Source: Lysobacteraceae bacterium CU05-9 (GTDB lineage Bacteria; Pseudomonadota; Gammaproteobacteria; Xanthomonadales; Xanthomonadaceae). Taken from it: a stretch of DNA of 64,000 nt. The stretch's first letter is position 1. Every line of letters begins with the position of its first letter. The notes under the pieces were generated by a model, which worked only from the letters and a program-made list of their open reading frames with translations, did no database searches and was not told the DNA's origin. Below, in pieces: positions 1 to 64,000 of the stretch. The position numbers and the translations under genes were made by a program. The stretch covers positions 248,001-312,000 of the forward strand of contig SWJS01000002.1 of the NCBI GenBank assembly GCA_007556525.1. The letters are read 5' to 3'.

Positions 1-302
1 CCCCGTCGGACATCCGACTGACGAACGCAAACCTCGGCAAGCTTGCCTCCATGAAGGACAGCGATGGCCGCGGTATCCGACCATTGAACGAATACATCTA
101 TCAATACGTCGGCATCATCGACAAAGGCGTCAACAAAGTCTACGTCAACGCAATCATGCCACCACCGGATCAAATCATCTGGCAAAAACAAGCGCTCCTC
201 ATGTGCGACGGCGGCGACCGTGCATTCGGCGCAGTGTTCAACCCCGAAACGAAAACCTTCAGCAATCTCGAAATCAACGGCTCCTACGCAAAGGGCCGCT
301 GA
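1..302 (+). CDS. Hypothetical protein, 3' end only (partial)
   Basis: An open frame (codons from base 3) runs in from the left edge and stops with TGA at 300-302, leaving about 99 C-terminal residues. The first ATG at 51 has no Shine-Dalgarno and the frame is open upstream of it, so the real start lies outside the window. The visible part is soluble, with two cysteines absent and one CDGGDR segment, and ends NGSYAKGR. I do not recognise the family. Its stop is 1 base from the convergent stop of the sensor kinase at 304. Confidence 0.5.
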   Translation, partial: PSDIRLTNANLGKLASMKDSDGRGIRPLNEYIYQYVGIIDKGVNKVYVNAIMPPPDQIIWQKQALLMCDGGDRAFGAVFNPETKTFSNLEINGSYAKGR

Positions 303-303
303 C

Positions 304-1917
304 CTAACGCGGTTTTCGCAGCAGCGCATGCAGGCGCAGTCCACGCCCAAGATCATGAGCATGGAGGACCCCACCCAAAGACCGCACTCGATCCCGTAGC
401 GATTGCAGTCCATGGCCGCGTGACAGGTCATCAACGCGGCCGATGCCGTCATCCAGTACATTGATGAACATCATCAACTCATCATTTCGCTCACTGATTC
501 GTAGCCGCACCTCGCAGGCATCCGCGCGGGAATGCTTCACGATATTCGTGAGGGCTTCCTGCACGATGCGGTATGCGCTGTTCTGATACGCGATGTCGAA
601 TTGACTGAGCAGCGACGCATCACCTTCCAACGTCATGCTGTAACTAATTTCCGCATTCTCCACCATCCTTCGCAGGCTTCCGCGATCGATGGCAACGATC
701 AAACCAACTTCATCCAATGCGGCGGGCCGCAGCGCCTCCAACACCCGGGATATGTTGTTCCGCATCGCAAAGGTCAACGAACTCAATAGATCGACAGGTA
801 CCGCTTCGTCCGGTCGCGCCTTCGCCAACTGCAAGTGAGTTTGTAACGCGGTTAAACTCTGACCAAACTCATCATGAAGCTCAAGTGCAAGCTGTCTGCG
901 TTCACTCGCTTCAATGACCTGCATCTTTAATGCGGCCTCCCGGAGCTCGTTGGCAAGTTCGGTTGCACGGTGGTTGCTTGCGGTAAGGGCTTCGTTTTTT
1001 TCCGTGAGAATGTCCTGCGCCATGCCGAACAACAACGCCATCGCGCCGGCTACCGCGATGAATGCCTGCAACAGGATATTGGCATCACCTTTCATCCCAT
1101 ACCGATCCACCAGCTGCACAGCGACACTCGTCATGAACACGGAGATCGTTGCACCCCGCCATCCATATCTCATGGCAAAAACAATCACCGACGTCAACAT
1201 CGCCAACCGCATCAGCTCGAGCATCAACAATGAGCCGGAATTAATGCCGAGGAAAACCAGTCCCCCGAACAGTGGCAACAACCACGAACTTGCCTTGAGG
1301 ATCGGCAACATTCCTTTACGGAATTTCGGGGTCACGGCAATCGCGAGCAACGGCGCCGCCAACATGATGCCGACGAAATGCCCCAGGAAAACGCGAAGGT
1401 AAAACGTACTTACGTCAGGATCGGCTTGCTCCAGGAATACATAAATCCGATCCTTCGTTCCCGCAACCGCTGCAGAAATAATTGCGGCGATGTGGAGCAT
1501 CAGCATGTTTTTTTCGGATTGCAGATCAACCGGTTTGATGCGTCGATACTTGAGGAACAGCGCACCCGTTGATTGCGCCAATGGATCCACGATCGATCCA
1601 AGGAATGTAAGGTCCGGATGATTGCGCCAACCATACATGTTGAACCAGTTGATCCCGAACTTTCCCGGTATGCCCAGAAAGTAATACGCAAACACTTGCG
1701 CATTCAACCGCGCCGTCATCGCCGACAACAGCACCACCGGCCAATACCGATACGGCAACCACCACAGCATGAAGAACGTGATGCCCGATGGAAGCAACCA
1801 ATGCGTATAGGAGATTCGGATGATCGTCCAAAAACTGAACATCACGAACAACGCGATCAGTAAGTTATTCCGCCAAAATTTCTCCTGCGGCGTCCGCTTC
1901 CCCTCGATACCAAGCAT
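304..1917 (-). CDS. MASE1-type membrane sensor histidine kinase (NarX/UhpB class)
   Basis: 537 residues. The N-terminal 300 residues form about eight hydrophobic segments resembling a MASE1 sensor domain. A short coiled linker (about 301-335) follows, then a HisKA_3 dimerisation domain with ELHDEFGQ, where H348 is the predicted phospho-acceptor. The C-terminal ATP-binding domain has an N box (VQEALTNIVKHS, about 452-463), a G1 box DDGIG (about 489) and a second glycine box GHGLQSLRDR (about 501). It should autophosphorylate and pass phosphate to a NarL-type regulator, most simply the one at 4048-4653. A close paralogue lies at 2322-3941 on the same strand. The signal sensed cannot be read from the sequence. 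Confidence 0.88.
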   Translation of the reverse strand: MLGIEGKRTPQEKFWRNNLLIALFVMFSFWTIIRISYTHWLLPSGITFFMLWWLPYRYWPVVLLSAMTARLNAQVFAYYFLGIPGKFGINWFNMYGWRNHPDLTFLGSIVDPLAQSTGALFLKYRRIKPVDLQSEKNMLMLHIAAIISAAVAGTKDRIYVFLEQADPDVSTFYLRVFLGHFVGIMLAAPLLAIAVTPKFRKGMLPILKASSWLLPLFGGLVFLGINSGSLLMLELMRLAMLTSVIVFAMRYGWRGATISVFMTSVAVQLVDRYGMKGDANILLQAFIAVAGAMALLFGMAQDILTEKNEALTASNHRATELANELREAALKMQVIEASERRQLALELHDEFGQSLTALQTHLQLAKARPDEAVPVDLLSSLTFAMRNNISRVLEALRPAALDEVGLIVAIDRGSLRRMVENAEISYSMTLEGDASLLSQFDIAYQNSAYRIVQEALTNIVKHSRADACEVRLRISERNDELMMFINVLDDGIGRVDDLSRGHGLQSLRDRVRSLGGVLHAHDLGRGLRLHALLRKPR

Positions 1918-1926
1918 GGTGGTCAG

Positions 1927-2277
1927 TTACTCGATGATGACCTTGTCGCCGTCGAGACGGATCGTCTTTGGCTTGTTGTCGCCTGATGTGGTCTGCTTCA
2001 CACCATCAACGGTGAACGAGCCATCTCCGTTGATTTCAATATTGTGCTTACCGTTCAAGACAATTGCTTGCGAAATGATTTTCGTCTCCGACTCAACTCC
2101 CTTGTCGTCGCGAGTCTTGCGCACTTCATTGTTCGCGCGTGCTTCAACGCGCTCCGCACCGATGATGCGATATTGCACCCCGTTGAGATCAACGGTTGAT
2201 TCTTGCTTTGACTTCGCCTGGCAACCGGTGATGGCCAATACGGCAGCGATGCCCAGTGCGAAGAATAGATTTTTCAT
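1927..2277 (-). CDS. Small lipoprotein of unknown function
   Basis: 116 residues from ATG at 2277. A GTG 30 bases further upstream would add ten residues that spoil the signal peptide, so the ATG is preferred. The start MKNLFFALG leads into a hydrophobic stretch and a lipobox ending ITGC, with C19 as the predicted lipidated cysteine. The mature part is small and charged (KSKQESTVDLNG, then repeated polar beta-like segments). The gene sits between two paralogous sensor kinases on the same strand, 10 bases upstream of the first and 14 bases after the stop of the second, so it is probably co-transcribed with both. An accessory role in signal sensing is only inference. Confidence 0.72.
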   Translation of the reverse strand: MKNLFFALGIAAVLAITGCQAKSKQESTVDLNGVQYRIIGAERVEARANNEVRKTRDDKGVESETKIISQAIVLNGKHNIEINGDGSFTVDGVKQTTSGDNKPKTIRLDGDKVIIE

Positions 2278-2321
2278 GGCGACAGTCCCGCGGGATTGAG
2301 ATACCACAAGATTACAGCGTA

Positions 2322-3941
2322 TTACGTGGACTGTTCCAACATAGCGTGCACATGAAGGCCCGGAAACGCATCACGAATGTGCAAGACACCACCCAGCGAA
2401 ATGATGCGATCCTGCAGTCCACGAATTCCGTTGCCCGCCTTCAAGTCATTCGCACGCCCTTGCCCATCATCGGTAATACGTACAAAAACAAAAACCTTCC
2501 CCACCCTCTCGGTAATTCTCAACCTCACCTTGCATTCGGTTGCATTCGCATGTCGCACAACGTTGGTCACCGACTCCTGCACGATGCGATAGACCGTGAT
2601 CTGAAGGGCATCCGTCAATCGCTGTATCAATCGCGCATTCCCATGCAATTCCATTTCGTATCGAATGCCCGCAGTCTCACAAAGCTGCCGCATGCTGCCG
2701 CGATCCAATGCCGCATAGAGACCCAACTCATCGAGCGAAATCGGTCGCAACGAATCCAAAACGCGCCGGATGTTCCGTCTCATTGTCCCGGTTATTTGCA
2801 TCATGGTGCCGAAAGCGGCGGGTTCATCCGGAGTTTTTTCGGCGATCGTCAAATGCGTTTGCAAGGCAGTCAAACTCTGACCAAACTCATCATGCAGATT
2901 CGCAGCCAGCATCCGTCGTTCGCGCTCTTCCGATTCGATGTTGCGAATGGTTGCCGAGCGTAACTTCGTGTCGAGGGATTGGATCTCACCGATCGCAGTT
3001 TCCAACTCTTTGTTACGAACGCGCAGTCCTTCCAACGCAGTCCCAAACAACAACGCCATCGCGCCCGCAATCGAAATAAATGCCTGCAAAGAAGCCATGT
3101 TTGCAAACTTCGGACCCATTTTGTCCTCGACTGCCAACGCAAAACTAGTCACGAACAAAACCACCGCCGCGCCCCGCCAATCATGCCGAATCGTCATCAC
3201 GATGATGATCACGAGCATCAGCATGTGCAACAACTCACGATACGTCGGATCTTTCGCGCGGATACCGATAATGACCAGCAGCGCCAGCAACGGCACGACA
3301 AACAACGCGGTCTCTTTCAAGATCACGCCAATGCCACGCCGGAATTCCGGAACGACGGCAATCGCCACGATCGGCGCAATCAACATGATCCCGACGAAAT
3401 GCCCCGGAAAAACCCGCAAAAACCACATCACCGGATCCGCTTGACTGCCATCCCGCCAGACGTAAATCAGATCCTTCATCGAGGTCGCCGCCGCCGCAAT
3501 CAACGCAGCGATGTGCAACTTCATCATCCCCGAATGCTCACCGATTTGCTTCGGATGAACTTTCCATCGCTTGACCAACAGCAACACCGCAGCACCAACT
3601 AGAAATGGCTCCGCCCAGTTGTTGACGACGTAGACAACCGGATCGGCTGTCTCGACGTTGAACCACCGCGCTTCTGGAAACCGCGTCGGATAAAAAACGT
3701 TATACGCCATCCGCGAATTCGACCGCACCAGGATCGTCGCCGCAAACACCCACGGCCAAAACCTCCTCGGCAACACCCACAACGCCGAAAACACCATCCC
3801 TGTCATGATCAACCAATGAATCTGCGCCAGGTGCACGTACAGCATCATGTAAACGAACGGATACACCGTCAGCAAGCCGAGCACCGTCAGCCAGTACTGC
3901 TTGTTGAATTTCGATTCCGTTGGATATTCGAGGACGCTCAT
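2322..3941 (-). CDS. MASE1-type membrane sensor histidine kinase (second paralogue)
   Basis: 539 residues from ATG at 3941 (MSVLEYPTE). A GTG at 3974 would add 11 residues without a better ribosome site. The architecture matches the kinase at 304-1917: about eight membrane segments, a coiled linker, a HisKA_3 motif NLHDEFGQSLTALQTHL with the acceptor histidine near residue 360, and a HATPase domain with VQESVTNVVRHA, DDGQGR and GNGIRGLQDR. The stretch after the phospho-acceptor is nearly identical in both copies, indicating duplication. The start is about 106 bp from the divergent response regulator at 4048, so a shared control region is likely. Confidence 0.88.
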   Translation of the reverse strand: MSVLEYPTESKFNKQYWLTVLGLLTVYPFVYMMLYVHLAQIHWLIMTGMVFSALWVLPRRFWPWVFAATILVRSNSRMAYNVFYPTRFPEARWFNVETADPVVYVVNNWAEPFLVGAAVLLLVKRWKVHPKQIGEHSGMMKLHIAALIAAAATSMKDLIYVWRDGSQADPVMWFLRVFPGHFVGIMLIAPIVAIAVVPEFRRGIGVILKETALFVVPLLALLVIIGIRAKDPTYRELLHMLMLVIIIVMTIRHDWRGAAVVLFVTSFALAVEDKMGPKFANMASLQAFISIAGAMALLFGTALEGLRVRNKELETAIGEIQSLDTKLRSATIRNIESEERERRMLAANLHDEFGQSLTALQTHLTIAEKTPDEPAAFGTMMQITGTMRRNIRRVLDSLRPISLDELGLYAALDRGSMRQLCETAGIRYEMELHGNARLIQRLTDALQITVYRIVQESVTNVVRHANATECKVRLRITERVGKVFVFVRITDDGQGRANDLKAGNGIRGLQDRIISLGGVLHIRDAFPGLHVHAMLEQST

Positions 3942-4047
3942 TGTTGCTAACAAGGTTAAGCGATTAACGCCCACATTGGCCCCGAGTCGGCGTTGGCATG
4001 AGATTTTTTCTCACCAAAACATAGCGTTCGTAAGAGACAATCAAAGG

Positions 4048-4653
4048 ATGAATCGACTCGTCCTCATTGATGACCACCATATTGTCCGCGAAGGCTTTAA
4101 GCGCCTGTTCGAGACGGATGATTCGTTTGAGGTCGTCGGTGAAGCATCAAATCCCGAAGAGGCGGTCGAAGTCTGCCGTCGTTTGACGCCGGATTTGATC
4201 ATGGTCGACATCAGTTTGGGAGGACCGAAGAGCGGACTCGATCTTTTGCCGGAATTGGCTGAAGTCTGTCCTACTTCAAAACGCGTCGTCGTCAGCATGC
4301 ATGACGATCCGGCGCTTGTTGTACGCGCGTTGAGTCAAGGGGCCAACGGATTCATCAGCAAGGCGGAAGCCCCGCATGTGCTGGTGAGTCTGTTGGGACG
4401 CGTTATGGAAGGCGAAACCGTCACATCCGGCGACGTTCGCCGCTCATCCCTTCGCGTGGAACTCACCGACCGCGAGCGAGACATCGTGCGCGGCATCATC
4501 GCCGACAAACCGCCAAAGGTCATCGCCTACGACCTCGGCATCAGCGACAAGACACTCTACCGCCAACGCGCCAACCTCATGGAAAAGCTTGGCGCACGCA
4601 CGTCCTCCGACGTCGCCCGCATGGCGCAAGAGCACGGCTGGTTGCTGGACTAA
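4048..4653 (+). CDS. NarL/LuxR-family response regulator
   Basis: 201 residues from ATG 4048, with an AAAGG ribosome site just upstream; the longer open frame from 3901 lacks support. The receiver domain (1-120) has the acidic pair D8-D9, phospho-acceptor D54 in LIMVDISLG and the conserved lysine K105 in GFISKAE. A C-terminal LuxR-type helix-turn-helix (about 140-195) starts LTDRERDIVRGII and contains KVIAYDLGISDKTLYRQRANL. It should be the output regulator for one or both adjacent MASE1 kinases. Its stop abuts the convergent stop of the NAD(P)-binding gene at 4654. Confidence 0.9.
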   Translation: MNRLVLIDDHHIVREGFKRLFETDDSFEVVGEASNPEEAVEVCRRLTPDLIMVDISLGGPKSGLDLLPELAEVCPTSKRVVVSMHDDPALVVRALSQGANGFISKAEAPHVLVSLLGRVMEGETVTSGDVRRSSLRVELTDRERDIVRGIIADKPPKVIAYDLGISDKTLYRQRANLMEKLGARTSSDVARMAQEHGWLLD

Positions 4654-5325
4654 CTAAATCGATCCCGCTTCGGCGATGTCGGCGCTTTCGAGAATTTTCT
4701 TCGGGTAGCCAATGCGGGCGAGACGAAGCATCGTGCGGCCGATCGATTCGGTGGTGTTGATGCCGCCAGGTGAGAACGAACGCCACAATGACAACAGCGG
4801 TGCGGTAACGGTGTACATGGCGGAGATCCAGGGAGTTTTTGAGCGGGCACCATTCAATGGTTGAATCATTGCCGGGCGCAAAATGAAAACACGCTTGAAC
4901 GGCATTGCGAGTAATGCATTTTCGAGACGACCGCGGACGCGAGCCCACATGACGGAGCCTTTTTCGGATGAGTCTGCACCACGACCGGAAACGTAAACGA
5001 ACGTCATGGATGGATTGCGCGTGACCAACGTTTCCGCAGCAGCCATCGTGAGGTCATAAGTGATGCGCGTGTATTCGGGCTCTTGTTTGCCTGCTGATGT
5101 TGTGCCGAGACAGAAGAAGCACGCATCGAAGCCTGACAACTGCGAGGCAATCGAAGAGTAATCGTAAAAATCCGAATGCACAATTTGCGTAAGCTTCGAC
5201 GACGACTCGCCATCAATCGGTGAGCGAACAACAGCCACCAGTTCAGAAACGTCCGGAGCCAACAACGACTCACGCAATACACCCTGCCCGACCATGCCGG
5301 TCGCACCAAAAATCAAAATTTTCAT
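4654..5325 (-). CDS. NAD(P)H-binding Rossmann-fold protein (atypical SDR/epimerase-like)
   Basis: 223 residues from ATG 5325 (MKILIFGATGMVGQGV). An in-frame ATG at 5343 lies inside a palindrome and would add only six residues. The N-terminal GATGMVGQG is the glycine-rich dinucleotide-binding loop, and a YVSGRGADSSEKG segment near residue 110 lies where SDR-like proteins carry catalytic residues, without a clear YxxxK. The family includes short oxidoreductases and NmrA-like regulators; the substrate is unknown. It is a single-gene unit on the minus strand, separated from sucD by a terminator and preceded by a perfect 11-bp inverted repeat. Confidence 0.75.
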   Translation of the reverse strand: MKILIFGATGMVGQGVLRESLLAPDVSELVAVVRSPIDGESSSKLTQIVHSDFYDYSSIASQLSGFDACFFCLGTTSAGKQEPEYTRITYDLTMAAAETLVTRNPSMTFVYVSGRGADSSEKGSVMWARVRGRLENALLAMPFKRVFILRPAMIQPLNGARSKTPWISAMYTVTAPLLSLWRSFSPGGINTTESIGRTMLRLARIGYPKKILESADIAEAGSI

Positions 5326-5340
5326 TCTTAAAGAATATGC

Positions 5341-5365
5341 CATGTTATAGGCTGCCTATAACATG
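5341..5365. promoter_or_regulatory. Perfect palindrome upstream of the NAD(P)-binding gene
   Basis: An 11-bp arm CATGTTATAGG, a 3-bp centre CTG and the exact reverse complement CCTATAACATG. It overlaps the possible upstream ATG (5343) of the minus-strand gene at 4654-5325, so it lies in its promoter or leader. No T-tract follows on either strand, so it is not a terminator. It resembles a dimeric repressor site (TetR, MarR or HxlR type), but no regulator gene lies next to it. Confidence 0.55.
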
Positions 5366-5402
5366 GAATTGATTCTTACCCATATGTCGTTCTTCCATCA
5401 AT

Positions 5403-5437
5403 AAAAAACCGCCCACCCTTTCCAGGATGAGCGGCTT
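5403..5437 (-). terminator. Rho-independent terminator after sucCD
   Basis: Read on the minus strand, CCGCTCATCCT (5434-5424) pairs with AGGGTGGGCGG (5419-5409) across a 4-base loop, with two G-U pairs. It is followed by six T (5408-5403). It lies about 50 bp after the sucD stop and isolates sucCD from the NAD(P)-binding gene. Confidence 0.8.
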
Positions 5438-5484
5438 CGCGATGTCGCTTCTCTGATTTTCGATTTCAGATTTCGGGTTTACGA

Positions 5485-6366
5485 TTAAGCGTTCGCTTCC
5501 AGGCGCGCCTTAATCGCCGAACCCAGATCACCCGGCGACTTCACCGTCGTGACGCCTGCGGCTTCGAGTGCAGCGAACTTGCCTTCTGCCGTGCCCGAAC
5601 CGCCCGAAGCAATTGCGCCCGCGTGACCCATGCGCTTGCCCTTCGGAGCCGATGCACCGGCGATGAAACCGACGACTGGCTTGGTGACGTGCTTCGCGAT
5701 GTAAGCAGCGGCTTCTTCTTCAGCCGAACCACCGATTTCACCGACCATGATGATGGCTTCGGTTTGTGGGTCGTTTTGGAAAAGTTTCAAAGCATCGATG
5801 AAGTTGGTGCCGTTGATTGGGTCGCCGCCGATGCCGATACAGGTCGACTGGCCGAGACCGACGTCCGTCGTTTGCTTGACCGCTTCGTAAGTCAACGTGC
5901 CGGAGCGCGAGACGATACCGATTTTGCCTGGCATGTGAATGTGACCTGGCATGATGCCGATCTTGCATTCGCCCGGAGTGATGACGCCTGGGCAGTTTGG
6001 ACCGACCAAAACAACATCGTCATGCGACTTCAGCACGTTCTTCACGCGCATCATGTCGAGCACAGGAATGCCTTCGGTGATGCAGATGATGACCTTGATG
6101 CCTGCAGCAGCGGCTTCGAGGATTGCGTCAGCAGCAAACGGAGGTGGAACGAAAATAACCGATGCATTCGCACCCGTTGCGGCAACAGCTTGTGCGACCG
6201 TATCGAACACCGGACGATCGAGATGCGTGGTGCCGCCCTTACCAGGCGTGACGCCACCGACCACTTGCGTGCCGTAGTCGATCATTTGTTCTGCGTGGAA
6301 GGAACCTTGCGAGCCGGTGAAGCCCTGCACGATCACCTTGGTGTCTTTATTAATCAAAACGCTCAT
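5485..6366 (-). CDS. sucD: Succinyl-CoA synthetase (ADP-forming) alpha subunit
   Basis: 293 residues, the usual length. It carries the CoA-binding Rossmann domain ([13 protein letters not shown] near the start, then [18 protein letters not shown] about 125-142) and the ligase domain with the active-site histidine in [17 protein letters not shown] (about residue 249). The enzyme couples succinyl-CoA cleavage to nucleotide triphosphate formation in the TCA cycle as an alpha/beta complex with SucC. It starts 18 bases after the sucC stop on the same strand, so the two form one operon, ended by the hairpin at 5403-5437. Confidence 0.97.
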
Positions 6367-6384
6367 GTGAAATAGGCTCCGGAG

Positions 6385-7551
6385 TTAGGCAGCGTTGACT
6401 GCGGCGACGGCTTTTTTGGCACCGTCATTGATGTCATCGGCAGGCGTGATCGCCAAACCGGAATCGCGAAGCATGGCCTTGCCTTCTTCAACGTTCGTAC
6501 CTTCGAGGCGCACGATGACCGGAACCTTGACGCCGACTTCCTTCACTGCAGCAATGATGCCTTCCGCAATCATGTCGCAACGGACGATGCCACCGAAGAT
6601 GTTCACGAAGATCGCCTTGACTTTATCCGAGGACAAAATCAACTTGAACGCTTCCGTCACCTTCGTCTTATTCGCGCCACCACCAACGTCGAGGAAGTTC
6701 GCAGGCGAACCGCCGTTCAACGCGATGACGTCCATCGTCGCCATTGCCAAACCTGCGCCGTTGACCATGCAACCAATGTTGCCGTCCATCGTCACGTAGT
6801 TCAGGTCGAATTGCGAAGCCTTCACTTCAGTTTCGTCTTCCTGACGCACGTCGCGCATTTCAACGAGATCCGGGTGACGGTACGATGCGTTGTCGTCCGA
6901 GTCGACCTTGCCGTCGAGCACTGCGAGGTCACCATTGGTGAGGATCGCGAGTGGGTTCAATTCGACGAGCGCCAAGTCTTTTTCATTAAACAACTTGTAC
7001 AAGCCCAACATGATCTTCGTCAGCTGACCAGTTTGCTTCGCGTTGAGACCCATGGCAAAACCCAGGTCACGGCACTGATACGCTTGCAGGCCTTCGACAT
7101 AGTTGACGTGCAACGTGTGGATGGCTTCAGGCTTCTCTTTCGCGACTTGTTCGATGTCCATGCCGCCTTCAGGCGATGCGATGAACGTAACGGTTTGCGT
7201 GTCACGGTCAACCAGAACCGACAGATACAGTTCCTTGTCGATGTCCGTACCTTCGGAAATCAGCACGCTGTCAATCGGCAGTTCAACACCGGCCGTTTGA
7301 TACGTTGCCATCTTCGTGCCCAGCATGGCCTTCGCCAGTTCCTTGACTTCGTCAAACGAACGCGCCAGCTTCACGCCGCCCGCTTTACCGCGACCGCCTG
7401 CGTGGATTTGCGCCTTGACGACCCACAGGTCACCCGGGATTTGCTTCGCCGCAGCGACGGCTTCGTCAGGAGTGCGCGCGACAATGCCCTTCGGCACAGC
7501 GATTCCGTAGTCGGCGAAAAGCTTTTTCGCCTGGTATTCGTGAAAATTCAT
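6385..7551 (-). CDS. sucC: Succinyl-CoA synthetase (ADP-forming) beta subunit
   Basis: 388 residues, typical length, with the family start [17 protein letters not shown]. An ATP-grasp domain occupies the N-terminal half ([17 protein letters not shown] about 45-61; [19 protein letters not shown] about 198-216). The C-terminal ligase domain contains [16 protein letters not shown]. It binds nucleotide and, with SucD, makes the TCA-cycle synthetase. Start ATG 7551 is followed without break by the family N-terminus. A good promoter lies 54-82 bp upstream. The sucCD position next to pilA is typical of Xanthomonadales. Confidence 0.97.
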
Positions 7552-7604
7552 TAGCCACCAAAATAGTGAGGGGGAGCACCAAACGCCACGGTTTGGAGTG
7601 CCAT

Positions 7605-7633
7605 ATTATCGCCGATTCTGGGTTTTCACTCAA
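7605..7633 (-). promoter_or_regulatory. Sigma-70-type promoter for sucCD
   Basis: On the minus strand TTGAGT (7633-7628) and GATAAT (7610-7605) are separated by exactly 17 bases. Both are close to the -35 and -10 consensus and correctly placed for a 5' leader of about 45 nt before sucC. The rest of the 208-bp gap to pilA shows no convincing promoter for the pilin. Confidence 0.6.
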
Positions 7634-7759
7634 ATTGTGTGGTGGGTCGTTTCGTCGGTTTTGTGAGCCATTTCGTCCAAAATCCACCCCTTGTAGTCAT
7701 TTACCCCGTGCTTTCGGGCCTCAACATGGGTTTTCCGCTATGTTTCCGAGGTTCTACCC

Positions 7760-8221
7760 ATGCCCCGCTCCCTGTCTTCCCAAGCCGGTTTTACGCTAAT
7801 CGAGCTGATGGTGGTCATCGCCATCATCGCTTTGCTGGCGTTATTCGGCGTTCCCCAATACGCCAACCATACGCAGCGCGCGAAGGTCACTGGTGCTCTA
7901 TCGGGTATTTCCGCCGTCAAACTTGCCGTCGCCTCCTGCGCTCAGGAGTCGGGCTCGGTCGTCGGGTGTTCCTCCGGATTGTCTGAGATCCCGTCTGCCG
8001 TGGCGTCGGGTTCTGGCGGTGCGTCGATCCAGTATGTCGATTCGGTCTCCGTGGTTGATGGCGTGATTTCGGTGGTTTCCACCGGCAAGCTATCTGACGG
8101 TTCGTTGATGGCGCTGACTTTGACACCGTCATTGAACGACTCGGCGTTGCGTTGGACGTTGAGTGGTTCCGGGTGTTCATCGGCGTCGAACGCACGCGGC
8201 ATCCGTTGCACGGCGCAATAA
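7760..8221 (+). CDS. pilA: Type IV pilin (major pilin-like)
   Basis: 153 residues. A short leader MPRSLSSQAG ends in the prepilin-peptidase glycine G10. The mature protein starts FTLIELMVVIAIIALLALFG with E at +5, the class IVa N-methylated helix. Two cysteines near the C-terminus (GSGCSSASNARGIRC) can form the D-loop disulfide, and a further cysteine pair lies near residues 56-70. Processing would be by the peptidase encoded at 10447. It forms the pilus fibre for twitching, adhesion or DNA uptake. The stop codon is directly followed by the pilB ATG. Confidence 0.93.
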   Translation: MPRSLSSQAGFTLIELMVVIAIIALLALFGVPQYANHTQRAKVTGALSGISAVKLAVASCAQESGSVVGCSSGLSEIPSAVASGSGGASIQYVDSVSVVDGVISVVSTGKLSDGSLMALTLTPSLNDSALRWTLSGSGCSSASNARGIRCTAQ

Positions 8222-9295
8222 ATGTTGCCGTCTGATTGGCTGGAGTTGACGTTGTGGACTGCGCTGGAGCGTGGTGCTTCGGACATCCACATCGAGCCGT
8301 TCGCTTCGGTGTTGCGTGTGCGCTTCCGCATCGATGGTTTCCTGATGGTGCATCAGGAGTTGTCGATTGAAGATACCGGCGTGGTGACGTCCCAGATCAA
8401 GGTCGCATCGCAGTTGGACATCGCGGAGAAACGCATTCCTCAAGACGGTCGTCTCGCTTGGAAGATCGGTGCGTCGATCGTTGACTTCCGTGTGTCGACT
8501 TTGCCCACTCTCTTCGGCGAAAAAATCGTCCTCCGCCTCCAGGACCGTCTCTCCGTTGAGCTGTCGCTTGATCAACTTGGCTTCCTCGATTCGCAGTTGG
8601 CGTTGTTCCGTAAGCATCTCGATCAACCACATGGTTTGATTCTCGTCACCGGCCCGACTGGCTCTGGCAAGACGGTGACGTTATACGCTGCGTTGCAGTA
8701 CTTGAATCAAGTGCATCGCAACGTGTCTTCCGTTGAGGATCCGATTGAACTCGCAATTGACGGCGTGAACCAAGTGGCGATGAATGCCAAACGTGGGCTG
8801 ACGTTTGCGACGGCGATGCGCAGTTTTTTGCGGCAGGATCCGGATGTCTTGATGCTCGGTGAGATCCGTGACGCGGAGTCTGCTGACATTGCTGTGAAGG
8901 CCGCGCAAACGGGACACTTGGTGTTGTCGACATTACATACCAATGATTCCGCGCAAGCCATTCAACGGTTGGTCAACCTCGGTGTGCCGCATCATGATCT
9001 CGCCGCATCGTTGTCATTGGTGATCGCGCAGCGTCTGGTCCGCAAGCGGCATAGCTGTGTCAGTGGCTGTCGCGAATGTCATCACGGTTTTCGCGGGCGT
9101 GAAGCGATCTACGAGATGTTGTCGTTCGATCCGTCTTTGCGTGCTTCGTTGAGCCGTACGGCCTTCAGCGTTGAATCGATTGAAAGTGAAATGTCTTCGC
9201 GCGATGTCCCACGTTTACTAGATGCTGGGATGCGAAAGGTCAATGCGGGCATTACCACACGCGAAGAAGTGCAGCGCGTCTGCGTAGAGTACTGA
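8222..9295 (+). CDS. pilB: Type IV pilus assembly ATPase PilB/GspE, short form
   Basis: 357 residues against about 570 for ordinary PilB. The N-terminal regulatory (MshEN/N1) domain is absent and the protein begins in the N2 domain (ERGASDIHIEPF). The motor domain is intact: Walker A GPTGSGKT (about 142-149), Asp box SSVEDPIE, Walker B DPDVLMLGEIRD and His box TGHLVLSTLHTND. The zinc segment before the C-terminus is reduced to CVSGCRECHHGF. It should power pilin extrusion with PilC. The start touches the pilA stop, and no upstream in-frame extension is possible without entering pilA. Confidence 0.85.
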   Translation: MLPSDWLELTLWTALERGASDIHIEPFASVLRVRFRIDGFLMVHQELSIEDTGVVTSQIKVASQLDIAEKRIPQDGRLAWKIGASIVDFRVSTLPTLFGEKIVLRLQDRLSVELSLDQLGFLDSQLALFRKHLDQPHGLILVTGPTGSGKTVTLYAALQYLNQVHRNVSSVEDPIELAIDGVNQVAMNAKRGLTFATAMRSFLRQDPDVLMLGEIRDAESADIAVKAAQTGHLVLSTLHTNDSAQAIQRLVNLGVPHHDLAASLSLVIAQRLVRKRHSCVSGCRECHHGFRGREAIYEMLSFDPSLRASLSRTAFSVESIESEMSSRDVPRLLDAGMRKVNAGITTREEVQRVCVEY

Positions 9296-9298
9296 TGC

Positions 9299-10390
9299 AT
9301 GGCGATTGACCGTTCCACTGCTGTTGAATTGCGCATAGATGATGTCGTCGTAAGCACAACAAATTCACATCGCGTCCCGCTAACACTCGTCGCGCGATGG
9401 TTCGCACAACTCGCAGTCATGATGCGTGCCGGAATTCCGTTGATGCAGACCCTCACGTCAATGATTGAAACGGAAACACATAAACGTTGGCGTGGAGTGC
9501 AGGAGTCGTTGGCATCGCAACTGCGAGGTGGGGTCGGCTTCAGTGCCGCGTTATCGCAACATCCGAAAATCTTTGATCCCCTCACCGTGAAGTTGATCGA
9601 AACCGGCGAACAGACGGGTCAATTGGACACAGTGCTCGAACGCATCGCGATATCACTTGAGCAACGCGCGGCCCTGCGCGCGAAGTTACGCCAAGCATTG
9701 GTTTATCCGGTTTGTGTGTTCGTCGTTGCGGTGGCAATTTCGATATTTATGTTGCTGTATGTCGTGCCGCAATTCGCGACGTTGTTCGAAGCGAACAACG
9801 CAACGCTGCCTTGGCTCACCATGAAACTGATCGACGCCAGTCATTTCATTCGCGAGAACACGTTGATGTTATGCGTAGCGATAACCGTCGCAACGACCGT
9901 GGCGTGGCTAACTCGCGTAACCTGGCTAGAGAAAATCCTCTCACGCACACCCATCGCCCGCGACATCTGGTTAAACGCCGCAATCGCGCGATGGACTTCG
10001 ACGATGGTGATGACGCTGAGGGCGGGACTGCCGTTTTTGCAGGGATTGAACCTCGCGTGCGACAACGCACAACATCCGAGGTTCAAACGACACGCGCAGA
10101 AATGGAGTTACGCCATCGAAGACGGTGCGTCATTGCGGGAGGCGCTGAGGGCTGCGGGGATTTTCGCGCCGTGGGCATTGCAGATGATGGCGATGGGACA
10201 GGAGTCCGGGCAGTTGGATTCGATGTTGGATCGCATTGGGGAATTCCATCTCGACAAGGTCAACAAGGCCGTAGCGATGCTGAGTACTTTGCTCGAACCC
10301 GTCGTCATGATCGTAATCGGCGTGTTGGTGGGGACAATGCTGCTTGCGATGTATTTGCCCGTGTTTGAGCTGTCGAATGCGATTGGATAA
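9299..10390 (+). CDS. pilC: Type IV pilus inner-membrane platform protein PilC/GspF, short form
   Basis: 363 residues, about 40-50 shorter than usual PilC, mainly at the N-terminus. Two GspF domains are present: the first with MMRAGIPLMQTLTSMIETE and LIETGEQTGQLDTVLERI, the second with TLRAGLPFLQGLNLACD and MAMGQESGQLDSMLDRIGEF. Three membrane helices are visible, the last ending MLLAMYLPVFELSNAIG, the family C-terminus. It lies 3 bases after pilB and should form the platform rotated by the ATPase. Confidence 0.87.
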   Translation: MAIDRSTAVELRIDDVVVSTTNSHRVPLTLVARWFAQLAVMMRAGIPLMQTLTSMIETETHKRWRGVQESLASQLRGGVGFSAALSQHPKIFDPLTVKLIETGEQTGQLDTVLERIAISLEQRAALRAKLRQALVYPVCVFVVAVAISIFMLLYVVPQFATLFEANNATLPWLTMKLIDASHFIRENTLMLCVAITVATTVAWLTRVTWLEKILSRTPIARDIWLNAAIARWTSTMVMTLRAGLPFLQGLNLACDNAQHPRFKRHAQKWSYAIEDGASLREALRAAGIFAPWALQMMAMGQESGQLDSMLDRIGEFHLDKVNKAVAMLSTLLEPVVMIVIGVLVGTMLLAMYLPVFELSNAIG

Positions 10391-10446
10391 TTCCGTTAAA
10401 ACGCGTTTGCGGTTATCCTGAACAAGTCTTTGAAAATAGAGTCCGC

Positions 10447-11316
10447 ATGTCCTTCCTCGGCGAAAATCCCGAACTCGGCTACCCTCTCGTTGCAGCGGCG
10501 GGCTTGGCCATGGGCAGCTTCCTTAGTGTGGTCGTCACGCGGATGCCACCACGCATCCGTTGGAAGAATCGACGCAAGGCATACGAAGCACTTGATACGA
10601 CCGATTACTACGATCCCCCGCCATCGAGTGTCTTGACGGGGAAGTCGCGGTGCCCGCACTGCCGCGCGACGATCCGATGGTATGACAACATTCCGCTGCT
10701 CAGCTATCTCTTGCTGGGCGGCAAGTGTCGCAACTGTGGCGCTCCGATCTCCAAACTCTACCCTGCTTTGGAACTGGTCACGATGATCGTGACGCTCCTG
10801 AGCGTGTGGCGGTTTGGATTCGGGTGGCAAGGCTTTGGCGCAATGTTGTTCGGGTGGTTCCTGATCGCGCTGTCGACGATTGATCTGCGGGATGGCATCT
10901 TGCCGGACCGATTGACGCTGCCCCTCATGTGGCTCGGGCTTGTGGCATCGACCGACCGGCTTTTCATTCCGTCCAAGCCTGCGCTGCTTGGGGCGATGGG
11001 CGGGTATTTGATCTTTTGGTTCGTCAGCGGGTTGTTCAAGCAAATCCGCGGTAAGTCAGGGCTCGGGAGAGGCGATTACAAGATGCTGGCCGCGATTGGC
11101 GCCTGGGTCGGTGCCGACATGCTGCTGCCCACCATCGCGATTTCATCGATACTCGGCATTCTCATTGGCGGCGGTTACATGGTCGCGACAAAGCGCAGTG
11201 CGAACAATCCGGTCGCATTCGGACCGTTCCTGGCCTTCACCGGTTTCGCGTTATTGCTGATCGGCCACGATGAAGTGGTGACGTGGATTCAGCAGTTAGG
11301 CGGGCTGTTCCGCTGA
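10447..11316 (+). CDS. pilD: Prepilin peptidase / N-methyltransferase
   Basis: 289 residues. The cytoplasmic domain has two CxxC pairs (CPHC and CRNC, about 66-95) for zinc and methyltransferase function. The membrane protease domain has both catalytic aspartates, in DLRDGILPD (about 152) and GRGDYK (about 210), and about seven membrane helices. It cleaves the PilA leader after glycine and methylates Phe1. It is the last gene of the pil unit; its 3' end overlaps the convergent coaE by about 21 bp. Confidence 0.94.
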   Translation: MSFLGENPELGYPLVAAAGLAMGSFLSVVVTRMPPRIRWKNRRKAYEALDTTDYYDPPPSSVLTGKSRCPHCRATIRWYDNIPLLSYLLLGGKCRNCGAPISKLYPALELVTMIVTLLSVWRFGFGWQGFGAMLFGWFLIALSTIDLRDGILPDRLTLPLMWLGLVASTDRLFIPSKPALLGAMGGYLIFWFVSGLFKQIRGKSGLGRGDYKMLAAIGAWVGADMLLPTIAISSILGILIGGGYMVATKRSANNPVAFGPFLAFTGFALLLIGHDEVVTWIQQLGGLFR

Positions 11317-11919
11317 CGCAAGCTTACGGTAAATCCGATCCAACGACGCGATCGGTTCGTCAAGCGAGTCCAACGTACCTTCATTGCTTAGCACATCGTC
11401 CGCGACAGCCAACCGCTGCGCGCGAGTCGCCTGTGCGGCGATCATCTTCTGAGCAAGCTCCTCGGTCGCATCATCGCGCTTCATCAACCGCGCGAGCTGT
11501 GTTTCCGGTGCGACATCAATCACCAGCACACGATCGATCCATGGGTATGCGGTACGGCCGCCGACTTCGGTGAACAACGGAATCGCTGCGAGCACGTAGG
11601 CAGATGGTGCTTCTGAACATTTCCCGATCATGTAATCACGGACTCGCGGATGGATGATCGACTCAAGATCCCGGCGGGCAGAGGGATCGGCGTAAATGAT
11701 CTGACGCATCAAGGCGCGGTTCATTGAGCCGTCACCTTGCAGCACGTCGGAACCAAACCGCTCAATGACCTCCCTTAGTCCTTCGGTTCCTACAGCAACG
11801 ACTTCGCGCGACGCGACGTCGGCATCGACCACCGTGATCCCCAGCGATTCAAAGCGCGAAGTCACAGCAGATTTACCCGATGCAATCCCGCCGGTCACGA
11901 CGACCGCAAACACCGACAT
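11296..11919 (-). CDS. coaE: Dephospho-CoA kinase
   Basis: 207 residues from ATG 11919, which shares TGATG with the upstream Nudix gene; the upstream frame from 11970 is not needed. The P-loop GGIASGKS lies at residues 9-16, followed by VVDADVASREVV and the CoA-site segment IIHPRVRDYM. It phosphorylates dephospho-CoA in the last step of CoA synthesis. Linkage to pilD is the usual gammaproteobacterial arrangement. Confidence 0.94.
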   Translation of the reverse strand: MSVFAVVVTGGIASGKSAVTSRFESLGITVVDADVASREVVAVGTEGLREVIERFGSDVLQGDGSMNRALMRQIIYADPSARRDLESIIHPRVRDYMIGKCSEAPSAYVLAAIPLFTEVGGRTAYPWIDRVLVIDVAPETQLARLMKRDDATEELAQKMIAAQATRAQRLAVADDVLSNEGTLDSLDEPIASLDRIYRKLASAEQPA

Positions 11920-12890
11920 CAGTACGCATCCCCGAAAGAACGGATTGCAGCGATGCCCTGGGCACCACACTCACGTGCGTCATCCAGATCGAGTATGCTC
12001 AACCCACCCAACGCATAGATCGGCAACGCGACATTCTCGCGCAATGACGAAAATCCTTCCCATCCGATCGGCGTCGCGTCGGAATGCGAGCGCGTCTCCT
12101 TGACCGGGCTCAATACGACGAAGTCGCAACCCAGCGCTTGCGCACGTTCAAGATCGGCATGGTTATGACAGGACGCAGCGACCGGCGATTCTTCGAACAA
12201 CGATGGCAGCGTATCCAGCTGGTGCAATTGCGCTGCGTTGAGGTGGACGCCCAGCCCGAGCTCTTGCGCTAACGCAACATCGCGGTTGACGAGAAACTCG
12301 ACGTCCTCACCGACAACGCGTTCCAGCAAGGCCGCAACCGCCGCACCAAAAATCGCCGCAGGCACCTTCGGCGAACGCAGCTGAATGCGGCGATGCCCTT
12401 TCTCGACCAACTGCTGCACGCGCACGATCCAACGTTCAATCGAAATCGCATCAAACGGCTCCGGCATTTCAGAAGTGATCGCATACGAAGACGGCTGCGT
12501 TAACGCGGCAACGACCGGTTGATCGGCGTTCGGCATTGAGTATTGCGTCAGCTTCCCAGGATCGACCCACATCAACGCCTGCCCTTCCTGACCACGTGCA
12601 TTGCCGGCAAACTCCGGCACGTGCCGGACATCCAGCGTCAGCCGCTTCGAAGGATAGCGCTGCGGAACTTTGATGAGCTTGTCGCCGACGACGGCTTCGA
12701 TGCCGATCTCTTCACGCAACTCGCGGATCAACGCTCGCTCAGGCGATTCGCCAGGCTCGATCTTGCCTCCGGGGAATTCCCAGAGGCCAGCCAGATCAGA
12801 ATCTTCCTTGCGGCGTGAGAGCAGAACCCTCCCACGTGCATCGGTGATCACTGCTGCAACAACTTGGATGAATCTCGTCCCGTCCGTCAT
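11919..12890 (-). CDS. Nudix hydrolase (MutT-like) fused to a ThiE-like domain
   Basis: 323 residues in two domains. Residues 1-135 are a Nudix fold with the complete Nudix box GGKIEPGESPERALIREL followed by REEIGI, typical of 8-oxo-dGTP hydrolases. Residues about 155-323 form a TIM barrel like thiamine-phosphate synthase (HRRIQLRSPKVP, VHLNAAQL, CHNHADLERAQALGCDFVVLSPV). This fusion is common beside secA/coaE in gammaproteobacteria. Whether the barrel makes thiamine phosphate or acts like the TenI branch is not decided by sequence. The stop overlaps the coaE start. Confidence 0.9.
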   Translation of the reverse strand: MTDGTRFIQVVAAVITDARGRVLLSRRKEDSDLAGLWEFPGGKIEPGESPERALIRELREEIGIEAVVGDKLIKVPQRYPSKRLTLDVRHVPEFAGNARGQEGQALMWVDPGKLTQYSMPNADQPVVAALTQPSSYAITSEMPEPFDAISIERWIVRVQQLVEKGHRRIQLRSPKVPAAIFGAAVAALLERVVGEDVEFLVNRDVALAQELGLGVHLNAAQLHQLDTLPSLFEESPVAASCHNHADLERAQALGCDFVVLSPVKETRSHSDATPIGWEGFSSLRENVALPIYALGGLSILDLDDARECGAQGIAAIRSFGDAY

Positions 12891-12909
12891 TGCACCAGAA
12901 TAGCGAAAA

Positions 12910-15684
12910 TCAGCTCAGCGCGCCGTGGCAGTGCTTGAACTTCTTGCCACTGCCGCAAGGACATGGATCATTGCGGCTCACGTTCGCAAACGCAGGATCC
13001 GTCAACGCATTGCCTGCGTAGCCCGACGCACCGCTGTTCGCAAAACCACCCGCTTGCATTGCTGCCGCTTCCGCAGCCTCTTCATCCGCCGAGTAAGAAC
13101 CCGTATCCGGATGATTGAAGGCCATGCCTTGCGCGGCAGCTGCGGCGAGCTGGCGCTCCTGCTCTTCCATTGCGGTGACTTCTTCCTGCGATTGCAGACG
13201 GATGCGCGACAGCATGCTGATCACGTCGTGCTTGACCTTCTCGAGCATGTCGGTAAACAACGCAAACGCTTCGCGCTTGTACTCTTGCTTCGGTTGCTTC
13301 TGTGCGTAACCGCGCAAGTGGATACCCTGACGCAGATAATCCATCTGTGCCAAGTGTTCCTTCCAGCTTTGATCCAAAACGTTCAACATTACGTGACGTT
13401 CCAGCATGCGCATGGTTTCAGGACCGTACTGCTCTTCGCGCTTGGTAAACGAGTCGACGAACTGATCGTGTACCCAATCCGAAATTCCTTCCGCATCGAG
13501 TTCCGAGTGTTGTGCGATGTAACCCTGGATATCCAAGTTCACGTCGAAGTCGGACGCCAATTCCTTCTCAAGCGAAGGCACGTTCCATTGTGCATCCACC
13601 GAGTTCGCCGGAATGTAGCGATCAACCAAATCACGGATCACGTCTTCACGGATGCCTTCGATGTTCTCGGCAACGTTATCGGCTTCCAGCAATTCATTGC
13701 GCTGCGAATAGATCACCTTACGCTGGTCGTTGTTGACGTCGTCGAACTCAAGCAGGTTCTTGCGGATGTCGAAGTTATGCTCTTCAACCTTACGTTGCGC
13801 ATTCGCAATTTGCTTCGTCACCATACCGCTTTCGATGACGTCGTCTTCCTGCAGACCCATGCGGGTCATCACGCGCTGCACCCAATCGGACGCAAAAATA
13901 CGCATCAAGTTGTCATCGAGCGACAGATAGAAACGCGACGAACCCGGGTCTCCTTGACGGCCCGAACGGCCACGCAACTGGTTATCGATGCGACGCGATT
14001 CGTGACGCTCGGTACCCACGATATGCAAACCACCGGCCGCCTTGACCGCATCATGACGTTCCTGCCAAGCCGCTTTCATTTGTTGCTTCGTCGCTTCGTC
14101 CAAAGGACCTTGCGTCGCTTCGATCTCAGCAATTTCAGCTTCCAGGGAACCGCCCAACACGATGTCGGTACCACGTCCCGCCATGTTGGTCGCAATCGTG
14201 ATCGCACCTGGACGGCCGGCCTGCGCAACGATCGTTGCTTCGCGTTCGTGCTGCTTCGCGTTCAACACTTCGTGATCGATGCCGGCCTTGTTCAATTCGT
14301 CCGAAAGCAATTCCGAAATTTCGATCGAGGTTGTACCAACCAGAACCGGTTGGCCCTTCGCATTCGCTTCGATGATTTCACGTACTACTGCGCGGAACTT
14401 GCCGGCCCGGTTGAGATAAACCGAATCCGGATGATCGATACGTTGCACCGGACGGTTCGTTGGAATCACGACGACTTCCAAGCCGTAGATGCTTTGGAAT
14501 TCGTAAGCTTCCGTATCTGCCGTACCGGTCATGCCGGCGAGCTTGCCGTACATGCGGAAGAGATTTTGGAAAGTGATCGATGCAAGCGTTTGGTTCTCGC
14601 GCTGAACTGGAACGCCTTCCTTCGCTTCAACCGCTTGGTGCAAACCTTCTGACCAACGACGGCCCGCCAACGTACGGCCGGTGAATTCGTCGACGATGAT
14701 GACTTCGCCATCACGCACGATGTAATCGACGTCGCGCTGATAAATACCGTGCGCGCGCAGTGCCGCCATCAAGTGGTGAACAACTGCAATGTTCGTGCCC
14801 GCATACAAGTCGCTGTCTTCAGACAAAACGCCCGCTTCCTGCAGCAAACGCTCAGCCTTTTCCTGGCCTTCTTCGGAGAGGTGGACTTGCTTTTGCTTCT
14901 CGTCGACCCAGTAATCGCCCGGTGCATCTTCTGCTTCCTGACGGATCAACTTCGGAACGATGTGATTGACCTTAATGTACAGTTCCGGCGTATCGTCCGT
15001 CGGACCCGAAATGATTAGAGGCGTACGCGCTTCGTCGATCAGGATCGAGTCCACTTCGTCGACGATGGCGTAATTCAAACCACGTTGGAAACGGTCTTCC
15101 GGCGACAACGCCATGTTGTCACGCAGATAGTCGAAGCCAATTTCATTATTCGTTGCATAAGTAATGTCAGCGGCATACGCTGCACCCTTATCGCTATGTT
15201 GCATGCCCGGATAAACCACACCGACCGACAATCCCAGCCAGTTATAAAGACGGCCCATCCACTCGCTATCGCGACGTGCCAGGTAATCGTTGACCGTCAC
15301 GACGTGCACACCCTTGCCCGTCAATGCATTCAAGTAAACCGGCAACGTACCAACGAGCGTCTTACCTTCACCCGTACGCATTTCAGCAATCTTGCCAAGA
15401 TGCAGCACGATGCCACCAATCATCTGCGTATCAAAGTGACGCATGCCGAGAACACGCTTGGATGCTTCACGGCAAACCGCAAACGCTTCCGGCAAAATCT
15501 TGTCCAGCGATTCACCCTGCTCAATCCGTTGCTTGAACTCCGGCGTCTTCGCCTTGAGTTCTTCATCGGACAACGCTTCCATCGATGGCTCGAGAGCGTT
15601 GATCTTATTCACGGTCTTCTGCAACTGGCTAAGTAAACGGTCGTTGCGGCTTCCAAAAACACTGGTCAGCAAATTGTTGAGCAT
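12910..15684 (-). CDS. secA: Preprotein translocase ATPase SecA
   Basis: 924 residues, full length. It has the nucleotide-binding Walker A in [14 protein letters not shown] (about 103-116), the DEVD-containing [20 protein letters not shown], the second motor segment with [14 protein letters not shown], and a C-terminal zinc SEC-C motif [13 protein letters not shown]. It drives post-translational secretion through SecYEG. Nudix-coaE lie downstream on the same strand after a gap of about 20 bases, and a strong terminator separates secA from the upstream M23 gene. Confidence 0.98.
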
Positions 15685-15718
15685 GGGTGTGTGTTGTTCT
15701 TAAATATCGGAAATGAAA

Positions 15719-15739
15719 ATGGGGCGCTTAGCGCCCCAT
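15719..15739 (-). terminator. Terminator between the M23 peptidase gene and secA
   Basis: A perfect 9-bp inverted repeat ATGGGGCGC / GCGCCCCAT with a 3-base loop. On the minus strand it is followed by TTTTCATTT, so it ends the M23 peptidase transcript about 52 bp past its stop. It leaves about 35 bp for secA's own leader. Confidence 0.75.
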
Positions 15740-15790
15740 CTCTGGGAATAGCAATCAGCTATTGTAACCTGTAGGCTGAACGCGCGAACT

Positions 15791-16690
15791 TCAAGAGTTG
15801 GTCGGCTTTTTGTTCAGGAAGGTCAGTGGATTCACGATCACGTCATTCTTGAAGACTTCCAGATGCACGTGTGGACCTGTTGAACGACCGGTCGAACCTG
15901 CTTTCGCAATCTCCTGCCCAGCCGTCACAACTTGACCGACCTTCGCAACAAGGCGCGAATTGTGCGCGTAACGCGTGCGGTAGCCATTGGCATGCTCGAT
16001 TTCGATCGTGTTGCCGTAGCCACCACGCCAGCCAGCGAAACTCACCACGCCATCGGCAACGGTCATGACGGTATCGCCAACCTTCGCCTGGAAGTCGATG
16101 CCCTTATGGAACTGGGTACCGCCCTTGATCGGGTCACCGCGACGACCAAACGCCGACGTGACATACGTGTTCAACAGAGGAACTGCGAGCGTCGCCTTCA
16201 CGAGGCTGGTCGTCTTGCTGACGATGTTGCTCAAAAGATTCAGTTGTTCGCCGCTGTGCGCAACGTCCGCCTTCAAAGTGGCCAAGCCAACCTTGATGCC
16301 CTGTGCGTTGATGTCTTCGGAGTCATCATCACCGCCACCTTGACCAACAGGCTTGCTGAAATCAACGTTGTCGGCGTTGACGTTACCCTTTTTGACAAGG
16401 ACTTCGCCGAGTGCATTAATGCGGTTCACTTCGGCTTGAATGATGCTCATTTCCTTGGCCATTTCATTCATTTCGGCCTGGGAGTTGAGAATTTGTGCTT
16501 CTGCAGTGGCTTGTACGAGCTGCGCATCAGTGCGCGCCTTCTGGGTTAAACCCCACATCGTGCCACCACCGATGCCAAGTCCGGCGATCAGAAGAACTGC
16601 CGGCATCGCGAATTGCTTCCCTCGCGATGGTTTCGTTTGCAATGCAAGTGATGCACCTGCAAACTCGTTGTTATCGTTTGTGTTTTCCAA
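15791..16690 (-). CDS. M23-family peptidoglycan endopeptidase, membrane-anchored
   Basis: 299 residues. A short cytoplasmic tail and one membrane helix (about 28-48, FAMPAVLLIAGLGIGGG) are followed by a coiled-coil region (about 50-165). The C-terminal LytM/M23 domain has zinc ligands in HKGIDF (about 198) and HVHLEV (about 278) and the family signature SAFGRRGDP. It should cut peptide cross-links in the periplasm during growth or division, and such proteins commonly adjoin secA in this order. It diverges from the DUF721 gene 12 bp upstream. Confidence 0.92.
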   Translation of the reverse strand: MENTNDNNEFAGASLALQTKPSRGKQFAMPAVLLIAGLGIGGGTMWGLTQKARTDAQLVQATAEAQILNSQAEMNEMAKEMSIIQAEVNRINALGEVLVKKGNVNADNVDFSKPVGQGGGDDDSEDINAQGIKVGLATLKADVAHSGEQLNLLSNIVSKTTSLVKATLAVPLLNTYVTSAFGRRGDPIKGGTQFHKGIDFQAKVGDTVMTVADGVVSFAGWRGGYGNTIEIEHANGYRTRYAHNSRLVAKVGQVVTAGQEIAKAGSTGRSTGPHVHLEVFKNDVIVNPLTFLNKKPTNS

Positions 16691-16702
16691 AACCTATACC
16701 CT

Positions 16703-17140
16703 GTGTCGAATACCCCCAACAAATCTCCAGGTCCACGATCGTTCAAGTCTGTTCTGAACAGTCTTGCCGACGGCACGCTTGCACGTGCTGATTGGCTGGA
16801 GCAAGTGAACGGGAAGTTACTGGCTCAGGTCTCTCCATCACTTCGTGCTCACATGCGTGTTGCTAACGTCGTGGGGAAGAAACTCGTTGTACTCGTCGAG
16901 AGTCCGCTGTGGCATTCGAAAGTTCGCTTTCAGATACCGGCTTTACTCGACGCTGCCCAACGAATTGGGCTGGATGCGCAAGAAGTGGTCATCAAAGTTG
17001 CTGAGCCACCCGCGCCACCCGGTCAGGTCGCGCCTACATCCGTTCCCATGTCCGCAAAGACAATCCGCGACTTAGAAGCTGCTCTCGGCGCGCCTCTGGT
17101 CCGCGGATCGGGAAGCCATAATCCTAACGACTCAAACTAA
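16703..17140 (+). CDS. DUF721 (DciA-like) protein
   Basis: 145 residues from GTG 16703. The N-terminal 90 residues match the DUF721 family: a helical start, then LVVLVESPLWHSKVRFQIPALLDAAQ, the conserved tryptophan-containing strand-helix. DUF721 members include DciA, the bacterial helicase loader, which has this K-homology-like fold. The C-terminal tail (about 100-145) is proline- and serine-rich and probably disordered. It sits divergent from M23/secA, as in many gammaproteobacteria. Helicase loading is a family inference. Confidence 0.75.
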   Translation: MSNTPNKSPGPRSFKSVLNSLADGTLARADWLEQVNGKLLAQVSPSLRAHMRVANVVGKKLVVLVESPLWHSKVRFQIPALLDAAQRIGLDAQEVVIKVAEPPAPPGQVAPTSVPMSAKTIRDLEAALGAPLVRGSGSHNPNDSN

Positions 17141-17310
17141 ACAAATGTTAAATGTTGCAGTGCAAATTCAGGTTATTTGCGCTCAGCCCCATAATACCGT
17201 TGAAATTTTTTGCGAAATTCGATAAAACGGCGTGAAGAGTATGGGTAAAAATGCCCGTTTTGCGCTGAATGTGGCGCAATTTTGAACAATATCAATGAGT
17301 TAGGATTTAG

Positions 17311-18225
17311 TTAAGCCGTGACCGGCTCAAACACCACTGGCGCATGATCCTGCGCAGACGCTTCTTCGAACGTCACGATTTCCCATTTCTCAGGCTGCTC
17401 GAGCATCGCACGCACCAACTTATTGTTGAGCGCATGGCCTGATTTGAAACCGGTGTAAGCACCGAGCGTGGCATGACCTGCGAGATACAAGTCGCCGATC
17501 GCATCGAGAATCTTATGGCGAACAAACTCATCGCAGTAACGCAAACCGTCGTCATTCAAAACGCGGAACTCATCCAGCACGATCGCGTTATCCATCGAAC
17601 CACCGAGTCCGAGATTACGCTCGCGCATGTATTCGAGATCACGCATGAAACCAAACGTGCGTGCGCGCGAAACTTCCTTAATGTATGCCGCCGTCGAGAA
17701 ATCCATCGTCACGTTCGACATCGTCGAAGGAATCGCCGGATGATCAAACTCGACGGTAAACGTCAGCTTGAAACCGTCGTACGGATCCCAGCGTGCAACC
17801 TTGTCGCCTTCCGTCACTTCAATCGGCTCGATGATGCGGATAAATTTCTTTGGAGCATCTTGCTCCACCAAACCTGCGGATTGCAGCAGGAAAATGAAAG
17901 GACCCGCAGAGCCATCCATGATCGGCACTTCCGGTGCGGACAAGTCTATATAGACATTATCGACGCCCAAACCTGCCAACGCGGACAAAAGATGCTCCAC
18001 CGTCTGCACCTTCGCGCCATCACATGACAGCCCGGTGCACAAGGTGGTTTCCGTGACGAGCTCAGCGCTCGCCGGCATTTCGACAACCGGATCGAGATCA
18101 ACGCGACGGAAGACAATTCCGACATTCGGATCGGCAGGACGCAAGGTGAGAAAAACTTTCTCGCCACTGTGCAACCCCACGCCCGTGGCGCGGATCACGT
18201 TCTTGATCGTGCGTTGCTTCAGCAT
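17311..18225 (-). CDS. lpxC: UDP-3-O-acyl-N-acetylglucosamine deacetylase
   Basis: 304 residues, typical length. It starts [24 protein letters not shown] with the conserved TGVGLHSG. The zinc site is formed by [13 protein letters not shown] (about 78) and [15 protein letters not shown] (about 238), and [14 protein letters not shown] carries the catalytic histidine. It catalyses the committed step of lipid A synthesis. It follows ftsZ on the same strand, as in other gammaproteobacterial dcw clusters, but a hairpin separates the two. Confidence 0.97.
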
Positions 18226-18296
18226 TCCTTGATGTTGTCTTTTGCCGTATGTATAGACGTAAAGATTACCACGATCACCTGAATGGAGACCAAGAA

Positions 18297-18319
18297 CCCG
18301 GCCCTTGGCGAGGGCCGGG
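18297..18319 (-). terminator. Hairpin terminator between ftsZ and lpxC
   Basis: A perfect 9-bp stem CCCGGCCCT / AGGGCCGGG with a 5-base loop. Read on the minus strand it is followed by TTCTTGG, a weak T-run. It lies 43 bases after the ftsZ stop and would reduce read-through into lpxC. Confidence 0.65.
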
Positions 18320-18361
18320 AAAGATCGAGGTTTTTTGTACTACTTATTACGTGTGTTGCTA

Positions 18362-19555
18362 TTAGTCAGCTTGACGGCGCAGGAACGCAGGGATGTCGAG
18401 GTAACCTTCATCCTTGAATTGTGCGGCGCCGCTGTTGTCAGCTTCGTTGGTGTTGCTGCTCAAGTTGGAACCGAACGCCGCCGTGTTATCCACGAACGGT
18501 GCGAACGAATCCGTACCGGTTGCCTTCCATTCTTCACGTGGGATGTCGTTGTTGACGACGACGGTAAAGTCCTTTTGGCGGTTCGATGCGCGGTTGCGGT
18601 TCAAGCCGGCAGCAACCAACGTCACGCGGACTTCGTCCTGCATGTTCGGATCGATTGCAGTACCGATGATGACCGTTGCGTCGTCAGCTGCATACGCTTC
18701 GACTGCGCGACCGATCTCGTCGAACTCGGCCATCGTGATGTCCGGACCGGAAGTGATGTTGACCAAAATGCCGTTCGCGCCTTCCAGGTTGACGTCGTCG
18801 AGCAGTGGGTTCTTGATCGCGGCTTCCGCTGCAGCTTGTGCGCGGTCATCGCCACGTGCCGAACCGGTACCCATCATGGCCAAGCCCATTTCGCTCATGA
18901 CGGTGCGAACGTCTGCGAAGTCGACGTTGATCATGCCAGGCGAGACGATCAAGTCTGCGATACCCTTCACGGCGCCCAGCAAAACATCATTCGCTGCACG
19001 GAACGCCTGGATCATCGTGGCGTTGCGGCCGAGGACGGTGATCAGTTTTTCGTTAGGAATCGTGATCAACGAATCGCAATGTTCGGACAGTTCTTCAATG
19101 CCCTTCAACGCAACTTGCATACGACGACGGCCTTCAAATGGGAATGGCTTGGTGACAACACCAACCGTCAAAATGCCCATTTCCTTAGCGATTTGCGCGA
19201 TGACCGGTGCTGCGCCCGTACCCGTGCCACCACCCATACCGGCGGTGATGAACACCATGTCGGCACCTTGCAGTGCGTCCATGATGCGTTCGCGATCTTC
19301 GAGAGCCGATTGACGGCCCACTTCAGGGTTCGCGCCTGCGCCCAAGCCCTTCGTCACGTTCGTGCCCAGTTGCAGCTGCAACTTCGTGCCGGCGTTGCCG
19401 ATTGCTTGTGCGTCGGTGTTTGCGGTAATGAACTCCACACCTTGCGTATCGGAGTTGATCATGTGCGTTACTGCGTTACCGCCGCCGCCACCGACACCGA
19501 TCACCTTGATGACTGCATTGGGTGCAGCTTGTTCTACGAATTCAAAATTTGCCAT
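18362..19555 (-). CDS. ftsZ: Cell division GTPase FtsZ
   Basis: 397 residues. The tubulin-like GTPase domain has the signature GGGTGTGAAP (about 105-114), an N-terminal IKVIGVGGGGGNAV loop and the T7 loop around NVDFADVRTVM. A variable acidic linker leads to the C-terminal peptide DIPAFLRRQAD, which binds FtsA and ZipA. It polymerises to form the Z ring. It starts 112 bp after ftsA, and that gap may hold its own promoter. Confidence 0.98.
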   Translation of the reverse strand: MANFEFVEQAAPNAVIKVIGVGGGGGNAVTHMINSDTQGVEFITANTDAQAIGNAGTKLQLQLGTNVTKGLGAGANPEVGRQSALEDRERIMDALQGADMVFITAGMGGGTGTGAAPVIAQIAKEMGILTVGVVTKPFPFEGRRRMQVALKGIEELSEHCDSLITIPNEKLITVLGRNATMIQAFRAANDVLLGAVKGIADLIVSPGMINVDFADVRTVMSEMGLAMMGTGSARGDDRAQAAAEAAIKNPLLDDVNLEGANGILVNITSGPDITMAEFDEIGRAVEAYAADDATVIIGTAIDPNMQDEVRVTLVAAGLNRNRASNRQKDFTVVVNNDIPREEWKATGTDSFAPFVDNTAAFGSNLSSNTNEADNSGAAQFKDEGYLDIPAFLRRQAD

Positions 19556-19667
19556 TTGGATGTCCTCGAGTCTTTTGGTTTTTTATAGTGTGTTTGTTGC
19601 GTTTCGGGAGTTTGCCTTGCTGCCTGCCTACATTCATTGCGTGCCATCACGCCGTGAAATTTCTTTA

Positions 19668-20918
19668 TCAAAAATTGCCCTGGAACCAGCTCTTCCACCG
19701 GTCAATCAATCCACCGCCGCTGCTGGAACGTCCGCTACGTGTGCCGCGACGACGACCTGCTGAGTCTTCGTTCTTCGCACCGAGCAAAAGCAATCCAACC
19801 GCCGTTGCGTATACAGGGTTACCCATCACAACCGGATTGCCCGTTGCATGTTGTGGAATGCCGACGCGTACTGGCATTTGCATCATTTCTTCTGCCAGTT
19901 CCGCAACGCCTTCCATGCGCGACGCACCGCCGGTCAACACCATGCCTGCGCGAACGTGTTGTTCAAACCCGCTGCGACGCAATTCGGCCTGGACCATCTC
20001 AAAAATCTCTTCATACCGCGCCTGCACCGCTTGAGCCAACGCAGCACGTTGCACGCGACGTGGTTGACGGTCGCCAACGCTCGGCACTTGAATCGTTTCT
20101 TCGGCGCGCGCCATCGATGCTTGCGCACACGCATAACGCACCTTGATTTGCTCGGCTTCTGCCGTTGGCGTGCGGAGCATGTGAGCGATGTCTTCGGTGA
20201 CCTTTTCGCCGGCGATGCCCAAGCTCTTGCTGTATGCGATCGAGCCGTTGACGAACACTGCGATGTCGGTCGTGCCTGCACCCATGTCAACGAGCAACAC
20301 ACCGAGGTCACGTTCATCACGCGTCAGCACGGCCTCTGCACTCGCAACCACGCTGAAAACCAAGTCATCAACCTGCAGTCCGCACTTCTCGACGCACTTG
20401 GTGATGTTCGCTGCAGCGGATGCCGCGCTCGTCACGATGTGTGCATTCACTTCGAGACGCACACCAGTCATGCCGAGTGGATTGCGGATGCCTTCTTGCG
20501 TGTCGTCGAGCACGTAGTCGCGTGGGATCGCGTGGATGATGCGTTGATCCGCACCGATTGGCACGGCCTTCGCCGCATCAATGACGCGCTCGAGTTCGTG
20601 ATACGTGACTTCCTGATCGCGGATTGGCGTGATGCCTTCCGAGTTGCGACATTGAATGTGGCTGCCGCTGATCGATGCGGAGACCGAAGTAATTTCGCAA
20701 CCGGCGGATGCTTCCGCTTCCTTGATCGCTTCCTGGATGGATTGCACGGTCGACTCGATGTCGACGATGACGCCGCGACGCATGCCGCGCGAATCGTGCG
20801 TGCCCAAACCAATCAACTCAATCGGTTGACCCGGTGCGTACTCGCCGACCAACGCCACGATCTTCGTGGTGCCGATGTCGAGTCCGACGATGAGGGATTT
20901 GTCGCCTTTAAAACTCAT
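19668..20918 (-). CDS. ftsA: Cell division protein FtsA
   Basis: 416 residues with an actin-like fold: LIVGLDIGTTKIVALVGE at residues 9-26 (phosphate 1), VLLVDMGAGTTDIAVF (about 203, phosphate 2) and VLTGGASRMEGV (adenosine motif). The C-terminal amphipathic helix IDRWKSWFQGNF is the membrane-targeting sequence, preceded by an arginine/glycine-rich linker. It tethers FtsZ to the membrane. The start shares ATGA with the ftsQ stop. Confidence 0.97.
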   Translation of the reverse strand: MSFKGDKSLIVGLDIGTTKIVALVGEYAPGQPIELIGLGTHDSRGMRRGVIVDIESTVQSIQEAIKEAEASAGCEITSVSASISGSHIQCRNSEGITPIRDQEVTYHELERVIDAAKAVPIGADQRIIHAIPRDYVLDDTQEGIRNPLGMTGVRLEVNAHIVTSAASAAANITKCVEKCGLQVDDLVFSVVASAEAVLTRDERDLGVLLVDMGAGTTDIAVFVNGSIAYSKSLGIAGEKVTEDIAHMLRTPTAEAEQIKVRYACAQASMARAEETIQVPSVGDRQPRRVQRAALAQAVQARYEEIFEMVQAELRRSGFEQHVRAGMVLTGGASRMEGVAELAEEMMQMPVRVGIPQHATGNPVVMGNPVYATAVGLLLLGAKNEDSAGRRRGTRSGRSSSGGGLIDRWKSWFQGNF

Positions 20919-21670
20919 GGTGTTTCCTTTGTTGCAGTTGCCGCCACAGCAGCAGGGGCGGCGGCGTTGTTTGTCGTGGCGATCCAGGACATTGCAAAGC
21001 CGTTCGTGTAACGCAGATCCACGGTGCGTGGAAGTGCTTTGTTTTGCGAAATCAATTGCGGATAGATGGATACGAAGCGCGTCAGTCTGGCGCGCGCGTC
21101 ATTGCGACCTGCAATCACGTGGGTACCGTTCGCGAGATCCACACTGAAGCTGCCACGTGGATCCATCTGCACTGACTTCAGCGGGACTTTGATCTTGCTG
21201 AACAAGTCGCTGCTGACGGCATACAGCTCAACGACACGCTTGACGTCGAGTGGGTTGCCATCGAGCTGAGGCAAGTTCGCAGGAACACGCACGCCTTTCT
21301 TGCTGAAAATCTTGAGGCTCTTGCTCACCAACTTGTCACTGCCCCACAACGCCAAGGGTGGATCTTCGGTGACGGTGACTTCGAGGGTGTCGGGCCATTT
21401 TTTGCGGACTTGTGCATTGCTGACCCACGGCATTTGCTTGACGCGTTCCTGTGCCTCATCGAGATCAACGCCAAAAAATCCCTGATCCGCATACGGGTTC
21501 AACGCTTTCGTGAGATCACGTGCATCGACGTACTTGAGTTCATTCATCACGCGCATCTTCTTGAGCGGCCAGCGGTCCGCACCAATCACACCGTAGTTGA
21601 CGGCGATGACCGGTGCAGCCAGCAATGCCAGCGCAAGTAACCAAGCAGCGATGCGCAGAACCCAATTCAC
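20915..21670 (-). CDS. ftsQ: Cell division protein FtsQ
   Basis: 251 residues from GTG 21670, chosen because GTGA overlaps the ddlB stop and AAGGAGA lies nine bases upstream; the longer frame from 21718 would run 50 bases into ddlB. One membrane helix (about 4-24, RIAAWLLALALLAAPVIAV) is followed by a POTRA domain and the FtsQ beta domain (WPDTLEVTVTEDPPLALWG). It links early and late divisome proteins through FtsB and FtsL. The C-terminus is alanine-rich. Confidence 0.92.
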   Translation of the reverse strand: MNWVLRIAAWLLALALLAAPVIAVNYGVIGADRWPLKKMRVMNELKYVDARDLTKALNPYADQGFFGVDLDEAQERVKQMPWVSNAQVRKKWPDTLEVTVTEDPPLALWGSDKLVSKSLKIFSKKGVRVPANLPQLDGNPLDVKRVVELYAVSSDLFSKIKVPLKSVQMDPRGSFSVDLANGTHVIAGRNDARARLTRFVSIYPQLISQNKALPRTVDLRYTNGFAMSWIATTNNAAAPAAVAATATKETP

Positions 21671-22635
21671 TTCGATGCGTCTCCTTCTTTCACGGTGGAG
21701 GCAAGAATCGCGTAGCAAAGTTCTTCGTAGTTCACGCCAACAACATCGGCAGCCTTCGGCACGAGCGAGTGGCTCGTCATGCCCGGCGCCGTATTCACTT
21801 CGATGAGGTAGAACTGGCGGGTGGTTTTGTCCTGCATGAAATCAACGCGGCTCCAGCTTTCGAGACCGGCGGCCTTGAATGCTTTCACGGCGAGATCCTT
21901 GATCGTCGCTTCTTCCGTTGCGTCATCGCAGCCAGGACAAATGTATTGGGTGTCGTCGGCGATGTACTTGGCGTGGTAGTCGTACCAACGGCCCTTTGGA
22001 ATGATCTTGATCGAAGGCAATGCCGTCGCTTCACCATCAAGTGCAACAACGGGTACCGAGTATTCCGGACCTTGGATCATTTGTTCGATGAGTAACTCGC
22101 CATGAAACGTTGATGCGAGCTTCACTGCTTCTTCGAGTTCGGCATCACTCTCGACCATCGACACGCCAACGCTGGAACCTTCAGCGGATGGCTTCACGAC
22201 AACGGGCAAACCCAATTGTTTCGCTGCGGCATGGACGTCTTCACCCCTGGCGAGGCGGATGAACTTCGGCGTTGGCAAACCGGATGCTTCCCAGACTTGC
22301 TTGGTACGGATTTTGTCCATCGTCAACGCGCTGCCCATCACACCCGGACCGGTGTAAGGAATGCCGAAAGCTTCGAGCACACCCTGTAACACGCCATTCT
22401 CACCTTCACCACCATGCATGATGTTGAAGACGCGATCGACAGTCTTGTCGTTGAGGTGCTTGAGCAATGCTTCGAGTCCATCGACGGCGAATGCGTTGAC
22501 GCCCTTGTTCGTCAGTGCGTTGAGGATGCCGCTGCCGGAGTCCAACGACACTTCGCGTTCGGCGCTCGTGCCGCCCATCAGGACAGCCACGCGACCAAAC
22601 ACTTTCGGATCCAGATTGGATGTCGCCAAACTCAC
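21667..22635 (-). CDS. ddlB: D-alanine--D-alanine ligase
   Basis: 322 residues of ATP-grasp enzyme: VAVLMGGTSAEREVSLDSG at the start, NIMHGGEGENGVLQGVLE (about 93), LPVVVKPSAEGSSVGVSMV (about 145) and a magnesium site in IEVNTAPGMTSHSLVPKAA. It makes the D-Ala-D-Ala dipeptide used by MurF. It sits between murC and ftsQ with 4-base overlaps at both ends. Confidence 0.97.
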   Translation of the reverse strand: MSLATSNLDPKVFGRVAVLMGGTSAEREVSLDSGSGILNALTNKGVNAFAVDGLEALLKHLNDKTVDRVFNIMHGGEGENGVLQGVLEAFGIPYTGPGVMGSALTMDKIRTKQVWEASGLPTPKFIRLARGEDVHAAAKQLGLPVVVKPSAEGSSVGVSMVESDAELEEAVKLASTFHGELLIEQMIQGPEYSVPVVALDGEATALPSIKIIPKGRWYDYHAKYIADDTQYICPGCDDATEEATIKDLAVKAFKAAGLESWSRVDFMQDKTTRQFYLIEVNTAPGMTSHSLVPKAADVVGVNYEELCYAILASTVKEGDASK

Positions 22636-24077
22636 TTGTCGCCTCCCTTAAAACCATCCTGGCCAATCGCTGCAGCGGAAGCGCCGATATCTCCGGCACC
22701 GACCATCAAAACGAGATCGCCCTGCAGGAGCAAATCATTCAATGCTCCCTTCAAATCTTTCGCGGTGTTCACAACGATCGGTTCGATGCGGCCGCGCGCG
22801 CGGATCGCGCGTGCAAGATCTTTCGAGCCGGCGCCTGCGATCGGTTGCTCGCCCGCCGCATAGACTTCGGTCAGCAGCAGGACGTCAACGCTCGACAGGA
22901 CGCTTGCGAAGTCGTCAAACAAGTCACGCGTACGGCTGTAGCGATGCGGTTGGAATGCAACGACCAAGCGGCGGTCCGGCCAGCCACCGCGTGCAGCAGC
23001 GAGAACCGCTTCGAGTTCCTTCGGATGGTGCGCGTAATCATCGACCACCTTGACCATCGCGCCGTTGGTAGTTTCGAAATCACCCAACGTATTGAAGCGA
23101 CGGCCGACGCCGGCGAATTCGCCGAGGCCTTTTTGGATCGCTTCAAGCGAAACACCGAGTTGCCATGCGACTGCGGCAGCGGCAAGTGCGTTCTGCACGT
23201 TGTGGATGCCCGGGATCGCCAGCGCAATCGGCGTGCGTGTTTGATCGGGGAGGCACAGCGTGAAATGCATGATGTTGCCTTCCTGGCGTACGTCTTCTGC
23301 ACGGACGTCCGCTTGTGCATTGACGCCGTACGTAATGACGTGACGGGAAGTGGTTTCCGCAAGTTTGGCGACGACTTCGTTGTCGGTGCACAGGACTGCC
23401 AATCCGTAGAACGGCAAGCGATGCAAAAATTCATTGAACGCCGCCTGCACTTGCAGGAAGTCGTTGTTGTAGTTTTCGAGGTGATCTTCGTCAATGTTGG
23501 TGACGATCGCGATCTGTGGGTTCAAGCGCAGGAAGCTACCGTCGCTTTCGTCGGCTTCTGCAACGAGCCAATCACCTTTACCCAAGCGCGCATTCGCACC
23601 CGCAGCCAGCAACTTTCCACCAATCACAAACGTTGGATCGATGCCGCCTTCGCCGAGCACGCTTGCAGCCAAGGAGGTCGTCGTGGTTTTGCCGTGCGTA
23701 CCTGCGACAGCGATGCCACGCTTGAAGCGCATCAGCTCTGCGAGCATCTCAGCACGCGGTACGACTGGAATGCGTTGCGCGCGTGCTTCCATCAACTCGG
23801 CGTTGTCTTCCTTGATCGCACTGGAAACAACGACGCAATCCGTACCGAGCACGTTCGCGGCAGCGTGACCCTTGAACACGTTGACGCCAATGCGGCTCAA
23901 GCGTTGCGTCACTGGATTGTCGGCCATATCAGAACCGCTGACATCGTAGCCAAGCGTCGACATGACTTCTGCCAAGCCACTCATGCCCGTTCCGCCGACA
24001 CCGACGAAATGGATGCGCGGGAAGACTTTGGCGAGATCGCCTTTCTGTTGCAAGCGGCGGCGCAGATCGGAATTCAT
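22632..24077 (-). CDS. murC: UDP-N-acetylmuramate--L-alanine ligase
   Basis: 481 residues. It has the N-terminal Rossmann loop [16 protein letters not shown], the Mur-ligase P-loop [11 protein letters not shown] (about 120-130), [10 protein letters not shown] and [14 protein letters not shown]. It adds L-Ala to UDP-MurNAc. The start overlaps the murG stop and its stop overlaps the ddlB start, so the genes are translationally coupled. Confidence 0.97.
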
Positions 24078-25132
24078 GCGGCGTTCTCCAAAATGATGTC
24101 AGCAACTTGCTCAGCCGCATGAGGCTTGGCAAGTTCGCGCGCAGCTTCCGCCATGGCGAGCAACGTTGCGCGGTCCTTGATGTCTTCGATGTGGGCGATC
24201 AACTTGTCAGCCAGGTCCGGCGACTGCGCAGCGATTCGGGCAGCGTGACGTGCGACAAGGTAATGTGCGTTTTTGGTCTGGTGGTCATCGACGGCTGCTG
24301 CGAATGGCACGAGCACACTGCCAACACCGGCGGCGCACAACTCAGCCAACGTCAATGCACCTGCGCGGCAGACGACGAGGTCTGCCCATGCGTATGCTTC
24401 GGTCATGTCACCGATGAACGGATCAACGCTTGCCGTGACGCCTGCTTGTTCATATGCGGCTTTAGCGCCGTCGTACATTTTTTCGCCGGATTGATGACGG
24501 ATGTTGAATGCGATGCCTTTCTCTTGCAATGCTTTGATCGCCGTTGGGACAGCGTCGTTCAACACCTTCGCGCCTTGGCTACCACCAAGCACCAACAGAT
24601 TCAACGCGCCTTCGCGTCCGTTGAAACGATCGGAAGGCGCTGGGATGTTTGAGATTTCTTCGCGCACCGGATTGCCAACCCATGTTTCGTCGATGCCAAC
24701 AAATGTATCCGGGAAACCCGTCAACACTTGTTCCGCCATGCGGCTCAACACACGGTTCGTCATGCCCGGCGCACGATTTTGTTCATGCACATACAACGGG
24801 ATGCCACTGAGCTTCGCAGCCAAACCACCGGGACCGGCAGCATAACCACCAAAGCTGATCACGGCGCGTGGACGGCGCTGCTTGAACAGTGCACGGGCAG
24901 CACCGACAGCGCGGAGAATTTGGGATGGAGCAAACAACATCTTTGCGATGCCCTTACCACGAATGCCCTTGATTTGCAGCGTATCGATGGCGATGTCGTG
25001 TTGCGGCACGAGACGGGTTTCCATGCCACCCTCGGATCCGAGCCAGCACACATCAACGCCTCTCGCTTTCAATGCTTTCGCAACAGCAAGACCCGGGAAA
25101 ATATGTCCGCCCGTACCACCGGCGAGGATCAT
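24074..25132 (-). CDS. murG: Lipid II synthase (GlcNAc transferase) MurG
   Basis: 352 residues from ATG 25132, close to the 355 of E. coli MurG. The open frame reaches back to 25219 inside ftsW, and a TTG near 25162 is an alternative start, so the N-terminus is uncertain by up to about 10 residues. Motifs: [18 protein letters not shown], the second glycine loop [14 protein letters not shown] and [15 protein letters not shown] in the donor domain. It transfers GlcNAc to lipid I at the inner face of the membrane. Confidence 0.94.
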
Positions 25133-25148
25133 GACCGGACCATTTGAA

Positions 25149-26333
25149 TTACGCAGTGGCAAACAGAGGTCCCTCCTCACGCGAACGCGCAACTTGACGC
25201 TTGGCGCGATCCAATTCATAGGTCACACGCAACAGCACACCGACTGCGGCACAGCTGACCACAACGCTCGAACCACCGTAAGAAATCAACGGCAGCGTCA
25301 AGCCCTTCGTCGGCAAAATTCCCATGTTTACGCCCATCGACACGAACGCCTGGAACGCAAACCACAAGCCGATGCCGAAGGCGACATAGCCTGCAAAGTG
25401 GCGGCGCATCTCAACGCACTTAACGCCATACCAGAAAGCACGGCCAACGAAGAATGCATAGAGCAAAATTACAAAGGACAACCCAACGAAGCCCAGCTCT
25501 TCCCCAATGATCGAGGCGATGAAGTCCGTGTTGGCTTCCGGTAGGTAGTTGAGTTTTTGGATGGAACCACCGAGACCGACACCTAACCATTCACCACGGC
25601 CGATACCCATCAGCGCATTCACAAGCTGATAGCCCTGGCCGAACGGATCATCCCACGGGCGCAGGAACGACGTGACGCGGCGCATGCGGTAAGGTTCAAA
25701 AATTACGAGTCCGACTGCAGCAATCGCCAGTGCAACTGCTGGCAACATCAAACGTGGAACATTGCCACCACCCAGCACCAGCATGCCGCCACAGATCGTG
25801 AACAACAGAACCGACGAACCGAAGTCCGGCTGTGCCATCAACAGCACCACCAGGAACAATGTGACTGCGAACGGGGTTGCAAGCACTTTCCAAGATGCCT
25901 GCAGTCCTTCGCTGAAGCGCTTCATGAAACTCGCCATCCAAATGATGAAAAGTAATTTCACTGCTTCAACAACTTGGAAATTTGAAATGCCGAGATTGAT
26001 CCAACGGCGCGCACCGTTGACCTTCACACCGAGACCCGGAACCCACACGAGGAGCAGCAGTGCAATGGACAAGAGCAATGCCAAGTGCGCACGCTTCTCA
26101 AGTTCCTTCAACTCTATGCGCGTCATGACAATCGCACCGAGCACACCGACCGCCAGGAAGATGGATTGCTTGATCAGATAACCGGCTTTACCGACCTTCT
26201 CAATTTCACCAATCGCCAACGACGACGAACCGACCATCACCACGCCGATTGCACCGAGCAACAGCGAAGCGATGAGCAGCCACGGATCAATTTGTCCGCG
26301 AATGTCGTTAAAGCGAGTGGCTTGATGTTCCAT
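25149..26333 (-). CDS. ftsW: SEDS peptidoglycan polymerase FtsW
   Basis: 394 residues from ATG 26333, which overlaps the mraY stop as TGATG; a longer frame to 26390 exists but enters mraY. About ten membrane helices. Typical SEDS segments are [22 protein letters not shown] cut short here to [31 protein letters not shown] and [15 protein letters not shown] near the end. It polymerises septal glycan with FtsI, encoded in the same cluster. Confidence 0.95.
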
Positions 26334-27418
26334 CAGCGAATCTTCAACGTAGCCAAGCCGATCAACACGAGGATGACCGAAATAATCCAAAAACGAACGA
26401 TGACCCGCGGCTCAGGCCAACCCTTCATTTCGAAGTGGTGGTGAATCGGTGCCATCCGGAAAACACGTTTGCCCGTGAGCTTGAACGAAGCAACTTGAAT
26501 CATCACCGACAGCGTTTCAATCACGAAAATGCCGCCCATGATCACGAGCACCAATTCCTGACGGACAATCACGGCGATCGTGCCGAGCACTGCACCGAGT
26601 GACAACGCACCGATGTCGCCCATGAACACCATCGCCGGATAGGTGTTGAACCAGAGGAATCCGAGACCTGCACCGGCAATCGCCGCACAGATGATGACCA
26701 ATTCACCGGCGCCAGGCACGGCAGGAATGTTCAAGTAAGCGGAGAACGTCGCGTTACCCGAGGCATAGGCAAACACGCCAAGCGCACAAGCCACCAACAC
26801 GGTTGGCATGATCGCAAGACCATCCAAACCGTCCGTGAGGTTCACAGCATTCGAGAAGCCGACGATCCACAGATACGCGATCGTGATGAAACTGATGCCT
26901 GCCAACGGCAACGCAATTGACTTGAACAGCGGCACGTAGAAAGTGGTCGCAGCAGGAACGTCTGCGAAGTAATACAGATACAGAGCTGCGCCGAGACCGA
27001 AAACCGACTGCGCCAGGTACTTCCAACGCGACTTCAAACCGTTGGGATCACGCTTGACGATTTTGATCCAGTCGTCATACCAACCGATCAAACCAAACAG
27101 CACCATGACCGCGAGCACGACCCAGATGTACTTGTTGCGAAGATCGCCCCACAACATGGTCGCCGCGAAAATCGTCATCAAAATCAGCGCGCCACCCATC
27201 GTCGGCGTTCCCGCCTTGGAGAAGTGTGACTGTGGACCATCGGTGCGGATCGGTTGACCGCCCTTGAGCTGACCCAATTGACGGATCACCGCAGGGCCCC
27301 ACCACAACGACAAAGCAAGCGATGTCAGCGATGCGAGAATCGCGCGGAACGTCAAGTAATTGAACAGGCCAAAATAACTCGCCAATTGCTCCAGCCAACG
27401 CGTCAGTTCAAGCAGCAT
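26333..27418 (-). CDS. mraY: Phospho-MurNAc-pentapeptide transferase MraY
   Basis: 361 residues from ATG 27418 ([12 protein letters not shown]), matching the usual 360. Ten membrane segments. Active-site landmarks: [14 protein letters not shown], the Asp pair in GWYDDWIK (about 115), [13 protein letters not shown] (about 190) and the HHH motif in [15 protein letters not shown]. It makes lipid I from UDP-MurNAc-pentapeptide and undecaprenyl phosphate. The start lies 11 bases inside the murF 3' end. Confidence 0.97.
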
Positions 27419-28811
27419 GTGCGCCTCCGTTTCCTTTTTGATCCGGGACGATCGCGCGAACGACCCGGTCCATGGCACTACCGCGCGACCCCTTTACAAG
27501 GACACGCACGCCTTCATTCAATTCGCCCGCCAACTTCGCAGCGAGTTCTTCATGTGTTGCAAAAATTTCCGCGCCTTCGCCAAACGCATTCGCAGCACCC
27601 GCGCTCAATTCACCGAGTGCGTACAGCTTCTTAATGCCTGCATCCTTCGCGCGACGGCCGATTTGTTCGTGCATTGCGAAAGCATCATCACCGAGCTCAC
27701 GCATGTCGCCGATGACCAACCACGCTTCGCGACTCTCACTAGCAGCAGCCTTCGCCAACGTTTGGATTGCGGCAACCATCGACCCCGGGTTCGCGTTGTA
27801 GCTGTCGTCCACCAAAATCGCGCCTTGCGGCGTCGTCGACGCAACCAGACGACCTTGTACTTGTTCGGCGTTCTGCAAGCCGGTGCGAATGTCTTCTAGC
27901 GAAACATCCAAACCGTAAGCAATCGCTGCAGCAGCCAATGCATTGGACACGTTATGCAAACCAGGGAACTGGATGCGGACTTGCGCTTCACCTTGCGGCG
28001 TGACTAGCGTGAACTGACTGCCCTCGCTGTCTTCCTGAATGTCGCGCGCGGTAACGTCAGCACTGTTCGTGATGCCGAAGCGCACGACGCGGTGTCCATG
28101 GGCGCGGCTCGCAAAAAACGGTGCAAACGCATCATCCGCATTGATCACTGCAACACCCTGTGGCATCAAGTCGTCATAGACTGCTGACTTCGTATCGGCG
28201 ATGTTTTGCAACGAACCCATGCGCTCCATGTGTGCCGGCGCGACGTTGTTCACGATGCCAACCGATGGCTTCGCAATTTGCGTCAGGTACTTGATGTCAC
28301 CTGGTTTGCCGGTGCCCATCTCGTAGATTGCAAACTGTGCGTCTTCCGGAGCAGCAATTACAGCGAGTGGCATACCGATTTCGTTGTTGCGGTTGCCGGG
28401 TGTGGCGTAGGTCTTGCCGGCGACTTCGAGCACGGCTTGCGTCAGCGTCTTCACCGACGTCTTGCCATTGCTGCCAGTGATCGCTACGACCTTACTATTG
28501 CGCGCCGCTTGGATCATCGTTGCGATCTGTGCGAGCGCCACTTCGGTGTTGTCCACCTTGATCGTGCTCAAGCCATCGATGTTCACGTCTTTCGACAACA
28601 AGGCTGCGCGAATGCCGCTCTCAAATGCCGCTTGTAGGTGATCGTGGGCGTCGAAGTTTTCGCCCTTCAATGCAATGAACAACGTGCTGCCAATGTCGTT
28701 CAATGCAGCAAGTGCGCGCGTATCGGTATGCACTTGCGAGATCAAGATGTCGTCACCATTCAAGCGACCATTGCATGCTGCTGCAAGCTTCGACAAAAGC
28801 ATCGGAATCAT
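27408..28811 (-). CDS. murF: UDP-MurNAc-tripeptide--D-Ala-D-Ala ligase MurF
   Basis: 467 residues. N-terminal uridine-binding domain, then P-loop [15 protein letters not shown] (about 110), the [13 protein letters not shown] loop and [15 protein letters not shown] (about 330), all standard for MurF. It completes the UDP-MurNAc-pentapeptide using the dipeptide from Ddl. The start shares ATGA with the murE stop. Confidence 0.97.
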
Positions 28812-30283
28812 TCCAGCCCCTCCAATGCCGCCATGGCAATCAACGTGTCATCGAAGTCATGGCGGACACCATTCACTTCCTGATACGGCTCGTGACCTTT
28901 ACCGGCGATCAAAATAATGTCGTCAGGACCCGACTCAGCAATCAGCGTTTCAATCGCATTGCGGCGATCACGGATCACGCGAACTTTCTTCGGCTCAGTG
29001 AAACCTTCCATGATGTCGCGAACGATGGCATCGCCATCTTCCGTGCGCGGATTGTCATCAGTGACGATCACAACATCCGAATCCATCTCGGCAATCGATG
29101 CCATTTGCGGACGCTTACCCTTGTCGCGATCACCGCCGCATCCAAAGATGCAAACCAATTCACCTTCAACGTGATGCGACAACGCCTGTAATGCTTGCTG
29201 CAAAGCGTCCGGAGTGTGCGCGTAATCAATGACTACCGTTGGCTGCATGCCTTCGCCACCGAGGCGATTCATGCGTCCATGGATTGGCGTTAGCTGTGAC
29301 AGCAACCGCGCGACATCGTCTGCAGATTGACCGCACGACAACATCACACCGGCGACGGCGAGAAGATTTTCGACGTTGAACTTGCCGAGCAGTGGCGAAT
29401 CAACCTTATACGATTCGTCATTCACCACGAGATCAAAGTGGATGCCTTGCGAATCCAGATTCAAGTTGTCAGCACGCAGGTTTGCGAACGAATCGCCGCG
29501 CGTGCTGAACCGCCACGAGACTAAACCCGGTGGCAGATCATTCGCGAGCGAATAGCCGAACGCATCGTCGATGTTGATGACCGACGCACCGAGACCTGGC
29601 CAATCGAAGAGTTTCTTCTTCGCGGCGCCGTACGATTCCATGTCACCGTGGTAATCAAGGTGATCGCGCGTCAAGTTGGTAAACACGGCAATGTCGAAAT
29701 CCACTGCATCAACACGACCTTGATCCAACGCATGCGAGCTGACTTCCATCGCAACGGCTTGTGCGCCCTTTTCGCGCAGATCATTCAAGATGGCGTGCAC
29801 GCGCAAGACCAACGGTGTGGTGAAGCCGGTTGGCTCAACATCGCCATACAAGCCTGCGCCTAGCGTACCGATCGTGGCCGCACGAGTACCAATCAATTCC
29901 CACGCTTGGGCGATCAACTGCGTGCTGGAAGTTTTTCCGTTCGTACCGGTGACGCCGACCATCGTCATTTGCGAGGACGGATGATCGAAGAAGTCATCAG
30001 CCATCTGACCCATGCGCGCACGCAGGCCTGCAATTGCCAATGCGTCATCCGGAATGTCGAAGTTATCGGGTGCCGGTGGCTCGTAAAGAACGACGGAAGC
30101 GCCATTTTCCAGTGCTTTTTCGACGAAATTCAAACCGTGTGCGCCGAAGCCTTCAATCGCGACGAACGCGTTGCCTGGCTCAACTTCACGGCTGTCCATC
30201 ACGAGACCCGTAATCTTCAAGTCATCAGCAATGCTTTCCAGATCAGGCAGCAAGTCAGCGAGGAACTTTTCATGACCCATCAT
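28808..30283 (-). CDS. murE: UDP-MurNAc-L-Ala-D-Glu--meso-diaminopimelate ligase MurE
   Basis: 491 residues from ATG 30283, which overlaps the ftsI stop as ATGA; the longer frame to 30418 lies inside ftsI. P-loop [15 protein letters not shown], carbamylated-lysine region [12 protein letters not shown], and the motif [12 protein letters not shown], whose DNPR marks meso-diaminopimelate specificity. It therefore indicates ordinary Gram-negative peptidoglycan. Confidence 0.96.
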
Positions 30284-32193
30284 GGCGTCACCCCCAGTGA
30301 GACTGGTTTCGGCAGTTCTTTCTTGACTGGAGCGGACGGCGCAGCGATACCTGCAGAAGTCGTCGTCGAAGCAGCACGCAACGATGGGTGACCGGCCTTT
30401 GCATTCGCTGCGATCCACGTTTCGATGTCATCTGGCGGAACGTCCATCAAACGCAACGTGCCTTCCATGACATTCTTGAACACCGGACCCGAAATCAAAC
30501 CACCGTAGTAGCCCTTCGACGGATCCGGATCATTGACGACGACCACCATCGAGAAGCGTGGATTTTCGACAGGAACGACACCTGCAAAAAATGCGTTGTA
30601 CTTGCGCGAATAACCACCCGATTCGCTCGCCATGCGGGCGGTACCTGTTTTGCCGGCGACGTTGTAGCCGAGGATTGCCGCTTGCGTGGCAGTGCCACCT
30701 GGCTTGGTCACGGTTTCCATCATTTTCATGACTTGATCAGCAACCTTGGGATCCATCACTTGCTTGTACTCAGGCGTCGTTCCTTTGACGAAGGTCGGCG
30801 TGATCAACTTGCCGCCATTGGCCAGCGCCGCATAAGACATTGCAATTTGCAGTGGCGTCGCACTCAGACCATAACCATAGGACATCGTTGCTTTGGTCGT
30901 GCCGAACCACATTGGCGAACCCGGCGACGGAATCAAACCTGCGGATTCACCGGGGAAACCACTGTTGGGCTTCGTGCCGTATCCGAGGTTATGAACAAAA
31001 TCGTAGAAGTAACGGTCAGACAGGGTCTTCGCGATTTTCGCCGCGCCAACGTTGGAGGACTTCGTGATGATTCCGGTGACCGTCAACGAACCGTAGTTGT
31101 GCGTGTCGGTAATGAAGTATTTACCGTTCGCCATGCGACCGCCTTCCGTGGAAAAAACCATGTTCGGGTTGATGGTTCCTTTTTCCAATGCAGCAGCAAC
31201 GGTGATTGGCTTCATCGTGGAGCCTGGCTCAACCAAATCCGTAACAGCGCGGTTGCGGTGCGCGTCCAAATTCTTCTGCACCGAAGCATTCGGATTGAAC
31301 GTCGGCAGGTTTGCCATTGCCAAAATTTCGCCCGTTTGAATGTCGAGGATCACTGCACTGCCGGAAGCCGCGCCGCTCTTCACGATCATGTCGCGCAGTT
31401 CCTTGAACGCGAGATATTGCACGCGGCGGTCAAGAGACAACGTCAATTCGTGACCCGGCACCGATGGCTTGATTTGCTCGGCTTCTACGACATCACCCTG
31501 GCGCGAACGGATAATGCGCTTTTCGCCTTCCTTGCCCTTCAACCAATCTTCGAACGCAAGCTCAAGCCCTTCCTGACCCTTGTCATCCACGTTGGTGAAG
31601 CCGAGGATGTGCGCAATGGATTCACCCTGCGGATAGAAACGACGATATTCCCGCTGCGATTGAACGCCGGGAATTTTGTGAGCAAGGATGCGCTTCGCTT
31701 CATCGGGATTGATGCGACGCTTGAGGTAGACGAATTCCTTGCCTTGCTTTTGGGCGAGCTTACGCTTCAGCTCATCCAATGGCATGCCAAGTGCTTTCGC
31801 AAGTTCACCCCAGCGATTTTGAACTTTCACCAGCTCCTGTGGATTGCCCCACACCGATTCCACCGGCGTCGACACTGCGAGAGGTTCGCCATTGCGGTCG
31901 GTGATCATGCCGCGCGTCGTAGCGATCGGAAGCAAACGCTCAAAGCGCGCTTCACCTTGCGACATGTAGAAGTCCTTGTTGACGATCATCATCGAAAACG
32001 CACGGACGATCAGCGCCGCAACGATGATGCCCATGACAGCAACCATGAACTTCGCTCGCGTCGCAACGGAATAGCCGCGACGACCACCTTCGCTGACTTC
32101 GAAGAAGCGGCGCAGCCACTCCGGCATGCGATCAATCCAGTTACCCTGGCGATCGTTGCGGCTCGATGAACGTTGTTGGCGGCGTTGATTCAT
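30280..32193 (-). CDS. ftsI: Septal transpeptidase FtsI (PBP3)
   Basis: 637 residues: a basic cytoplasmic tail, one membrane helix (about 45-65), a pedestal domain and a penicillin-binding transpeptidase domain. Catalytic motifs are [12 protein letters not shown] (SxxK, serine nucleophile near 321), KSSNVG (SxN) and AGKTGTAR (KTG). The tail after about residue 590 is Ala/Ser/Pro-rich. It cross-links septal peptidoglycan with FtsW. Start and stop overlap ftsL and murE by four bases. Confidence 0.97.
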
Positions 32194-32456
32194 TCGTGCA
32201 CCAACACCGTATCGGTGCCCTCAGGAAACTTCATGCCCAAACGTGCGCGCGAAACATCATCGATGCGCGTGCTCTCTGCCCACGTCGCCTGCTCCAACTG
32301 CAGACGGCCAAACTCGATGTTCAGTTCGTCGCGCTCTTTCTCGAGCTTACTCAACGTCGAGAACAACTTGCGATGCTCGTGGCGCGAAAACACGACAGCC
32401 AAGCCCGAGATCACGCAGCCGATCAACAACAACACGATGAGAATGCGCGCGCTCAT
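32190..32456 (-). CDS. ftsL: Cell division protein FtsL
   Basis: 88 residues. One membrane helix ([19 protein letters not shown], about 5-23) is followed by a leucine-zipper-like coiled coil ([29 protein letters not shown]) and a short beta tail. Size, topology and position between rsmH and ftsI identify it. It forms the FtsQLB complex. Four-base overlaps on both sides. Confidence 0.93.
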
Positions 32457-33400
32457 GCCGCCACCTTCTGTGCAACGCGCAACACTGCGCTACGTGCGCG
32501 GGCGTTGTCCTTGATTTCTTCGTCCGTGCCTTTCTGCGCACCACCGAGCAACTTCAACGTCGGCGTGAACTCAACGGCAACCGGCATACGACGATCGGTT
32601 GGCGGCGCCTTCGCTAGCTTGTTGAAAAATTGCTTCGTGATGCGATCTTCCAATGAGTGAAAGCTGATGACGGCGAGTCGACCTTCCGGCTTCAACACAT
32701 CAACGGCGGCCTGCAAACCATCCTGCAAATCTTCCAACTCACGGTTGATGAAGATGCGGATGGCCTGGAACGAACGCGTCGCCGGATGGATCTTCGAATC
32801 ACCACGTGGCATCACAGCGGCGATGATCGAAGCGAGTTGGGCGGTGCGGGTGATTTCGTTTCTGGCACGTTCTGCAACGATGGCGCGGGCAATCTTGCGC
32901 GATTGACGCTCTTCGCCGTAAGTGAACAAAACATCTGCAATTTCAGTATCCGATGCGGTTGCAATCCACTGCGCAGCGCTTTGACCGGACGTGGTGTCCA
33001 TGCGCATGTCGAGTGGGCCGTCCTTGCTAAACGAGAAGCCACGTTCTGCAACATCGAGTTGCGGTGACGACACTCCGAGGTCCAACATAATTCCGTCAAT
33101 ACCTTCGCGTGCCATGCCCCACGAGGACATGTCCTTGAACGAACCATGATAGACATGGACGCGCGCATCTTCGCGCTGCAATTCCTGTGCGACCTTGATC
33201 GCTTCGGGATCCTTATCCATGACGAGCAACAAACCTTGTGGACCTAAACGGGCAAGAACACCTTTGGCATGACCGCCGCGTCCAAACGTTCCGTCAAGGT
33301 AACGTCCGTCGGCTTTGACATTCAGTCCATCGATGACTTGGTTGTACAAAACCGGAAGGTGTCCCGCAGCTTCATGGGCCGCGCGATCCCCCCCGATCAC
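32453..33400 (-). CDS. rsmH: 16S rRNA m4C1402 methyltransferase RsmH (MraW)
   Basis: 315 residues. It begins with [13 protein letters not shown] and [16 protein letters not shown], the SAM-binding loop, and contains [15 protein letters not shown] and [17 protein letters not shown]. It N4-methylates C1402 of 16S rRNA. Its start overlaps the mraZ stop by four bases. Confidence 0.96.
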
Positions 33401-33843
33401 AGTTGCAGGTCGAGCAACTCATCCGTCAAATCATCGTCAGAAAGGACCTGACGGATCTGGGCTTGATGTGCGTGCTCGCTCCACAACTCAAACTTTTCTC
33501 CCATGCCGACAAGCACTGCTTTCTTTTCAAGCATTGCGTTTGCGCGGTGAGAGGCTGGAATGCTGATGCGACCGTTGCCATCAAGTTCGACGATGTGCGC
33601 TGCGCCTACCAACTTCAGCTGCATGTTGCGGCTCGAGCTCTTGGTGCGCGGCAGACGATTGACATCATCGCGAACGCGTTCCCAGACCGCATGGGGGTAG
33701 ACGAACAGGCAACCCGTATCGAACGGGCTATAGGTGACCACGAGCTTGTTGCCGCATTCAGACGCGACTTGGTCACGGTAAGCCGTCGGAATGGCTAACC
33801 GTCCTTTGTCGTCAATCGTGATTGCGTTTTCGCCTTGAAACAC
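33397..33843 (-). CDS. mraZ: Transcriptional regulator / division cluster protein MraZ
   Basis: 148 residues from GTG 33843 ([19 protein letters not shown]). The upstream open frame to 33915 is rejected because the family starts here. Two SpoVT/AbrB-like halves each carry the DxxGR signature (DDKGRLAIP and DGNGRISIP). In E. coli MraZ binds TGGGN repeats upstream of its own gene and represses dcw transcription; matching repeats occur 67 bp upstream here. Confidence 0.93.
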
Positions 33844-33909
33844 TCGGATACCTAAAGGGTGATGGCCGCCTCTTCGGGCGGCTCGGCCACAACCGGAAAA
33901 ACCACTAAA

Positions 33910-33934
33910 AACCAAGTTTTCCCACAGAGTCCCA
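33910..33934 (-). promoter_or_regulatory. MraZ-box repeats upstream of the dcw cluster
   Basis: On the minus strand TGGGA-CTCTG-TGGGA-AAACT-TGGTT: two exact TGGGA units and a third degenerate one at a 10-base period. This is the TGGGN-N5 spacing known for the E. coli MraZ operator. It lies 67-91 bp before the mraZ GTG. A GC-rich hairpin (GCCGCC/GGCGGC, 33865-33882) lies between it and mraZ, in the presumed leader. Confidence 0.7.
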
Positions 33935-34070
33935 CATTAGGGTCAATTTCAGGGTCTGTCAACAGGTAGTCGGAAGTTTTTTTCATTTCTGAATCAATGA
34001 CTTGCACGATACTTCAGAAACTTATTCAAGGTTTATCCACAAGCTATTGTTTTGTCTCACATTGTGAGAA

Positions 34071-35051
34071 TCAGCGGTCGGACTGACCTGTGGAATAGTA
34101 GTCCATCCGTTCAAAGAGTCCGGGCTGAATTTGGTCGACAAACACGCGTGCTTGCGCTGACAAAAACTTCCCTTTGCGCACGATGACCCCATAGCTCCGC
34201 GAAGGGAAGAAGTCCTTGAGGTTATGTCGGAAAAGTCTGAAACGATCGCGCTCCGTCAGGCAGATCCCCGTCACCACACTGATCCCGATGTTCTGGGCGA
34301 CGTATTCCTTGATGATTTCCCACCCACCGACCTCCAGGATGACGTCCAGCGGCAGGTGTTTATTCGCAAAAACCAAATCAATCAGTCGATACGACGTTAG
34401 CCTTTGCGGCGGCAAGATAAGACCATGTTTGGCGATTTTATCCAATGTTATCGACTTTTCGCGGGCTAATTCGTGCTCCGGATGGGTGATCAGGTGCATA
34501 TCGTACTGATACACCTTCGCGTAGTCGAGATCGTGCGGCACATCGATCATCGACCCCACGGCGAGGTCCACTTTGCCGTTCCTCAGCAGCTCCATCCCCT
34601 GCGCGCCGGTCACGGTGTGCAGGTTGAACTTGATATCCGGCTGCAGCTGCTTGAAGCGCTCAATGATGCCCGGCAAAAGATACATCGACGTCGATGTTCC
34701 CGCCGCCACGTTGAGCTCTCCCGCCGCCATCCCCTTGATTTCCTTGCGGAATTCGCTCTCCAGGCTGTCGAGTCCGTCCACCAGCGGCGTCGCCATTTCG
34801 AACAAAAGCTGCCCTTCCTTCGTCAGCACCAGATTTCTTCCCTGGCGCCGTAGGAGTTCGACACCAAACTCGCGCTCAAGTGCCTGTAATTGGAGACTAA
34901 CGGCGGGCTGCGTCAGGTACAGCGATTCCGCCGCACGTGACACAGATCCCAATTTGGCAACCTGACAAAACGCCCGCAACGGCTTCAGCCGGTGGCCCTT
35001 ATAGGCGAAACGCGTTGATTTCGTTGGGTATTTGGCGCGTTGTGTGGGCAT
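34071..35051 (-). CDS. LysR-family transcriptional regulator (CysB/Cbl-like size)
   Basis: 326 residues. The N-terminal winged helix-turn-helix is at about 22-82 (LRAFCQVAKLGSVSRAAESL, TQPAVSLQLQALE, LEREFGVELLRR). The periplasmic-binding-like effector domain spans about 105-310. A basic lead of about 20 residues precedes the HTH. It diverges from aceB, with 121 bp between starts holding a TGACA/TGTCA dyad, so it probably controls the glyoxylate shunt genes; the ligand is unknown. The gap 33935-34070 to mraZ holds no gene. Confidence 0.9.
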   Translation of the reverse strand: MPTQRAKYPTKSTRFAYKGHRLKPLRAFCQVAKLGSVSRAAESLYLTQPAVSLQLQALEREFGVELLRRQGRNLVLTKEGQLLFEMATPLVDGLDSLESEFRKEIKGMAAGELNVAAGTSTSMYLLPGIIERFKQLQPDIKFNLHTVTGAQGMELLRNGKVDLAVGSMIDVPHDLDYAKVYQYDMHLITHPEHELAREKSITLDKIAKHGLILPPQRLTSYRLIDLVFANKHLPLDVILEVGGWEIIKEYVAQNIGISVVTGICLTERDRFRLFRHNLKDFFPSRSYGVIVRKGKFLSAQARVFVDQIQPGLFERMDYYSTGQSDR

Positions 35052-35077
35052 CTATAAGGTTTGTTTATACGAATGGT

Positions 35078-35096
35078 TGACAGAATTATATTGTCA
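35078..35096. promoter_or_regulatory. Candidate LysR operator between the regulator and aceB
   Basis: A dyad TGACA-N9-TGTCA centred about 35 bp before the LysR start and 86 bp before aceB. The left arm with its preceding T reads TTGACA, a -35-like hexamer toward aceB, but no good -10 stands at 17 bp. LysR-type boxes are T-N11-A dyads, which this fits. Confidence 0.4.
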
Positions 35097-35172
35097 CATT
35101 CCGCCAGGTTCTGCACTGTGGTTGCACCGCAACAAATTTTGCGTTGCATCAATCACCGAGGAGCCATCACCC

Positions 35173-36783
35173 ATGTCCGCTGTACTTGCCGAAGATCTCA
35201 CCAACTCCGTGCTGTTGACCGCAATCGCTGCCCCAAACCAGGCGACCGTCCTGTCTGACGAATGCATCGCGTTCCTGACCGGATTGCAGGAAGCGTTTGA
35301 TTCGCGCCGTTTGGAGTTGTTGGCGGCGCGCGTTGCCAAGCAGGCACGTTATGACGCCGGTGAGTTGCCGGACTTCCGTCCTGACACCGCAAAAATCCGC
35401 GAGTCCCACTGGAAGGTCGCCGCCCTACCCGTTGCCTTGCAGGACCGTCGCGTTGAAATCACCGGGCCGACGGACCCGAAGATGGTGATCAACGCATTGA
35501 ACTCCGGCGCGTCGTGTTACATGGCGGACTTCGAAGACAGCACCTCGCCAACGTGGAGCAACTTGATAGAGGGTCAAATTGCGTTGCGCTCCGCATGCCG
35601 CGGTTTGCTCGAATACACGGCGCCGGTGACGGGCAAGCATTACCAGCTCGTTGCGCGTGATAAGCAAGCCGTATTGCATGTGCGTCCACGGGGTCTGCAT
35701 CTCAACGAAAAACACGTGCTCATCAACGGCACCGAAATGTCGGCGAGCTTGTTTGATGCGGGGGTGTTTTTGTTCAACAACGCAACGACGCTGGCGTCAC
35801 GTGATCGCGGACCTTATTTGTACATTCCGAAGTTGCAGTCGATGGAGGAAGCCGCGTGGTGGAATGATGTGCTCGGTTACGTCGAACAGTCGCTCAAGCT
35901 TGAGCATGGTTCGATCAAAGTCACGGTGCTCATCGAGACGTTCCCTGCAGCGTTTGAAATGGACGAGATCCTGCACGCGTTGAAGCACCGCATCGTTGGA
36001 TTGAACTGCGGACGCTGGGACTACGTTTTTAGCTACATCAAAACCTTGCGTGCACATCGCGCATACCTGTTGCCGGAACGTACGCAAGTCACGATGACGT
36101 CACCATTCTTGCGCGCATACAGCGAGCTGCTGATTCAAACGTGTCATCGCCGTGGTGCGCATGCGATGGGTGGCATGGCGGCGCAGATTCCAATCAACAA
36201 TGACGTTGAAGCGAACGATGAAGCCATGAGCAAAGTCCGCAACGACAAGTTGCGCGAAGTGACGGCGGGCCATGACGGAACATGGGTTGCGCATCCGGCG
36301 TTGATTCCGCTGGCGAAACGGATTTTCGATGAGCGCATGCGTGGCGCCAATCAACATCATCTCTTGCGTCATGAAGTTGTGGTTGACCAGCAGGATTTGC
36401 TGAAAGCACCTTACGGCACGATCACGCGTCGTGGCTTCGCGAACAACATCGAAGTGTGTGTGCGTTATATCGCTGCGTGGCTCGCAGGGAATGGCTGCGT
36501 GCCGATCCATCACTTGATGGAAGATGCGGCGACTGCAGAAATTGCGCGCGTACAACTGTGGCAATGGATGCATACGCCAGGTTTGTCGTTGCATGACGGA
36601 ACACTGGTCAACGAACTGCTGTTCCAGCAATGTCTATTCAACTTGCCATCCAGACTCGCGAATCAACCTGACGTGATTGCCCGCGAAAAAATCCCACAAG
36701 CCATCGCCATGCTCGAGCAACTCACGGAGAGCGATGTGCTGGAAGAATTTTTGACGATCCCTGCTTATAACGAACTGCCTTAA
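35173..36783 (+). CDS. aceB: Malate synthase A
   Basis: 536 residues from ATG 35173 (MSAVLAEDLTNSV); the open frame to 35032 crosses the LysR promoter. TIM-barrel enzyme with MADFEDSTSPTWSN (about 118, acidic metal site), RPRGLHLNEKH, ETFPAAFEMDEIL and GLNCGRWDYVFSYIK, all family A signatures. It condenses glyoxylate with acetyl-CoA. Followed by aceA after 21 bases, forming the glyoxylate-shunt operon used for growth on acetate or fatty acids. Confidence 0.96.
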   Translation: MSAVLAEDLTNSVLLTAIAAPNQATVLSDECIAFLTGLQEAFDSRRLELLAARVAKQARYDAGELPDFRPDTAKIRESHWKVAALPVALQDRRVEITGPTDPKMVINALNSGASCYMADFEDSTSPTWSNLIEGQIALRSACRGLLEYTAPVTGKHYQLVARDKQAVLHVRPRGLHLNEKHVLINGTEMSASLFDAGVFLFNNATTLASRDRGPYLYIPKLQSMEEAAWWNDVLGYVEQSLKLEHGSIKVTVLIETFPAAFEMDEILHALKHRIVGLNCGRWDYVFSYIKTLRAHRAYLLPERTQVTMTSPFLRAYSELLIQTCHRRGAHAMGGMAAQIPINNDVEANDEAMSKVRNDKLREVTAGHDGTWVAHPALIPLAKRIFDERMRGANQHHLLRHEVVVDQQDLLKAPYGTITRRGFANNIEVCVRYIAAWLAGNGCVPIHHLMEDAATAEIARVQLWQWMHTPGLSLHDGTLVNELLFQQCLFNLPSRLANQPDVIAREKIPQAIAMLEQLTESDVLEEFLTIPAYNELP

Positions 36784-36804
36784 TCATTACCGGAGACTTT
36801 GATC

Positions 36805-38103
36805 ATGACGATGCAACCACACCTCTCGAAAGAACAGCTGCAAATTGACTGGGAAAACAACCCTCGCTGGAACGGCATCGAACGTCCTTACACGGCCGAA
36901 GATGTCGTCAAGCTGCGCGGTACCATCCACGTCGAACATTCGCTCGCCAAGCATGGCGCACAGAAGCTGTGGCGCTCGCTGCACGAAACCGGCTTCGTCA
37001 ATGCACTCGGTGCGTTGACCGGTAACCAAGCGATGCAACAAGTCAAGGCTGGCTTGAAGGCGATCTACTTGAGCGGTTGGCAAGTGGCAGCCGATGCGAA
37101 CATCGCCGGCGAAATGTATCCGGACCAATCGCTGTACCCAGCGAACTCCGTACCACAAGTTGTGAAGCGCATTAACAACACCTTGTTGCGCGCCGATCAA
37201 ATCCAGTGCAGCGAAGGCAGCGGTGACATCGATTTCCTGCAACCGATTGTTGCGGATGCGGAGGCGGGTTTTGGCGGTGTGCTCAATGCGTTTGAGTTGA
37301 TGAAGTCGATGATTGAAGCTGGCGCTGCGGGCGTGCACTTCGAAGATCAACTCGCATCGGTGAAAAAGTGCGGTCACATGGGCGGCAAGGTTCTGGTGCC
37401 GACGCGCGAAGCCGTCGAGAAGTTGGTCGCCGCACGTTTGGCTGCAGACGTGATGGGTGTGCCGACGTTGATCGTTGCGCGTACTGACGCCGAAGCTGCA
37501 GACCTGTTGACGTCCGACGTTGATGACAATGACAAGCCATTCGTGACGGGTGAGCGGACCGTGGAAGGTTTTTATAAGACCCGCAACGGCCTCGACCAAG
37601 CCATCTCGCGCGGTCTCGCCTACGCACCGTATGCCGACCTGGTCTGGTGCGAAACCGGCAAGCCGGATCTCGAGTTCGCGCGCAAGTTCGCCGAAGCGAT
37701 TCACGCGAAATATCCAGGCAAGATGCTCGCCTACAACTGCTCGCCATCGTTCAACTGGAAAAAGAACCTCGACGACGCCACCATCGCATCGTTCCAGAAG
37801 GAACTCGCGAAGCTCGGCTATAAGTTCCAGTTCATCACGCTCGCAGGTTTCCATGCGCTGAACTACTCGATGTTCAATCTCGCGCACGGCTACGCCGAAA
37901 AGCAAATGTCGGCATTCGTTGATCTGCAGGAAGCGGAATTCGCAGCAGCGCCTCGCGGCTTCACTGCCGTCAAGCACCAACGCGAAGTCGGTACCGGCTA
38001 TTTCGATTCGGTGACCCAGGTCATCCAGGCCGGCAACTCGTCAACGGTTGCACTGCGCGGCTCGACGGAAGAAGAACAGTTCGAGGAATCGGCTGTTGCA
38101 TAA
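36805..38103 (+). CDS. aceA: Isocitrate lyase
   Basis: 432 residues from ATG 36805, with CCGGAG 9 bases upstream; a TTG at 36799 is a weaker alternative. Catalytic signature [11 protein letters not shown] with the active-site cysteine near residue 193. Other landmarks are the metal site in DADIAG-like [27 protein letters not shown] and [11 protein letters not shown]. It splits isocitrate to succinate and glyoxylate. It is co-transcribed with aceB and ended by the terminator at 38124-38160. Confidence 0.97.
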
Positions 38104-38123
38104 GCCGCTTCGTACTTCGTCAG

Positions 38124-38160
38124 AAAAAAACCACGTCGGTTCGCCGGCGTGGTTTTTTTT
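38124..38160 (+). terminator. Rho-independent terminator of aceBA
   Basis: CCACGTCGG / CCGGCGTGG stem (one G-U pair), loop TTCG, then eight T; a run of seven A precedes the stem. It starts 20 bases after the aceA stop. With A- and T-tracts on both sides it may also act on the opposite strand. Confidence 0.9.
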
Positions 38161-38188
38161 GTGGATTCGTTAGAGCCAGAAACGAAGA

Positions 38189-38214
38189 AGCCACCTTCGC
38201 GCGGGAAGATGGCT
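38189..38214 (-). terminator. Likely terminator of the 66-residue protein gene
   Basis: On the minus strand AGCCATCTTC pairs with GAAGGTGGCT (one G-U) around a 6-base loop and is followed by TCTTCGTTT. It lies 30 bases after the stop of the small gene at 38244. Confidence 0.5.
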
Positions 38215-38243
38215 CTCGATATTTATACTTGCGGGTAACACCA

Positions 38244-38444
38244 TTACCAGTGCGAGTAGTCCATATCATCAGGATGACGATAGAAGTCGGTGCCTCGCCA
38301 CCTATGCTCTTCTACCGCTGGCTCGGAAGCAGCTGCAAGGTTCACATCCGCCTTCTTGTCAGCCCCGACTTTAATGTCAGCATCTAACTTCTTGCTGGCA
38401 TCACCTTCGGGATCGATGTCCCACCATTCGCCATAGATTTTCAT
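38244..38444 (-). CDS. Small acidic hypothetical protein (66 aa)
   Basis: Starts MKIYGEWWDIDPEGDASKK and ends HPDDMDYSHW. A clear Shine-Dalgarno AAAGGAAC lies 6-8 bases before ATG 38444, and a hairpin follows the stop. The residues are strongly acidic with many Trp and Asp/Lys and no membrane segment or signal peptide. It carries no recognisable domain. It stands alone between the aceBA terminator and the RNase P RNA gene. Coding is supported by the ribosome site and terminator rather than by homology I can name. Confidence 0.6.
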   Translation of the reverse strand: MKIYGEWWDIDPEGDASKKLDADIKVGADKKADVNLAAASEPAVEEHRWRGTDFYRHPDDMDYSHW

Positions 38445-38764
38445 GACTAGTTCCTTTCCCTGAAACGGGTCTTAACTGTGGAGTCCTTTCCACGCTTTCA
38501 TGGTCAAACTTCGTCCGTTATTTTTTCAATACAACAACGTTAGAGGATCCACACCGCTAGGTGACCGACGTGAAACGCCCTAAATCAGGGGCTTTCTGAG
38601 CTGGATTGCAGGAATTCAGATTGTTAATCTGCTTCGCAACCGTCAAATCAAAGCATGCCTAAAATGGTATCTGCGCATCCTATTAATGAGCAATATGTCA
38701 CAGTTATTGAAATCTAACTGTATGATAAGGCACTTTCCGTATGGTTCGCGGTGCGCAAAAAGAA
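38445..38764. other. Intergenic stretch without a recognised gene
   Basis: About 320 A+T-richer bases between the small protein gene and rnpB. It must hold the promoter of the small minus-strand gene, but no convincing -35/-10 pair is seen. A short hairpin CAGATTGTTAATCTG (38617-38631) looks like a tRNA-Asn anticodon arm, but no other tRNA parts surround it. The end nearest rnpB carries the U-rich tail of that RNA. Confidence 0.5.
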
Positions 38765-39112
38765 AGGAGTTGGCCGATAAGCCGGGTTCTGTCTTGGACA
38801 ATCATTCCTCTGGGCGCAACGTCGCCGTTACGCTCAAGCAACCTACCCGGTGACGCCTGCGGGCCGCAGTTAATGTCACCCTATTTGGTCTTGCTCCCGA
38901 TGGGGTTTGCCGTGCCGGTCCGTTACCGGACTCGCGGTGCGCTCTTACCGCACCATTTCACCCTTACCACGCACCCGAAGGCCGTTCGGCGGTATCTCTC
39001 TGTTGCACTTTCCGTCGACTCACATCGCCCAGGCGTTACCTGGCATCGTGCCCTGCGGAGCCCGGACTTTCCTCGACGCCACAAGGACGCCGCGATTGCC
39101 TGGCCAACTCCA
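38765..39112 (-). ncRNA. rnpB: RNase P RNA (bacterial type A)
   Basis: On the minus strand the RNA runs from GGAGTTGGCC to GGCCAACTCC, a perfect 10-bp P1 stem. Conserved core blocks appear in order: GAGGAAAGTCCGGGCTCC, GCCAGGTAACGCCTGG, GTGCAACAGAGAG, GGTAAGGGTGAAA, GGTAAGAGCGCACCG, AGACCAAATAGGG, GGTTGCTTGAGC and ACAGAACCCGGCTTATCGGCC. It is the catalytic RNA that matures tRNA 5' ends. A -10-like TAGAAT (39124-39119) stands 7 bases upstream of the 5' end. The U-rich TTTCTTTTT just after the 3' strand of P1 probably helps termination. Confidence 0.95.
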
Positions 39113-39198
39113 GACACTATTCTAACCGCGAACTGCAAAGTTAGAGTTCGAGTTAGACGATTGAGTAAGGCAACAGCGCCGAAACATTGCCGGAATGC

Positions 39199-39222
39199 AA
39201 AAAAGCCACGCGCTAGCGTGGC
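39199..39222 (-). terminator. Terminator after the EF-hand gene
   Basis: Stem GCCACGC / GCGTGGC with loop GCTA/TAGC, followed on the minus strand by TTTTTT (39204-39199). It lies 24 bases after the EF-hand gene stop. On the plus strand the stem is followed by TTCTTTGT, so it may work both ways. Confidence 0.85.
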
Positions 39223-39246
39223 TTCTTTGTGAGCAGCGTGAACTGC

Positions 39247-39555
39247 TTAGTGCTTGCGCGTGTACTCAGCAAACGAAATGTATCCGTCGCCGTTCACGTC
39301 CATCATCTTGAAATGACCCAGCATCGGATGCTGGACCATCTCACGACGAGTCAGCTTACCGTCCTTATTGCGATCGTACTTCGTGAATTCGGCCTTGAAC
39401 TTGGCATTTGCCGAAGCATTTTCGACGGCAGCGGCTGCGGGACGTGGAGTGGTCGCTTGCGCCGCACCGTGGCCGGCGTGATTGTGTGCCTGTGCATTGG
39501 CGCTGAAAACAGCAGCCAAACCGGTGACCAATAGCGCGGACATTGCAAATTTCAT
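39247..39555 (-). CDS. Periplasmic EF-hand protein with His/Met linker, copper-locus associated
   Basis: 102 residues. Signal peptide MKFAMSALLVTGLAAVFSANAQA with an AQA cleavage site, then a His/Ala-rich stretch (HNHAGHG). Two EF-hand loops follow, YDRNKDGKLTRREM (about 60-73) and MDVNGDGYISFAEY (about 85-98). The linker HPMLGHFKMMD supplies two His and three Met, good soft-metal ligands. It is downstream of copB on the same strand, 123 bp away. A homologue with the same HPMxxHFxMMD linker lies at 53958 in the second copper island. A role in copper binding or sensing is inference. Confidence 0.82.
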   Translation of the reverse strand: MKFAMSALLVTGLAAVFSANAQAHNHAGHGAAQATTPRPAAAAVENASANAKFKAEFTKYDRNKDGKLTRREMVQHPMLGHFKMMDVNGDGYISFAEYTRKH

Positions 39556-39678
39556 TCGTGGATTTTCCTATGGATGTTCAGCAAAATTGAAATCGACTTA
39601 CTTTGAGTTATTTTCTCATTCGGACATTAACGGCAGCTTTCCGATGCACTGCACGAAATTGGTGGAGTTTGTCATCGT

Positions 39679-40689
39679 TCAGAACCAAAACCGGATGCCG
39701 GCAACAAACGAAACATCACCTGCCTTTTCGCCCGAGGACGTACGTAGGCGTCGCGTATTGCCGAATGAACGCTCGTACTGAACTCCGATGTAGGGTGCGA
39801 ATTCCTTGCGGATCTCATAGCGCAGTCGGGCGCCGATCGAAGCGGTCGTCAGTCCTGTGCCAAGTTGCAATTCCGGTTCGGCCTTGTTGCGCAAATTGGC
39901 CTCACCGCGCCATTGCACGATTGCCCGGTTCGTCAGTAGCGTTTCGTACTCACCTTCGAAATTCGCCATCGCGCGTCCGCCGTCGCTTGCATACGTCATG
40001 GCAGACACTTCAAATTTGTAGGGCGCAAAACCGCGCACACCGGCTGCAAGCCACGTCCGCGAGTGATCCGACGGAAAGTCCTGCCGTACGCCCGCGACGA
40101 CATCCCACCAGGCACGCACGCCTTGCGAGTACAGCAAATCGAACGACGCCTCTTCCAATTCGTGCTTATCGCCGTGCAGTTCCGTGCTGATGACGAACTT
40201 GCGGACATCGCCACCGATCCATGCTTCGGCTTCCATTGCATAGCCGTCGTCATCGTCCATTTCCAGTCGGTCGACGATCACGGATCCATAGATACCAGTT
40301 CCGTGCGCATGATGGTCGTGCAACTCGGGGAACGCCGCGCGTCGATCTGCATCCGTCACTGACGGAATGGGCTCCCGAGGCGTGTCCATTGCTCCCATTT
40401 TGGAATGGTCCATCTTGGAGTGATCCACTGGTGGTGGATTCGTCGTGGAATGATCCATCTTTGAATGATCCATCTTTGAATGATCCATCTTTGAATGATC
40501 CATCTTTGAATGATCCATCTTTGAATGATCCATCTTTGAATGATCCATCTTCGAATGATCAACAGGAGGTTGAGTCGGCTTGGAATGGTCCATTTTTGAA
40601 TGGTCCATCGTGGAGTGATCCTGTGCAGCGACTACCGAAGCCGCCGAATTTGCCAACGCGATTGCCAGCACCAAATTACGGATTTTCAT
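39679..40689 (-). CDS. copB: Copper resistance outer-membrane protein CopB (lower-GC copy)
   Basis: 336 residues from ATG 40689 with GGAGGAGT ribosome site; 2 bases after the copA fragment's stop. Signal peptide MKIRNLVLAIALANSAASVVAAQ, then a Met/His/Asp repeat region (about 25-95) built of MDHSK units. The C-terminal beta-barrel-like CopB domain (about 125-336) has WWDVVAGVRQDFP, GFAPYKFEVSAMTYAS and a terminal aromatic in GIRFWF, typical of outer-membrane proteins. It binds or sequesters copper at the outer membrane together with CopA. The intact partner copA is missing here; only its C-terminus remains. Confidence 0.92.
   Translation of the reverse strand: MKIRNLVLAIALANSAASVVAAQDHSTMDHSKMDHSKPTQPPVDHSKMDHSKMDHSKMDHSKMDHSKMDHSKMDHSKMDHSTTNPPPVDHSKMDHSKMGAMDTPREPIPSVTDADRRAAFPELHDHHAHGTGIYGSVIVDRLEMDDDDGYAMEAEAWIGGDVRKFVISTELHGDKHELEEASFDLLYSQGVRAWWDVVAGVRQDFPSDHSRTWLAAGVRGFAPYKFEVSAMTYASDGGRAMANFEGEYETLLTNRAIVQWRGEANLRNKAEPELQLGTGLTTASIGARLRYEIRKEFAPYIGVQYERSFGNTRRLRTSSGEKAGDVSFVAGIRFWF
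40381..40625 (-). repeat. 15-bp tandem repeats encoding MDHSK units in copB
   Basis: The unit GATCATTCAAAGATG (minus strand), near-perfect, recurs about seven times between 40446 and 40560, with diverged copies on either side. Each encodes M-D-H-S-K. The near identity at DNA level points to recent slippage or expansion. The copy number may vary between strains and affect copper-binding capacity. Confidence 0.85.
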
Positions 40690-40691
40690 GG

Positions 40692-41693
40692 TCACTCCTC
40701 CACCCGGACTTCGCGGAACATGCCGCTTTCCATGTGATAGAACAGATGGCAGTGATAGGCCCACCGGCCGAGCGCATCGGCTCGAACGCGATAACTGCGT
40801 TTAGTGCCAGGTGGCATATCCACTGTGTGCTTGCGGACCATGAAGTTGCCGTCTGCATCTTCGAGATCGCTCCAGAGACCGTGCAAGTGAATCGGGTGAC
40901 TCATCATCGTGTCGTTGACAAGCACGATTCGCAGACGCTCACCGTAAGTCATTCGCAACGGTTCCGCTTGTGCGAACTTGACCCCATTAAAGGACCAAGC
41001 AAACCTCTCCATGTGTCCCGTCAGGTGCAGCTCGACCTCGCGGCCCGGTTCGCGACCGTCCGGATCCTCGAACAACGACTTCAGCCGGCTGTAAGTCAGC
41101 ACGTCGCGGTCATTCCCGCGCAGGCCAATGCCGGGATCGTCGAGCTTGTGAGTCGGCGTCATCGTCTGCATGTCCACTAACGGGTTGTTGGTTTCCGAGG
41201 CGGGGTGCGAAACCATTCCGGCCATACCGGCCATGGAATGACCCGCATGCTCGGAAGCGTCCGGTGCCACCGGTGCAGGTGTCTCTCCACCACCATGCAT
41301 GGAGTGATCGCCACCGGACATGTCGTGGTCATGACCCATGTCGGCCATGGTCAGCAACGGTTTCGGATCCAGTTCCGGAATCGGTGCCCGCAAACCCTGC
41401 CGCACTGCTAAGGAGCCGGCGACATATCCAGTTCTGCCAGAGTCCTGCGCAAAGACGGTAAATGCGTCTTGACCGGTTGGCTCGACAAGCACGTCAAAGG
41501 TTTCGGCGGCGGCGATCCGGAACTCATCAACGGACACGGGGTGAACGTACTGACCATCAGCGGCAACTACCGTCATTTTCAATCCGGGAATGCGGACATC
41601 GAAATACGTCATGGCGGAGCCGTTGATGAAACGCAGCAGTACTTTTTCGCCGGGAACGAAGGTACCGTTCCAGTTAGCCAATGTCGTACCGCG
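40692..41693 (-). pseudogene. copA: Multicopper oxidase CopA, C-terminal half, truncated by IS30
   Basis: About 333 codons of CopA ending at 40692. They retain LRFINGSAMTYFDVRIPGLKM, a Met/His-rich insert (MGHDHDMSGGDHSMHGG), the MSHPIHLHG type-2/3 copper motif and the terminal WAYHCHLFYHMESGMF type-1/3 site. Homology to the intact CopA at 44178 is continuous back to the codons for GTTL-A-NWNG, one or two codons from base 41693, where the IS30 end begins. The N-terminal ~290 residues, with the Tat signal and first two cupredoxin domains, are absent and do not appear beyond the IS. It cannot make a working oxidase. Confidence 0.9.
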
Positions 41694-42711
41694 GTCTCAA
41701 GATTCAAGTGCGACACAAGGTGATGAGAATTTCGCCAGTTCCTCGGCCATTGCTTCTTCCGGGCTTTTCCAGCCCAGTGTTTTACGTGGCCGTCCATTGA
41801 GCAGGCGTGCAATATCGTTGAGCAGGGTTTGACTGGCTATTGACAGATCCGTCCCCTTTGGCAGGAACTGGCGCAGCAGGCCATTGGTGTTCTCATTGCT
41901 GCCGCGCTGCCAAGGGGCATGCGGGTCGCAGAACCAGATATTCATGTTTATCCGCTTGCTCAAGGCATCAAAACAGGCCAACTCGCTACCGCGGTCATAG
42001 GTCAGGCTCTCACGTAGGAAGGCTGGCAGTTTCTTTATCTGGCGGCTGAAGCCCTCCAGTGCATCTGCTGCTGTACAGCCGTCCATCCGGCAGAGGATGA
42101 CGAAGCGTGTCTTGCGCTCCACCAATACGCCCACGGCCGAGCGGTTGAAGGCGCCCTTGATCAGATCGCCTTCCCAGTGGCCAGGCAGCAGTCGTTGCTC
42201 AATTTCCTCGGGACGGTGCTTGATGCTCAGCTCTTCCGGGACGAAGGTCTTGGCTGCGGCCGACTTGCGGCCTGGGCCGCGCGTCGGCTTGGCTTGCCGC
42301 AGCGCTTCCACCATGGCCTGCTTGAGTCCGCCGCGTGGCTGGGCATAGATGGCCGCGTAAATTGTTTCGTGGCTGACAAGGCCAGGACGGATGGACTCAG
42401 GCATCTGGCGGAGTTTGGCGGCAATCTGCTGCGGTGACCAGCGCCTGTAGACAAGGTGATCGTGGACGTATTGATAAAGCCTGCTTCCGGCCACCAACCG
42501 CTTCATTGGTCTGCAACGGCTGCGGCGTCGGCGATAGCTGAGAGCGGCCTGGCTGGCGTTGTACGCAGCTTGATCGCAGCGCCGGAGCTCTCGCGAAACA
42601 GTGGCTGCCGAACGCCCAAGGCGCAGACCGATCGCTCGCAAACTGCTGCCGTTCTGCCGCTCGATCATGATTACGGCCCGATATGGGGGCGTTGCACTTG
42701 GAAGTTGAGTC
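41694..42711 (-). mobile_element. IS30-family insertion sequence
   Basis: About 1018 bp containing one transposase gene. The ends are imperfect inverted repeats: GTCTCAAGATTCAAGTGCGA at 41694 and, on the opposite strand from 42711, GACTCAACTTCCAAGTGCAA (15 of 20 identical). The transposase stop lies inside the left repeat. No matching target duplication is obvious: the left flank is copA sequence, the right flank is unrelated. G+C changes from about mid-50s on the left to mid-60s on the right of this element. Confidence 0.85.
41697..42668 (-). CDS. IS30-family transposase
   Basis: 323 residues. N-terminal helix-turn-helix (SSLRAIGLRLGRSAATVSREL), then a DDE integrase-like core: first Asp in GHWEGDLIKG (about 170), second in TYDRGSELA (about 227), glutamate in PWQRGSNENTNGLLRQFLP (about 262). 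A short in-frame extension without ATG exists upstream to a TAG inside the right repeat. The ORF is intact, so the element could be active. Confidence 0.93.
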   Translation of the reverse strand: MIERQNGSSLRAIGLRLGRSAATVSRELRRCDQAAYNASQAALSYRRRRSRCRPMKRLVAGSRLYQYVHDHLVYRRWSPQQIAAKLRQMPESIRPGLVSHETIYAAIYAQPRGGLKQAMVEALRQAKPTRGPGRKSAAAKTFVPEELSIKHRPEEIEQRLLPGHWEGDLIKGAFNRSAVGVLVERKTRFVILCRMDGCTAADALEGFSRQIKKLPAFLRESLTYDRGSELACFDALSKRINMNIWFCDPHAPWQRGSNENTNGLLRQFLPKGTDLSIASQTLLNDIARLLNGRPRKTLGWKSPEEAMAEELAKFSSPCVALES

Positions 42712-43109
42712 TAAGAGGTTCCTAGACTACTGCGGGACACCGAATCGCAATCACCCTCGATCTAATATGCTACCCGCCATATGCTAACCGTGATAAACAT
42801 CCCTAATCCCCTGCCCTATCGATGTTCGCTTCCGGCCAAAGCGGCCTACGATCACGGCGCCGGTATCGTTTACTCGGCGCCCCAACGGCTAGCTGTTGCT
42901 GAGCGATTTCAGGTCAGCGACGAACTGCTCGGGATGCGGTGGGTGTGGTAGACCATGACCAACGGGGGCATCCTCCGCCGCGCGAGGAAATCGCCCGGCG
43001 CGCGCCGCAATGACAACGTGTACGTACGGGCCACGTGGAGATTCCGGGCGACCCTGGTGATCGTGAGGCGACAGGCTTCGGCTGGCCGGACCCGCGCGCA
43101 CAGCAGACA
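42712..43109. other. Junction stretch without a recognised gene
   Basis: About 400 bases between the IS30 right end and the CDF gene. No CopA coding continues here in any frame, although the truncated copA would require it if the IS had simply inserted. Base composition rises across the stretch. The open frames on the minus strand here are GC-rich shadows of the exporter. No promoter is clear. Confidence 0.55.
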
Positions 43110-44042
43110 ATGGTCCCCATGAAACCCCATGACAGACCGGCCGAAGCCACGCCGGACCTGAGGAAGTACGCGTGGCTGGCGATCGTGACGGCGGTGCTGA
43201 CGGTGCTGCTCAAGGGCAGTGCCTGGGCGATCACCGGCTCGGTGGGCCTGCTGTCGGACGCCGCCGAATCGATGGTCAACCTCGTGGCCGCCATCGTGGC
43301 CCTGGTCTCGCTGACCATCGCCGCCCAGCCGGCCGACGACGACCACCACTTCGGCCACAGCAAGGCGGAGTATTTCTCCGCCGCGCTGGAAGGGATCATG
43401 ATCTTCGTCGCCGCGGCCTCGATCATCTACTTGGGCATCGATCGCCTGCTCAATCCGCGGCCACTGGGAGCCCTCGGCATCGGCCTCGCCATTTCGATCG
43501 TGGCCGCCGTCCTCAACGGTGTCGTCGGGCGGATCCTGATCCAGGTCGGCACCGAGCACCGCTCCATCACCCTGCGCGCCGACGGCAAGCATCTGATGAT
43601 GGCCGACGTGTACACCTCGGTCGGGGTCGTGGTGGGCCTGGGGTTGGCGTGGCTGACAGGCTGGAACTGGCTGGATCCGGTGATCGCGATCCTGGTGGGC
43701 GTGAACATCCTGGTTGTCGGCTACCGGCTGATGTCCGAATCCGCCTCCGGCCTGATGGACGCGACCCTGTCCCCCGAGGACAACGCCCGGATCCAGGCCA
43801 TCCTGGACGCGCACGCCGAACCGGGCCGGATCGAATTCCACGCCGTGCGCACGCGCGAGTCCGGGGCCCGCCAGTTCATGGAGATGCGCATGCTGGTGCC
43901 CGGCGACTGGACGGTGCTGCGCGGGCATGACGCCATGGAAGACCTGGTGGAGAAGATCGTGGCGGAGTTTCCCGCCATGCGCGTGACCGGGCACCTGGAA
44001 CCGGTCTCCGATCCCCGCAGCTACGAAGACATGGCCCTGTAG
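43110..44042 (+). CDS. Cation diffusion facilitator (CDF/CzcD-like) metal exporter
   Basis: 310 residues from ATG 43110 (another ATG at 43119; neither has a strong ribosome site). Six membrane helices. Metal-site residues lie in GLLSDAAESMVN (helix II, D/xxxD-type) and MADVYTSVGVVVG (helix V), with HHFGHSKAEYFSA between them. The C-terminal cytoplasmic domain contains HAVRTRESGARQFMEMRMLVP. It exports divalent cations (Zn, Co, Cd, Fe or Mn, not decidable here) by proton antiport. It leads the island, upstream of and in line with copA. Confidence 0.9.
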   Translation: MVPMKPHDRPAEATPDLRKYAWLAIVTAVLTVLLKGSAWAITGSVGLLSDAAESMVNLVAAIVALVSLTIAAQPADDDHHFGHSKAEYFSAALEGIMIFVAAASIIYLGIDRLLNPRPLGALGIGLAISIVAAVLNGVVGRILIQVGTEHRSITLRADGKHLMMADVYTSVGVVVGLGLAWLTGWNWLDPVIAILVGVNILVVGYRLMSESASGLMDATLSPEDNARIQAILDAHAEPGRIEFHAVRTRESGARQFMEMRMLVPGDWTVLRGHDAMEDLVEKIVAEFPAMRVTGHLEPVSDPRSYEDMAL

Positions 44043-44177
44043 CCGAAAAGCGGGAGGCGACGTTGGGTCAGGCAGGCGACGAAGACCCGCGGCTCGATCC
44101 CCCGTGCGTTGTCACTGTATTCATCCGGAGTTTATATCCGCACGTATACTAAGGGGCATGCCTTTCCCGGAGTTCCC

Positions 44178-46031
44178 ATGTCATCCGATTCTTTCGGCCG
44201 TGCCGAGGGGCTGTCTGCCCCGTCGCGCCGCCGCTTCGTCCAGGGCCTTGCTGTTGGCGGGGCCGTCGCAACCTTGGGCCTGTGGCCCCGTTCCAGCTGG
44301 GCCGTCAAGGCCGAGGGCCTGCCCAACGTGCTCTCGGGCACCGATTTCGACCTGACCATCGGCGAGACGCCGATGAACTTCACCGGCGCCACGCGCCCTG
44401 CGATCACGGTCAACGGATCCGTTCCGGCGCCGCTGCTGCGCTGGCGCGAGGGCACCACCGTCAACCTGCGGGTCCGCAATGCCCTGCCGCCCGGTTCCAT
44501 CCATGGCGACCAGACATCGATCCACTGGCACGGCATCCTGCTGCCGGCGGACATGGACGGCGTGCCCGGGCTGAGCTTCAACGGCATCCACCGCGGCGAG
44601 ACCTACCATTACCGCTTCAACGTCGTGCAAGGCGGCACCTACTGGTACCACAGCCATTCCGGTTTCCAGGAGCAGGCCGGTCTTTACGGGCCGCTGGTGA
44701 TCGAGCCGCTGGAACCCGAGCCCTTCGCCTATGACCGCGACTACGTGGTCATGCTCAGCGACTGGACCGACCTCGATCCGAACAGCCTGTTCGCCAGACT
44801 CAAGAAGCGGTCGGATTTCGACAACTTCTCCAAGCAGACGGTTGGCGACTTCTTCGATGACGTGAAGCAGCACGGCCTGGCCGCCACGGTCGAAGACCGC
44901 AAGATGTGGGGCCAGATGCGGATGACCCCGACCGACCTGTCGGACGTCAACGGCAACACCTATACCTTCCTCATGAACGGCACGACCTCGCTCGGCAACT
45001 GGACCGGGCTGTTCCGGTCGGGCGAGAAGGTCCGCCTCCGTTTCATCAACGGGTCGGCAATGACGTACTTCGATGTGCGCATCCCGGGCCTGAAGATGAC
45101 GGTGGTCGCGGCCGATGGACAGTACGTCCGCCCGGTCACGGTCGATGAGTTCCGCATCGCCACCGCTGAAACGTTCGACGTCATTGTCGAGCCGACCGGG
45201 CAGGATGCGTTCACCATTTTTGCCCAGGACAGCGGCCGGACCGGCTATATCAGCGGCACGCTGGCCGTCAGGGAAGGGCTGCGGGCACCCGTGCCCAACG
45301 TCGACCCCAAGCCGCTCCTCACCATGGACGATATGGGCCACGGCGGCATGGGCGGCGGCGGTCACGACATGTCCTCGATGTCACACGGTGCGATGGCCGG
45401 CGGTGCGATGGCCGGGATGGACCACAGCGGCCACGACATGTCGTCGATGGCCGGAGGCGCAATGGCCGGCGGAAGCATGGCCGGGATGGATCACGGTGCC
45501 GGCGGGATGCAGGAACACCCTGCGAGCGAAACCGGCAACCCGCTGGTCGACATGCAGACGATGGCGCCCGCGCCCAGGCTGGATGACCCGGGCATCGGCC
45601 TGCGCGACAACGGCCGCCGCGTGCTCACCTACGCCGATCTGCGGAGCACGTTCCGCGATCCCGACGGGCGCGAACCCGGCCGCACGGTCGAGTTGCACCT
45701 GACCGGCCACATGGAGCGCTTCGCCTGGTCCTTTGACGGCGTGAAGTTCGCTGACGCGGAGCCCCTGCGCCTCAACTACGGCGAGCGCATGCGGATCGTG
45801 CTGGTCAACGACACGATGATGTCGCATCCGATCCACCTCCACGGCATGTGGAGCGACCTCGAGGACGAGTCCGGCAACTTCATGGTGCGCAAGCACACTA
45901 TCGACATGCCGCCGGGCACCCGACGCAGTTACCGGGTGCGTGCCGACGCGCTCGGCCGCTGGGCATACCACTGCCACCTGCTTTACCACATGGAAGCCGG
46001 CATGTTCCGCGAAGTGCGGGTGGAGGAATGA
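44178..46031 (+). CDS. copA: Multicopper oxidase CopA (periplasmic copper resistance)
   Basis: 617 residues from ATG 44178 with GGAG 6 bases before. The twin-arginine signal SRRRFVQGLAVGGAVATLG (about 17-35) sends it folded to the periplasm. Cupredoxin copper motifs: HWHGILLP (about 117), WYHSHSGFQEQ (about 158), MSHPIHLHG and WAYHCHLLYHMEAGMF at the C-terminus. A Met/His/Gly-rich segment (about 395-450) of MDHSGHDM-type units probably stores Cu(I). It oxidises Cu(I) to less toxic Cu(II). A TATACT -10-like box is at 44145-44150. Start of copB overlaps its stop (ATGA). Confidence 0.95.
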   Translation: MSSDSFGRAEGLSAPSRRRFVQGLAVGGAVATLGLWPRSSWAVKAEGLPNVLSGTDFDLTIGETPMNFTGATRPAITVNGSVPAPLLRWREGTTVNLRVRNALPPGSIHGDQTSIHWHGILLPADMDGVPGLSFNGIHRGETYHYRFNVVQGGTYWYHSHSGFQEQAGLYGPLVIEPLEPEPFAYDRDYVVMLSDWTDLDPNSLFARLKKRSDFDNFSKQTVGDFFDDVKQHGLAATVEDRKMWGQMRMTPTDLSDVNGNTYTFLMNGTTSLGNWTGLFRSGEKVRLRFINGSAMTYFDVRIPGLKMTVVAADGQYVRPVTVDEFRIATAETFDVIVEPTGQDAFTIFAQDSGRTGYISGTLAVREGLRAPVPNVDPKPLLTMDDMGHGGMGGGGHDMSSMSHGAMAGGAMAGMDHSGHDMSSMAGGAMAGGSMAGMDHGAGGMQEHPASETGNPLVDMQTMAPAPRLDDPGIGLRDNGRRVLTYADLRSTFRDPDGREPGRTVELHLTGHMERFAWSFDGVKFADAEPLRLNYGERMRIVLVNDTMMSHPIHLHGMWSDLEDESGNFMVRKHTIDMPPGTRRSYRVRADALGRWAYHCHLLYHMEAGMFREVRVEE

Positions 46032-47236
46032 GCGCCATGATCGGTTCCAGCCGCCAGCCCCTGGCCATCGGCCTGGCCTCCGCACTGTGGCTTGCCGCTG
46101 GGTTCGCGCCCGCGTGGGCGCAGGAGACAGACCATGCCTCGCACCATCCGGAAGCGAAGCCGGCTCCAGCTGCGACACCATCGTCACCTGAGCCTGTTGA
46201 CCCACACGCCGGCCACCAGCCGACTCCGACAGACACGATGTCCGATGATCACGGGGCCATGGACCACGGCTCCATGAAACATGGGGCCGCGGACACTGCC
46301 GGCAGCGATCACTCCACGATGGATCACTCCACGATGGATCACTCCACGATGGATCACTCCACGATGGATCACTCCACGATGGATCACTCCACGATGGACC
46401 ACTCGGCGATGGACCACTCCACGATGGACCACTCCGAGATGGATCACTCTGGCATGGACCACGCGTCGATGGGCCATCAGCCTGGTGCCAGCCAGGATCT
46501 TCCGGCGACCGCGGAGCCGCACGAGCCCATTCCTGTCATCACCCCGGCCGATCGAGCCGCGGCCTTCCAGGACCTCGACGAGCACGTGATGCACGGCACG
46601 TCGATCAACTCCTACTGGGCGCTTGATCGGCTCGAGGCGTGGGACGCGGATGAGGACGGCACCGGCATAGCCTGGGAAGCGAAAGCCTGGGTCGGCTCCG
46701 ATTTGAACCGGCTCTGGCTCCGCAGCGAAGGCGAGCGTGCGGGCGGATCCACCGAGTCGGCGGATGTGGAAGTCCTGTACGGCCGTGCGATCGCACCATG
46801 GTGGGACGCAGTGGCCGGTGTCCGCCACGATTTCGGTTTTGGCGGTGGCCCGTCGCGCACCTATGCCGCGCTTGGCGTCATTGGTCTTGCCCCGTACAAG
46901 TTCGAAGTCGAAGCCACGGCCTACCTGGGCGAGTCCGGCCAGGTCGGACTCGGGGCGGAAGCCGAATACGAAATGCTGTTCACCAACCGGCTGATCGGCC
47001 AGTGGCTGGTCGAGGGCGAAGCCTGGAGCAAGGACGATCCGGCGGTTGGAATCGGCAGCGGGCTGAGCAAGGTCGAAGCCGGTTTCCGCCTGCGCTACGA
47101 GTTCCATCGGCAGTTCGCTCCCTACGTCGGGGTGGTGTGGGAGCGTGCCTACGGGGGCACGGCGGACCAACGTCGCGCGCAGTCCGGTGACATCGACGAC
47201 ACCCGGATCGTCGCCGGCGTTCGAATCTGGTTCTGA
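46028..47236 (+). CDS. copB: Copper resistance outer-membrane protein CopB
   Basis: 402 residues from ATG 46028, overlapping the copA stop with GGAGG just before. Signal peptide ending AWAQE, a Pro/His-rich stretch, about a dozen MDHST-like repeats (about 97-153) and a C-terminal barrel domain (WWDAVAGVRHDFGFGGG, GLAPYKFEVEATAYLG, ending GVRIWF). It is the outer-membrane partner of CopA. It is longer than the lower-GC copy at 39679 because of the repeat region, and the two differ widely at DNA level. Confidence 0.94.
   Translation: MSAMIGSSRQPLAIGLASALWLAAGFAPAWAQETDHASHHPEAKPAPAATPSSPEPVDPHAGHQPTPTDTMSDDHGAMDHGSMKHGAADTAGSDHSTMDHSTMDHSTMDHSTMDHSTMDHSTMDHSAMDHSTMDHSEMDHSGMDHASMGHQPGASQDLPATAEPHEPIPVITPADRAAAFQDLDEHVMHGTSINSYWALDRLEAWDADEDGTGIAWEAKAWVGSDLNRLWLRSEGERAGGSTESADVEVLYGRAIAPWWDAVAGVRHDFGFGGGPSRTYAALGVIGLAPYKFEVEATAYLGESGQVGLGAEAEYEMLFTNRLIGQWLVEGEAWSKDDPAVGIGSGLSKVEAGFRLRYEFHRQFAPYVGVVWERAYGGTADQRRAQSGDIDDTRIVAGVRIWF
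46306..46470 (+). repeat. 15-bp tandem repeats encoding MDHST units in copB
   Basis: The unit ATGGATCACTCCACG occurs about six times almost identically from 46318 to 46405, with diverged copies to about 46470. Each encodes M-D-H-S-T, diverging to MDHSA, MDHSE, MDHSG and MDHAS. It is the same protein repeat as in the 55% GC copy, but with a different DNA unit, so both arrays expanded independently. Confidence 0.85.
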
Positions 47237-47249
47237 TGGGAGAACATAC

Positions 47250-48020
47250 ATGCAACTGAAGACACGCAAGCGTGTTTGGTTGATCGGGGTTCCGCTGGTT
47301 GTCGTGGCCGGTACGGCGGGCTTCATCTGGGGCGGCGTGTACAACGTCGCCGCCGATGACATGCACACGAAGCCCGTGCAGTTCCTGCTCGAAACCGCAC
47401 GCGAGCGCTCCATCGTGGCACGTCTGGGACAGCTGAACGTGCCGTCGGATTTGGACGATCGCACACGGATCGTCCAGGGCGCGGGCAATTATGCGGCCAT
47501 GTGCGCAGGGTGCCACTTGGCTCCGTCGATGGCCGAAACCGAGTTGAGCCAGGGCCTGTATCCCACGCCGCCGGACCTCAGCAAACACAAGGTCGACGTG
47601 GCCAAAGCGTTCTGGGTGATCAAGCACGGGATCAAGGCTAGCGGCATGCCCGCCTGGGGCAAGAACATGGGGGACGAGTACATCTGGAACATGGCCGCGT
47701 TCCTGCAGATGCTGCCCACGCTCGACGCGACTGCGTACAAGGAACTTGTCGACAGCAGCGAGGGCCATTCGCATGGCGGCGGCGAGACGCAAGGCCACCA
47801 TGACGACGAAAAGGCCGAGGATCACCCTGCCCCATCCGAGCCGGGCAACAACTCCATGCCGCACGCGCACCCGCCGGGCGTGGACGACGATCACCACGGC
47901 CCGACACTCAGCGACACGGAAGTCGGGTTGGTGGACCACCGCCATCCCAACGGCAAGGTGGAGTCGCACCCTGCACCACACACGCCCGTGGCCGGTGACG
48001 GCCATGCGCACACCCATTGA
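47250..48020 (+). CDS. Membrane-anchored cytochrome c with His-rich tail
   Basis: 256 residues from ATG 47250; 13 bases after copB. An N-terminal anchor (WLIGVPLVVVAGTAGFIWGG) precedes one c-type heme motif CAGCH (about 88) with a distal Met in ASGMPAWG (about 133). The C-terminal third (about 170-256) is rich in His, Asp and Pro (SEGHSHGGGETQGHHDDEKA) and could bind metal. Similar cytochromes sit after copB in other xanthomonad copper islands. It may carry electrons from CopA or protect respiration; that role is inference. Confidence 0.87.
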   Translation: MQLKTRKRVWLIGVPLVVVAGTAGFIWGGVYNVAADDMHTKPVQFLLETARERSIVARLGQLNVPSDLDDRTRIVQGAGNYAAMCAGCHLAPSMAETELSQGLYPTPPDLSKHKVDVAKAFWVIKHGIKASGMPAWGKNMGDEYIWNMAAFLQMLPTLDATAYKELVDSSEGHSHGGGETQGHHDDEKAEDHPAPSEPGNNSMPHAHPPGVDDDHHGPTLSDTEVGLVDHRHPNGKVESHPAPHTPVAGDGHAHTH

Positions 48021-48039
48021 TCTCCTTGGAGCCCACGCA

Positions 48040-48549
48040 ATGAACGCAACAGCAATCTCGTTCACCCTCGCACTGGCACTGGCCGTCGTGTCCCCCGCAA
48101 TGGCGCAGGCGACACAGCCGCACGCACATCACCCCGCTGCCGCGGCATCTGCGGACGTCGACGTCCCAGTCACTGCAGAGGCCGCGGTCGCCGTAGCGGA
48201 GCGTTTCAACAGCGCCCTGTCCAGCGGCGATCTGGCCACGGTCGAAGCCCTGCTCGCTGCCGACGTTCTCATCCTCGAGTCCGGGGGCGCCGAACACAGC
48301 CGCGAGGAATACATGGGCCATCACGCAGTCAGCGATGCGGCGTTCCTCAAGGGCGCCCATCGCCAGCTGCTCCGTCAGCGTGCACGAACCGCTGGCGAGT
48401 TCGCGTGGGTCGGAACCGAAAGCGAGCTGCACGCCCAGAAGGACGGCAAGCCACTGACCGTCCAGAGCACCGAAACGATGGTGCTGAAGCAGACCGCCGA
48501 CGGCTGGCGGATCGTCCACATCCACTGGTCCTCGCGGACCAAGCGCTGA
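48040..48549 (+). CDS. SnoaL/DUF4440-like periplasmic protein
   Basis: 169 residues from ATG 48040, 19 bases after the cytochrome gene. Signal peptide MNATAISFTLALALAVVSPAMAQA, a short His-rich stretch (HAHHPAAAA), then a cone-shaped SnoaL/NTF2-type domain (AVAVAERFNSALSSGDLATVEALLAADVLILESGG cut to typical parts, ending GWRIVHIHWSS). Such domains bind small ligands or catalyse simple reactions. No active site can be assigned. It is within the copper operon but has no clear copper site apart from the N-terminal histidines. Confidence 0.85.
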   Translation: MNATAISFTLALALAVVSPAMAQATQPHAHHPAAAASADVDVPVTAEAAVAVAERFNSALSSGDLATVEALLAADVLILESGGAEHSREEYMGHHAVSDAAFLKGAHRQLLRQRARTAGEFAWVGTESELHAQKDGKPLTVQSTETMVLKQTADGWRIVHIHWSSRTKR

Positions 48550-48563
48550 GTCGAGAGTTTGAA

Positions 48564-49088
48564 ATGACTACGCTCAGATTGCACCGCCTGACTTTTGTGG
48601 TCCTTGCCGTGGCTGGTCTGGGTGCTTGCACCCAGGATGCTTCATCCGCGCAACCCACAACCTCGCCCTCCGCACAGGTTGTCGTCCAATCAGCCGACGC
48701 GACTCCAGCAGCCCTGCCACGCATGACCGTCCACAAGACCCCGACCTGCGGGTGCTGCGGTGCCTGGATCGACCACGTGCAGAAGGCGGGCTTCACCGTG
48801 GATGTGCACGACATGGATGACCTGGGTCCGGTCAAGGAACGGCTGGGTGTCCCCTATGCAAAGGGCTCCTGCCACACGGCCGAGATCGGCGGATACGTCA
48901 TCGAAGGCCACGTCCCGGCCGCGGACATCAAGCGTCTCCTCGAAGAAAAGCCGGACGCACGCGGCCTGGTCCTCCCAGGGATGCCGCTTGGTTCTCCCGG
49001 CATGGAGGTTCCGGAGGGGCGACAGCAGCCGTACACGGTCGAGCTGGTCCATCGCGACGGAACCACTGAACCGTTCGCACAGCACTGA
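48564..49088 (+). CDS. DUF411 periplasmic metal-binding lipoprotein
   Basis: 174 residues from ATG 48564. The lipobox AGLGAC places a lipidated cysteine near residue 22. The DUF411 domain follows with the hallmark HKTPTCGCCGAWIDHVQKAG (CxCC, about 60-65), the conserved KGSCHTAEIGGYVIEGHVPA and GMPLGSPGME. DUF411 proteins occur in copper and silver resistance clusters and are thought to bind the metal through these cysteines. Located between the SnoaL-like and the Cys-rich four-helix gene. Confidence 0.9.
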   Translation: MTTLRLHRLTFVVLAVAGLGACTQDASSAQPTTSPSAQVVVQSADATPAALPRMTVHKTPTCGCCGAWIDHVQKAGFTVDVHDMDDLGPVKERLGVPYAKGSCHTAEIGGYVIEGHVPAADIKRLLEEKPDARGLVLPGMPLGSPGMEVPEGRQQPYTVELVHRDGTTEPFAQH

Positions 49089-49158
49089 TCCGTCGCAGCA
49101 ACAGGGGGCGGTGTTGCGGGCGCGCCGATTCTCGCCCGCAAGAAAGAAGGAGAACCAC

Positions 49159-49509
49159 ATGACTCACCATTCCGCCGCACACCGGTCCCAGGCCATGAAC
49201 GAGTGCATCGACAACTGCACGCAGTGTCATGACATCTGCCTGGAGACCATCAACTACTGCCTGACCAAAGGAGGTGCCCACGCGACCCCAGAGCACATTG
49301 CACTACTTGCGACGTGTGCCGATATCTGCGCAACCAGTGCCGACGCGATGCTGCGCGGTGCCAGCGCTCACGACGTGGTTTGCGGTGCCTGCGCGGAGAT
49401 CTGCCGCCAGTGCGCCGATGCATGCGACGCCATGAACGACCCGGAGATGGCGCGCTGCGCCGAAGTTTGTCGCCGTTGCGCGGAAAGCTGCAGCGCCATG
49501 GCGGCTTGA
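49159..49509 (+). CDS. Cys-rich four-helix-bundle copper-binding protein (Csp/DUF326 family)
   Basis: 116 residues from ATG 49159 with AAGGAGA just upstream. No signal peptide, so cytosolic. Sixteen cysteines recur in CxxxC patterns inside helices (NECIDNCTQCHDIC, CADICATSAD, CGACAEICRQCADAC, CAEVCRRCAESC), as in Csp3-type copper storage proteins where the bundle core binds many Cu(I). It would buffer cytosolic copper before export. A stem-loop follows the gene. Confidence 0.9.
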   Translation: MTHHSAAHRSQAMNECIDNCTQCHDICLETINYCLTKGGAHATPEHIALLATCADICATSADAMLRGASAHDVVCGACAEICRQCADACDAMNDPEMARCAEVCRRCAESCSAMAA

Positions 49510-49515
49510 CGCGTC

Positions 49516-49544
49516 GAGGATCCCGCCTGAGCGGCGGGATCCTC
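49516..49544 (+). terminator. Stem-loop after the Cys-rich protein gene
   Basis: A perfect 11-bp stem GAGGATCCCGC / GCGGGATCCTC with a 7-base loop, starting 6 bases past the stop codon. No T-run follows (ATCTCAAAT), so it may be an attenuating or mRNA-protecting hairpin rather than a full terminator. It lies in the 160-bp gap before copC. Confidence 0.5.
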
Positions 49545-49670
49545 ATCTCAAATATCAAAAGCCGACCAACCGTGGTTCGGTGACAGCCCGACACCTAACG
49601 CTTGTCGGATCCAACACAGCACGGCGCCGAACGGGGCTTTGCATCACATTCGCAATGAGGATTTATCCCT

Positions 49671-50054
49671 ATGAAATCATCAAACGTCCTTCGCTCTTTC
49701 GCGCTCGTACTCGCAATCGCGGCAGGGCAGTTTTCGCTGCAGGTCGCGCGCGCCCACGCGGCGTTACAGCAGTCCACACCGGCAGCAAATGCGATCGTGG
49801 CCTCCCCAAGCCAGATCGATCTCGTGTTCAACGAGACGCTGATTCCGCGGGCGTCGCGTCTCAAGTTGCTCATGAAGCACGGGAGTTCCACCATGCCGAT
49901 CGAGAATTTCACGACCAAGATCGTCAACAACGGTAAGACCCTGCGTGCCAAGTTGCCCCAGCCGCTGACTCCGGGCGTCTATACCGTGGAATACCGCGCC
50001 GTTGGAGGCGACAACCACCCCATGACCGGCAATTTCAGTTTCACGGTGCGCTGA
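49671..50054 (+). CDS. copC: Periplasmic copper-binding protein CopC
   Basis: 127 residues. Signal peptide ends VARA before HAALQQSTPAAN, so mature His1 is the classical Cu(II) ligand. The rest is the CopC immunoglobulin-like domain (IVASPSQIDLVFNETL, VYTVEYRAVGGDNHPMTGNFSFTVR) with Asp-His in DNHPM completing the Cu(II) site. There is no Met-rich Cu(I) loop, so it is probably a single-site Cu(II) form. It delivers copper to CopD encoded 10 bases downstream. Confidence 0.93.
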   Translation: MKSSNVLRSFALVLAIAAGQFSLQVARAHAALQQSTPAANAIVASPSQIDLVFNETLIPRASRLKLLMKHGSSTMPIENFTTKIVNNGKTLRAKLPQPLTPGVYTVEYRAVGGDNHPMTGNFSFTVR

Positions 50055-50064
50055 GGAGCAACAA

Positions 50065-50994
50065 ATGTTCGACGTCTCGGCTTATGCACTGAGATTCCTG
50101 GAATACATGGTTCTCATGGTTCTTTTCGGGGTTCCGCTGTTCGGCTGGTATGGTTTGCGGCGACCGGCACTCGCCGACGCCCTGGCCGGATGGCCCTTCA
50201 TGGGCATTCTGTTGGTGAGTGCCGCCGTCGGGCTCGTGCTCACCGGGGCCGATGTCGTATTCAAGACCGCCGGCATCATGGGAATGCCGATTGCCGACGT
50301 TGATCGCGAATCGCTTGGCTGGTATCTGCTCGAAACGTCCGCGGGCCGCGCAGCCATGGCGAGAAGCGTGCTGCTGATCGCCATGGCGTTCTTGCTCGGG
50401 TGGCATCGTCGTCGCGGGACGGTGGAGTCCGCCTTCCCGCTGGCGGCGACGCTGGCGGGCGGCGCACTCGCTTCGCTGGCATGGAACGGCCACGCCGCTG
50501 CTGGCGAGGGCATGGCAGGTGCGGTCCGGCTTGCCGCGGGTCTCGTCCACCTTCTCGCAGCAGGCGGCTGGGTCGCAGCGGTCTTGATGTTCTTGGGGAT
50601 GCTCCTGCAAGGCAAGGAAGCCTCCCGCAACGACCGCCTGCGATCCACGCATGATTTTCTACATGGCTTTTCGACGCTGGGCACGATTTTCGTAGCTGCG
50701 CTCATCGTGTCCGGTATCGCGCACTACGGTGATCTCACCGCTTGGTCCTTGCCGACGCTGGTGCAAAGCACCTACGGAAACCTGTTGCTGGTCAAGCTCG
50801 CTCTATTCGGCGGAATGCTCGGACTGGGAGCGCTGCACCGTTGGGCGCTGGTGCCACGCCTGGGACGGGCGTTGACCAGCGGAAACCCTGCGCAGGAAGT
50901 GCGCGCCCTGCGGCAGAGCGTTACGGCCGAGGCCGCACTGGCCATCTTGATCGTGATTGTTGTTTCAGTGCTTGGGACGCTCAGCCCTGTGTAG
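50065..50994 (+). CDS. copD: Inner-membrane copper transport protein CopD
   Basis: 309 residues from ATG 50065 with AGGAG upstream. About eight membrane helices. Conserved CopD segments: SLAWNGHAAAGEGMAGAVRLAAGLVHLLAAGGWVA (here His residues in WNGHA and VHLLAAG), FLHGFSTLGTIFVAALIVSG and LVKLALFGGMLGLGALHRW. It is thought to move periplasmic copper from CopC across the inner membrane. Last gene of the periplasmic set; the MerR promoter region follows. Confidence 0.92.
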   Translation: MFDVSAYALRFLEYMVLMVLFGVPLFGWYGLRRPALADALAGWPFMGILLVSAAVGLVLTGADVVFKTAGIMGMPIADVDRESLGWYLLETSAGRAAMARSVLLIAMAFLLGWHRRRGTVESAFPLAATLAGGALASLAWNGHAAAGEGMAGAVRLAAGLVHLLAAGGWVAAVLMFLGMLLQGKEASRNDRLRSTHDFLHGFSTLGTIFVAALIVSGIAHYGDLTAWSLPTLVQSTYGNLLLVKLALFGGMLGLGALHRWALVPRLGRALTSGNPAQEVRALRQSVTAEAALAILIVIVVSVLGTLSPV

Positions 50995-51065
50995 GGGTTG
51001 CAATCCATACGGCAGCTCGAGGCTGGCACCGAAGGCAACGGGCATCAGCGCGGGGGCCGCACCAC

Positions 51066-51104
51066 TTGACTCTGGACCGTGGTCAAGGGCACACTCGGAA
51101 TCTG
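51066..51104 (+). promoter_or_regulatory. MerR-type operator/promoter upstream of the regulator and ATPase
   Basis: TTGACT (51066-51071) serves as a -35 element and TTGAC-N11-GTCAA (51066-51086) is a dyad lying in the spacer. The likely -10 is displaced to about 19-20 bp downstream, the over-long spacer typical of MerR-regulated promoters. It is 38 bp or more before the MerR ATG. Confidence 0.5.
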
Positions 51105-51123
51105 GTCTAGCGGAGCGCCCACC

Positions 51124-51522
51124 ATGCAGATAGGTCAACTCGCCAAGCGGACACACGTGCCCATCGACACGATCCGCTACTACGAGAGCCACGGCATCCT
51201 GCCCGCCCCTGCCCGTCTCAATTCGGGATATCGATCCTACGGCGACGCCGACGTGGCGCGCCTGCATTTCGTGCGTCGCGCCAAGGCGCTCGGCTTCACG
51301 CTGCGCGAGATCAGCGAGCTGCTGCAGCTCTCCGGGCGGTCGGGTGAGGACATGGCGGGGGTGCGTGGGTCGGCGGCGGCACGCCTCGCCGACGTCGAGC
51401 GCAAGCTGGACGAACTCACCCGCATCCGCGATGGGTTGCGCCAACTCGTCACCGCCTGCCCTGGGCATGGCGGTGTCGAGAACTGCCCGATCCTGGGCGC
51501 CTTGTTGAAGGAAGACGCATGA
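51124..51522 (+). CDS. CueR/HmrR-like MerR-family metal regulator
   Basis: 132 residues from ATG 51124 ([12 protein letters not shown]). N-terminal winged helix ([13 protein letters not shown]), long dimer helix and metal loop C112-PGHGGVEN-C121. An ungapped alignment with E. coli CueR places Met77 where CueR has Ser77 and the divalent-metal sensor ZntR has Cys. The absence of that cysteine suggests a monovalent (Cu/Ag/Au) sensor, with an 8-residue rather than 7-residue loop. The stop overlaps the ATPase start (ATGA), so it governs its own operon. Confidence 0.9.
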
Positions 51523-53891
51523 ACACGCACGAGTCCCACCAGCAGGCCCACGGACATGGCGGCAACACTGCCGCGCACGCGCCTGAAGGCGGCCAGCAAA
51601 CCGCGCCGCCCGGAATGGTGACGGATCCGGTCTGCGGCATGAACGTCGATCCGAAGTCCTCGCCCCACCACGCCGAACATGCCGGCACGACATACCACTT
51701 CTGCTCGGGGGGCTGCCGCACGAAGTTCGTCGCCGCCCCCGGCAAGTACCTCGCTCCGACTTCGGCCGAGCCTGCGCCTGCGGTTCCGGGCGCCATGTAC
51801 ATCTGCCCGATGCATCCCGAGATCCGCCAGGATCATCCCGGCACCTGCCCGATCTGCGGCATGGCACTGGAGCCGGAGATGCCCGGGCTTGACGACGAAG
51901 AGAACCCGGAGCTCGTCGACTTCAGCCGCCGCTTCTGGTGGACGCTGCCGCTGACGCTGGTCGTGCTGGTACTGGCCATGGTCGGTCACCAGTTCGCCTG
52001 GCTGCCGACCGATGTGCGGACCTGGCTAGAGCTGGTGCTCACCGCGCCAGTGGTGCTCTGGGCCGGCTGGCCGTTCTTCGTTCGCTGCGTCCAGTCGATC
52101 CGCAACCGCAGCCCGAACATGTGGACGCTGATCGGGATCGGCGTAGCGGCTGCCTTCGGCTACAGCGTCGTCGCGACCGTGGCCCCCGGCCTGTTCCCGG
52201 ACTCGTTCCGCGAGCACAGCCGCGTGGGCGTGTACTTCGAAGCCGCCGCGGTGATCGTCTCGCTCACCCTGCTCGGGCAGTTGCTGGAGCTGCGGGCCCG
52301 CTCCAGGACGTCTGCCGCGATCAAGTCGCTGCTGGGCCTCGCACCGAAGACCGCTCGCCGCCTGCGCGACGACGGCACCGAGGAGAACATCGAGCTGAGC
52401 CACGTCCATGTCGGCGACCGCCTGCGTGTGCGCCCCGGCGAGAAGGTCCCCGTCGACGGCAAGGTGCTGGAAGGCCGATCCAACATCGACGAGTCGATGC
52501 TGACCGGCGAACCGATCCCGGTCGAGAAGGCGGCCGGCGACAGGGTCATCGGCGCCACCATGAACGCCACGGGCAGCCTGGTGATCCAGGCCCAGAAGGT
52601 CGGTTCGGAAACCGTGCTGTCGCAAATCGTGCAACTGGTGGCGCAGGCGCAGCGCTCGCGTGCGCCGATGCAGCGCATGGCCGACAAGGTCGCCTTCTGG
52701 TTCGTGCTCGCGGTGCTGGCGATCGCGGTCGCCACGCTGCTGGTCTGGGGATTCTTCGGCCCGGAGCCGTCGTGGACCTACGCCGTGCTCAACGCGGTGT
52801 CGGTGCTGATCATCGCCTGCCCCTGCGCGCTGGGCCTGGCGACGCCAATGTCGATCATGGTGGCCACCGGCCGCGCCGCGCAGGGCGGCGTGCTGTTCCG
52901 CGATGCCGAGGCGATCGAGAACTTCCGCCGCATCGACACGCTCATCGTCGACAAGACCGGCACGCTCACCGAAGGCAGGCCCGCGTTCCGGGAGACGATT
53001 GCGGCGAATGGTTTTACGGAGGACGAGGTGCTGCGCCTGGCTGCCAGCCTGGACCAGGGCAGCGAACACCCGCTGGCCGATGCCATCGTCGCCGAGGCGC
53101 GTCGTCGCGGCCTGGCGTTGGAGACGCCGCAGGACTTCGAATCGTCCACCGGCATCGGCGTGCGCGGCACGGTAGGGGCGCTCACGCTGGCGATCGGCAA
53201 CACACAGCTGATGCGGGAACAGGGCGTCGACCCAGCCTCGCTGCAGGCGCAGGCCGAGACGCTGCGTCACGAAGGCGCGAGCGTCATGTACCTCGCGGTC
53301 GACGGGGCCCTGGCCGGACTCATCGCCGTGGCCGACCCGATCAAGGCCTCCTCGCGCGAAGCCATCCGGGCCCTGCAGGCTGACGGCCTGCGCATCGTGA
53401 TGGCCACCGGCGACGGCGTGGCCACCGCAAATGCCGTCGCGCGCGAACTGGGCATCGACGAGGTGCACGGCGAGGTGCGGCCGAAGGACAAGATCGACCT
53501 CGTGCAGCGGCTGCAGGCCGAAGGCCACAGGGTCGCGATGGCCGGCGACGGCATCAACGACGCCCCGGCACTGGCCGGCGCCGACATCGGCATCGCCATG
53601 GGCACCGGCACGGACGTCGCCATGTCGAGCGCGCAGGTGACCTTGGTCAAGGGCGACCTGCGCGGCATCGTGCGCGCGCGCAAGCTGTCCAGTGCCACCG
53701 TGGCGAACATGAAGCAGAACCTGACCTTCGCATTCCTCTACAACGCACTCGGCGTCCCGATCGCCGCGGGCGTGCTGTATCCGGTGTTTGGCCTGCTGCT
53801 CAGCCCGATGGTGGCGGCGCTGGCAATGAGCCTCAGTTCAGTATCGGTGGTAGCTAATGCTCTTCGACTGGGCAAGACCCGGTTCGAATAA
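51519..53891 (+). CDS. copA: Copper-exporting P1B-type ATPase with YHS and CPMHP domains
   Basis: 790 residues. A His-rich lead ([10 protein letters not shown]) and YHS domain ([22 protein letters not shown], about 35-72) are followed by a heavy-metal-binding CPMHPEI/CPICGM motif (about 95-118). Eight membrane helices, metal motif CPC at 434-436, phosphorylation motif DKTGT (D478), GDGIND near the end and the actuator TGE loop are present. It exports Cu(I) from cytosol to periplasm. Stop codon is followed by the EF-hand gene after 66 bases. Confidence 0.95.
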
Positions 53892-53957
53892 CTGCCAGGC
53901 GGGTGTGCCGGGAACCGCGCCCATGGCATCACAATCACGTTCCCTGGAGCTCATCAA

Positions 53958-54227
53958 ATGAAAATTGCAGCCATGGCGTCAGCGTTGCTCCTGTCACTGG
54001 CCGTCGTTACCCCGGTGGCAGCCGCCGAGCCGCCGGCAAAAGACCGCGCCGCACACGAATCTCACAAGCAGGCCACCGGAGCGCAGGATTTCGCCGCTCT
54101 GGACAAGAACAAAGACGGCTCGCTGTCGAAGGAAGAGATGGCGAAGCATCCGATGGCCGCACACTTCGGCATGATGGATACAGACAAGAATGGCAAGCTG
54201 AGCAAGAGCGAATACGAAAGCATGTAG
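53958..54227 (+). CDS. Periplasmic EF-hand protein with His/Met linker
   Basis: 89 residues from ATG 53958. Signal peptide MKIAAMASALLLSLAVVTPVAAAE, then two EF-hands, LDKNKDGSLSKEEM (about 49-62) and MDTDKNGKLSKSEY (about 74-87), joined by HPMAAHFGMMD. It matches the protein at 39247-39555 in layout and in the linker HPMxxHFxMMD. It is the last gene of the MerR-ATPase unit. A copper-binding role is inferred from position and ligand content. Confidence 0.82.
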   Translation: MKIAAMASALLLSLAVVTPVAAAEPPAKDRAAHESHKQATGAQDFAALDKNKDGSLSKEEMAKHPMAAHFGMMDTDKNGKLSKSEYESM

Positions 54228-54439
54228 GAGCTATGTCGCCCGGCTGCGGCCATTCGACCTAGCGTGCTGCGACCAGCGCGGGGGCGAACCCGCCGCCAGG
54301 CGTGCGGAAGTTGGTGGTCTGCCTCTGGTCCAAACGCGCCGAAAACCTCAGCGGCATTCCTCGGGAGGCGTAACAGCGGATGTCGATCTTCAGCTGCCAA
54401 GCTTTCTGCCCATTCTGCGCTCGCCCGGCGGTACCAGTT

Positions 54440-54956
54440 GCTGCGCGATGTGGGGATTGATGGCGGCATGGGGGTTTGCGGAACCGTGGCCGGTCACACG
54501 CTTGCGCTGGGCAATACCGCACTCATGGACGACCTGGGCGCCAACCCGGCGCGCACGTCGACGTGGCCGAACGGATGCGTCGCGAGGGCACCAGCGCCAT
54601 GTTCCTCGCCGTTGACGGTCGACTGGCGGGCCTGATCGCTGTCGCCGACCCGATCAAGACGTCGGCCGCGACCGCCATCAATGAGCTGCACGCCGCCGGG
54701 CTGCGCATCATCATGGCCACCGGCGACGGGCTCACCACCGCCCAGGCCCTGGCCACCGACCTAGGCCTGGACGAGGTGCATGGTGGCCGCAGCCGACGTC
54801 GGGAGCGCCATGGGCACAGGCACCGACGTCGCGATGTCCAGTGCCCAGATCACCCTGGTCAAGGGCGACCTGCGGGGCATCCTGCGCGCCCGGAAGATCT
54901 CCCAGGCCACCGTGGCCAACATGAAGCAGAACCTCACCTTCGCGTCTACGTGGTAA
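54440..54956 (+). pseudogene. Remnant of a copper P-type ATPase, frameshifted and deleted
   Basis: Three frames in turn match the P1B ATPase C-terminal half: GMGVCGTVAGHTLALGNTALM (54440-54545); after a shift VAERMRREGTSAMFLAVDG to GLDEVHG (about 54560-54786, with [20 protein letters not shown]); and after a further shift and loss of about 40 residues, including [26 protein letters not shown] to [13 protein letters not shown] (54787-54945), stopping TAA. The final membrane helices are gone. It cannot be functional. Confidence 0.85.
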
Positions 54957-54965
54957 GCTCAAGTC

Positions 54966-55325
54966 ATGGCCCGTCTTCGCCACCGGAACTGGTTCAAGCG
55001 CACCGTCTTCCTCGCGATGGCGGCGCTGCTCTGGTCGCAGTTCGCGCTGGCCGGCCATGGCGAGTGCCTGGACCTCCCAGGCACGCCGGCGGCGCTGGTC
55101 GCTGCCGCCACCGACACCCGCCAGCAACTGGACAGGCTCCTCGCCATGCACGAACGGATGGAGCGTGCCATCCACGCTTGGGCCGCGCTGCCGGACTCCA
55201 TTCCGACGGGCGACGATGTCTGCGCATTGATCGAAGCTGTAGCCGCGGCGGAAGGCGGCAAGTTCGTCAGATCCACCCCGCGACGACTCATCGGGCGCCG
55301 CCTCGCTCAGGAGAATCTGCCATGA
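54966..55325 (+). CDS. Small secreted hypothetical protein
   Basis: 119 residues. It has an N-terminal signal-like stretch (RTVFLAMAALLWSQFALAGH) and two cysteines in the mature part (HGECLDLPG and DDVCALIEA) that could form a disulfide. The rest is helical, ending in a basic segment (RRLIGRRLAQ). I do not recognise the family. The stop overlaps the next gene's start (ATGA), so it belongs to the following operon. It begins 10 bases after the ATPase remnant. Confidence 0.65.
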   Translation: MARLRHRNWFKRTVFLAMAALLWSQFALAGHGECLDLPGTPAALVAAATDTRQQLDRLLAMHERMERAIHAWAALPDSIPTGDDVCALIEAVAAAEGGKFVRSTPRRLIGRRLAQENLP

Positions 55326-55630
55326 CTGTCCCCCGCTCTCCCGCCACGTCCGGGCCCCGACGTTGGGTCTTCTGGACCTTCCTCGCGCTGGCCGTGTTCT
55401 ATCTGGGCGTCGAGCATCGCGCCCACCTCGCCGGAACGCTCCGCTGGTTGCCGCTGGCCATCCTGCTGTTGTGCCCGCTCATGCATGTGTTCATGCACAA
55501 GGGACATGGCGGTCATGGAGGCCACGGGCAAGACAGAAATGCCGATGCCCCCACCGGTGGTGGTGATGACGGCCGTCGCAAGCAGGCACAGACCGACGAG
55601 ACATCCGACACCTCGACCGGAGGGCACTGA
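55322..55630 (+). CDS. DUF2933-like small membrane protein
   Basis: 102 residues from ATG 55322, overlapping the previous stop. One or two membrane helices (WVFWTFLALAVFYLGVEHRA; LPLAILLLCPLMHVFM), then the motif HVFMHKGHGGHGGHGQ with several histidines and a hydrophilic tail. Short HVFMHxGHGGHG proteins of the DUF2933 type lie in metal-resistance clusters and probably bind metal at the membrane. Its stop is 1 base before the next ATG. Confidence 0.75.
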   Translation: MTVPRSPATSGPRRWVFWTFLALAVFYLGVEHRAHLAGTLRWLPLAILLLCPLMHVFMHKGHGGHGGHGQDRNADAPTGGGDDGRRKQAQTDETSDTSTGGH

Positions 55631-55631
55631 C

Positions 55632-56297
55632 ATGCATGCACCTGACTCTGGCTACGGACTCTGGCTCCTGGCCGCCATCAACGCCGCGTTCTTCATCTTC
55701 TTCGCCTGGAGCTTCTACAAGCCGTTGACCCGGTGGGACTGGCGGGGGTTCGGGATGTTCTCCGCCTTCGTCGTGGCCCTGTTCGCGGAAATGTATGGCT
55801 TCCCGCTGACGCTGTACGTCCTGGGCGGCTGGCTCAGCGCCAACTATCCGCAGGTGGACTGGCTCAGCCATGACGCGGGCCATCTTCTGGAGATGTGGTT
55901 CGGCTGGCGCGCCAACCCGCATTTCGGCCCATTCCACATCGCGAGTTTCGTCCTGATCGGCGGCGGCTTCTGGCTGCTGTCGGCCGCCTGGCCCGTGCTG
56001 TATCGGGCACAGCGTGAGGGCCGGCTCGCCCGGGAGGGCGTGTATGCGCGCATGCGCCACCCGCAGTACGTCGCCTTCGTGCTCGTGCTGACCGGTTTCC
56101 TGCTGCAGTGGCCCACGCTGCTCACGCTCGCCAGCTATCCAGTGCTCGTGTGGGCCTATGCCCGCCTGGCACGCCGTGAGGAAAAAGACTGCTTGAGCCG
56201 CTTCGGCGACGACTACGTCCGCTACATGCAGGAAGTGCCGGCCTTCATCCCCCGACGCCGGCGCGGCCCCGCCCCATCCCAAGGAGAAGCCCGATGA
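55632..56297 (+). CDS. Isoprenylcysteine carboxyl methyltransferase-like membrane protein
   Basis: 221 residues from ATG 55632. Five or six membrane helices. The C-terminal half has the ICMT/PEMT signature [22 protein letters not shown] (about 135-156) and [23 protein letters not shown], the SAM-binding region of this family. The natural substrate in bacteria is not known for this branch, which often accompanies DUF2933 and P1B-ATPase genes. The stop overlaps the ATPase start (ATGATG). Confidence 0.85.
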
Positions 56298-58699
56298 TGC
56301 AGGTCCACGAACCCACGGTGCGCACGCGCACCTGGCCCATCGGCGACATGGTGAGCACCGGCTGCGCGCGCACGCTGGAGAAGGCCGTGGCCGCGCTGCC
56401 TGGAGTCAACGCCACCAGCGCGAACTTCGCTACCGCGACCCTGCAGGTGTCCTACGACCCGGCCCGCCTGTCGGCGGGCGCGGTCGCCACCGCGATCCGC
56501 GACTGCGGCTTCCAATGCGAGGCATCGGCGGACGATGCGGTGCACGATGCAGCCCAGGCAACAGGGGCGCACGTCCATCACGCGCATGCCGGGCATAGAC
56601 AGGGTACGGCCGCGGAGCACCCCGCCGAAACCCACGCCGACCACGGCGATGACGCCAAGGATGCCGGGGGCCACGACGCCCATGCGGGCATGAACCACGG
56701 CAGCGATCTGCACGCCGCGGCGCGCGACATGGGCCGCCGCTTCCTGGTCGCCCTCGCCTTCGCGATCCCGGTGTTCGTGTGGTCGCCCATGGGCGGCCTG
56801 ATGGAGCCGCCGCCGGTGCCGTTCGGACTGCGCGAGAACGTCTGGTTGTTCCTGCTGGCGACCGGCGCCGTGCTGTATCCGGGCTGGCCATTCTTCAGTG
56901 CGGCGATCCGCTCCCTGCGGCGCGGCGTACTCGACATGGCGGTATTGGTGCTCCTCAGCGTGGGCACGGGTTACGGTTTCAGCATCGCGTCGACGTTCTT
57001 CTTCGACGGGCCGAACTTCTACGAGGCCTCAGCCGTCTTGCTGACCTTCGTCCTGCTTGGCCACTGGCTCGAGATGCGGGCTCGCGCCGGCGCCTCGGAC
57101 GCCATGAAAGCGCTGCTGAAGCTGTCCCCACCCCGCGCGATCGTCCGGCGCGAGGGGCAGGAAATCGAGATCCCCACTGCGGAAGTGCTGGTCGGCGACA
57201 TCGTAGTGGTGCGGCCCGGGGCCAAGATTCCGGTCGACGGCACCGTCACCGAAGGCAGCTCCCAGGTCGACGAATCCATGCTGACCGGCGAGTCGATGCC
57301 GGTGCGCAAGGATCCCGGAGAGTCCGTCGTCGGCGGATCGATCAACAAGAGCGGCGCATTTGCCTACACCGCCACCAGGATCGGTAGCGACACGGCACTG
57401 GCGCAGATCATCAAGCTGGTCCAGACCGCGCAGAACTCCAAGGCGCCCGCGCAGTTGCTCGCCGACCGCGCCTCGCAGTGGCTGGTGCTGGCCGCGATCG
57501 TGATCGGGCTGCTGACGTTCGCGGTCTGGTTCTGGTGGCTGGGACAGCCGCTCATGTTCGCGCTTACGCTGACGATCACCGTCTTCGTCATCGCCTGCCC
57601 CGATGCGCTCGGCCTGGCCACGCCGATGGCGATCATGATCGGCACGGGCCTGGGCGCACGACACGGCATCCTGTTCAAGCATGCCGAATCGATCGAGAAG
57701 AGCGCACGCCTGGACGTGGTGATCTTCGACAAGACCGGCACCCTGACGGTCGGCGCCCCAGAGGTGGTCGACATGGCGGTCGCGCCGGGCTGGACGCAGG
57801 AGCGGCTGCTGGCCACGGCTGCCGCGGTCGAGGCGCATTCCGAGCACCCGTTGGCACAGGCCATCCTGAAGCGCGCCGGTCCGGTAGCCGAGCGCGCTAC
57901 AAACTTCACCAACATCGACGGCCAGGGCGCCACCGGCGTGGTCGATGGGGTGCAGGTGCTGCTGGGCAACCAGATACTGATGGTCGAGCACGGCATCGAC
58001 CTCTCCGCACTGGAAGTGGAGGCCGCCCGCCTCACCGGCGCCGGCCGCACGGTGATCTATGCCGGGGTGGATGGCCAGTTCGCGGGCTTCTTCGCGATTG
58101 CCGACGCGATCCGCGAGACCTCGCGCGCCGCTATCGACGAATTGCACCGTCGCAGCATCAAGGTGGCGATGATCACCGGCGACAACCGCCCCACGGCCGA
58201 GCGCGTGGCGCAGGACCTGGGAATCGACATCGTGCTGGCCGACGTGCTGCCTGGCGGCAAGGCCGACGAAGTCATCAAGCTGCAGTCACAGGGCCTCAAG
58301 GTCGGCATGGTGGGCGACGGCATCAACGACGCACCGGCGCTGACCCAGGCGGATGTGGGCTTCGCAATTGGCGCCGGCACCGACGTCGCAATCGAAAGCG
58401 CGGACGTCGTGCTCATGCACAGCGACCCCTACGACGTCGTTCGCGCGACCACCATCGCCCACGCCACCCTGCGCAAGATGCACCAGAACCTGGGCTGGGC
58501 CGTGGGTTACAACGTCCTGGCCTTCCCGCTTGCAGCCGGGGTGCTTTATCCCTTCGTGCTGTCGCCCGAAATCGCCGCGCTCTCCATGTCGGGAAGTTCA
58601 GTGATCGTCGCCGTCAACGCCTTGCTGCTGCGCCGCGTGCGGCTGGTCCCACGTACCGCAGGCGACCCCACGCCTTCCTCTCTCGAAACCGCGGCGTAG
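56294..58699 (+). CDS. P1B-like cation ATPase with CPD metal motif and degenerate HMA domain
   Basis: 801 residues from ATG 56294, AAGGAG 8 bases before. The N-terminal 70 residues fold as an HMA domain but have GDMVSTGC instead of GMxCxxC, one cysteine lost. A His-rich linker ([22 protein letters not shown], about 95-140) follows. The core is intact: TGE actuator, DKTGT with D479, [12 protein letters not shown]. The membrane motif is C435-P436-D437, not CPC. The transported ion is therefore uncertain, with copper less certain than usual. It heads the operon with the metallo-hydrolase at 58722, 22 bases downstream. Confidence 0.88.
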
Positions 58700-58721
58700 C
58701 CGCCAACCCCCCGGAGCACCC

Positions 58722-60107
58722 ATGAACAACGCAACCAGTCCCACTCTCCAGTTCCTCGGCGCCGCGGGCACCGTCACCGGCTCGCGCTACCTGGTCGAGG
58801 CCAATGGCCAGCGCGTGCTGGTCGACTGCGGCCTGTTCCAGGGCTACAAGCAACTGCGCGAACGCAACTGGGCTCCGTTTCCCGTTGAGCCGTCTTCGAT
58901 CGACGCGGTCGTCCTGACCCACGCCCACCTGGATCATTCGGGCTACCTGCCCGCACTGGTCAAACAGGGGTTCCGCGGGCGGATCCACTGCACCCACGGC
59001 AGCGTCGCCCTGTGTGGCCTGCTGCTCCCCGATAGCGGACACCTGCTCGAAGAGGAGGCGAAGTACGCCGCACGCAAGGGCTACTCGAAGCACAAGGAGC
59101 CGCGACCGCTCTACACAGAAGACGACGCCCGTCGCAGCCTGAAGCAGCTCAAGGGGAATGACTACGAGCGGGACATCGAGGTCGCGCCCGGCTTCACAGT
59201 CCGTTTCCATCCCGCCGGCCATATCCTGGGCGCCGCCCACGTCAGCCTGGACGTGCAAGGCCAGCGCCTGCACTTCAGTGGCGACCTGGGCCGGCAACAG
59301 GAGTCGCTGATGAATCCGCCGACGCCCCTGCCCGCCTGTGACGTACTGGTCTGCGAGTCCACATACGGCAATCGGGAACACGTTCCGATCGACCAAGAGG
59401 CGGAGCTGGCCCCCATCATCCGCCGCGTCGCTGCCCGTGGGGGCGTGATCGTCATCCCCGCCTTTGCCATCGGCCGCGCCCAGGCGCTCATGCTTCACAT
59501 CGCCCGGCTGCGTGAGCGGCAGGAGATTCCCCGCGTCCCGGTCTACCTCAACAGCCCGATGGCGATCAACGCCACCAGGCACTACCACGACCACCACTCC
59601 GAGCACCACGTGTCCGACGAGGACTGCCAGCGGATGTTCGACGTGGCCACCTTCGTCAACACTGTAGAAGAGTCGAAGGCGCTCAACCGACAGCGCGGCC
59701 CGATGATCATCATCTCGGCCAGCGGCATGATCACCGGCGGGCGCGTGCTGCACCACATCGAGGCGTTCGGATCAGACGACCGCAACGCAATCCTGCTCGC
59801 GGGTTACCAGGCCGGCGGAACACGCGGCGCCGCGCTGGCGGCAGGAAAGCGCACGTTGCGCATGTTCGGCCGGGAAATTTCCATCCGCGCCGAAGTGGTG
59901 CAGCTGGAAGGCTTCTCCGGCCACGCCGACGCCGGGGAGCTGCTGGACTGGATGCGCACCGCGCCGTCCGCCCCGCGCATGGTCTACCTCACCCATGGCG
60001 AACCGGATGCGGCCGATACGCTGCGCGGACGCGTAGAGCGCGAGCTGGGCTGGCATGCGCGCGTGCCGGAGCACCTGGAGCGTGTTGGCCTGGGGGATGC
60101 GCGATGA
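58722..60107 (+). CDS. Beta-CASP metallo-beta-lactamase-fold RNase/hydrolase
   Basis: 461 residues. Metal motif THAHLDHSGYLPAL (about 66-79), HFSGDLGR with the bridging aspartate, HILGAAHV, beta-CASP motif A ESTYGNREH (about 208-216), motif B region SPMAINATRHYHDHH and C-terminal GFSGHADAGELLDWM and YLTHGEPDAA. This is the CPSF-type (YsmC/exonuclease) group, whose members cut RNA. Its gene overlaps the phosphorylase gene by four bases. A link to turnover of RNA to nucleotides is inference. Confidence 0.92.
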   Translation: MNNATSPTLQFLGAAGTVTGSRYLVEANGQRVLVDCGLFQGYKQLRERNWAPFPVEPSSIDAVVLTHAHLDHSGYLPALVKQGFRGRIHCTHGSVALCGLLLPDSGHLLEEEAKYAARKGYSKHKEPRPLYTEDDARRSLKQLKGNDYERDIEVAPGFTVRFHPAGHILGAAHVSLDVQGQRLHFSGDLGRQQESLMNPPTPLPACDVLVCESTYGNREHVPIDQEAELAPIIRRVAARGGVIVIPAFAIGRAQALMLHIARLRERQEIPRVPVYLNSPMAINATRHYHDHHSEHHVSDEDCQRMFDVATFVNTVEESKALNRQRGPMIIISASGMITGGRVLHHIEAFGSDDRNAILLAGYQAGGTRGAALAAGKRTLRMFGREISIRAEVVQLEGFSGHADAGELLDWMRTAPSAPRMVYLTHGEPDAADTLRGRVERELGWHARVPEHLERVGLGDAR

Positions 60108-61621
60108 CCGGGCAGGCCGCAGGCCACACCCGGCTGCGCGTCACCCGTGCCGGGATCGACACATACCAGCAACCGGTGGTCTACATGCATCGCGACTGTG
60201 AAGTCTGCCGCTCGGAAGGCTTTGCCGCGATGACGCGCGTGAGGCTGGACGTGGGCACGCGCACGCTGGTGGCGACGCTGAACGTGGTCGTCGACGACAG
60301 GCTGGGACTTGACGAGGTGGCGCTGTCGGAGGTCGCGTGGACGCTCCTCGAACCCATGCCGGATGCACTGGCCCGGGTTCGGCACGCGGAACCCGCGGCG
60401 TCGGCAGGCGCGCTCCGCGCCAAGGTGTTCGGGGCACGGCTGGACGACGCGCAGTACCTCGCCCTCGTGCAGGACGTGATGGAAAGCAGGCTGTCGGACC
60501 TGGAGCTTGCCGCGTTCGTCACGGCCAGCGCGGGCGACCGCCTGGACCATGCGGAGACGACCGCGCTGACGCGGGCCATGATCTCCGTGGGCCAGCGCCT
60601 GGACTGGGGCGAAGGGCCGGTGCTGGATAAACACTGCGTGGGCGGACTGCCGGGCAATCGCACCACGCCAATCGTGGTGGCCATCGTGGCCGCGCTTGGC
60701 TACCGCATTCCGAAGACCTCGTCGCGCGCGATCACGTCGCCCGCGGGCACCGCCGACACCATGGAGGTCATGGCACCGGTGGCGCTCGATCTGGCGGCGA
60801 TGCGCCGGGTAGTGGAGCGCGAGGGCGGCTGCATCGTCTGGGGCGGCAACGTGCGCCTGAGCCCGGCTGACGACATCCTGATCCGGGTCCAGCGCCCGCT
60901 GGACTTCGACAGCGACGGCCAACTGGTCGCCAGCGTGTTGTCGAAGAAGATCGCGGCGGGCTCGACCCACGTCCTGATCGACATGCCGGTAGGCCCGACC
61001 GCCAAGGTGCGAAGTGAGGCTGCGGCTGAGAGCCTCGGCTCGCGGCTCGCCCACACCGCGGGCGCGCTTGGACTGCAGCTGGGCATCCATCGCTCCGACG
61101 GCAGCCAACCGGTGGGTCGGGGAATCGGTCCGGCGCTCGAGGCGCACGATGTGCTCAAGGTGCTGCGCAACGCCGCTGATGCCCCGGCCGACCTTCGGGA
61201 ACGCGCGCTGGCGCTGTCCGCGGCGCTGCTCGACATGGCACCGGGCAGCAGCGCCGGCACCGGGCTGCAGCGCGCGCGCAGCGTGCTGGATTCCGGGGCT
61301 GCGTTGGCCAAGTTCCTGGCGATCTGCGAGGCCCAGGGAGGCTTCCGCGAACCGCTACGGGCGGCGTTCACCGCCGACGTCCCGGCAACCGCATCGGGTC
61401 GGATCGCGGTGATCGACAACCGCAGGCTGGCCAAACTGGCCAAGCTGGCCGGCGCACCGACGTCCCCCACCGCCGGCTTGGAGACCGGGCTGCGGGTCGG
61501 CGACACGGTCGAGCGCGGACAGCCACTACTGACCCTGCATGCGGAGTCGCCCGGAGAACTGGCCTACGCCCTTGAGCACGCTGCGGCGTTGCAACCCTTT
61601 GTCCTCGCGGAGATCCCATGA
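60104..61621 (+). CDS. Archaeal-type AMP/thymidine phosphorylase homologue
   Basis: 505 residues with an N-terminal extension (about 1-90) before the phosphorylase fold, as in archaeal AMP phosphorylases of about 500 residues, longer than DeoA (about 440). The phosphate-site motif is DKHCVGGLPGNRTTPI (about 175-190), with SSRAITSPAGTADTMEV (about 206-222) and KKIAAGSTHVLIDMPVG. The enzyme would split a nucleoside 5'-monophosphate or thymidine with phosphate, yielding base plus ribose 1,5-bisphosphate or deoxyribose 1-phosphate. Which substrate applies is not decided. Four-base overlaps on both sides couple it to the neighbours. Confidence 0.9.
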   Translation: MTGQAAGHTRLRVTRAGIDTYQQPVVYMHRDCEVCRSEGFAAMTRVRLDVGTRTLVATLNVVVDDRLGLDEVALSEVAWTLLEPMPDALARVRHAEPAASAGALRAKVFGARLDDAQYLALVQDVMESRLSDLELAAFVTASAGDRLDHAETTALTRAMISVGQRLDWGEGPVLDKHCVGGLPGNRTTPIVVAIVAALGYRIPKTSSRAITSPAGTADTMEVMAPVALDLAAMRRVVEREGGCIVWGGNVRLSPADDILIRVQRPLDFDSDGQLVASVLSKKIAAGSTHVLIDMPVGPTAKVRSEAAAESLGSRLAHTAGALGLQLGIHRSDGSQPVGRGIGPALEAHDVLKVLRNAADAPADLRERALALSAALLDMAPGSSAGTGLQRARSVLDSGAALAKFLAICEAQGGFREPLRAAFTADVPATASGRIAVIDNRRLAKLAKLAGAPTSPTAGLETGLRVGDTVERGQPLLTLHAESPGELAYALEHAAALQPFVLAEIP

Positions 61622-62532
61622 ACCGTGTACTGATGCCGTTCCCGGCCGATGCGGCGTTGGCTGGCACCTTCGCCACGCCCCTGCAGGCGCGCATTGCACC
61701 CGTGGCTTGGCGGCACTTCCCAGATGGCGAGTCGCTGGTCACCCTGGACGACGCACTGGCCGGAGCCGATGTGGCGCTCCTGGCCAGCCTGCGCAACGCC
61801 GATGCCACGGCCCTCCCGTTGCGCTTCGCCGCCCGGACCGCGCGCGAGTTCGGGGCTCGTTCGGTCGGCCTCATCGCACCCTACCTGGGGTATATGCGCC
61901 AGGACACCCGCTTCCATCGCGGCGAGGCGGTCAGTACACCGCTGTTTGCGCAATTCCTCGAAGAGGCTTTCGACTGGCTGGTGACCGTGGACCCGCACCT
62001 GCACCGCGTCGAGCGCCTGCAGTCGCTCTACCGCATTCCGACGGTCCACGTATCGGCGACGCCGGCCGTGGCCCGCTGGATCGCTGAGACCGTCCCCGAC
62101 GCTGTGCTGATCGGCCCTGACAGCGAGAGCGAGCAGTGGGTAGCGGACATCGCCGCCCTGTCCGGCATGCCCTACCAGGTGCTGGCCAAGGAGCGGCACG
62201 GCGACTACGACGTGCGCGTCAGCCTGCCCGACCCGGCAGCCGTGGCTGGTCGGACTCCGGTGCTGATCGACGACATCGTGTCGTCCGGCCACACGATCCT
62301 GGAGACCCTCGCACACCTGCGCCGGTTGTCGTTGCCGTCGCCGTTGCTGGTCGCCATCCATCCGGTGTTCGCAGGCGACGCCTATGCCCGCCTGCAGGAG
62401 GCGGGCCTGGCCCGCATCGTCAGCACTGACACCATTTCCCACCCCTCCAACGCCATCGCGCTGGGTGCGGACCTCGCCGCCGCGGCATCGACCCTGATGA
62501 CCGCTTCGACCGATTCCCCGGAGGACCCATGA
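61618..62532 (+). CDS. prs: Divergent ribose-phosphate pyrophosphokinase homologue
   Basis: 304 residues. It contains YMRQDTRFHRGEAVSTP (about 92-108, the flexible ATP region), DPHLHR (125-130, metal site), the PRPP-binding loop LIDDIVSSGHTILET (about 217-230) and KERHGDYDVRV in place of the usual KKRP segment. It is not the housekeeping class I enzyme in detail. It might make PRPP, or run backwards or on ribose 1,5-bisphosphate. Start overlaps the phosphorylase stop and stop overlaps the next start (ATGA). Confidence 0.87.
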   Translation: MNRVLMPFPADAALAGTFATPLQARIAPVAWRHFPDGESLVTLDDALAGADVALLASLRNADATALPLRFAARTAREFGARSVGLIAPYLGYMRQDTRFHRGEAVSTPLFAQFLEEAFDWLVTVDPHLHRVERLQSLYRIPTVHVSATPAVARWIAETVPDAVLIGPDSESEQWVADIAALSGMPYQVLAKERHGDYDVRVSLPDPAAVAGRTPVLIDDIVSSGHTILETLAHLRRLSLPSPLLVAIHPVFAGDAYARLQEAGLARIVSTDTISHPSNAIALGADLAAAASTLMTASTDSPEDP

Positions 62533-64000
62533 ACCTGCATCTCAACTGCTGCACCGCCGACCAGCTGTCGGCCGCCGAGCGCCAGCGGATCCTTGAACTC
62601 GCCGACGCCCACCGGCAGGCCGATCCCGCGTTCGCCCACTGGGCGGCCGGCTACGGGGTGATCCGACATGACCCGCTTACCCAGCTCCGGGTCCGCCAGA
62701 TGGTGCACGAGCTGGTCGCCCTGGGCCGCACGCCGGATGCCGGCACCGCATGGCAGCGGCTCGCCGCGGCCGACCGCGTCACCAGCGCCGGCATGTGGCT
62801 GGTGGCGCACATGACCTACAGCCAGCGCGTTCGTACCGACGGCGCGGCCCTGGAGGTCGATGATTTCAAGACCACGCCTGAAGGCCACACCGGCGGGTCC
62901 CTCAACATGGTGCCCGCCTACGCCGGCTACCTGCTGATGGATTCCCTGGATGGCGTCACCCGCGCGTGGATGATGGGCCAGGGGCACTGCGTGGCCGCCA
63001 TCGACGCGCTGAACGTGCTGGTTGGCAACATGACCGACCGGCACGCCGAACGTTACGACCGCACCGGCGAAGGGCTGAGCCGGTTCGTAAGCGACTTCTA
63101 TGCCTACACCCTCAATCCGGACGGAACGCCGGCGTCGCCCCTCGGCTCCCACGTCAATGCGCACACCGCCGGGGGCGTGATGGAAGGCGGCTATCTCGGC
63201 TTCGCCGAACTGCAGTACGTGCATGCGCCGCTCAAGGACGAACGCCTGGTGGCCTTCCTCAGCGACGGTGCGTTCGAGGAACAGCGTGGTAGCGACTGGG
63301 CGCCGCGCTGGTGGCGTGCCGAGGACAGCGGGCTGGTTAGCCCGATCATCATCCTCAACGGGCGGCGCATCGAACAGCGCAGTCAGATCACCCAGCAGGG
63401 CGGCGAGCGATGGTTGGACCGGCACCTGCGATTGAACGGCTTTGATCCGATCGCCCTGGACGGGCGCGATCCGGCCAGCATCGCGTGGGGCATCCACGTG
63501 ATGGAGTCGCGCCTGCAAGCGGGCGCGGCGGTCCCCGATATCGACGTGCGGCTGCCCTATGGCATCGCCGAAACCGTGAAGGGATTCGGCTTCCCCGGCG
63601 CCGGGACCAACGCCTCGCACAACCTGCCCCTTCCCGGGAATCCCGCGAAGGACGCCGAGGCACGCGCGCTGTTCAATGAAGGCACGGCGGCGCTGTTCGT
63701 GGCCGCGTCCGAGCTCGATGAGGCCATTGCCGCACTCAACAGCCACGATCTCCAGCAGCGTGTGCGCGAGCGCGACCATGCGCTGGCCGACCGCCAGGTG
63801 GACCCGCCCCGCGTTCCAGCGATTGCCGACCGCGACGCCGGCGGCGAGAGCTCGCCGATGACCGCGCTCGACGAGCAGTTCGTCGCGATCGCCGAAGCGA
63901 ACCCGGGGCTGCGCGTGCGCGTGGGAAATCCGGACGAGTTGCGCAGCAACAAGCTCGACCGCACCCTGGACGCGATGAAGCACCGGGTGCACGAACCCGA
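62529..64000 (+). CDS. Phosphoketolase-like thiamine-diphosphate enzyme, 3' end outside the window
   Basis: At least 490 residues from ATG 62529, open to the right edge. It has the transketolase/phosphoketolase N-terminal fold: PEGHTGGSLNMVPAYAGYL (about 118-136), MMGQGHCVAAIDALN, and a thiamine-diphosphate motif variant LSDGAFEEQ followed by IIILNGRRIEQRSQI (about 240-285). The motif starts SDG instead of GDG. This divergent branch is often labelled xylulose 5-phosphate 3-epimerase or phosphoketolase in databases, so the reaction is uncertain. It overlaps the Prs-like gene by four bases and completes the ribose module. Confidence 0.85.
   Translation, partial: MNLHLNCCTADQLSAAERQRILELADAHRQADPAFAHWAAGYGVIRHDPLTQLRVRQMVHELVALGRTPDAGTAWQRLAAADRVTSAGMWLVAHMTYSQRVRTDGAALEVDDFKTTPEGHTGGSLNMVPAYAGYLLMDSLDGVTRAWMMGQGHCVAAIDALNVLVGNMTDRHAERYDRTGEGLSRFVSDFYAYTLNPDGTPASPLGSHVNAHTAGGVMEGGYLGFAELQYVHAPLKDERLVAFLSDGAFEEQRGSDWAPRWWRAEDSGLVSPIIILNGRRIEQRSQITQQGGERWLDRHLRLNGFDPIALDGRDPASIAWGIHVMESRLQAGAAVPDIDVRLPYGIAETVKGFGFPGAGTNASHNLPLPGNPAKDAEARALFNEGTAALFVAASELDEAIAALNSHDLQQRVRERDHALADRQVDPPRVPAIADRDAGGESSPMTALDEQFVAIAEANPGLRVRVGNPDELRSNKLDRTLDAMKHRVHEP

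Follow-up and report, generated by a model that had tools for sequence, protein, structure and literature searches.

Small EF-hand proteins with a conserved HxxM motif as candidate accessory components of cop copper-resistance clusters in Lysobacteraceae

Lanmodulin, a bacterial EF-hand protein with short linkers, is marked by a Pro at loop position 2, and PcoE of the pco system has a role like that of SilE. For SilE itself, the available part of PMC5008109 describes binding of Ag+ via HxxM/MxxH motifs and suggests that a lone helical motif is perhaps unable to bind by itself. The S100 proteins are EF-hand proteins for which binding of Cu2+ and Zn2+ is described as well (available part of PMC5072561); these are animal proteins, and we claim no common ancestry between them and the copper-locus family considered here. 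The cop cluster in which this family resides is set out in the accessible portions of PMC10667641 and PMC2643945, and proposed roles of the named cop genes are given in the accessible portion of PMC11651105, while the term 'EF-hand' is absent from the main texts of all three papers. Smlt2445 and Smlt2443 are named beside the cop cluster, without description in the available part of PMC2643945, and either of them could be the EF-hand gene. Likewise, the 'hypothetical protein' WP_005413412.1, which follows copF in the Xanthomonas copLABMGCDF cluster, is the same gene in the same slot. The EF-hand gene is an unnamed part of the known cop system, annotated as a hypothetical protein or included in an ATPase. 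In line with the initial annotation, which suggested that the family may not be described as such, literature searches for EF-hand with copper terms, made in a collection with few subscription journals, returned nothing or papers that appeared unrelated from their title and the start of their abstract.

The window analyzed here, a stretch of 64,000 nucleotides from Lysobacteraceae bacterium CU05-9, contains two members of this family, referred to as proteins A and B, and their genes and neighbors are located as follows.

53958 to 54227, plus strand: protein A gene, 89 amino acids, two EF-hands and a signal-peptide-like start
53958 to 54026, plus strand: signal-peptide-like N-terminus of protein A, approximately residues 1 to 23, ending VAAA, judged by eye
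54027 to 54089, plus strand: segment of protein A preceding EF-hand 1, with His33 and His36
54102 to 54137, plus strand: EF-hand loop 1 of protein A, D49 to E60, canonical, from Pfam
54147 to 54149, plus strand: H64 of protein A, a possible third ligand, predicted
54162 to 54173, plus strand: HxxM of protein A (H69 and M72) on the helix leading into loop 2, proposed metal ligands
54177 to 54212, plus strand: EF-hand loop 2 of protein A, D74 to E85, canonical, from Pfam
51519 to 53891, plus strand: copF, P1B ATPase for copper translocation, containing YHS and heavy-metal-binding domains
51079 to 51522, plus strand: MerR-type regulator gene, 5' of copF
44991 to 50994, plus strand: copA, copB, cytochrome c (copM), NTF2-like, DUF411 (copG), four-helix copper protein, copC and copD, from tblastn, with Pfam for copC and copD
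39247 to 39555, minus strand: protein B gene, 102 amino acids, the second family member, immediately 3' of copB
39304 to 39315, minus strand: HxxM of protein B (H81 and M84), from sequence comparison and model
39328 to 39330, minus strand: H76 of protein B
39679 to 40764, minus strand: copB, 5' of protein B, with MDHSKMDH repeats (Pfam CopB E=9.5e-71)
40692 to 41681, minus strand: 3' part of copA, multicopper oxidase, 329 amino acids, adjoining a transposase gene

Both open reading frames were found to be real, at the places and with the two EF-hands and linkers (HPMAAHFGMMD and HPMLGHFKMMD in the pair) that the initial annotation had reported, and with signal-peptide-like starts that were judged by eye from the sequence. 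PF13202 matched two stretches in each protein (45.9 bits for A and 43.4 bits for B, with a cut-off of 25.9), and the loops, which begin with DKNKDG and DTDKNG in A and with DRNKDG and DVNGDG in B, have acidic residues or Asn at positions 1, 3 and 5, Gly at position 6 and Glu at position 12. Across the EF-hand pair 21 of 43 residues are identical between A and B (E=1e-16 in a single comparison). The segment of protein A with His33 and His36 is retained in all eight sequences of the family alignment; protein B has fewer than two His among the 27 residues that precede its EF-hand 1, and an HNHAGH farther upstream. Assignment to lanmodulin (NF053806; 37.9 bits for A and 22.1 bits for B, against a cut-off of 135) or to the XopAW effector (NF041410; 30.1 and 18.9 bits against 120) was rejected.

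The gene of protein A, whose ATG lies 66 bp after the stop of copF, follows CopC, CopD, the MerR-type regulator and the copper P-type ATPase, while that of protein B follows CopB and the truncated multicopper oxidase. The annotation had also placed the two genes in separate copper loci of unlike base composition, which agrees with a GC content of approximately 0.53-0.58 up to 42 kb and of 0.63-0.70 beyond; given this jump near 42 kb, the DNA around one copy differs in make-up from that around the other. At the B locus a copAB operon has probably been broken, and its copA remnant adjoins a transposase gene (41697-42668) that is IS30-family-like by eye. At the A locus the start of copA is probably upstream of 44991, as a DNA match to Xanthomonas copA begins at 44220. 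The segment from 51038 to 54755 is 95.65% identical to DNA of Lysobacter spongiicola (L009), which points to a recent transfer of the copper island, and the A gene differs from its L. spongiicola copy, which is 98% identical, by three changes, one synonymous and two nonsynonymous. Fragments of another P1B ATPase gene lie just 3' of A (54509-54944), and L. spongiicola has comparable fragments 3' of its own EF-hand gene (L009 6489-7002), suggesting that this decay predates the transfer. Farther downstream, a gene for an isoprenylcysteine-methyltransferase-like membrane protein (55485-56297) precedes a second P1B-type ATPase gene (56294-58699), which looks complete and whose product has a His-rich N-terminal part. 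A scan of 53600-54800 revealed no promoter and one minus-strand terminator-like site within the gene, with an expected number of 0.9.

The host genome (2.35 Mb in 15 contigs) contains four family members, namely A, B and one copy each on contigs C10 and C3. The latter two are longer, with open reading frames of 163 and 165 amino acids, a third EF-hand-like loop and MDHSKMDH segments, and are located between a copF copy on the 5' side and DUF305 on the 3' side, contig C3 beginning within copF. Over 43 codons they differ by five synonymous and six nonsynonymous changes (dS 0.23, dN 0.06). Longer members with a third EF-hand-like loop were observed at L018 7549-8040 and L017 664-1161 and in L066 and L071, and the Met/His-rich stretches between the loops of these four resemble those of CopB.

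A family profile made from eight members was run on 247 Lysobacteraceae (= Xanthomonadaceae) genomes and returned 45 members at or above 62.5 bits, in 36 genomes and 16 genera, with the next score at 58.5. Neighborhoods of approximately 8 kb per side (shorter at contig ends) were retrieved for 39 members and for 41 lower-scoring EF-hand genes, the latter serving as controls and taken by rank from the profile rows between 58.5 and about 45 bits with seven rows skipped (G429 twice, G439:C1:1162528, G352, G235:C1:3428112, G435:C7 and G324); the addition of A, B, L017, L018 and L019 brought the family to 44 in the main test. Copper linkage, defined as at least one tblastn match to a set of copper-cluster proteins within the stretch, was seen for all 44 members but for none of the 41 controls. 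The 45th member (G136:C33, on the same contig as L010, Lysobacter daejeonensis) is located 3' of copF in a copA-copB-copG-copF cluster, so that linkage to copper genes, the check proposed in the initial annotation, extends to 45 of 45 members. Four members found later (L184, L186, L187 and L188) are likewise situated within cop clusters. Strong cop neighbors, i.e. CopB, the oxidase CopA or a copF match of at least 70% identity, accompany 40 of the 44, while the other four have weaker copper matches alone: a 45% ATPase directly upstream in L062, a 44% ATPase and a 53% CusA in L079, a 39% ATPase with CusA/CusB in L089, and DUF411 in L092. A P1B ATPase (copF) lies directly upstream on the same strand within 720 bp in 32 of the 44, and in five the immediate upstream neighbor, no more than 300 bp away, is copB; DUF305 is directly downstream in 19.

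This linkage results in part from shared descent, since the profile was made from copper-locus members and many of the loci are near copies of each other; loci with near-identical copies in several genomes do not represent independent events. CopB (PF05275) is present in 192 of the 247 genomes, and among the matches listed a family member lies no farther than 10 kb from 29 of 150 CopB loci, while 121 are without one, indicating that only some cop clusters have the EF-hand gene as an accessory. None of 70 generic EF-hand genes was within 10 kb of a listed CopB; these 70 rows include the seven skipped controls, and the copies of the CU05-9 genome were left out of this comparison. In a tree of 76 short rows, family and controls require two label changes, reduced to one in 11% of the bootstrap trees. 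The members in the copB slot (L064, L075, L081, L091 and L092) form a group with support of 99/96, although the L092 stretch has no CopB match; protein B falls outside this group, and its placement is unsure.

The residues that distinguish the family are found just ahead of the second loop. Positions were counted backward from Asp 1 of loop 2 in 37 distinct cores (from the 44 family members, with G136:C33 left out) and in 38 distinct control cores (from 41). His(-5) and Met(-2) are present in all 37 family cores, and His(-10) in 35, with Asp in the other two. The initial annotation had viewed the whole linker HPMxxHFxMMD, with its two His and three Met, as conserved. Two His and one Met of this ligand set were retained across the family, whereas the remaining positions vary: Pro(-9) occurs in 24 of 37 cores, Met(-8) in 16 (Leu in 18) and Met(-1) in nine. 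Met(-8) and Met(-1) are exchanged mainly for Leu or Val, as expected for positions in the core of an EF-hand helix. Phe(-4) is found in 30 of 37 family cores and in all 38 controls, and His(-5) in six of 38 controls. The pattern H[FAL]xMxD ahead of loop 2 is seen in 37 of 37 family cores and 0 of 38 controls; it was chosen after the family had been seen, and the count also allowed Y, I, V and M at its second place. Ahead of EF-hand 1 the family averages 3.4 His over 27 residues, compared to 0.4 in the controls; L090, like protein B, has fewer than two there and has no upstream His cluster in the stretch shown. As judged from these alignments, the family signature is the HxxM on the predicted helix entering loop 2, mostly in combination with His(-10) and with a His-rich N-terminus. 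Generic periplasmic EF-hand proteins (PF13202, PF00036, PF13499) have two canonical loops, a short linker and the fold in common with this family, but the controls differ from it in this signature, in their few His and in their gene neighbors. The spacing from loop start to loop start is 25-26 residues.

HPMxxHFxMMD was accordingly rejected as a family mark. The Xanthomonas copy WP_005413412.1 has HKLAPHFGMLD in its place, in which the HxxM and both His are retained while Pro and two Met are lost. Generic EF-hands can contain HP and HF as well, such as HPRLAEHFDRLD in L093. At the DNA level the slightly relaxed pattern HPMxxHFxxMD was found, more often than expected by chance, at six places in three of 299 genomes of the order, four of them in this genome, with no match to its backward control among those listed for the 299 genomes, and the exact A and B linker patterns occur at two loci only in the named genomes. 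A pattern made independently of the profile, HxxMxDx[DN]x[DN]G, occurred at 19 places in 16 genomes among 369 Gammaproteobacteria, compared to ten for the backward pattern. EF-hand pairs account for six of these 19 places, each one a family member beside copF or copB, in three Lysobacteraceae genomes, and the other 13 gave no EF-hand pair on translation; with just four Lysobacteraceae genomes in this sample, it tests specificity more than spread.

AlphaFold models of A and B, built from four sequences, were confident in the EF-hand pair, with block pLDDT values of 84-90 for A and 88-92 for B (74 for the last two residues of B), and poor before the pair. In the A model a helix of residues 65-73 bears H69 and M72, with H64 just ahead, and similarly in the B model H81 and M84 are located on a helix of residues 77-85. 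Being three residues apart, H69 and M72 would be close together on the modelled helix. A Foldseek search with the model had no match at E<=0.001, and the 50 matches listed were mainly calmodulin-like and other EF-hand entries, including lanmodulin.

The family was seen only in Lysobacteraceae in the genomes sampled. In a phylum sample of 398 genomes all rows of at least 82 bits came from four Lysobacteraceae genomes and the remainder scored at most 54.8 bits; similarly, in an order sample of 398 genomes rows of at least 68.9 bits came from 25 genomes, all Lysobacteraceae, and others scored at most 57 bits. Of 20 non-family rows fetched, one had a copper-set match nearby, a 29% ATPase match (L161). 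Among 72,556 plasmids 20 matched protein A, all from Xanthomonas, and 18 matched protein B. Four Xanthomonas plasmids were inspected, each with the order copF, EF-hand gene and DUF305, and three of the four records label the EF-hand gene a hypothetical protein. In NZ_CP137540.1 (L023 9451-12183) copF continues into the EF-hand gene as a single open reading frame of about 910 residues that includes the EF-hand protein's own signal-peptide-like segment, which may reflect either a genuine fusion or the loss of a stop; in the plasmid listing for CP137537.1 the ATPase name also covers the EF-hand match. Plasmids L022, L023 and L024 carry the histidine-degradation genes hutG, hutH, hutU and hutC between the cop cluster and a CopL-family gene.

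A and B are best viewed as small, apparently exported EF-hand proteins that accompany extended cop copper-resistance clusters as accessory components, and from sequence and gene context a copper-binding function appears likely. On balance we slightly favor an EF-hand scaffold with a SilE-like His/Met metal site, which would act as a periplasmic copper buffer or chaperone. In such a protein, calcium, which is plentiful in the periplasm, would occupy both loops and keep the EF-hand pair folded, while His(-5) and Met(-2), together with His(-10) and the N-terminal His and Met, would be the ligands that bind Cu(I) or Cu(II). Copper might thereby be soaked up or relayed between CopF, responsible for cytoplasmic export, and the side of the oxidase CopA, CopB and DUF305, a job that would be comparable to the one performed by SilE for the sil system. 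SilE resembles the EF-hand proteins in being small and periplasmic, in its HxxM-kind His/Met motifs and in its location in a metal resistance cluster. However, silver-free SilE is disordered, and its two motifs are each repeated twice, as described in the available part of PMC5008109, while protein A has a single HxxM and is modelled as a folded EF-hand pair, and thus lacks both the several repeated HxxM/MxxH motifs and the metal-free disorder of a SilE-type sponge. In some other members additional HxxM precede the EF-hands. Arguing against a copper site, one HxxM supplies two ligands and, going by the SilE study, might not bind alone, His(-10) is replaced by Asp in two of the 37 cores, and B and L090 are poor in His just ahead of EF-hand 1. 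The confinement of the gene to some cop clusters, the share of common descent in the linkage and the four loci with weaker copper matches also count against this reading.

The conserved His and Met could instead contact a protein partner rather than a metal, with the EF-hand protein binding calcium alone and serving as a calcium-dependent docking or assembly partner of CopF, CopB or the DUF305 protein. We regard this as possible though unlikely: the frequent adjacency of an ATPase of the copF type (32 of 44) and of DUF305 (19 of 44) and the joint open reading frame in one Xanthomonas plasmid record speak for it, but family members are also found directly 3' of copB in five of 44, the conserved His and Met are residues that typically bind copper, and most N-termini are rich in His. 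A calcium-gated chaperone, in which Ca2+ loading would order the helix between the loops and a His2Met copper site could form only then, appears rather unlikely. If it existed, the hand-over of copper in the periplasm would depend on calcium, and it would represent an S100-like dual metal use that arose separately. We know of no earlier bacterial EF-hand protein that works on copper.

An ordinary periplasmic EF-hand protein without a copper role might also hitchhike in a mobile copper cluster, as the 121 listed CopB loci without a family member and the common occurrence of generic two-EF-hand proteins in the Lysobacteraceae genomes searched would allow. We consider this improbable, since linkage holds for all 45 members across 36 genomes and 16 genera and in two different slots, and since the residue signature is absent from the generic EF-hands tested and the invariant HxxM would be left unexplained. 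Even less probable, and in our estimation a very distant prospect, is a binder of lanthanides or another metal related to lanmodulin. The best PDB sequence match is lanmodulin (8fns; the model fits with an rmsd of 1.5 over 54 columns at 33% identity), the short loop spacing is similar, and there is a weak match to the NCBIfam lanmodulin model. However, the scores of A and B fall far under the cut-off of that model, Pro is absent from position 2 of their loops, and the gene neighbors, unlike those of lanmodulin, are copper genes.

Cop clusters provide resistance to copper sprays in Xanthomonas and its relatives. If copper binding by the EF-hand proteins holds true, a nameless component of this system would gain a function, and copper tolerance might then also depend on calcium. 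The HxxM ahead of loop 2 offers a simple mark for the annotation of the family as well as two residues to mutate.
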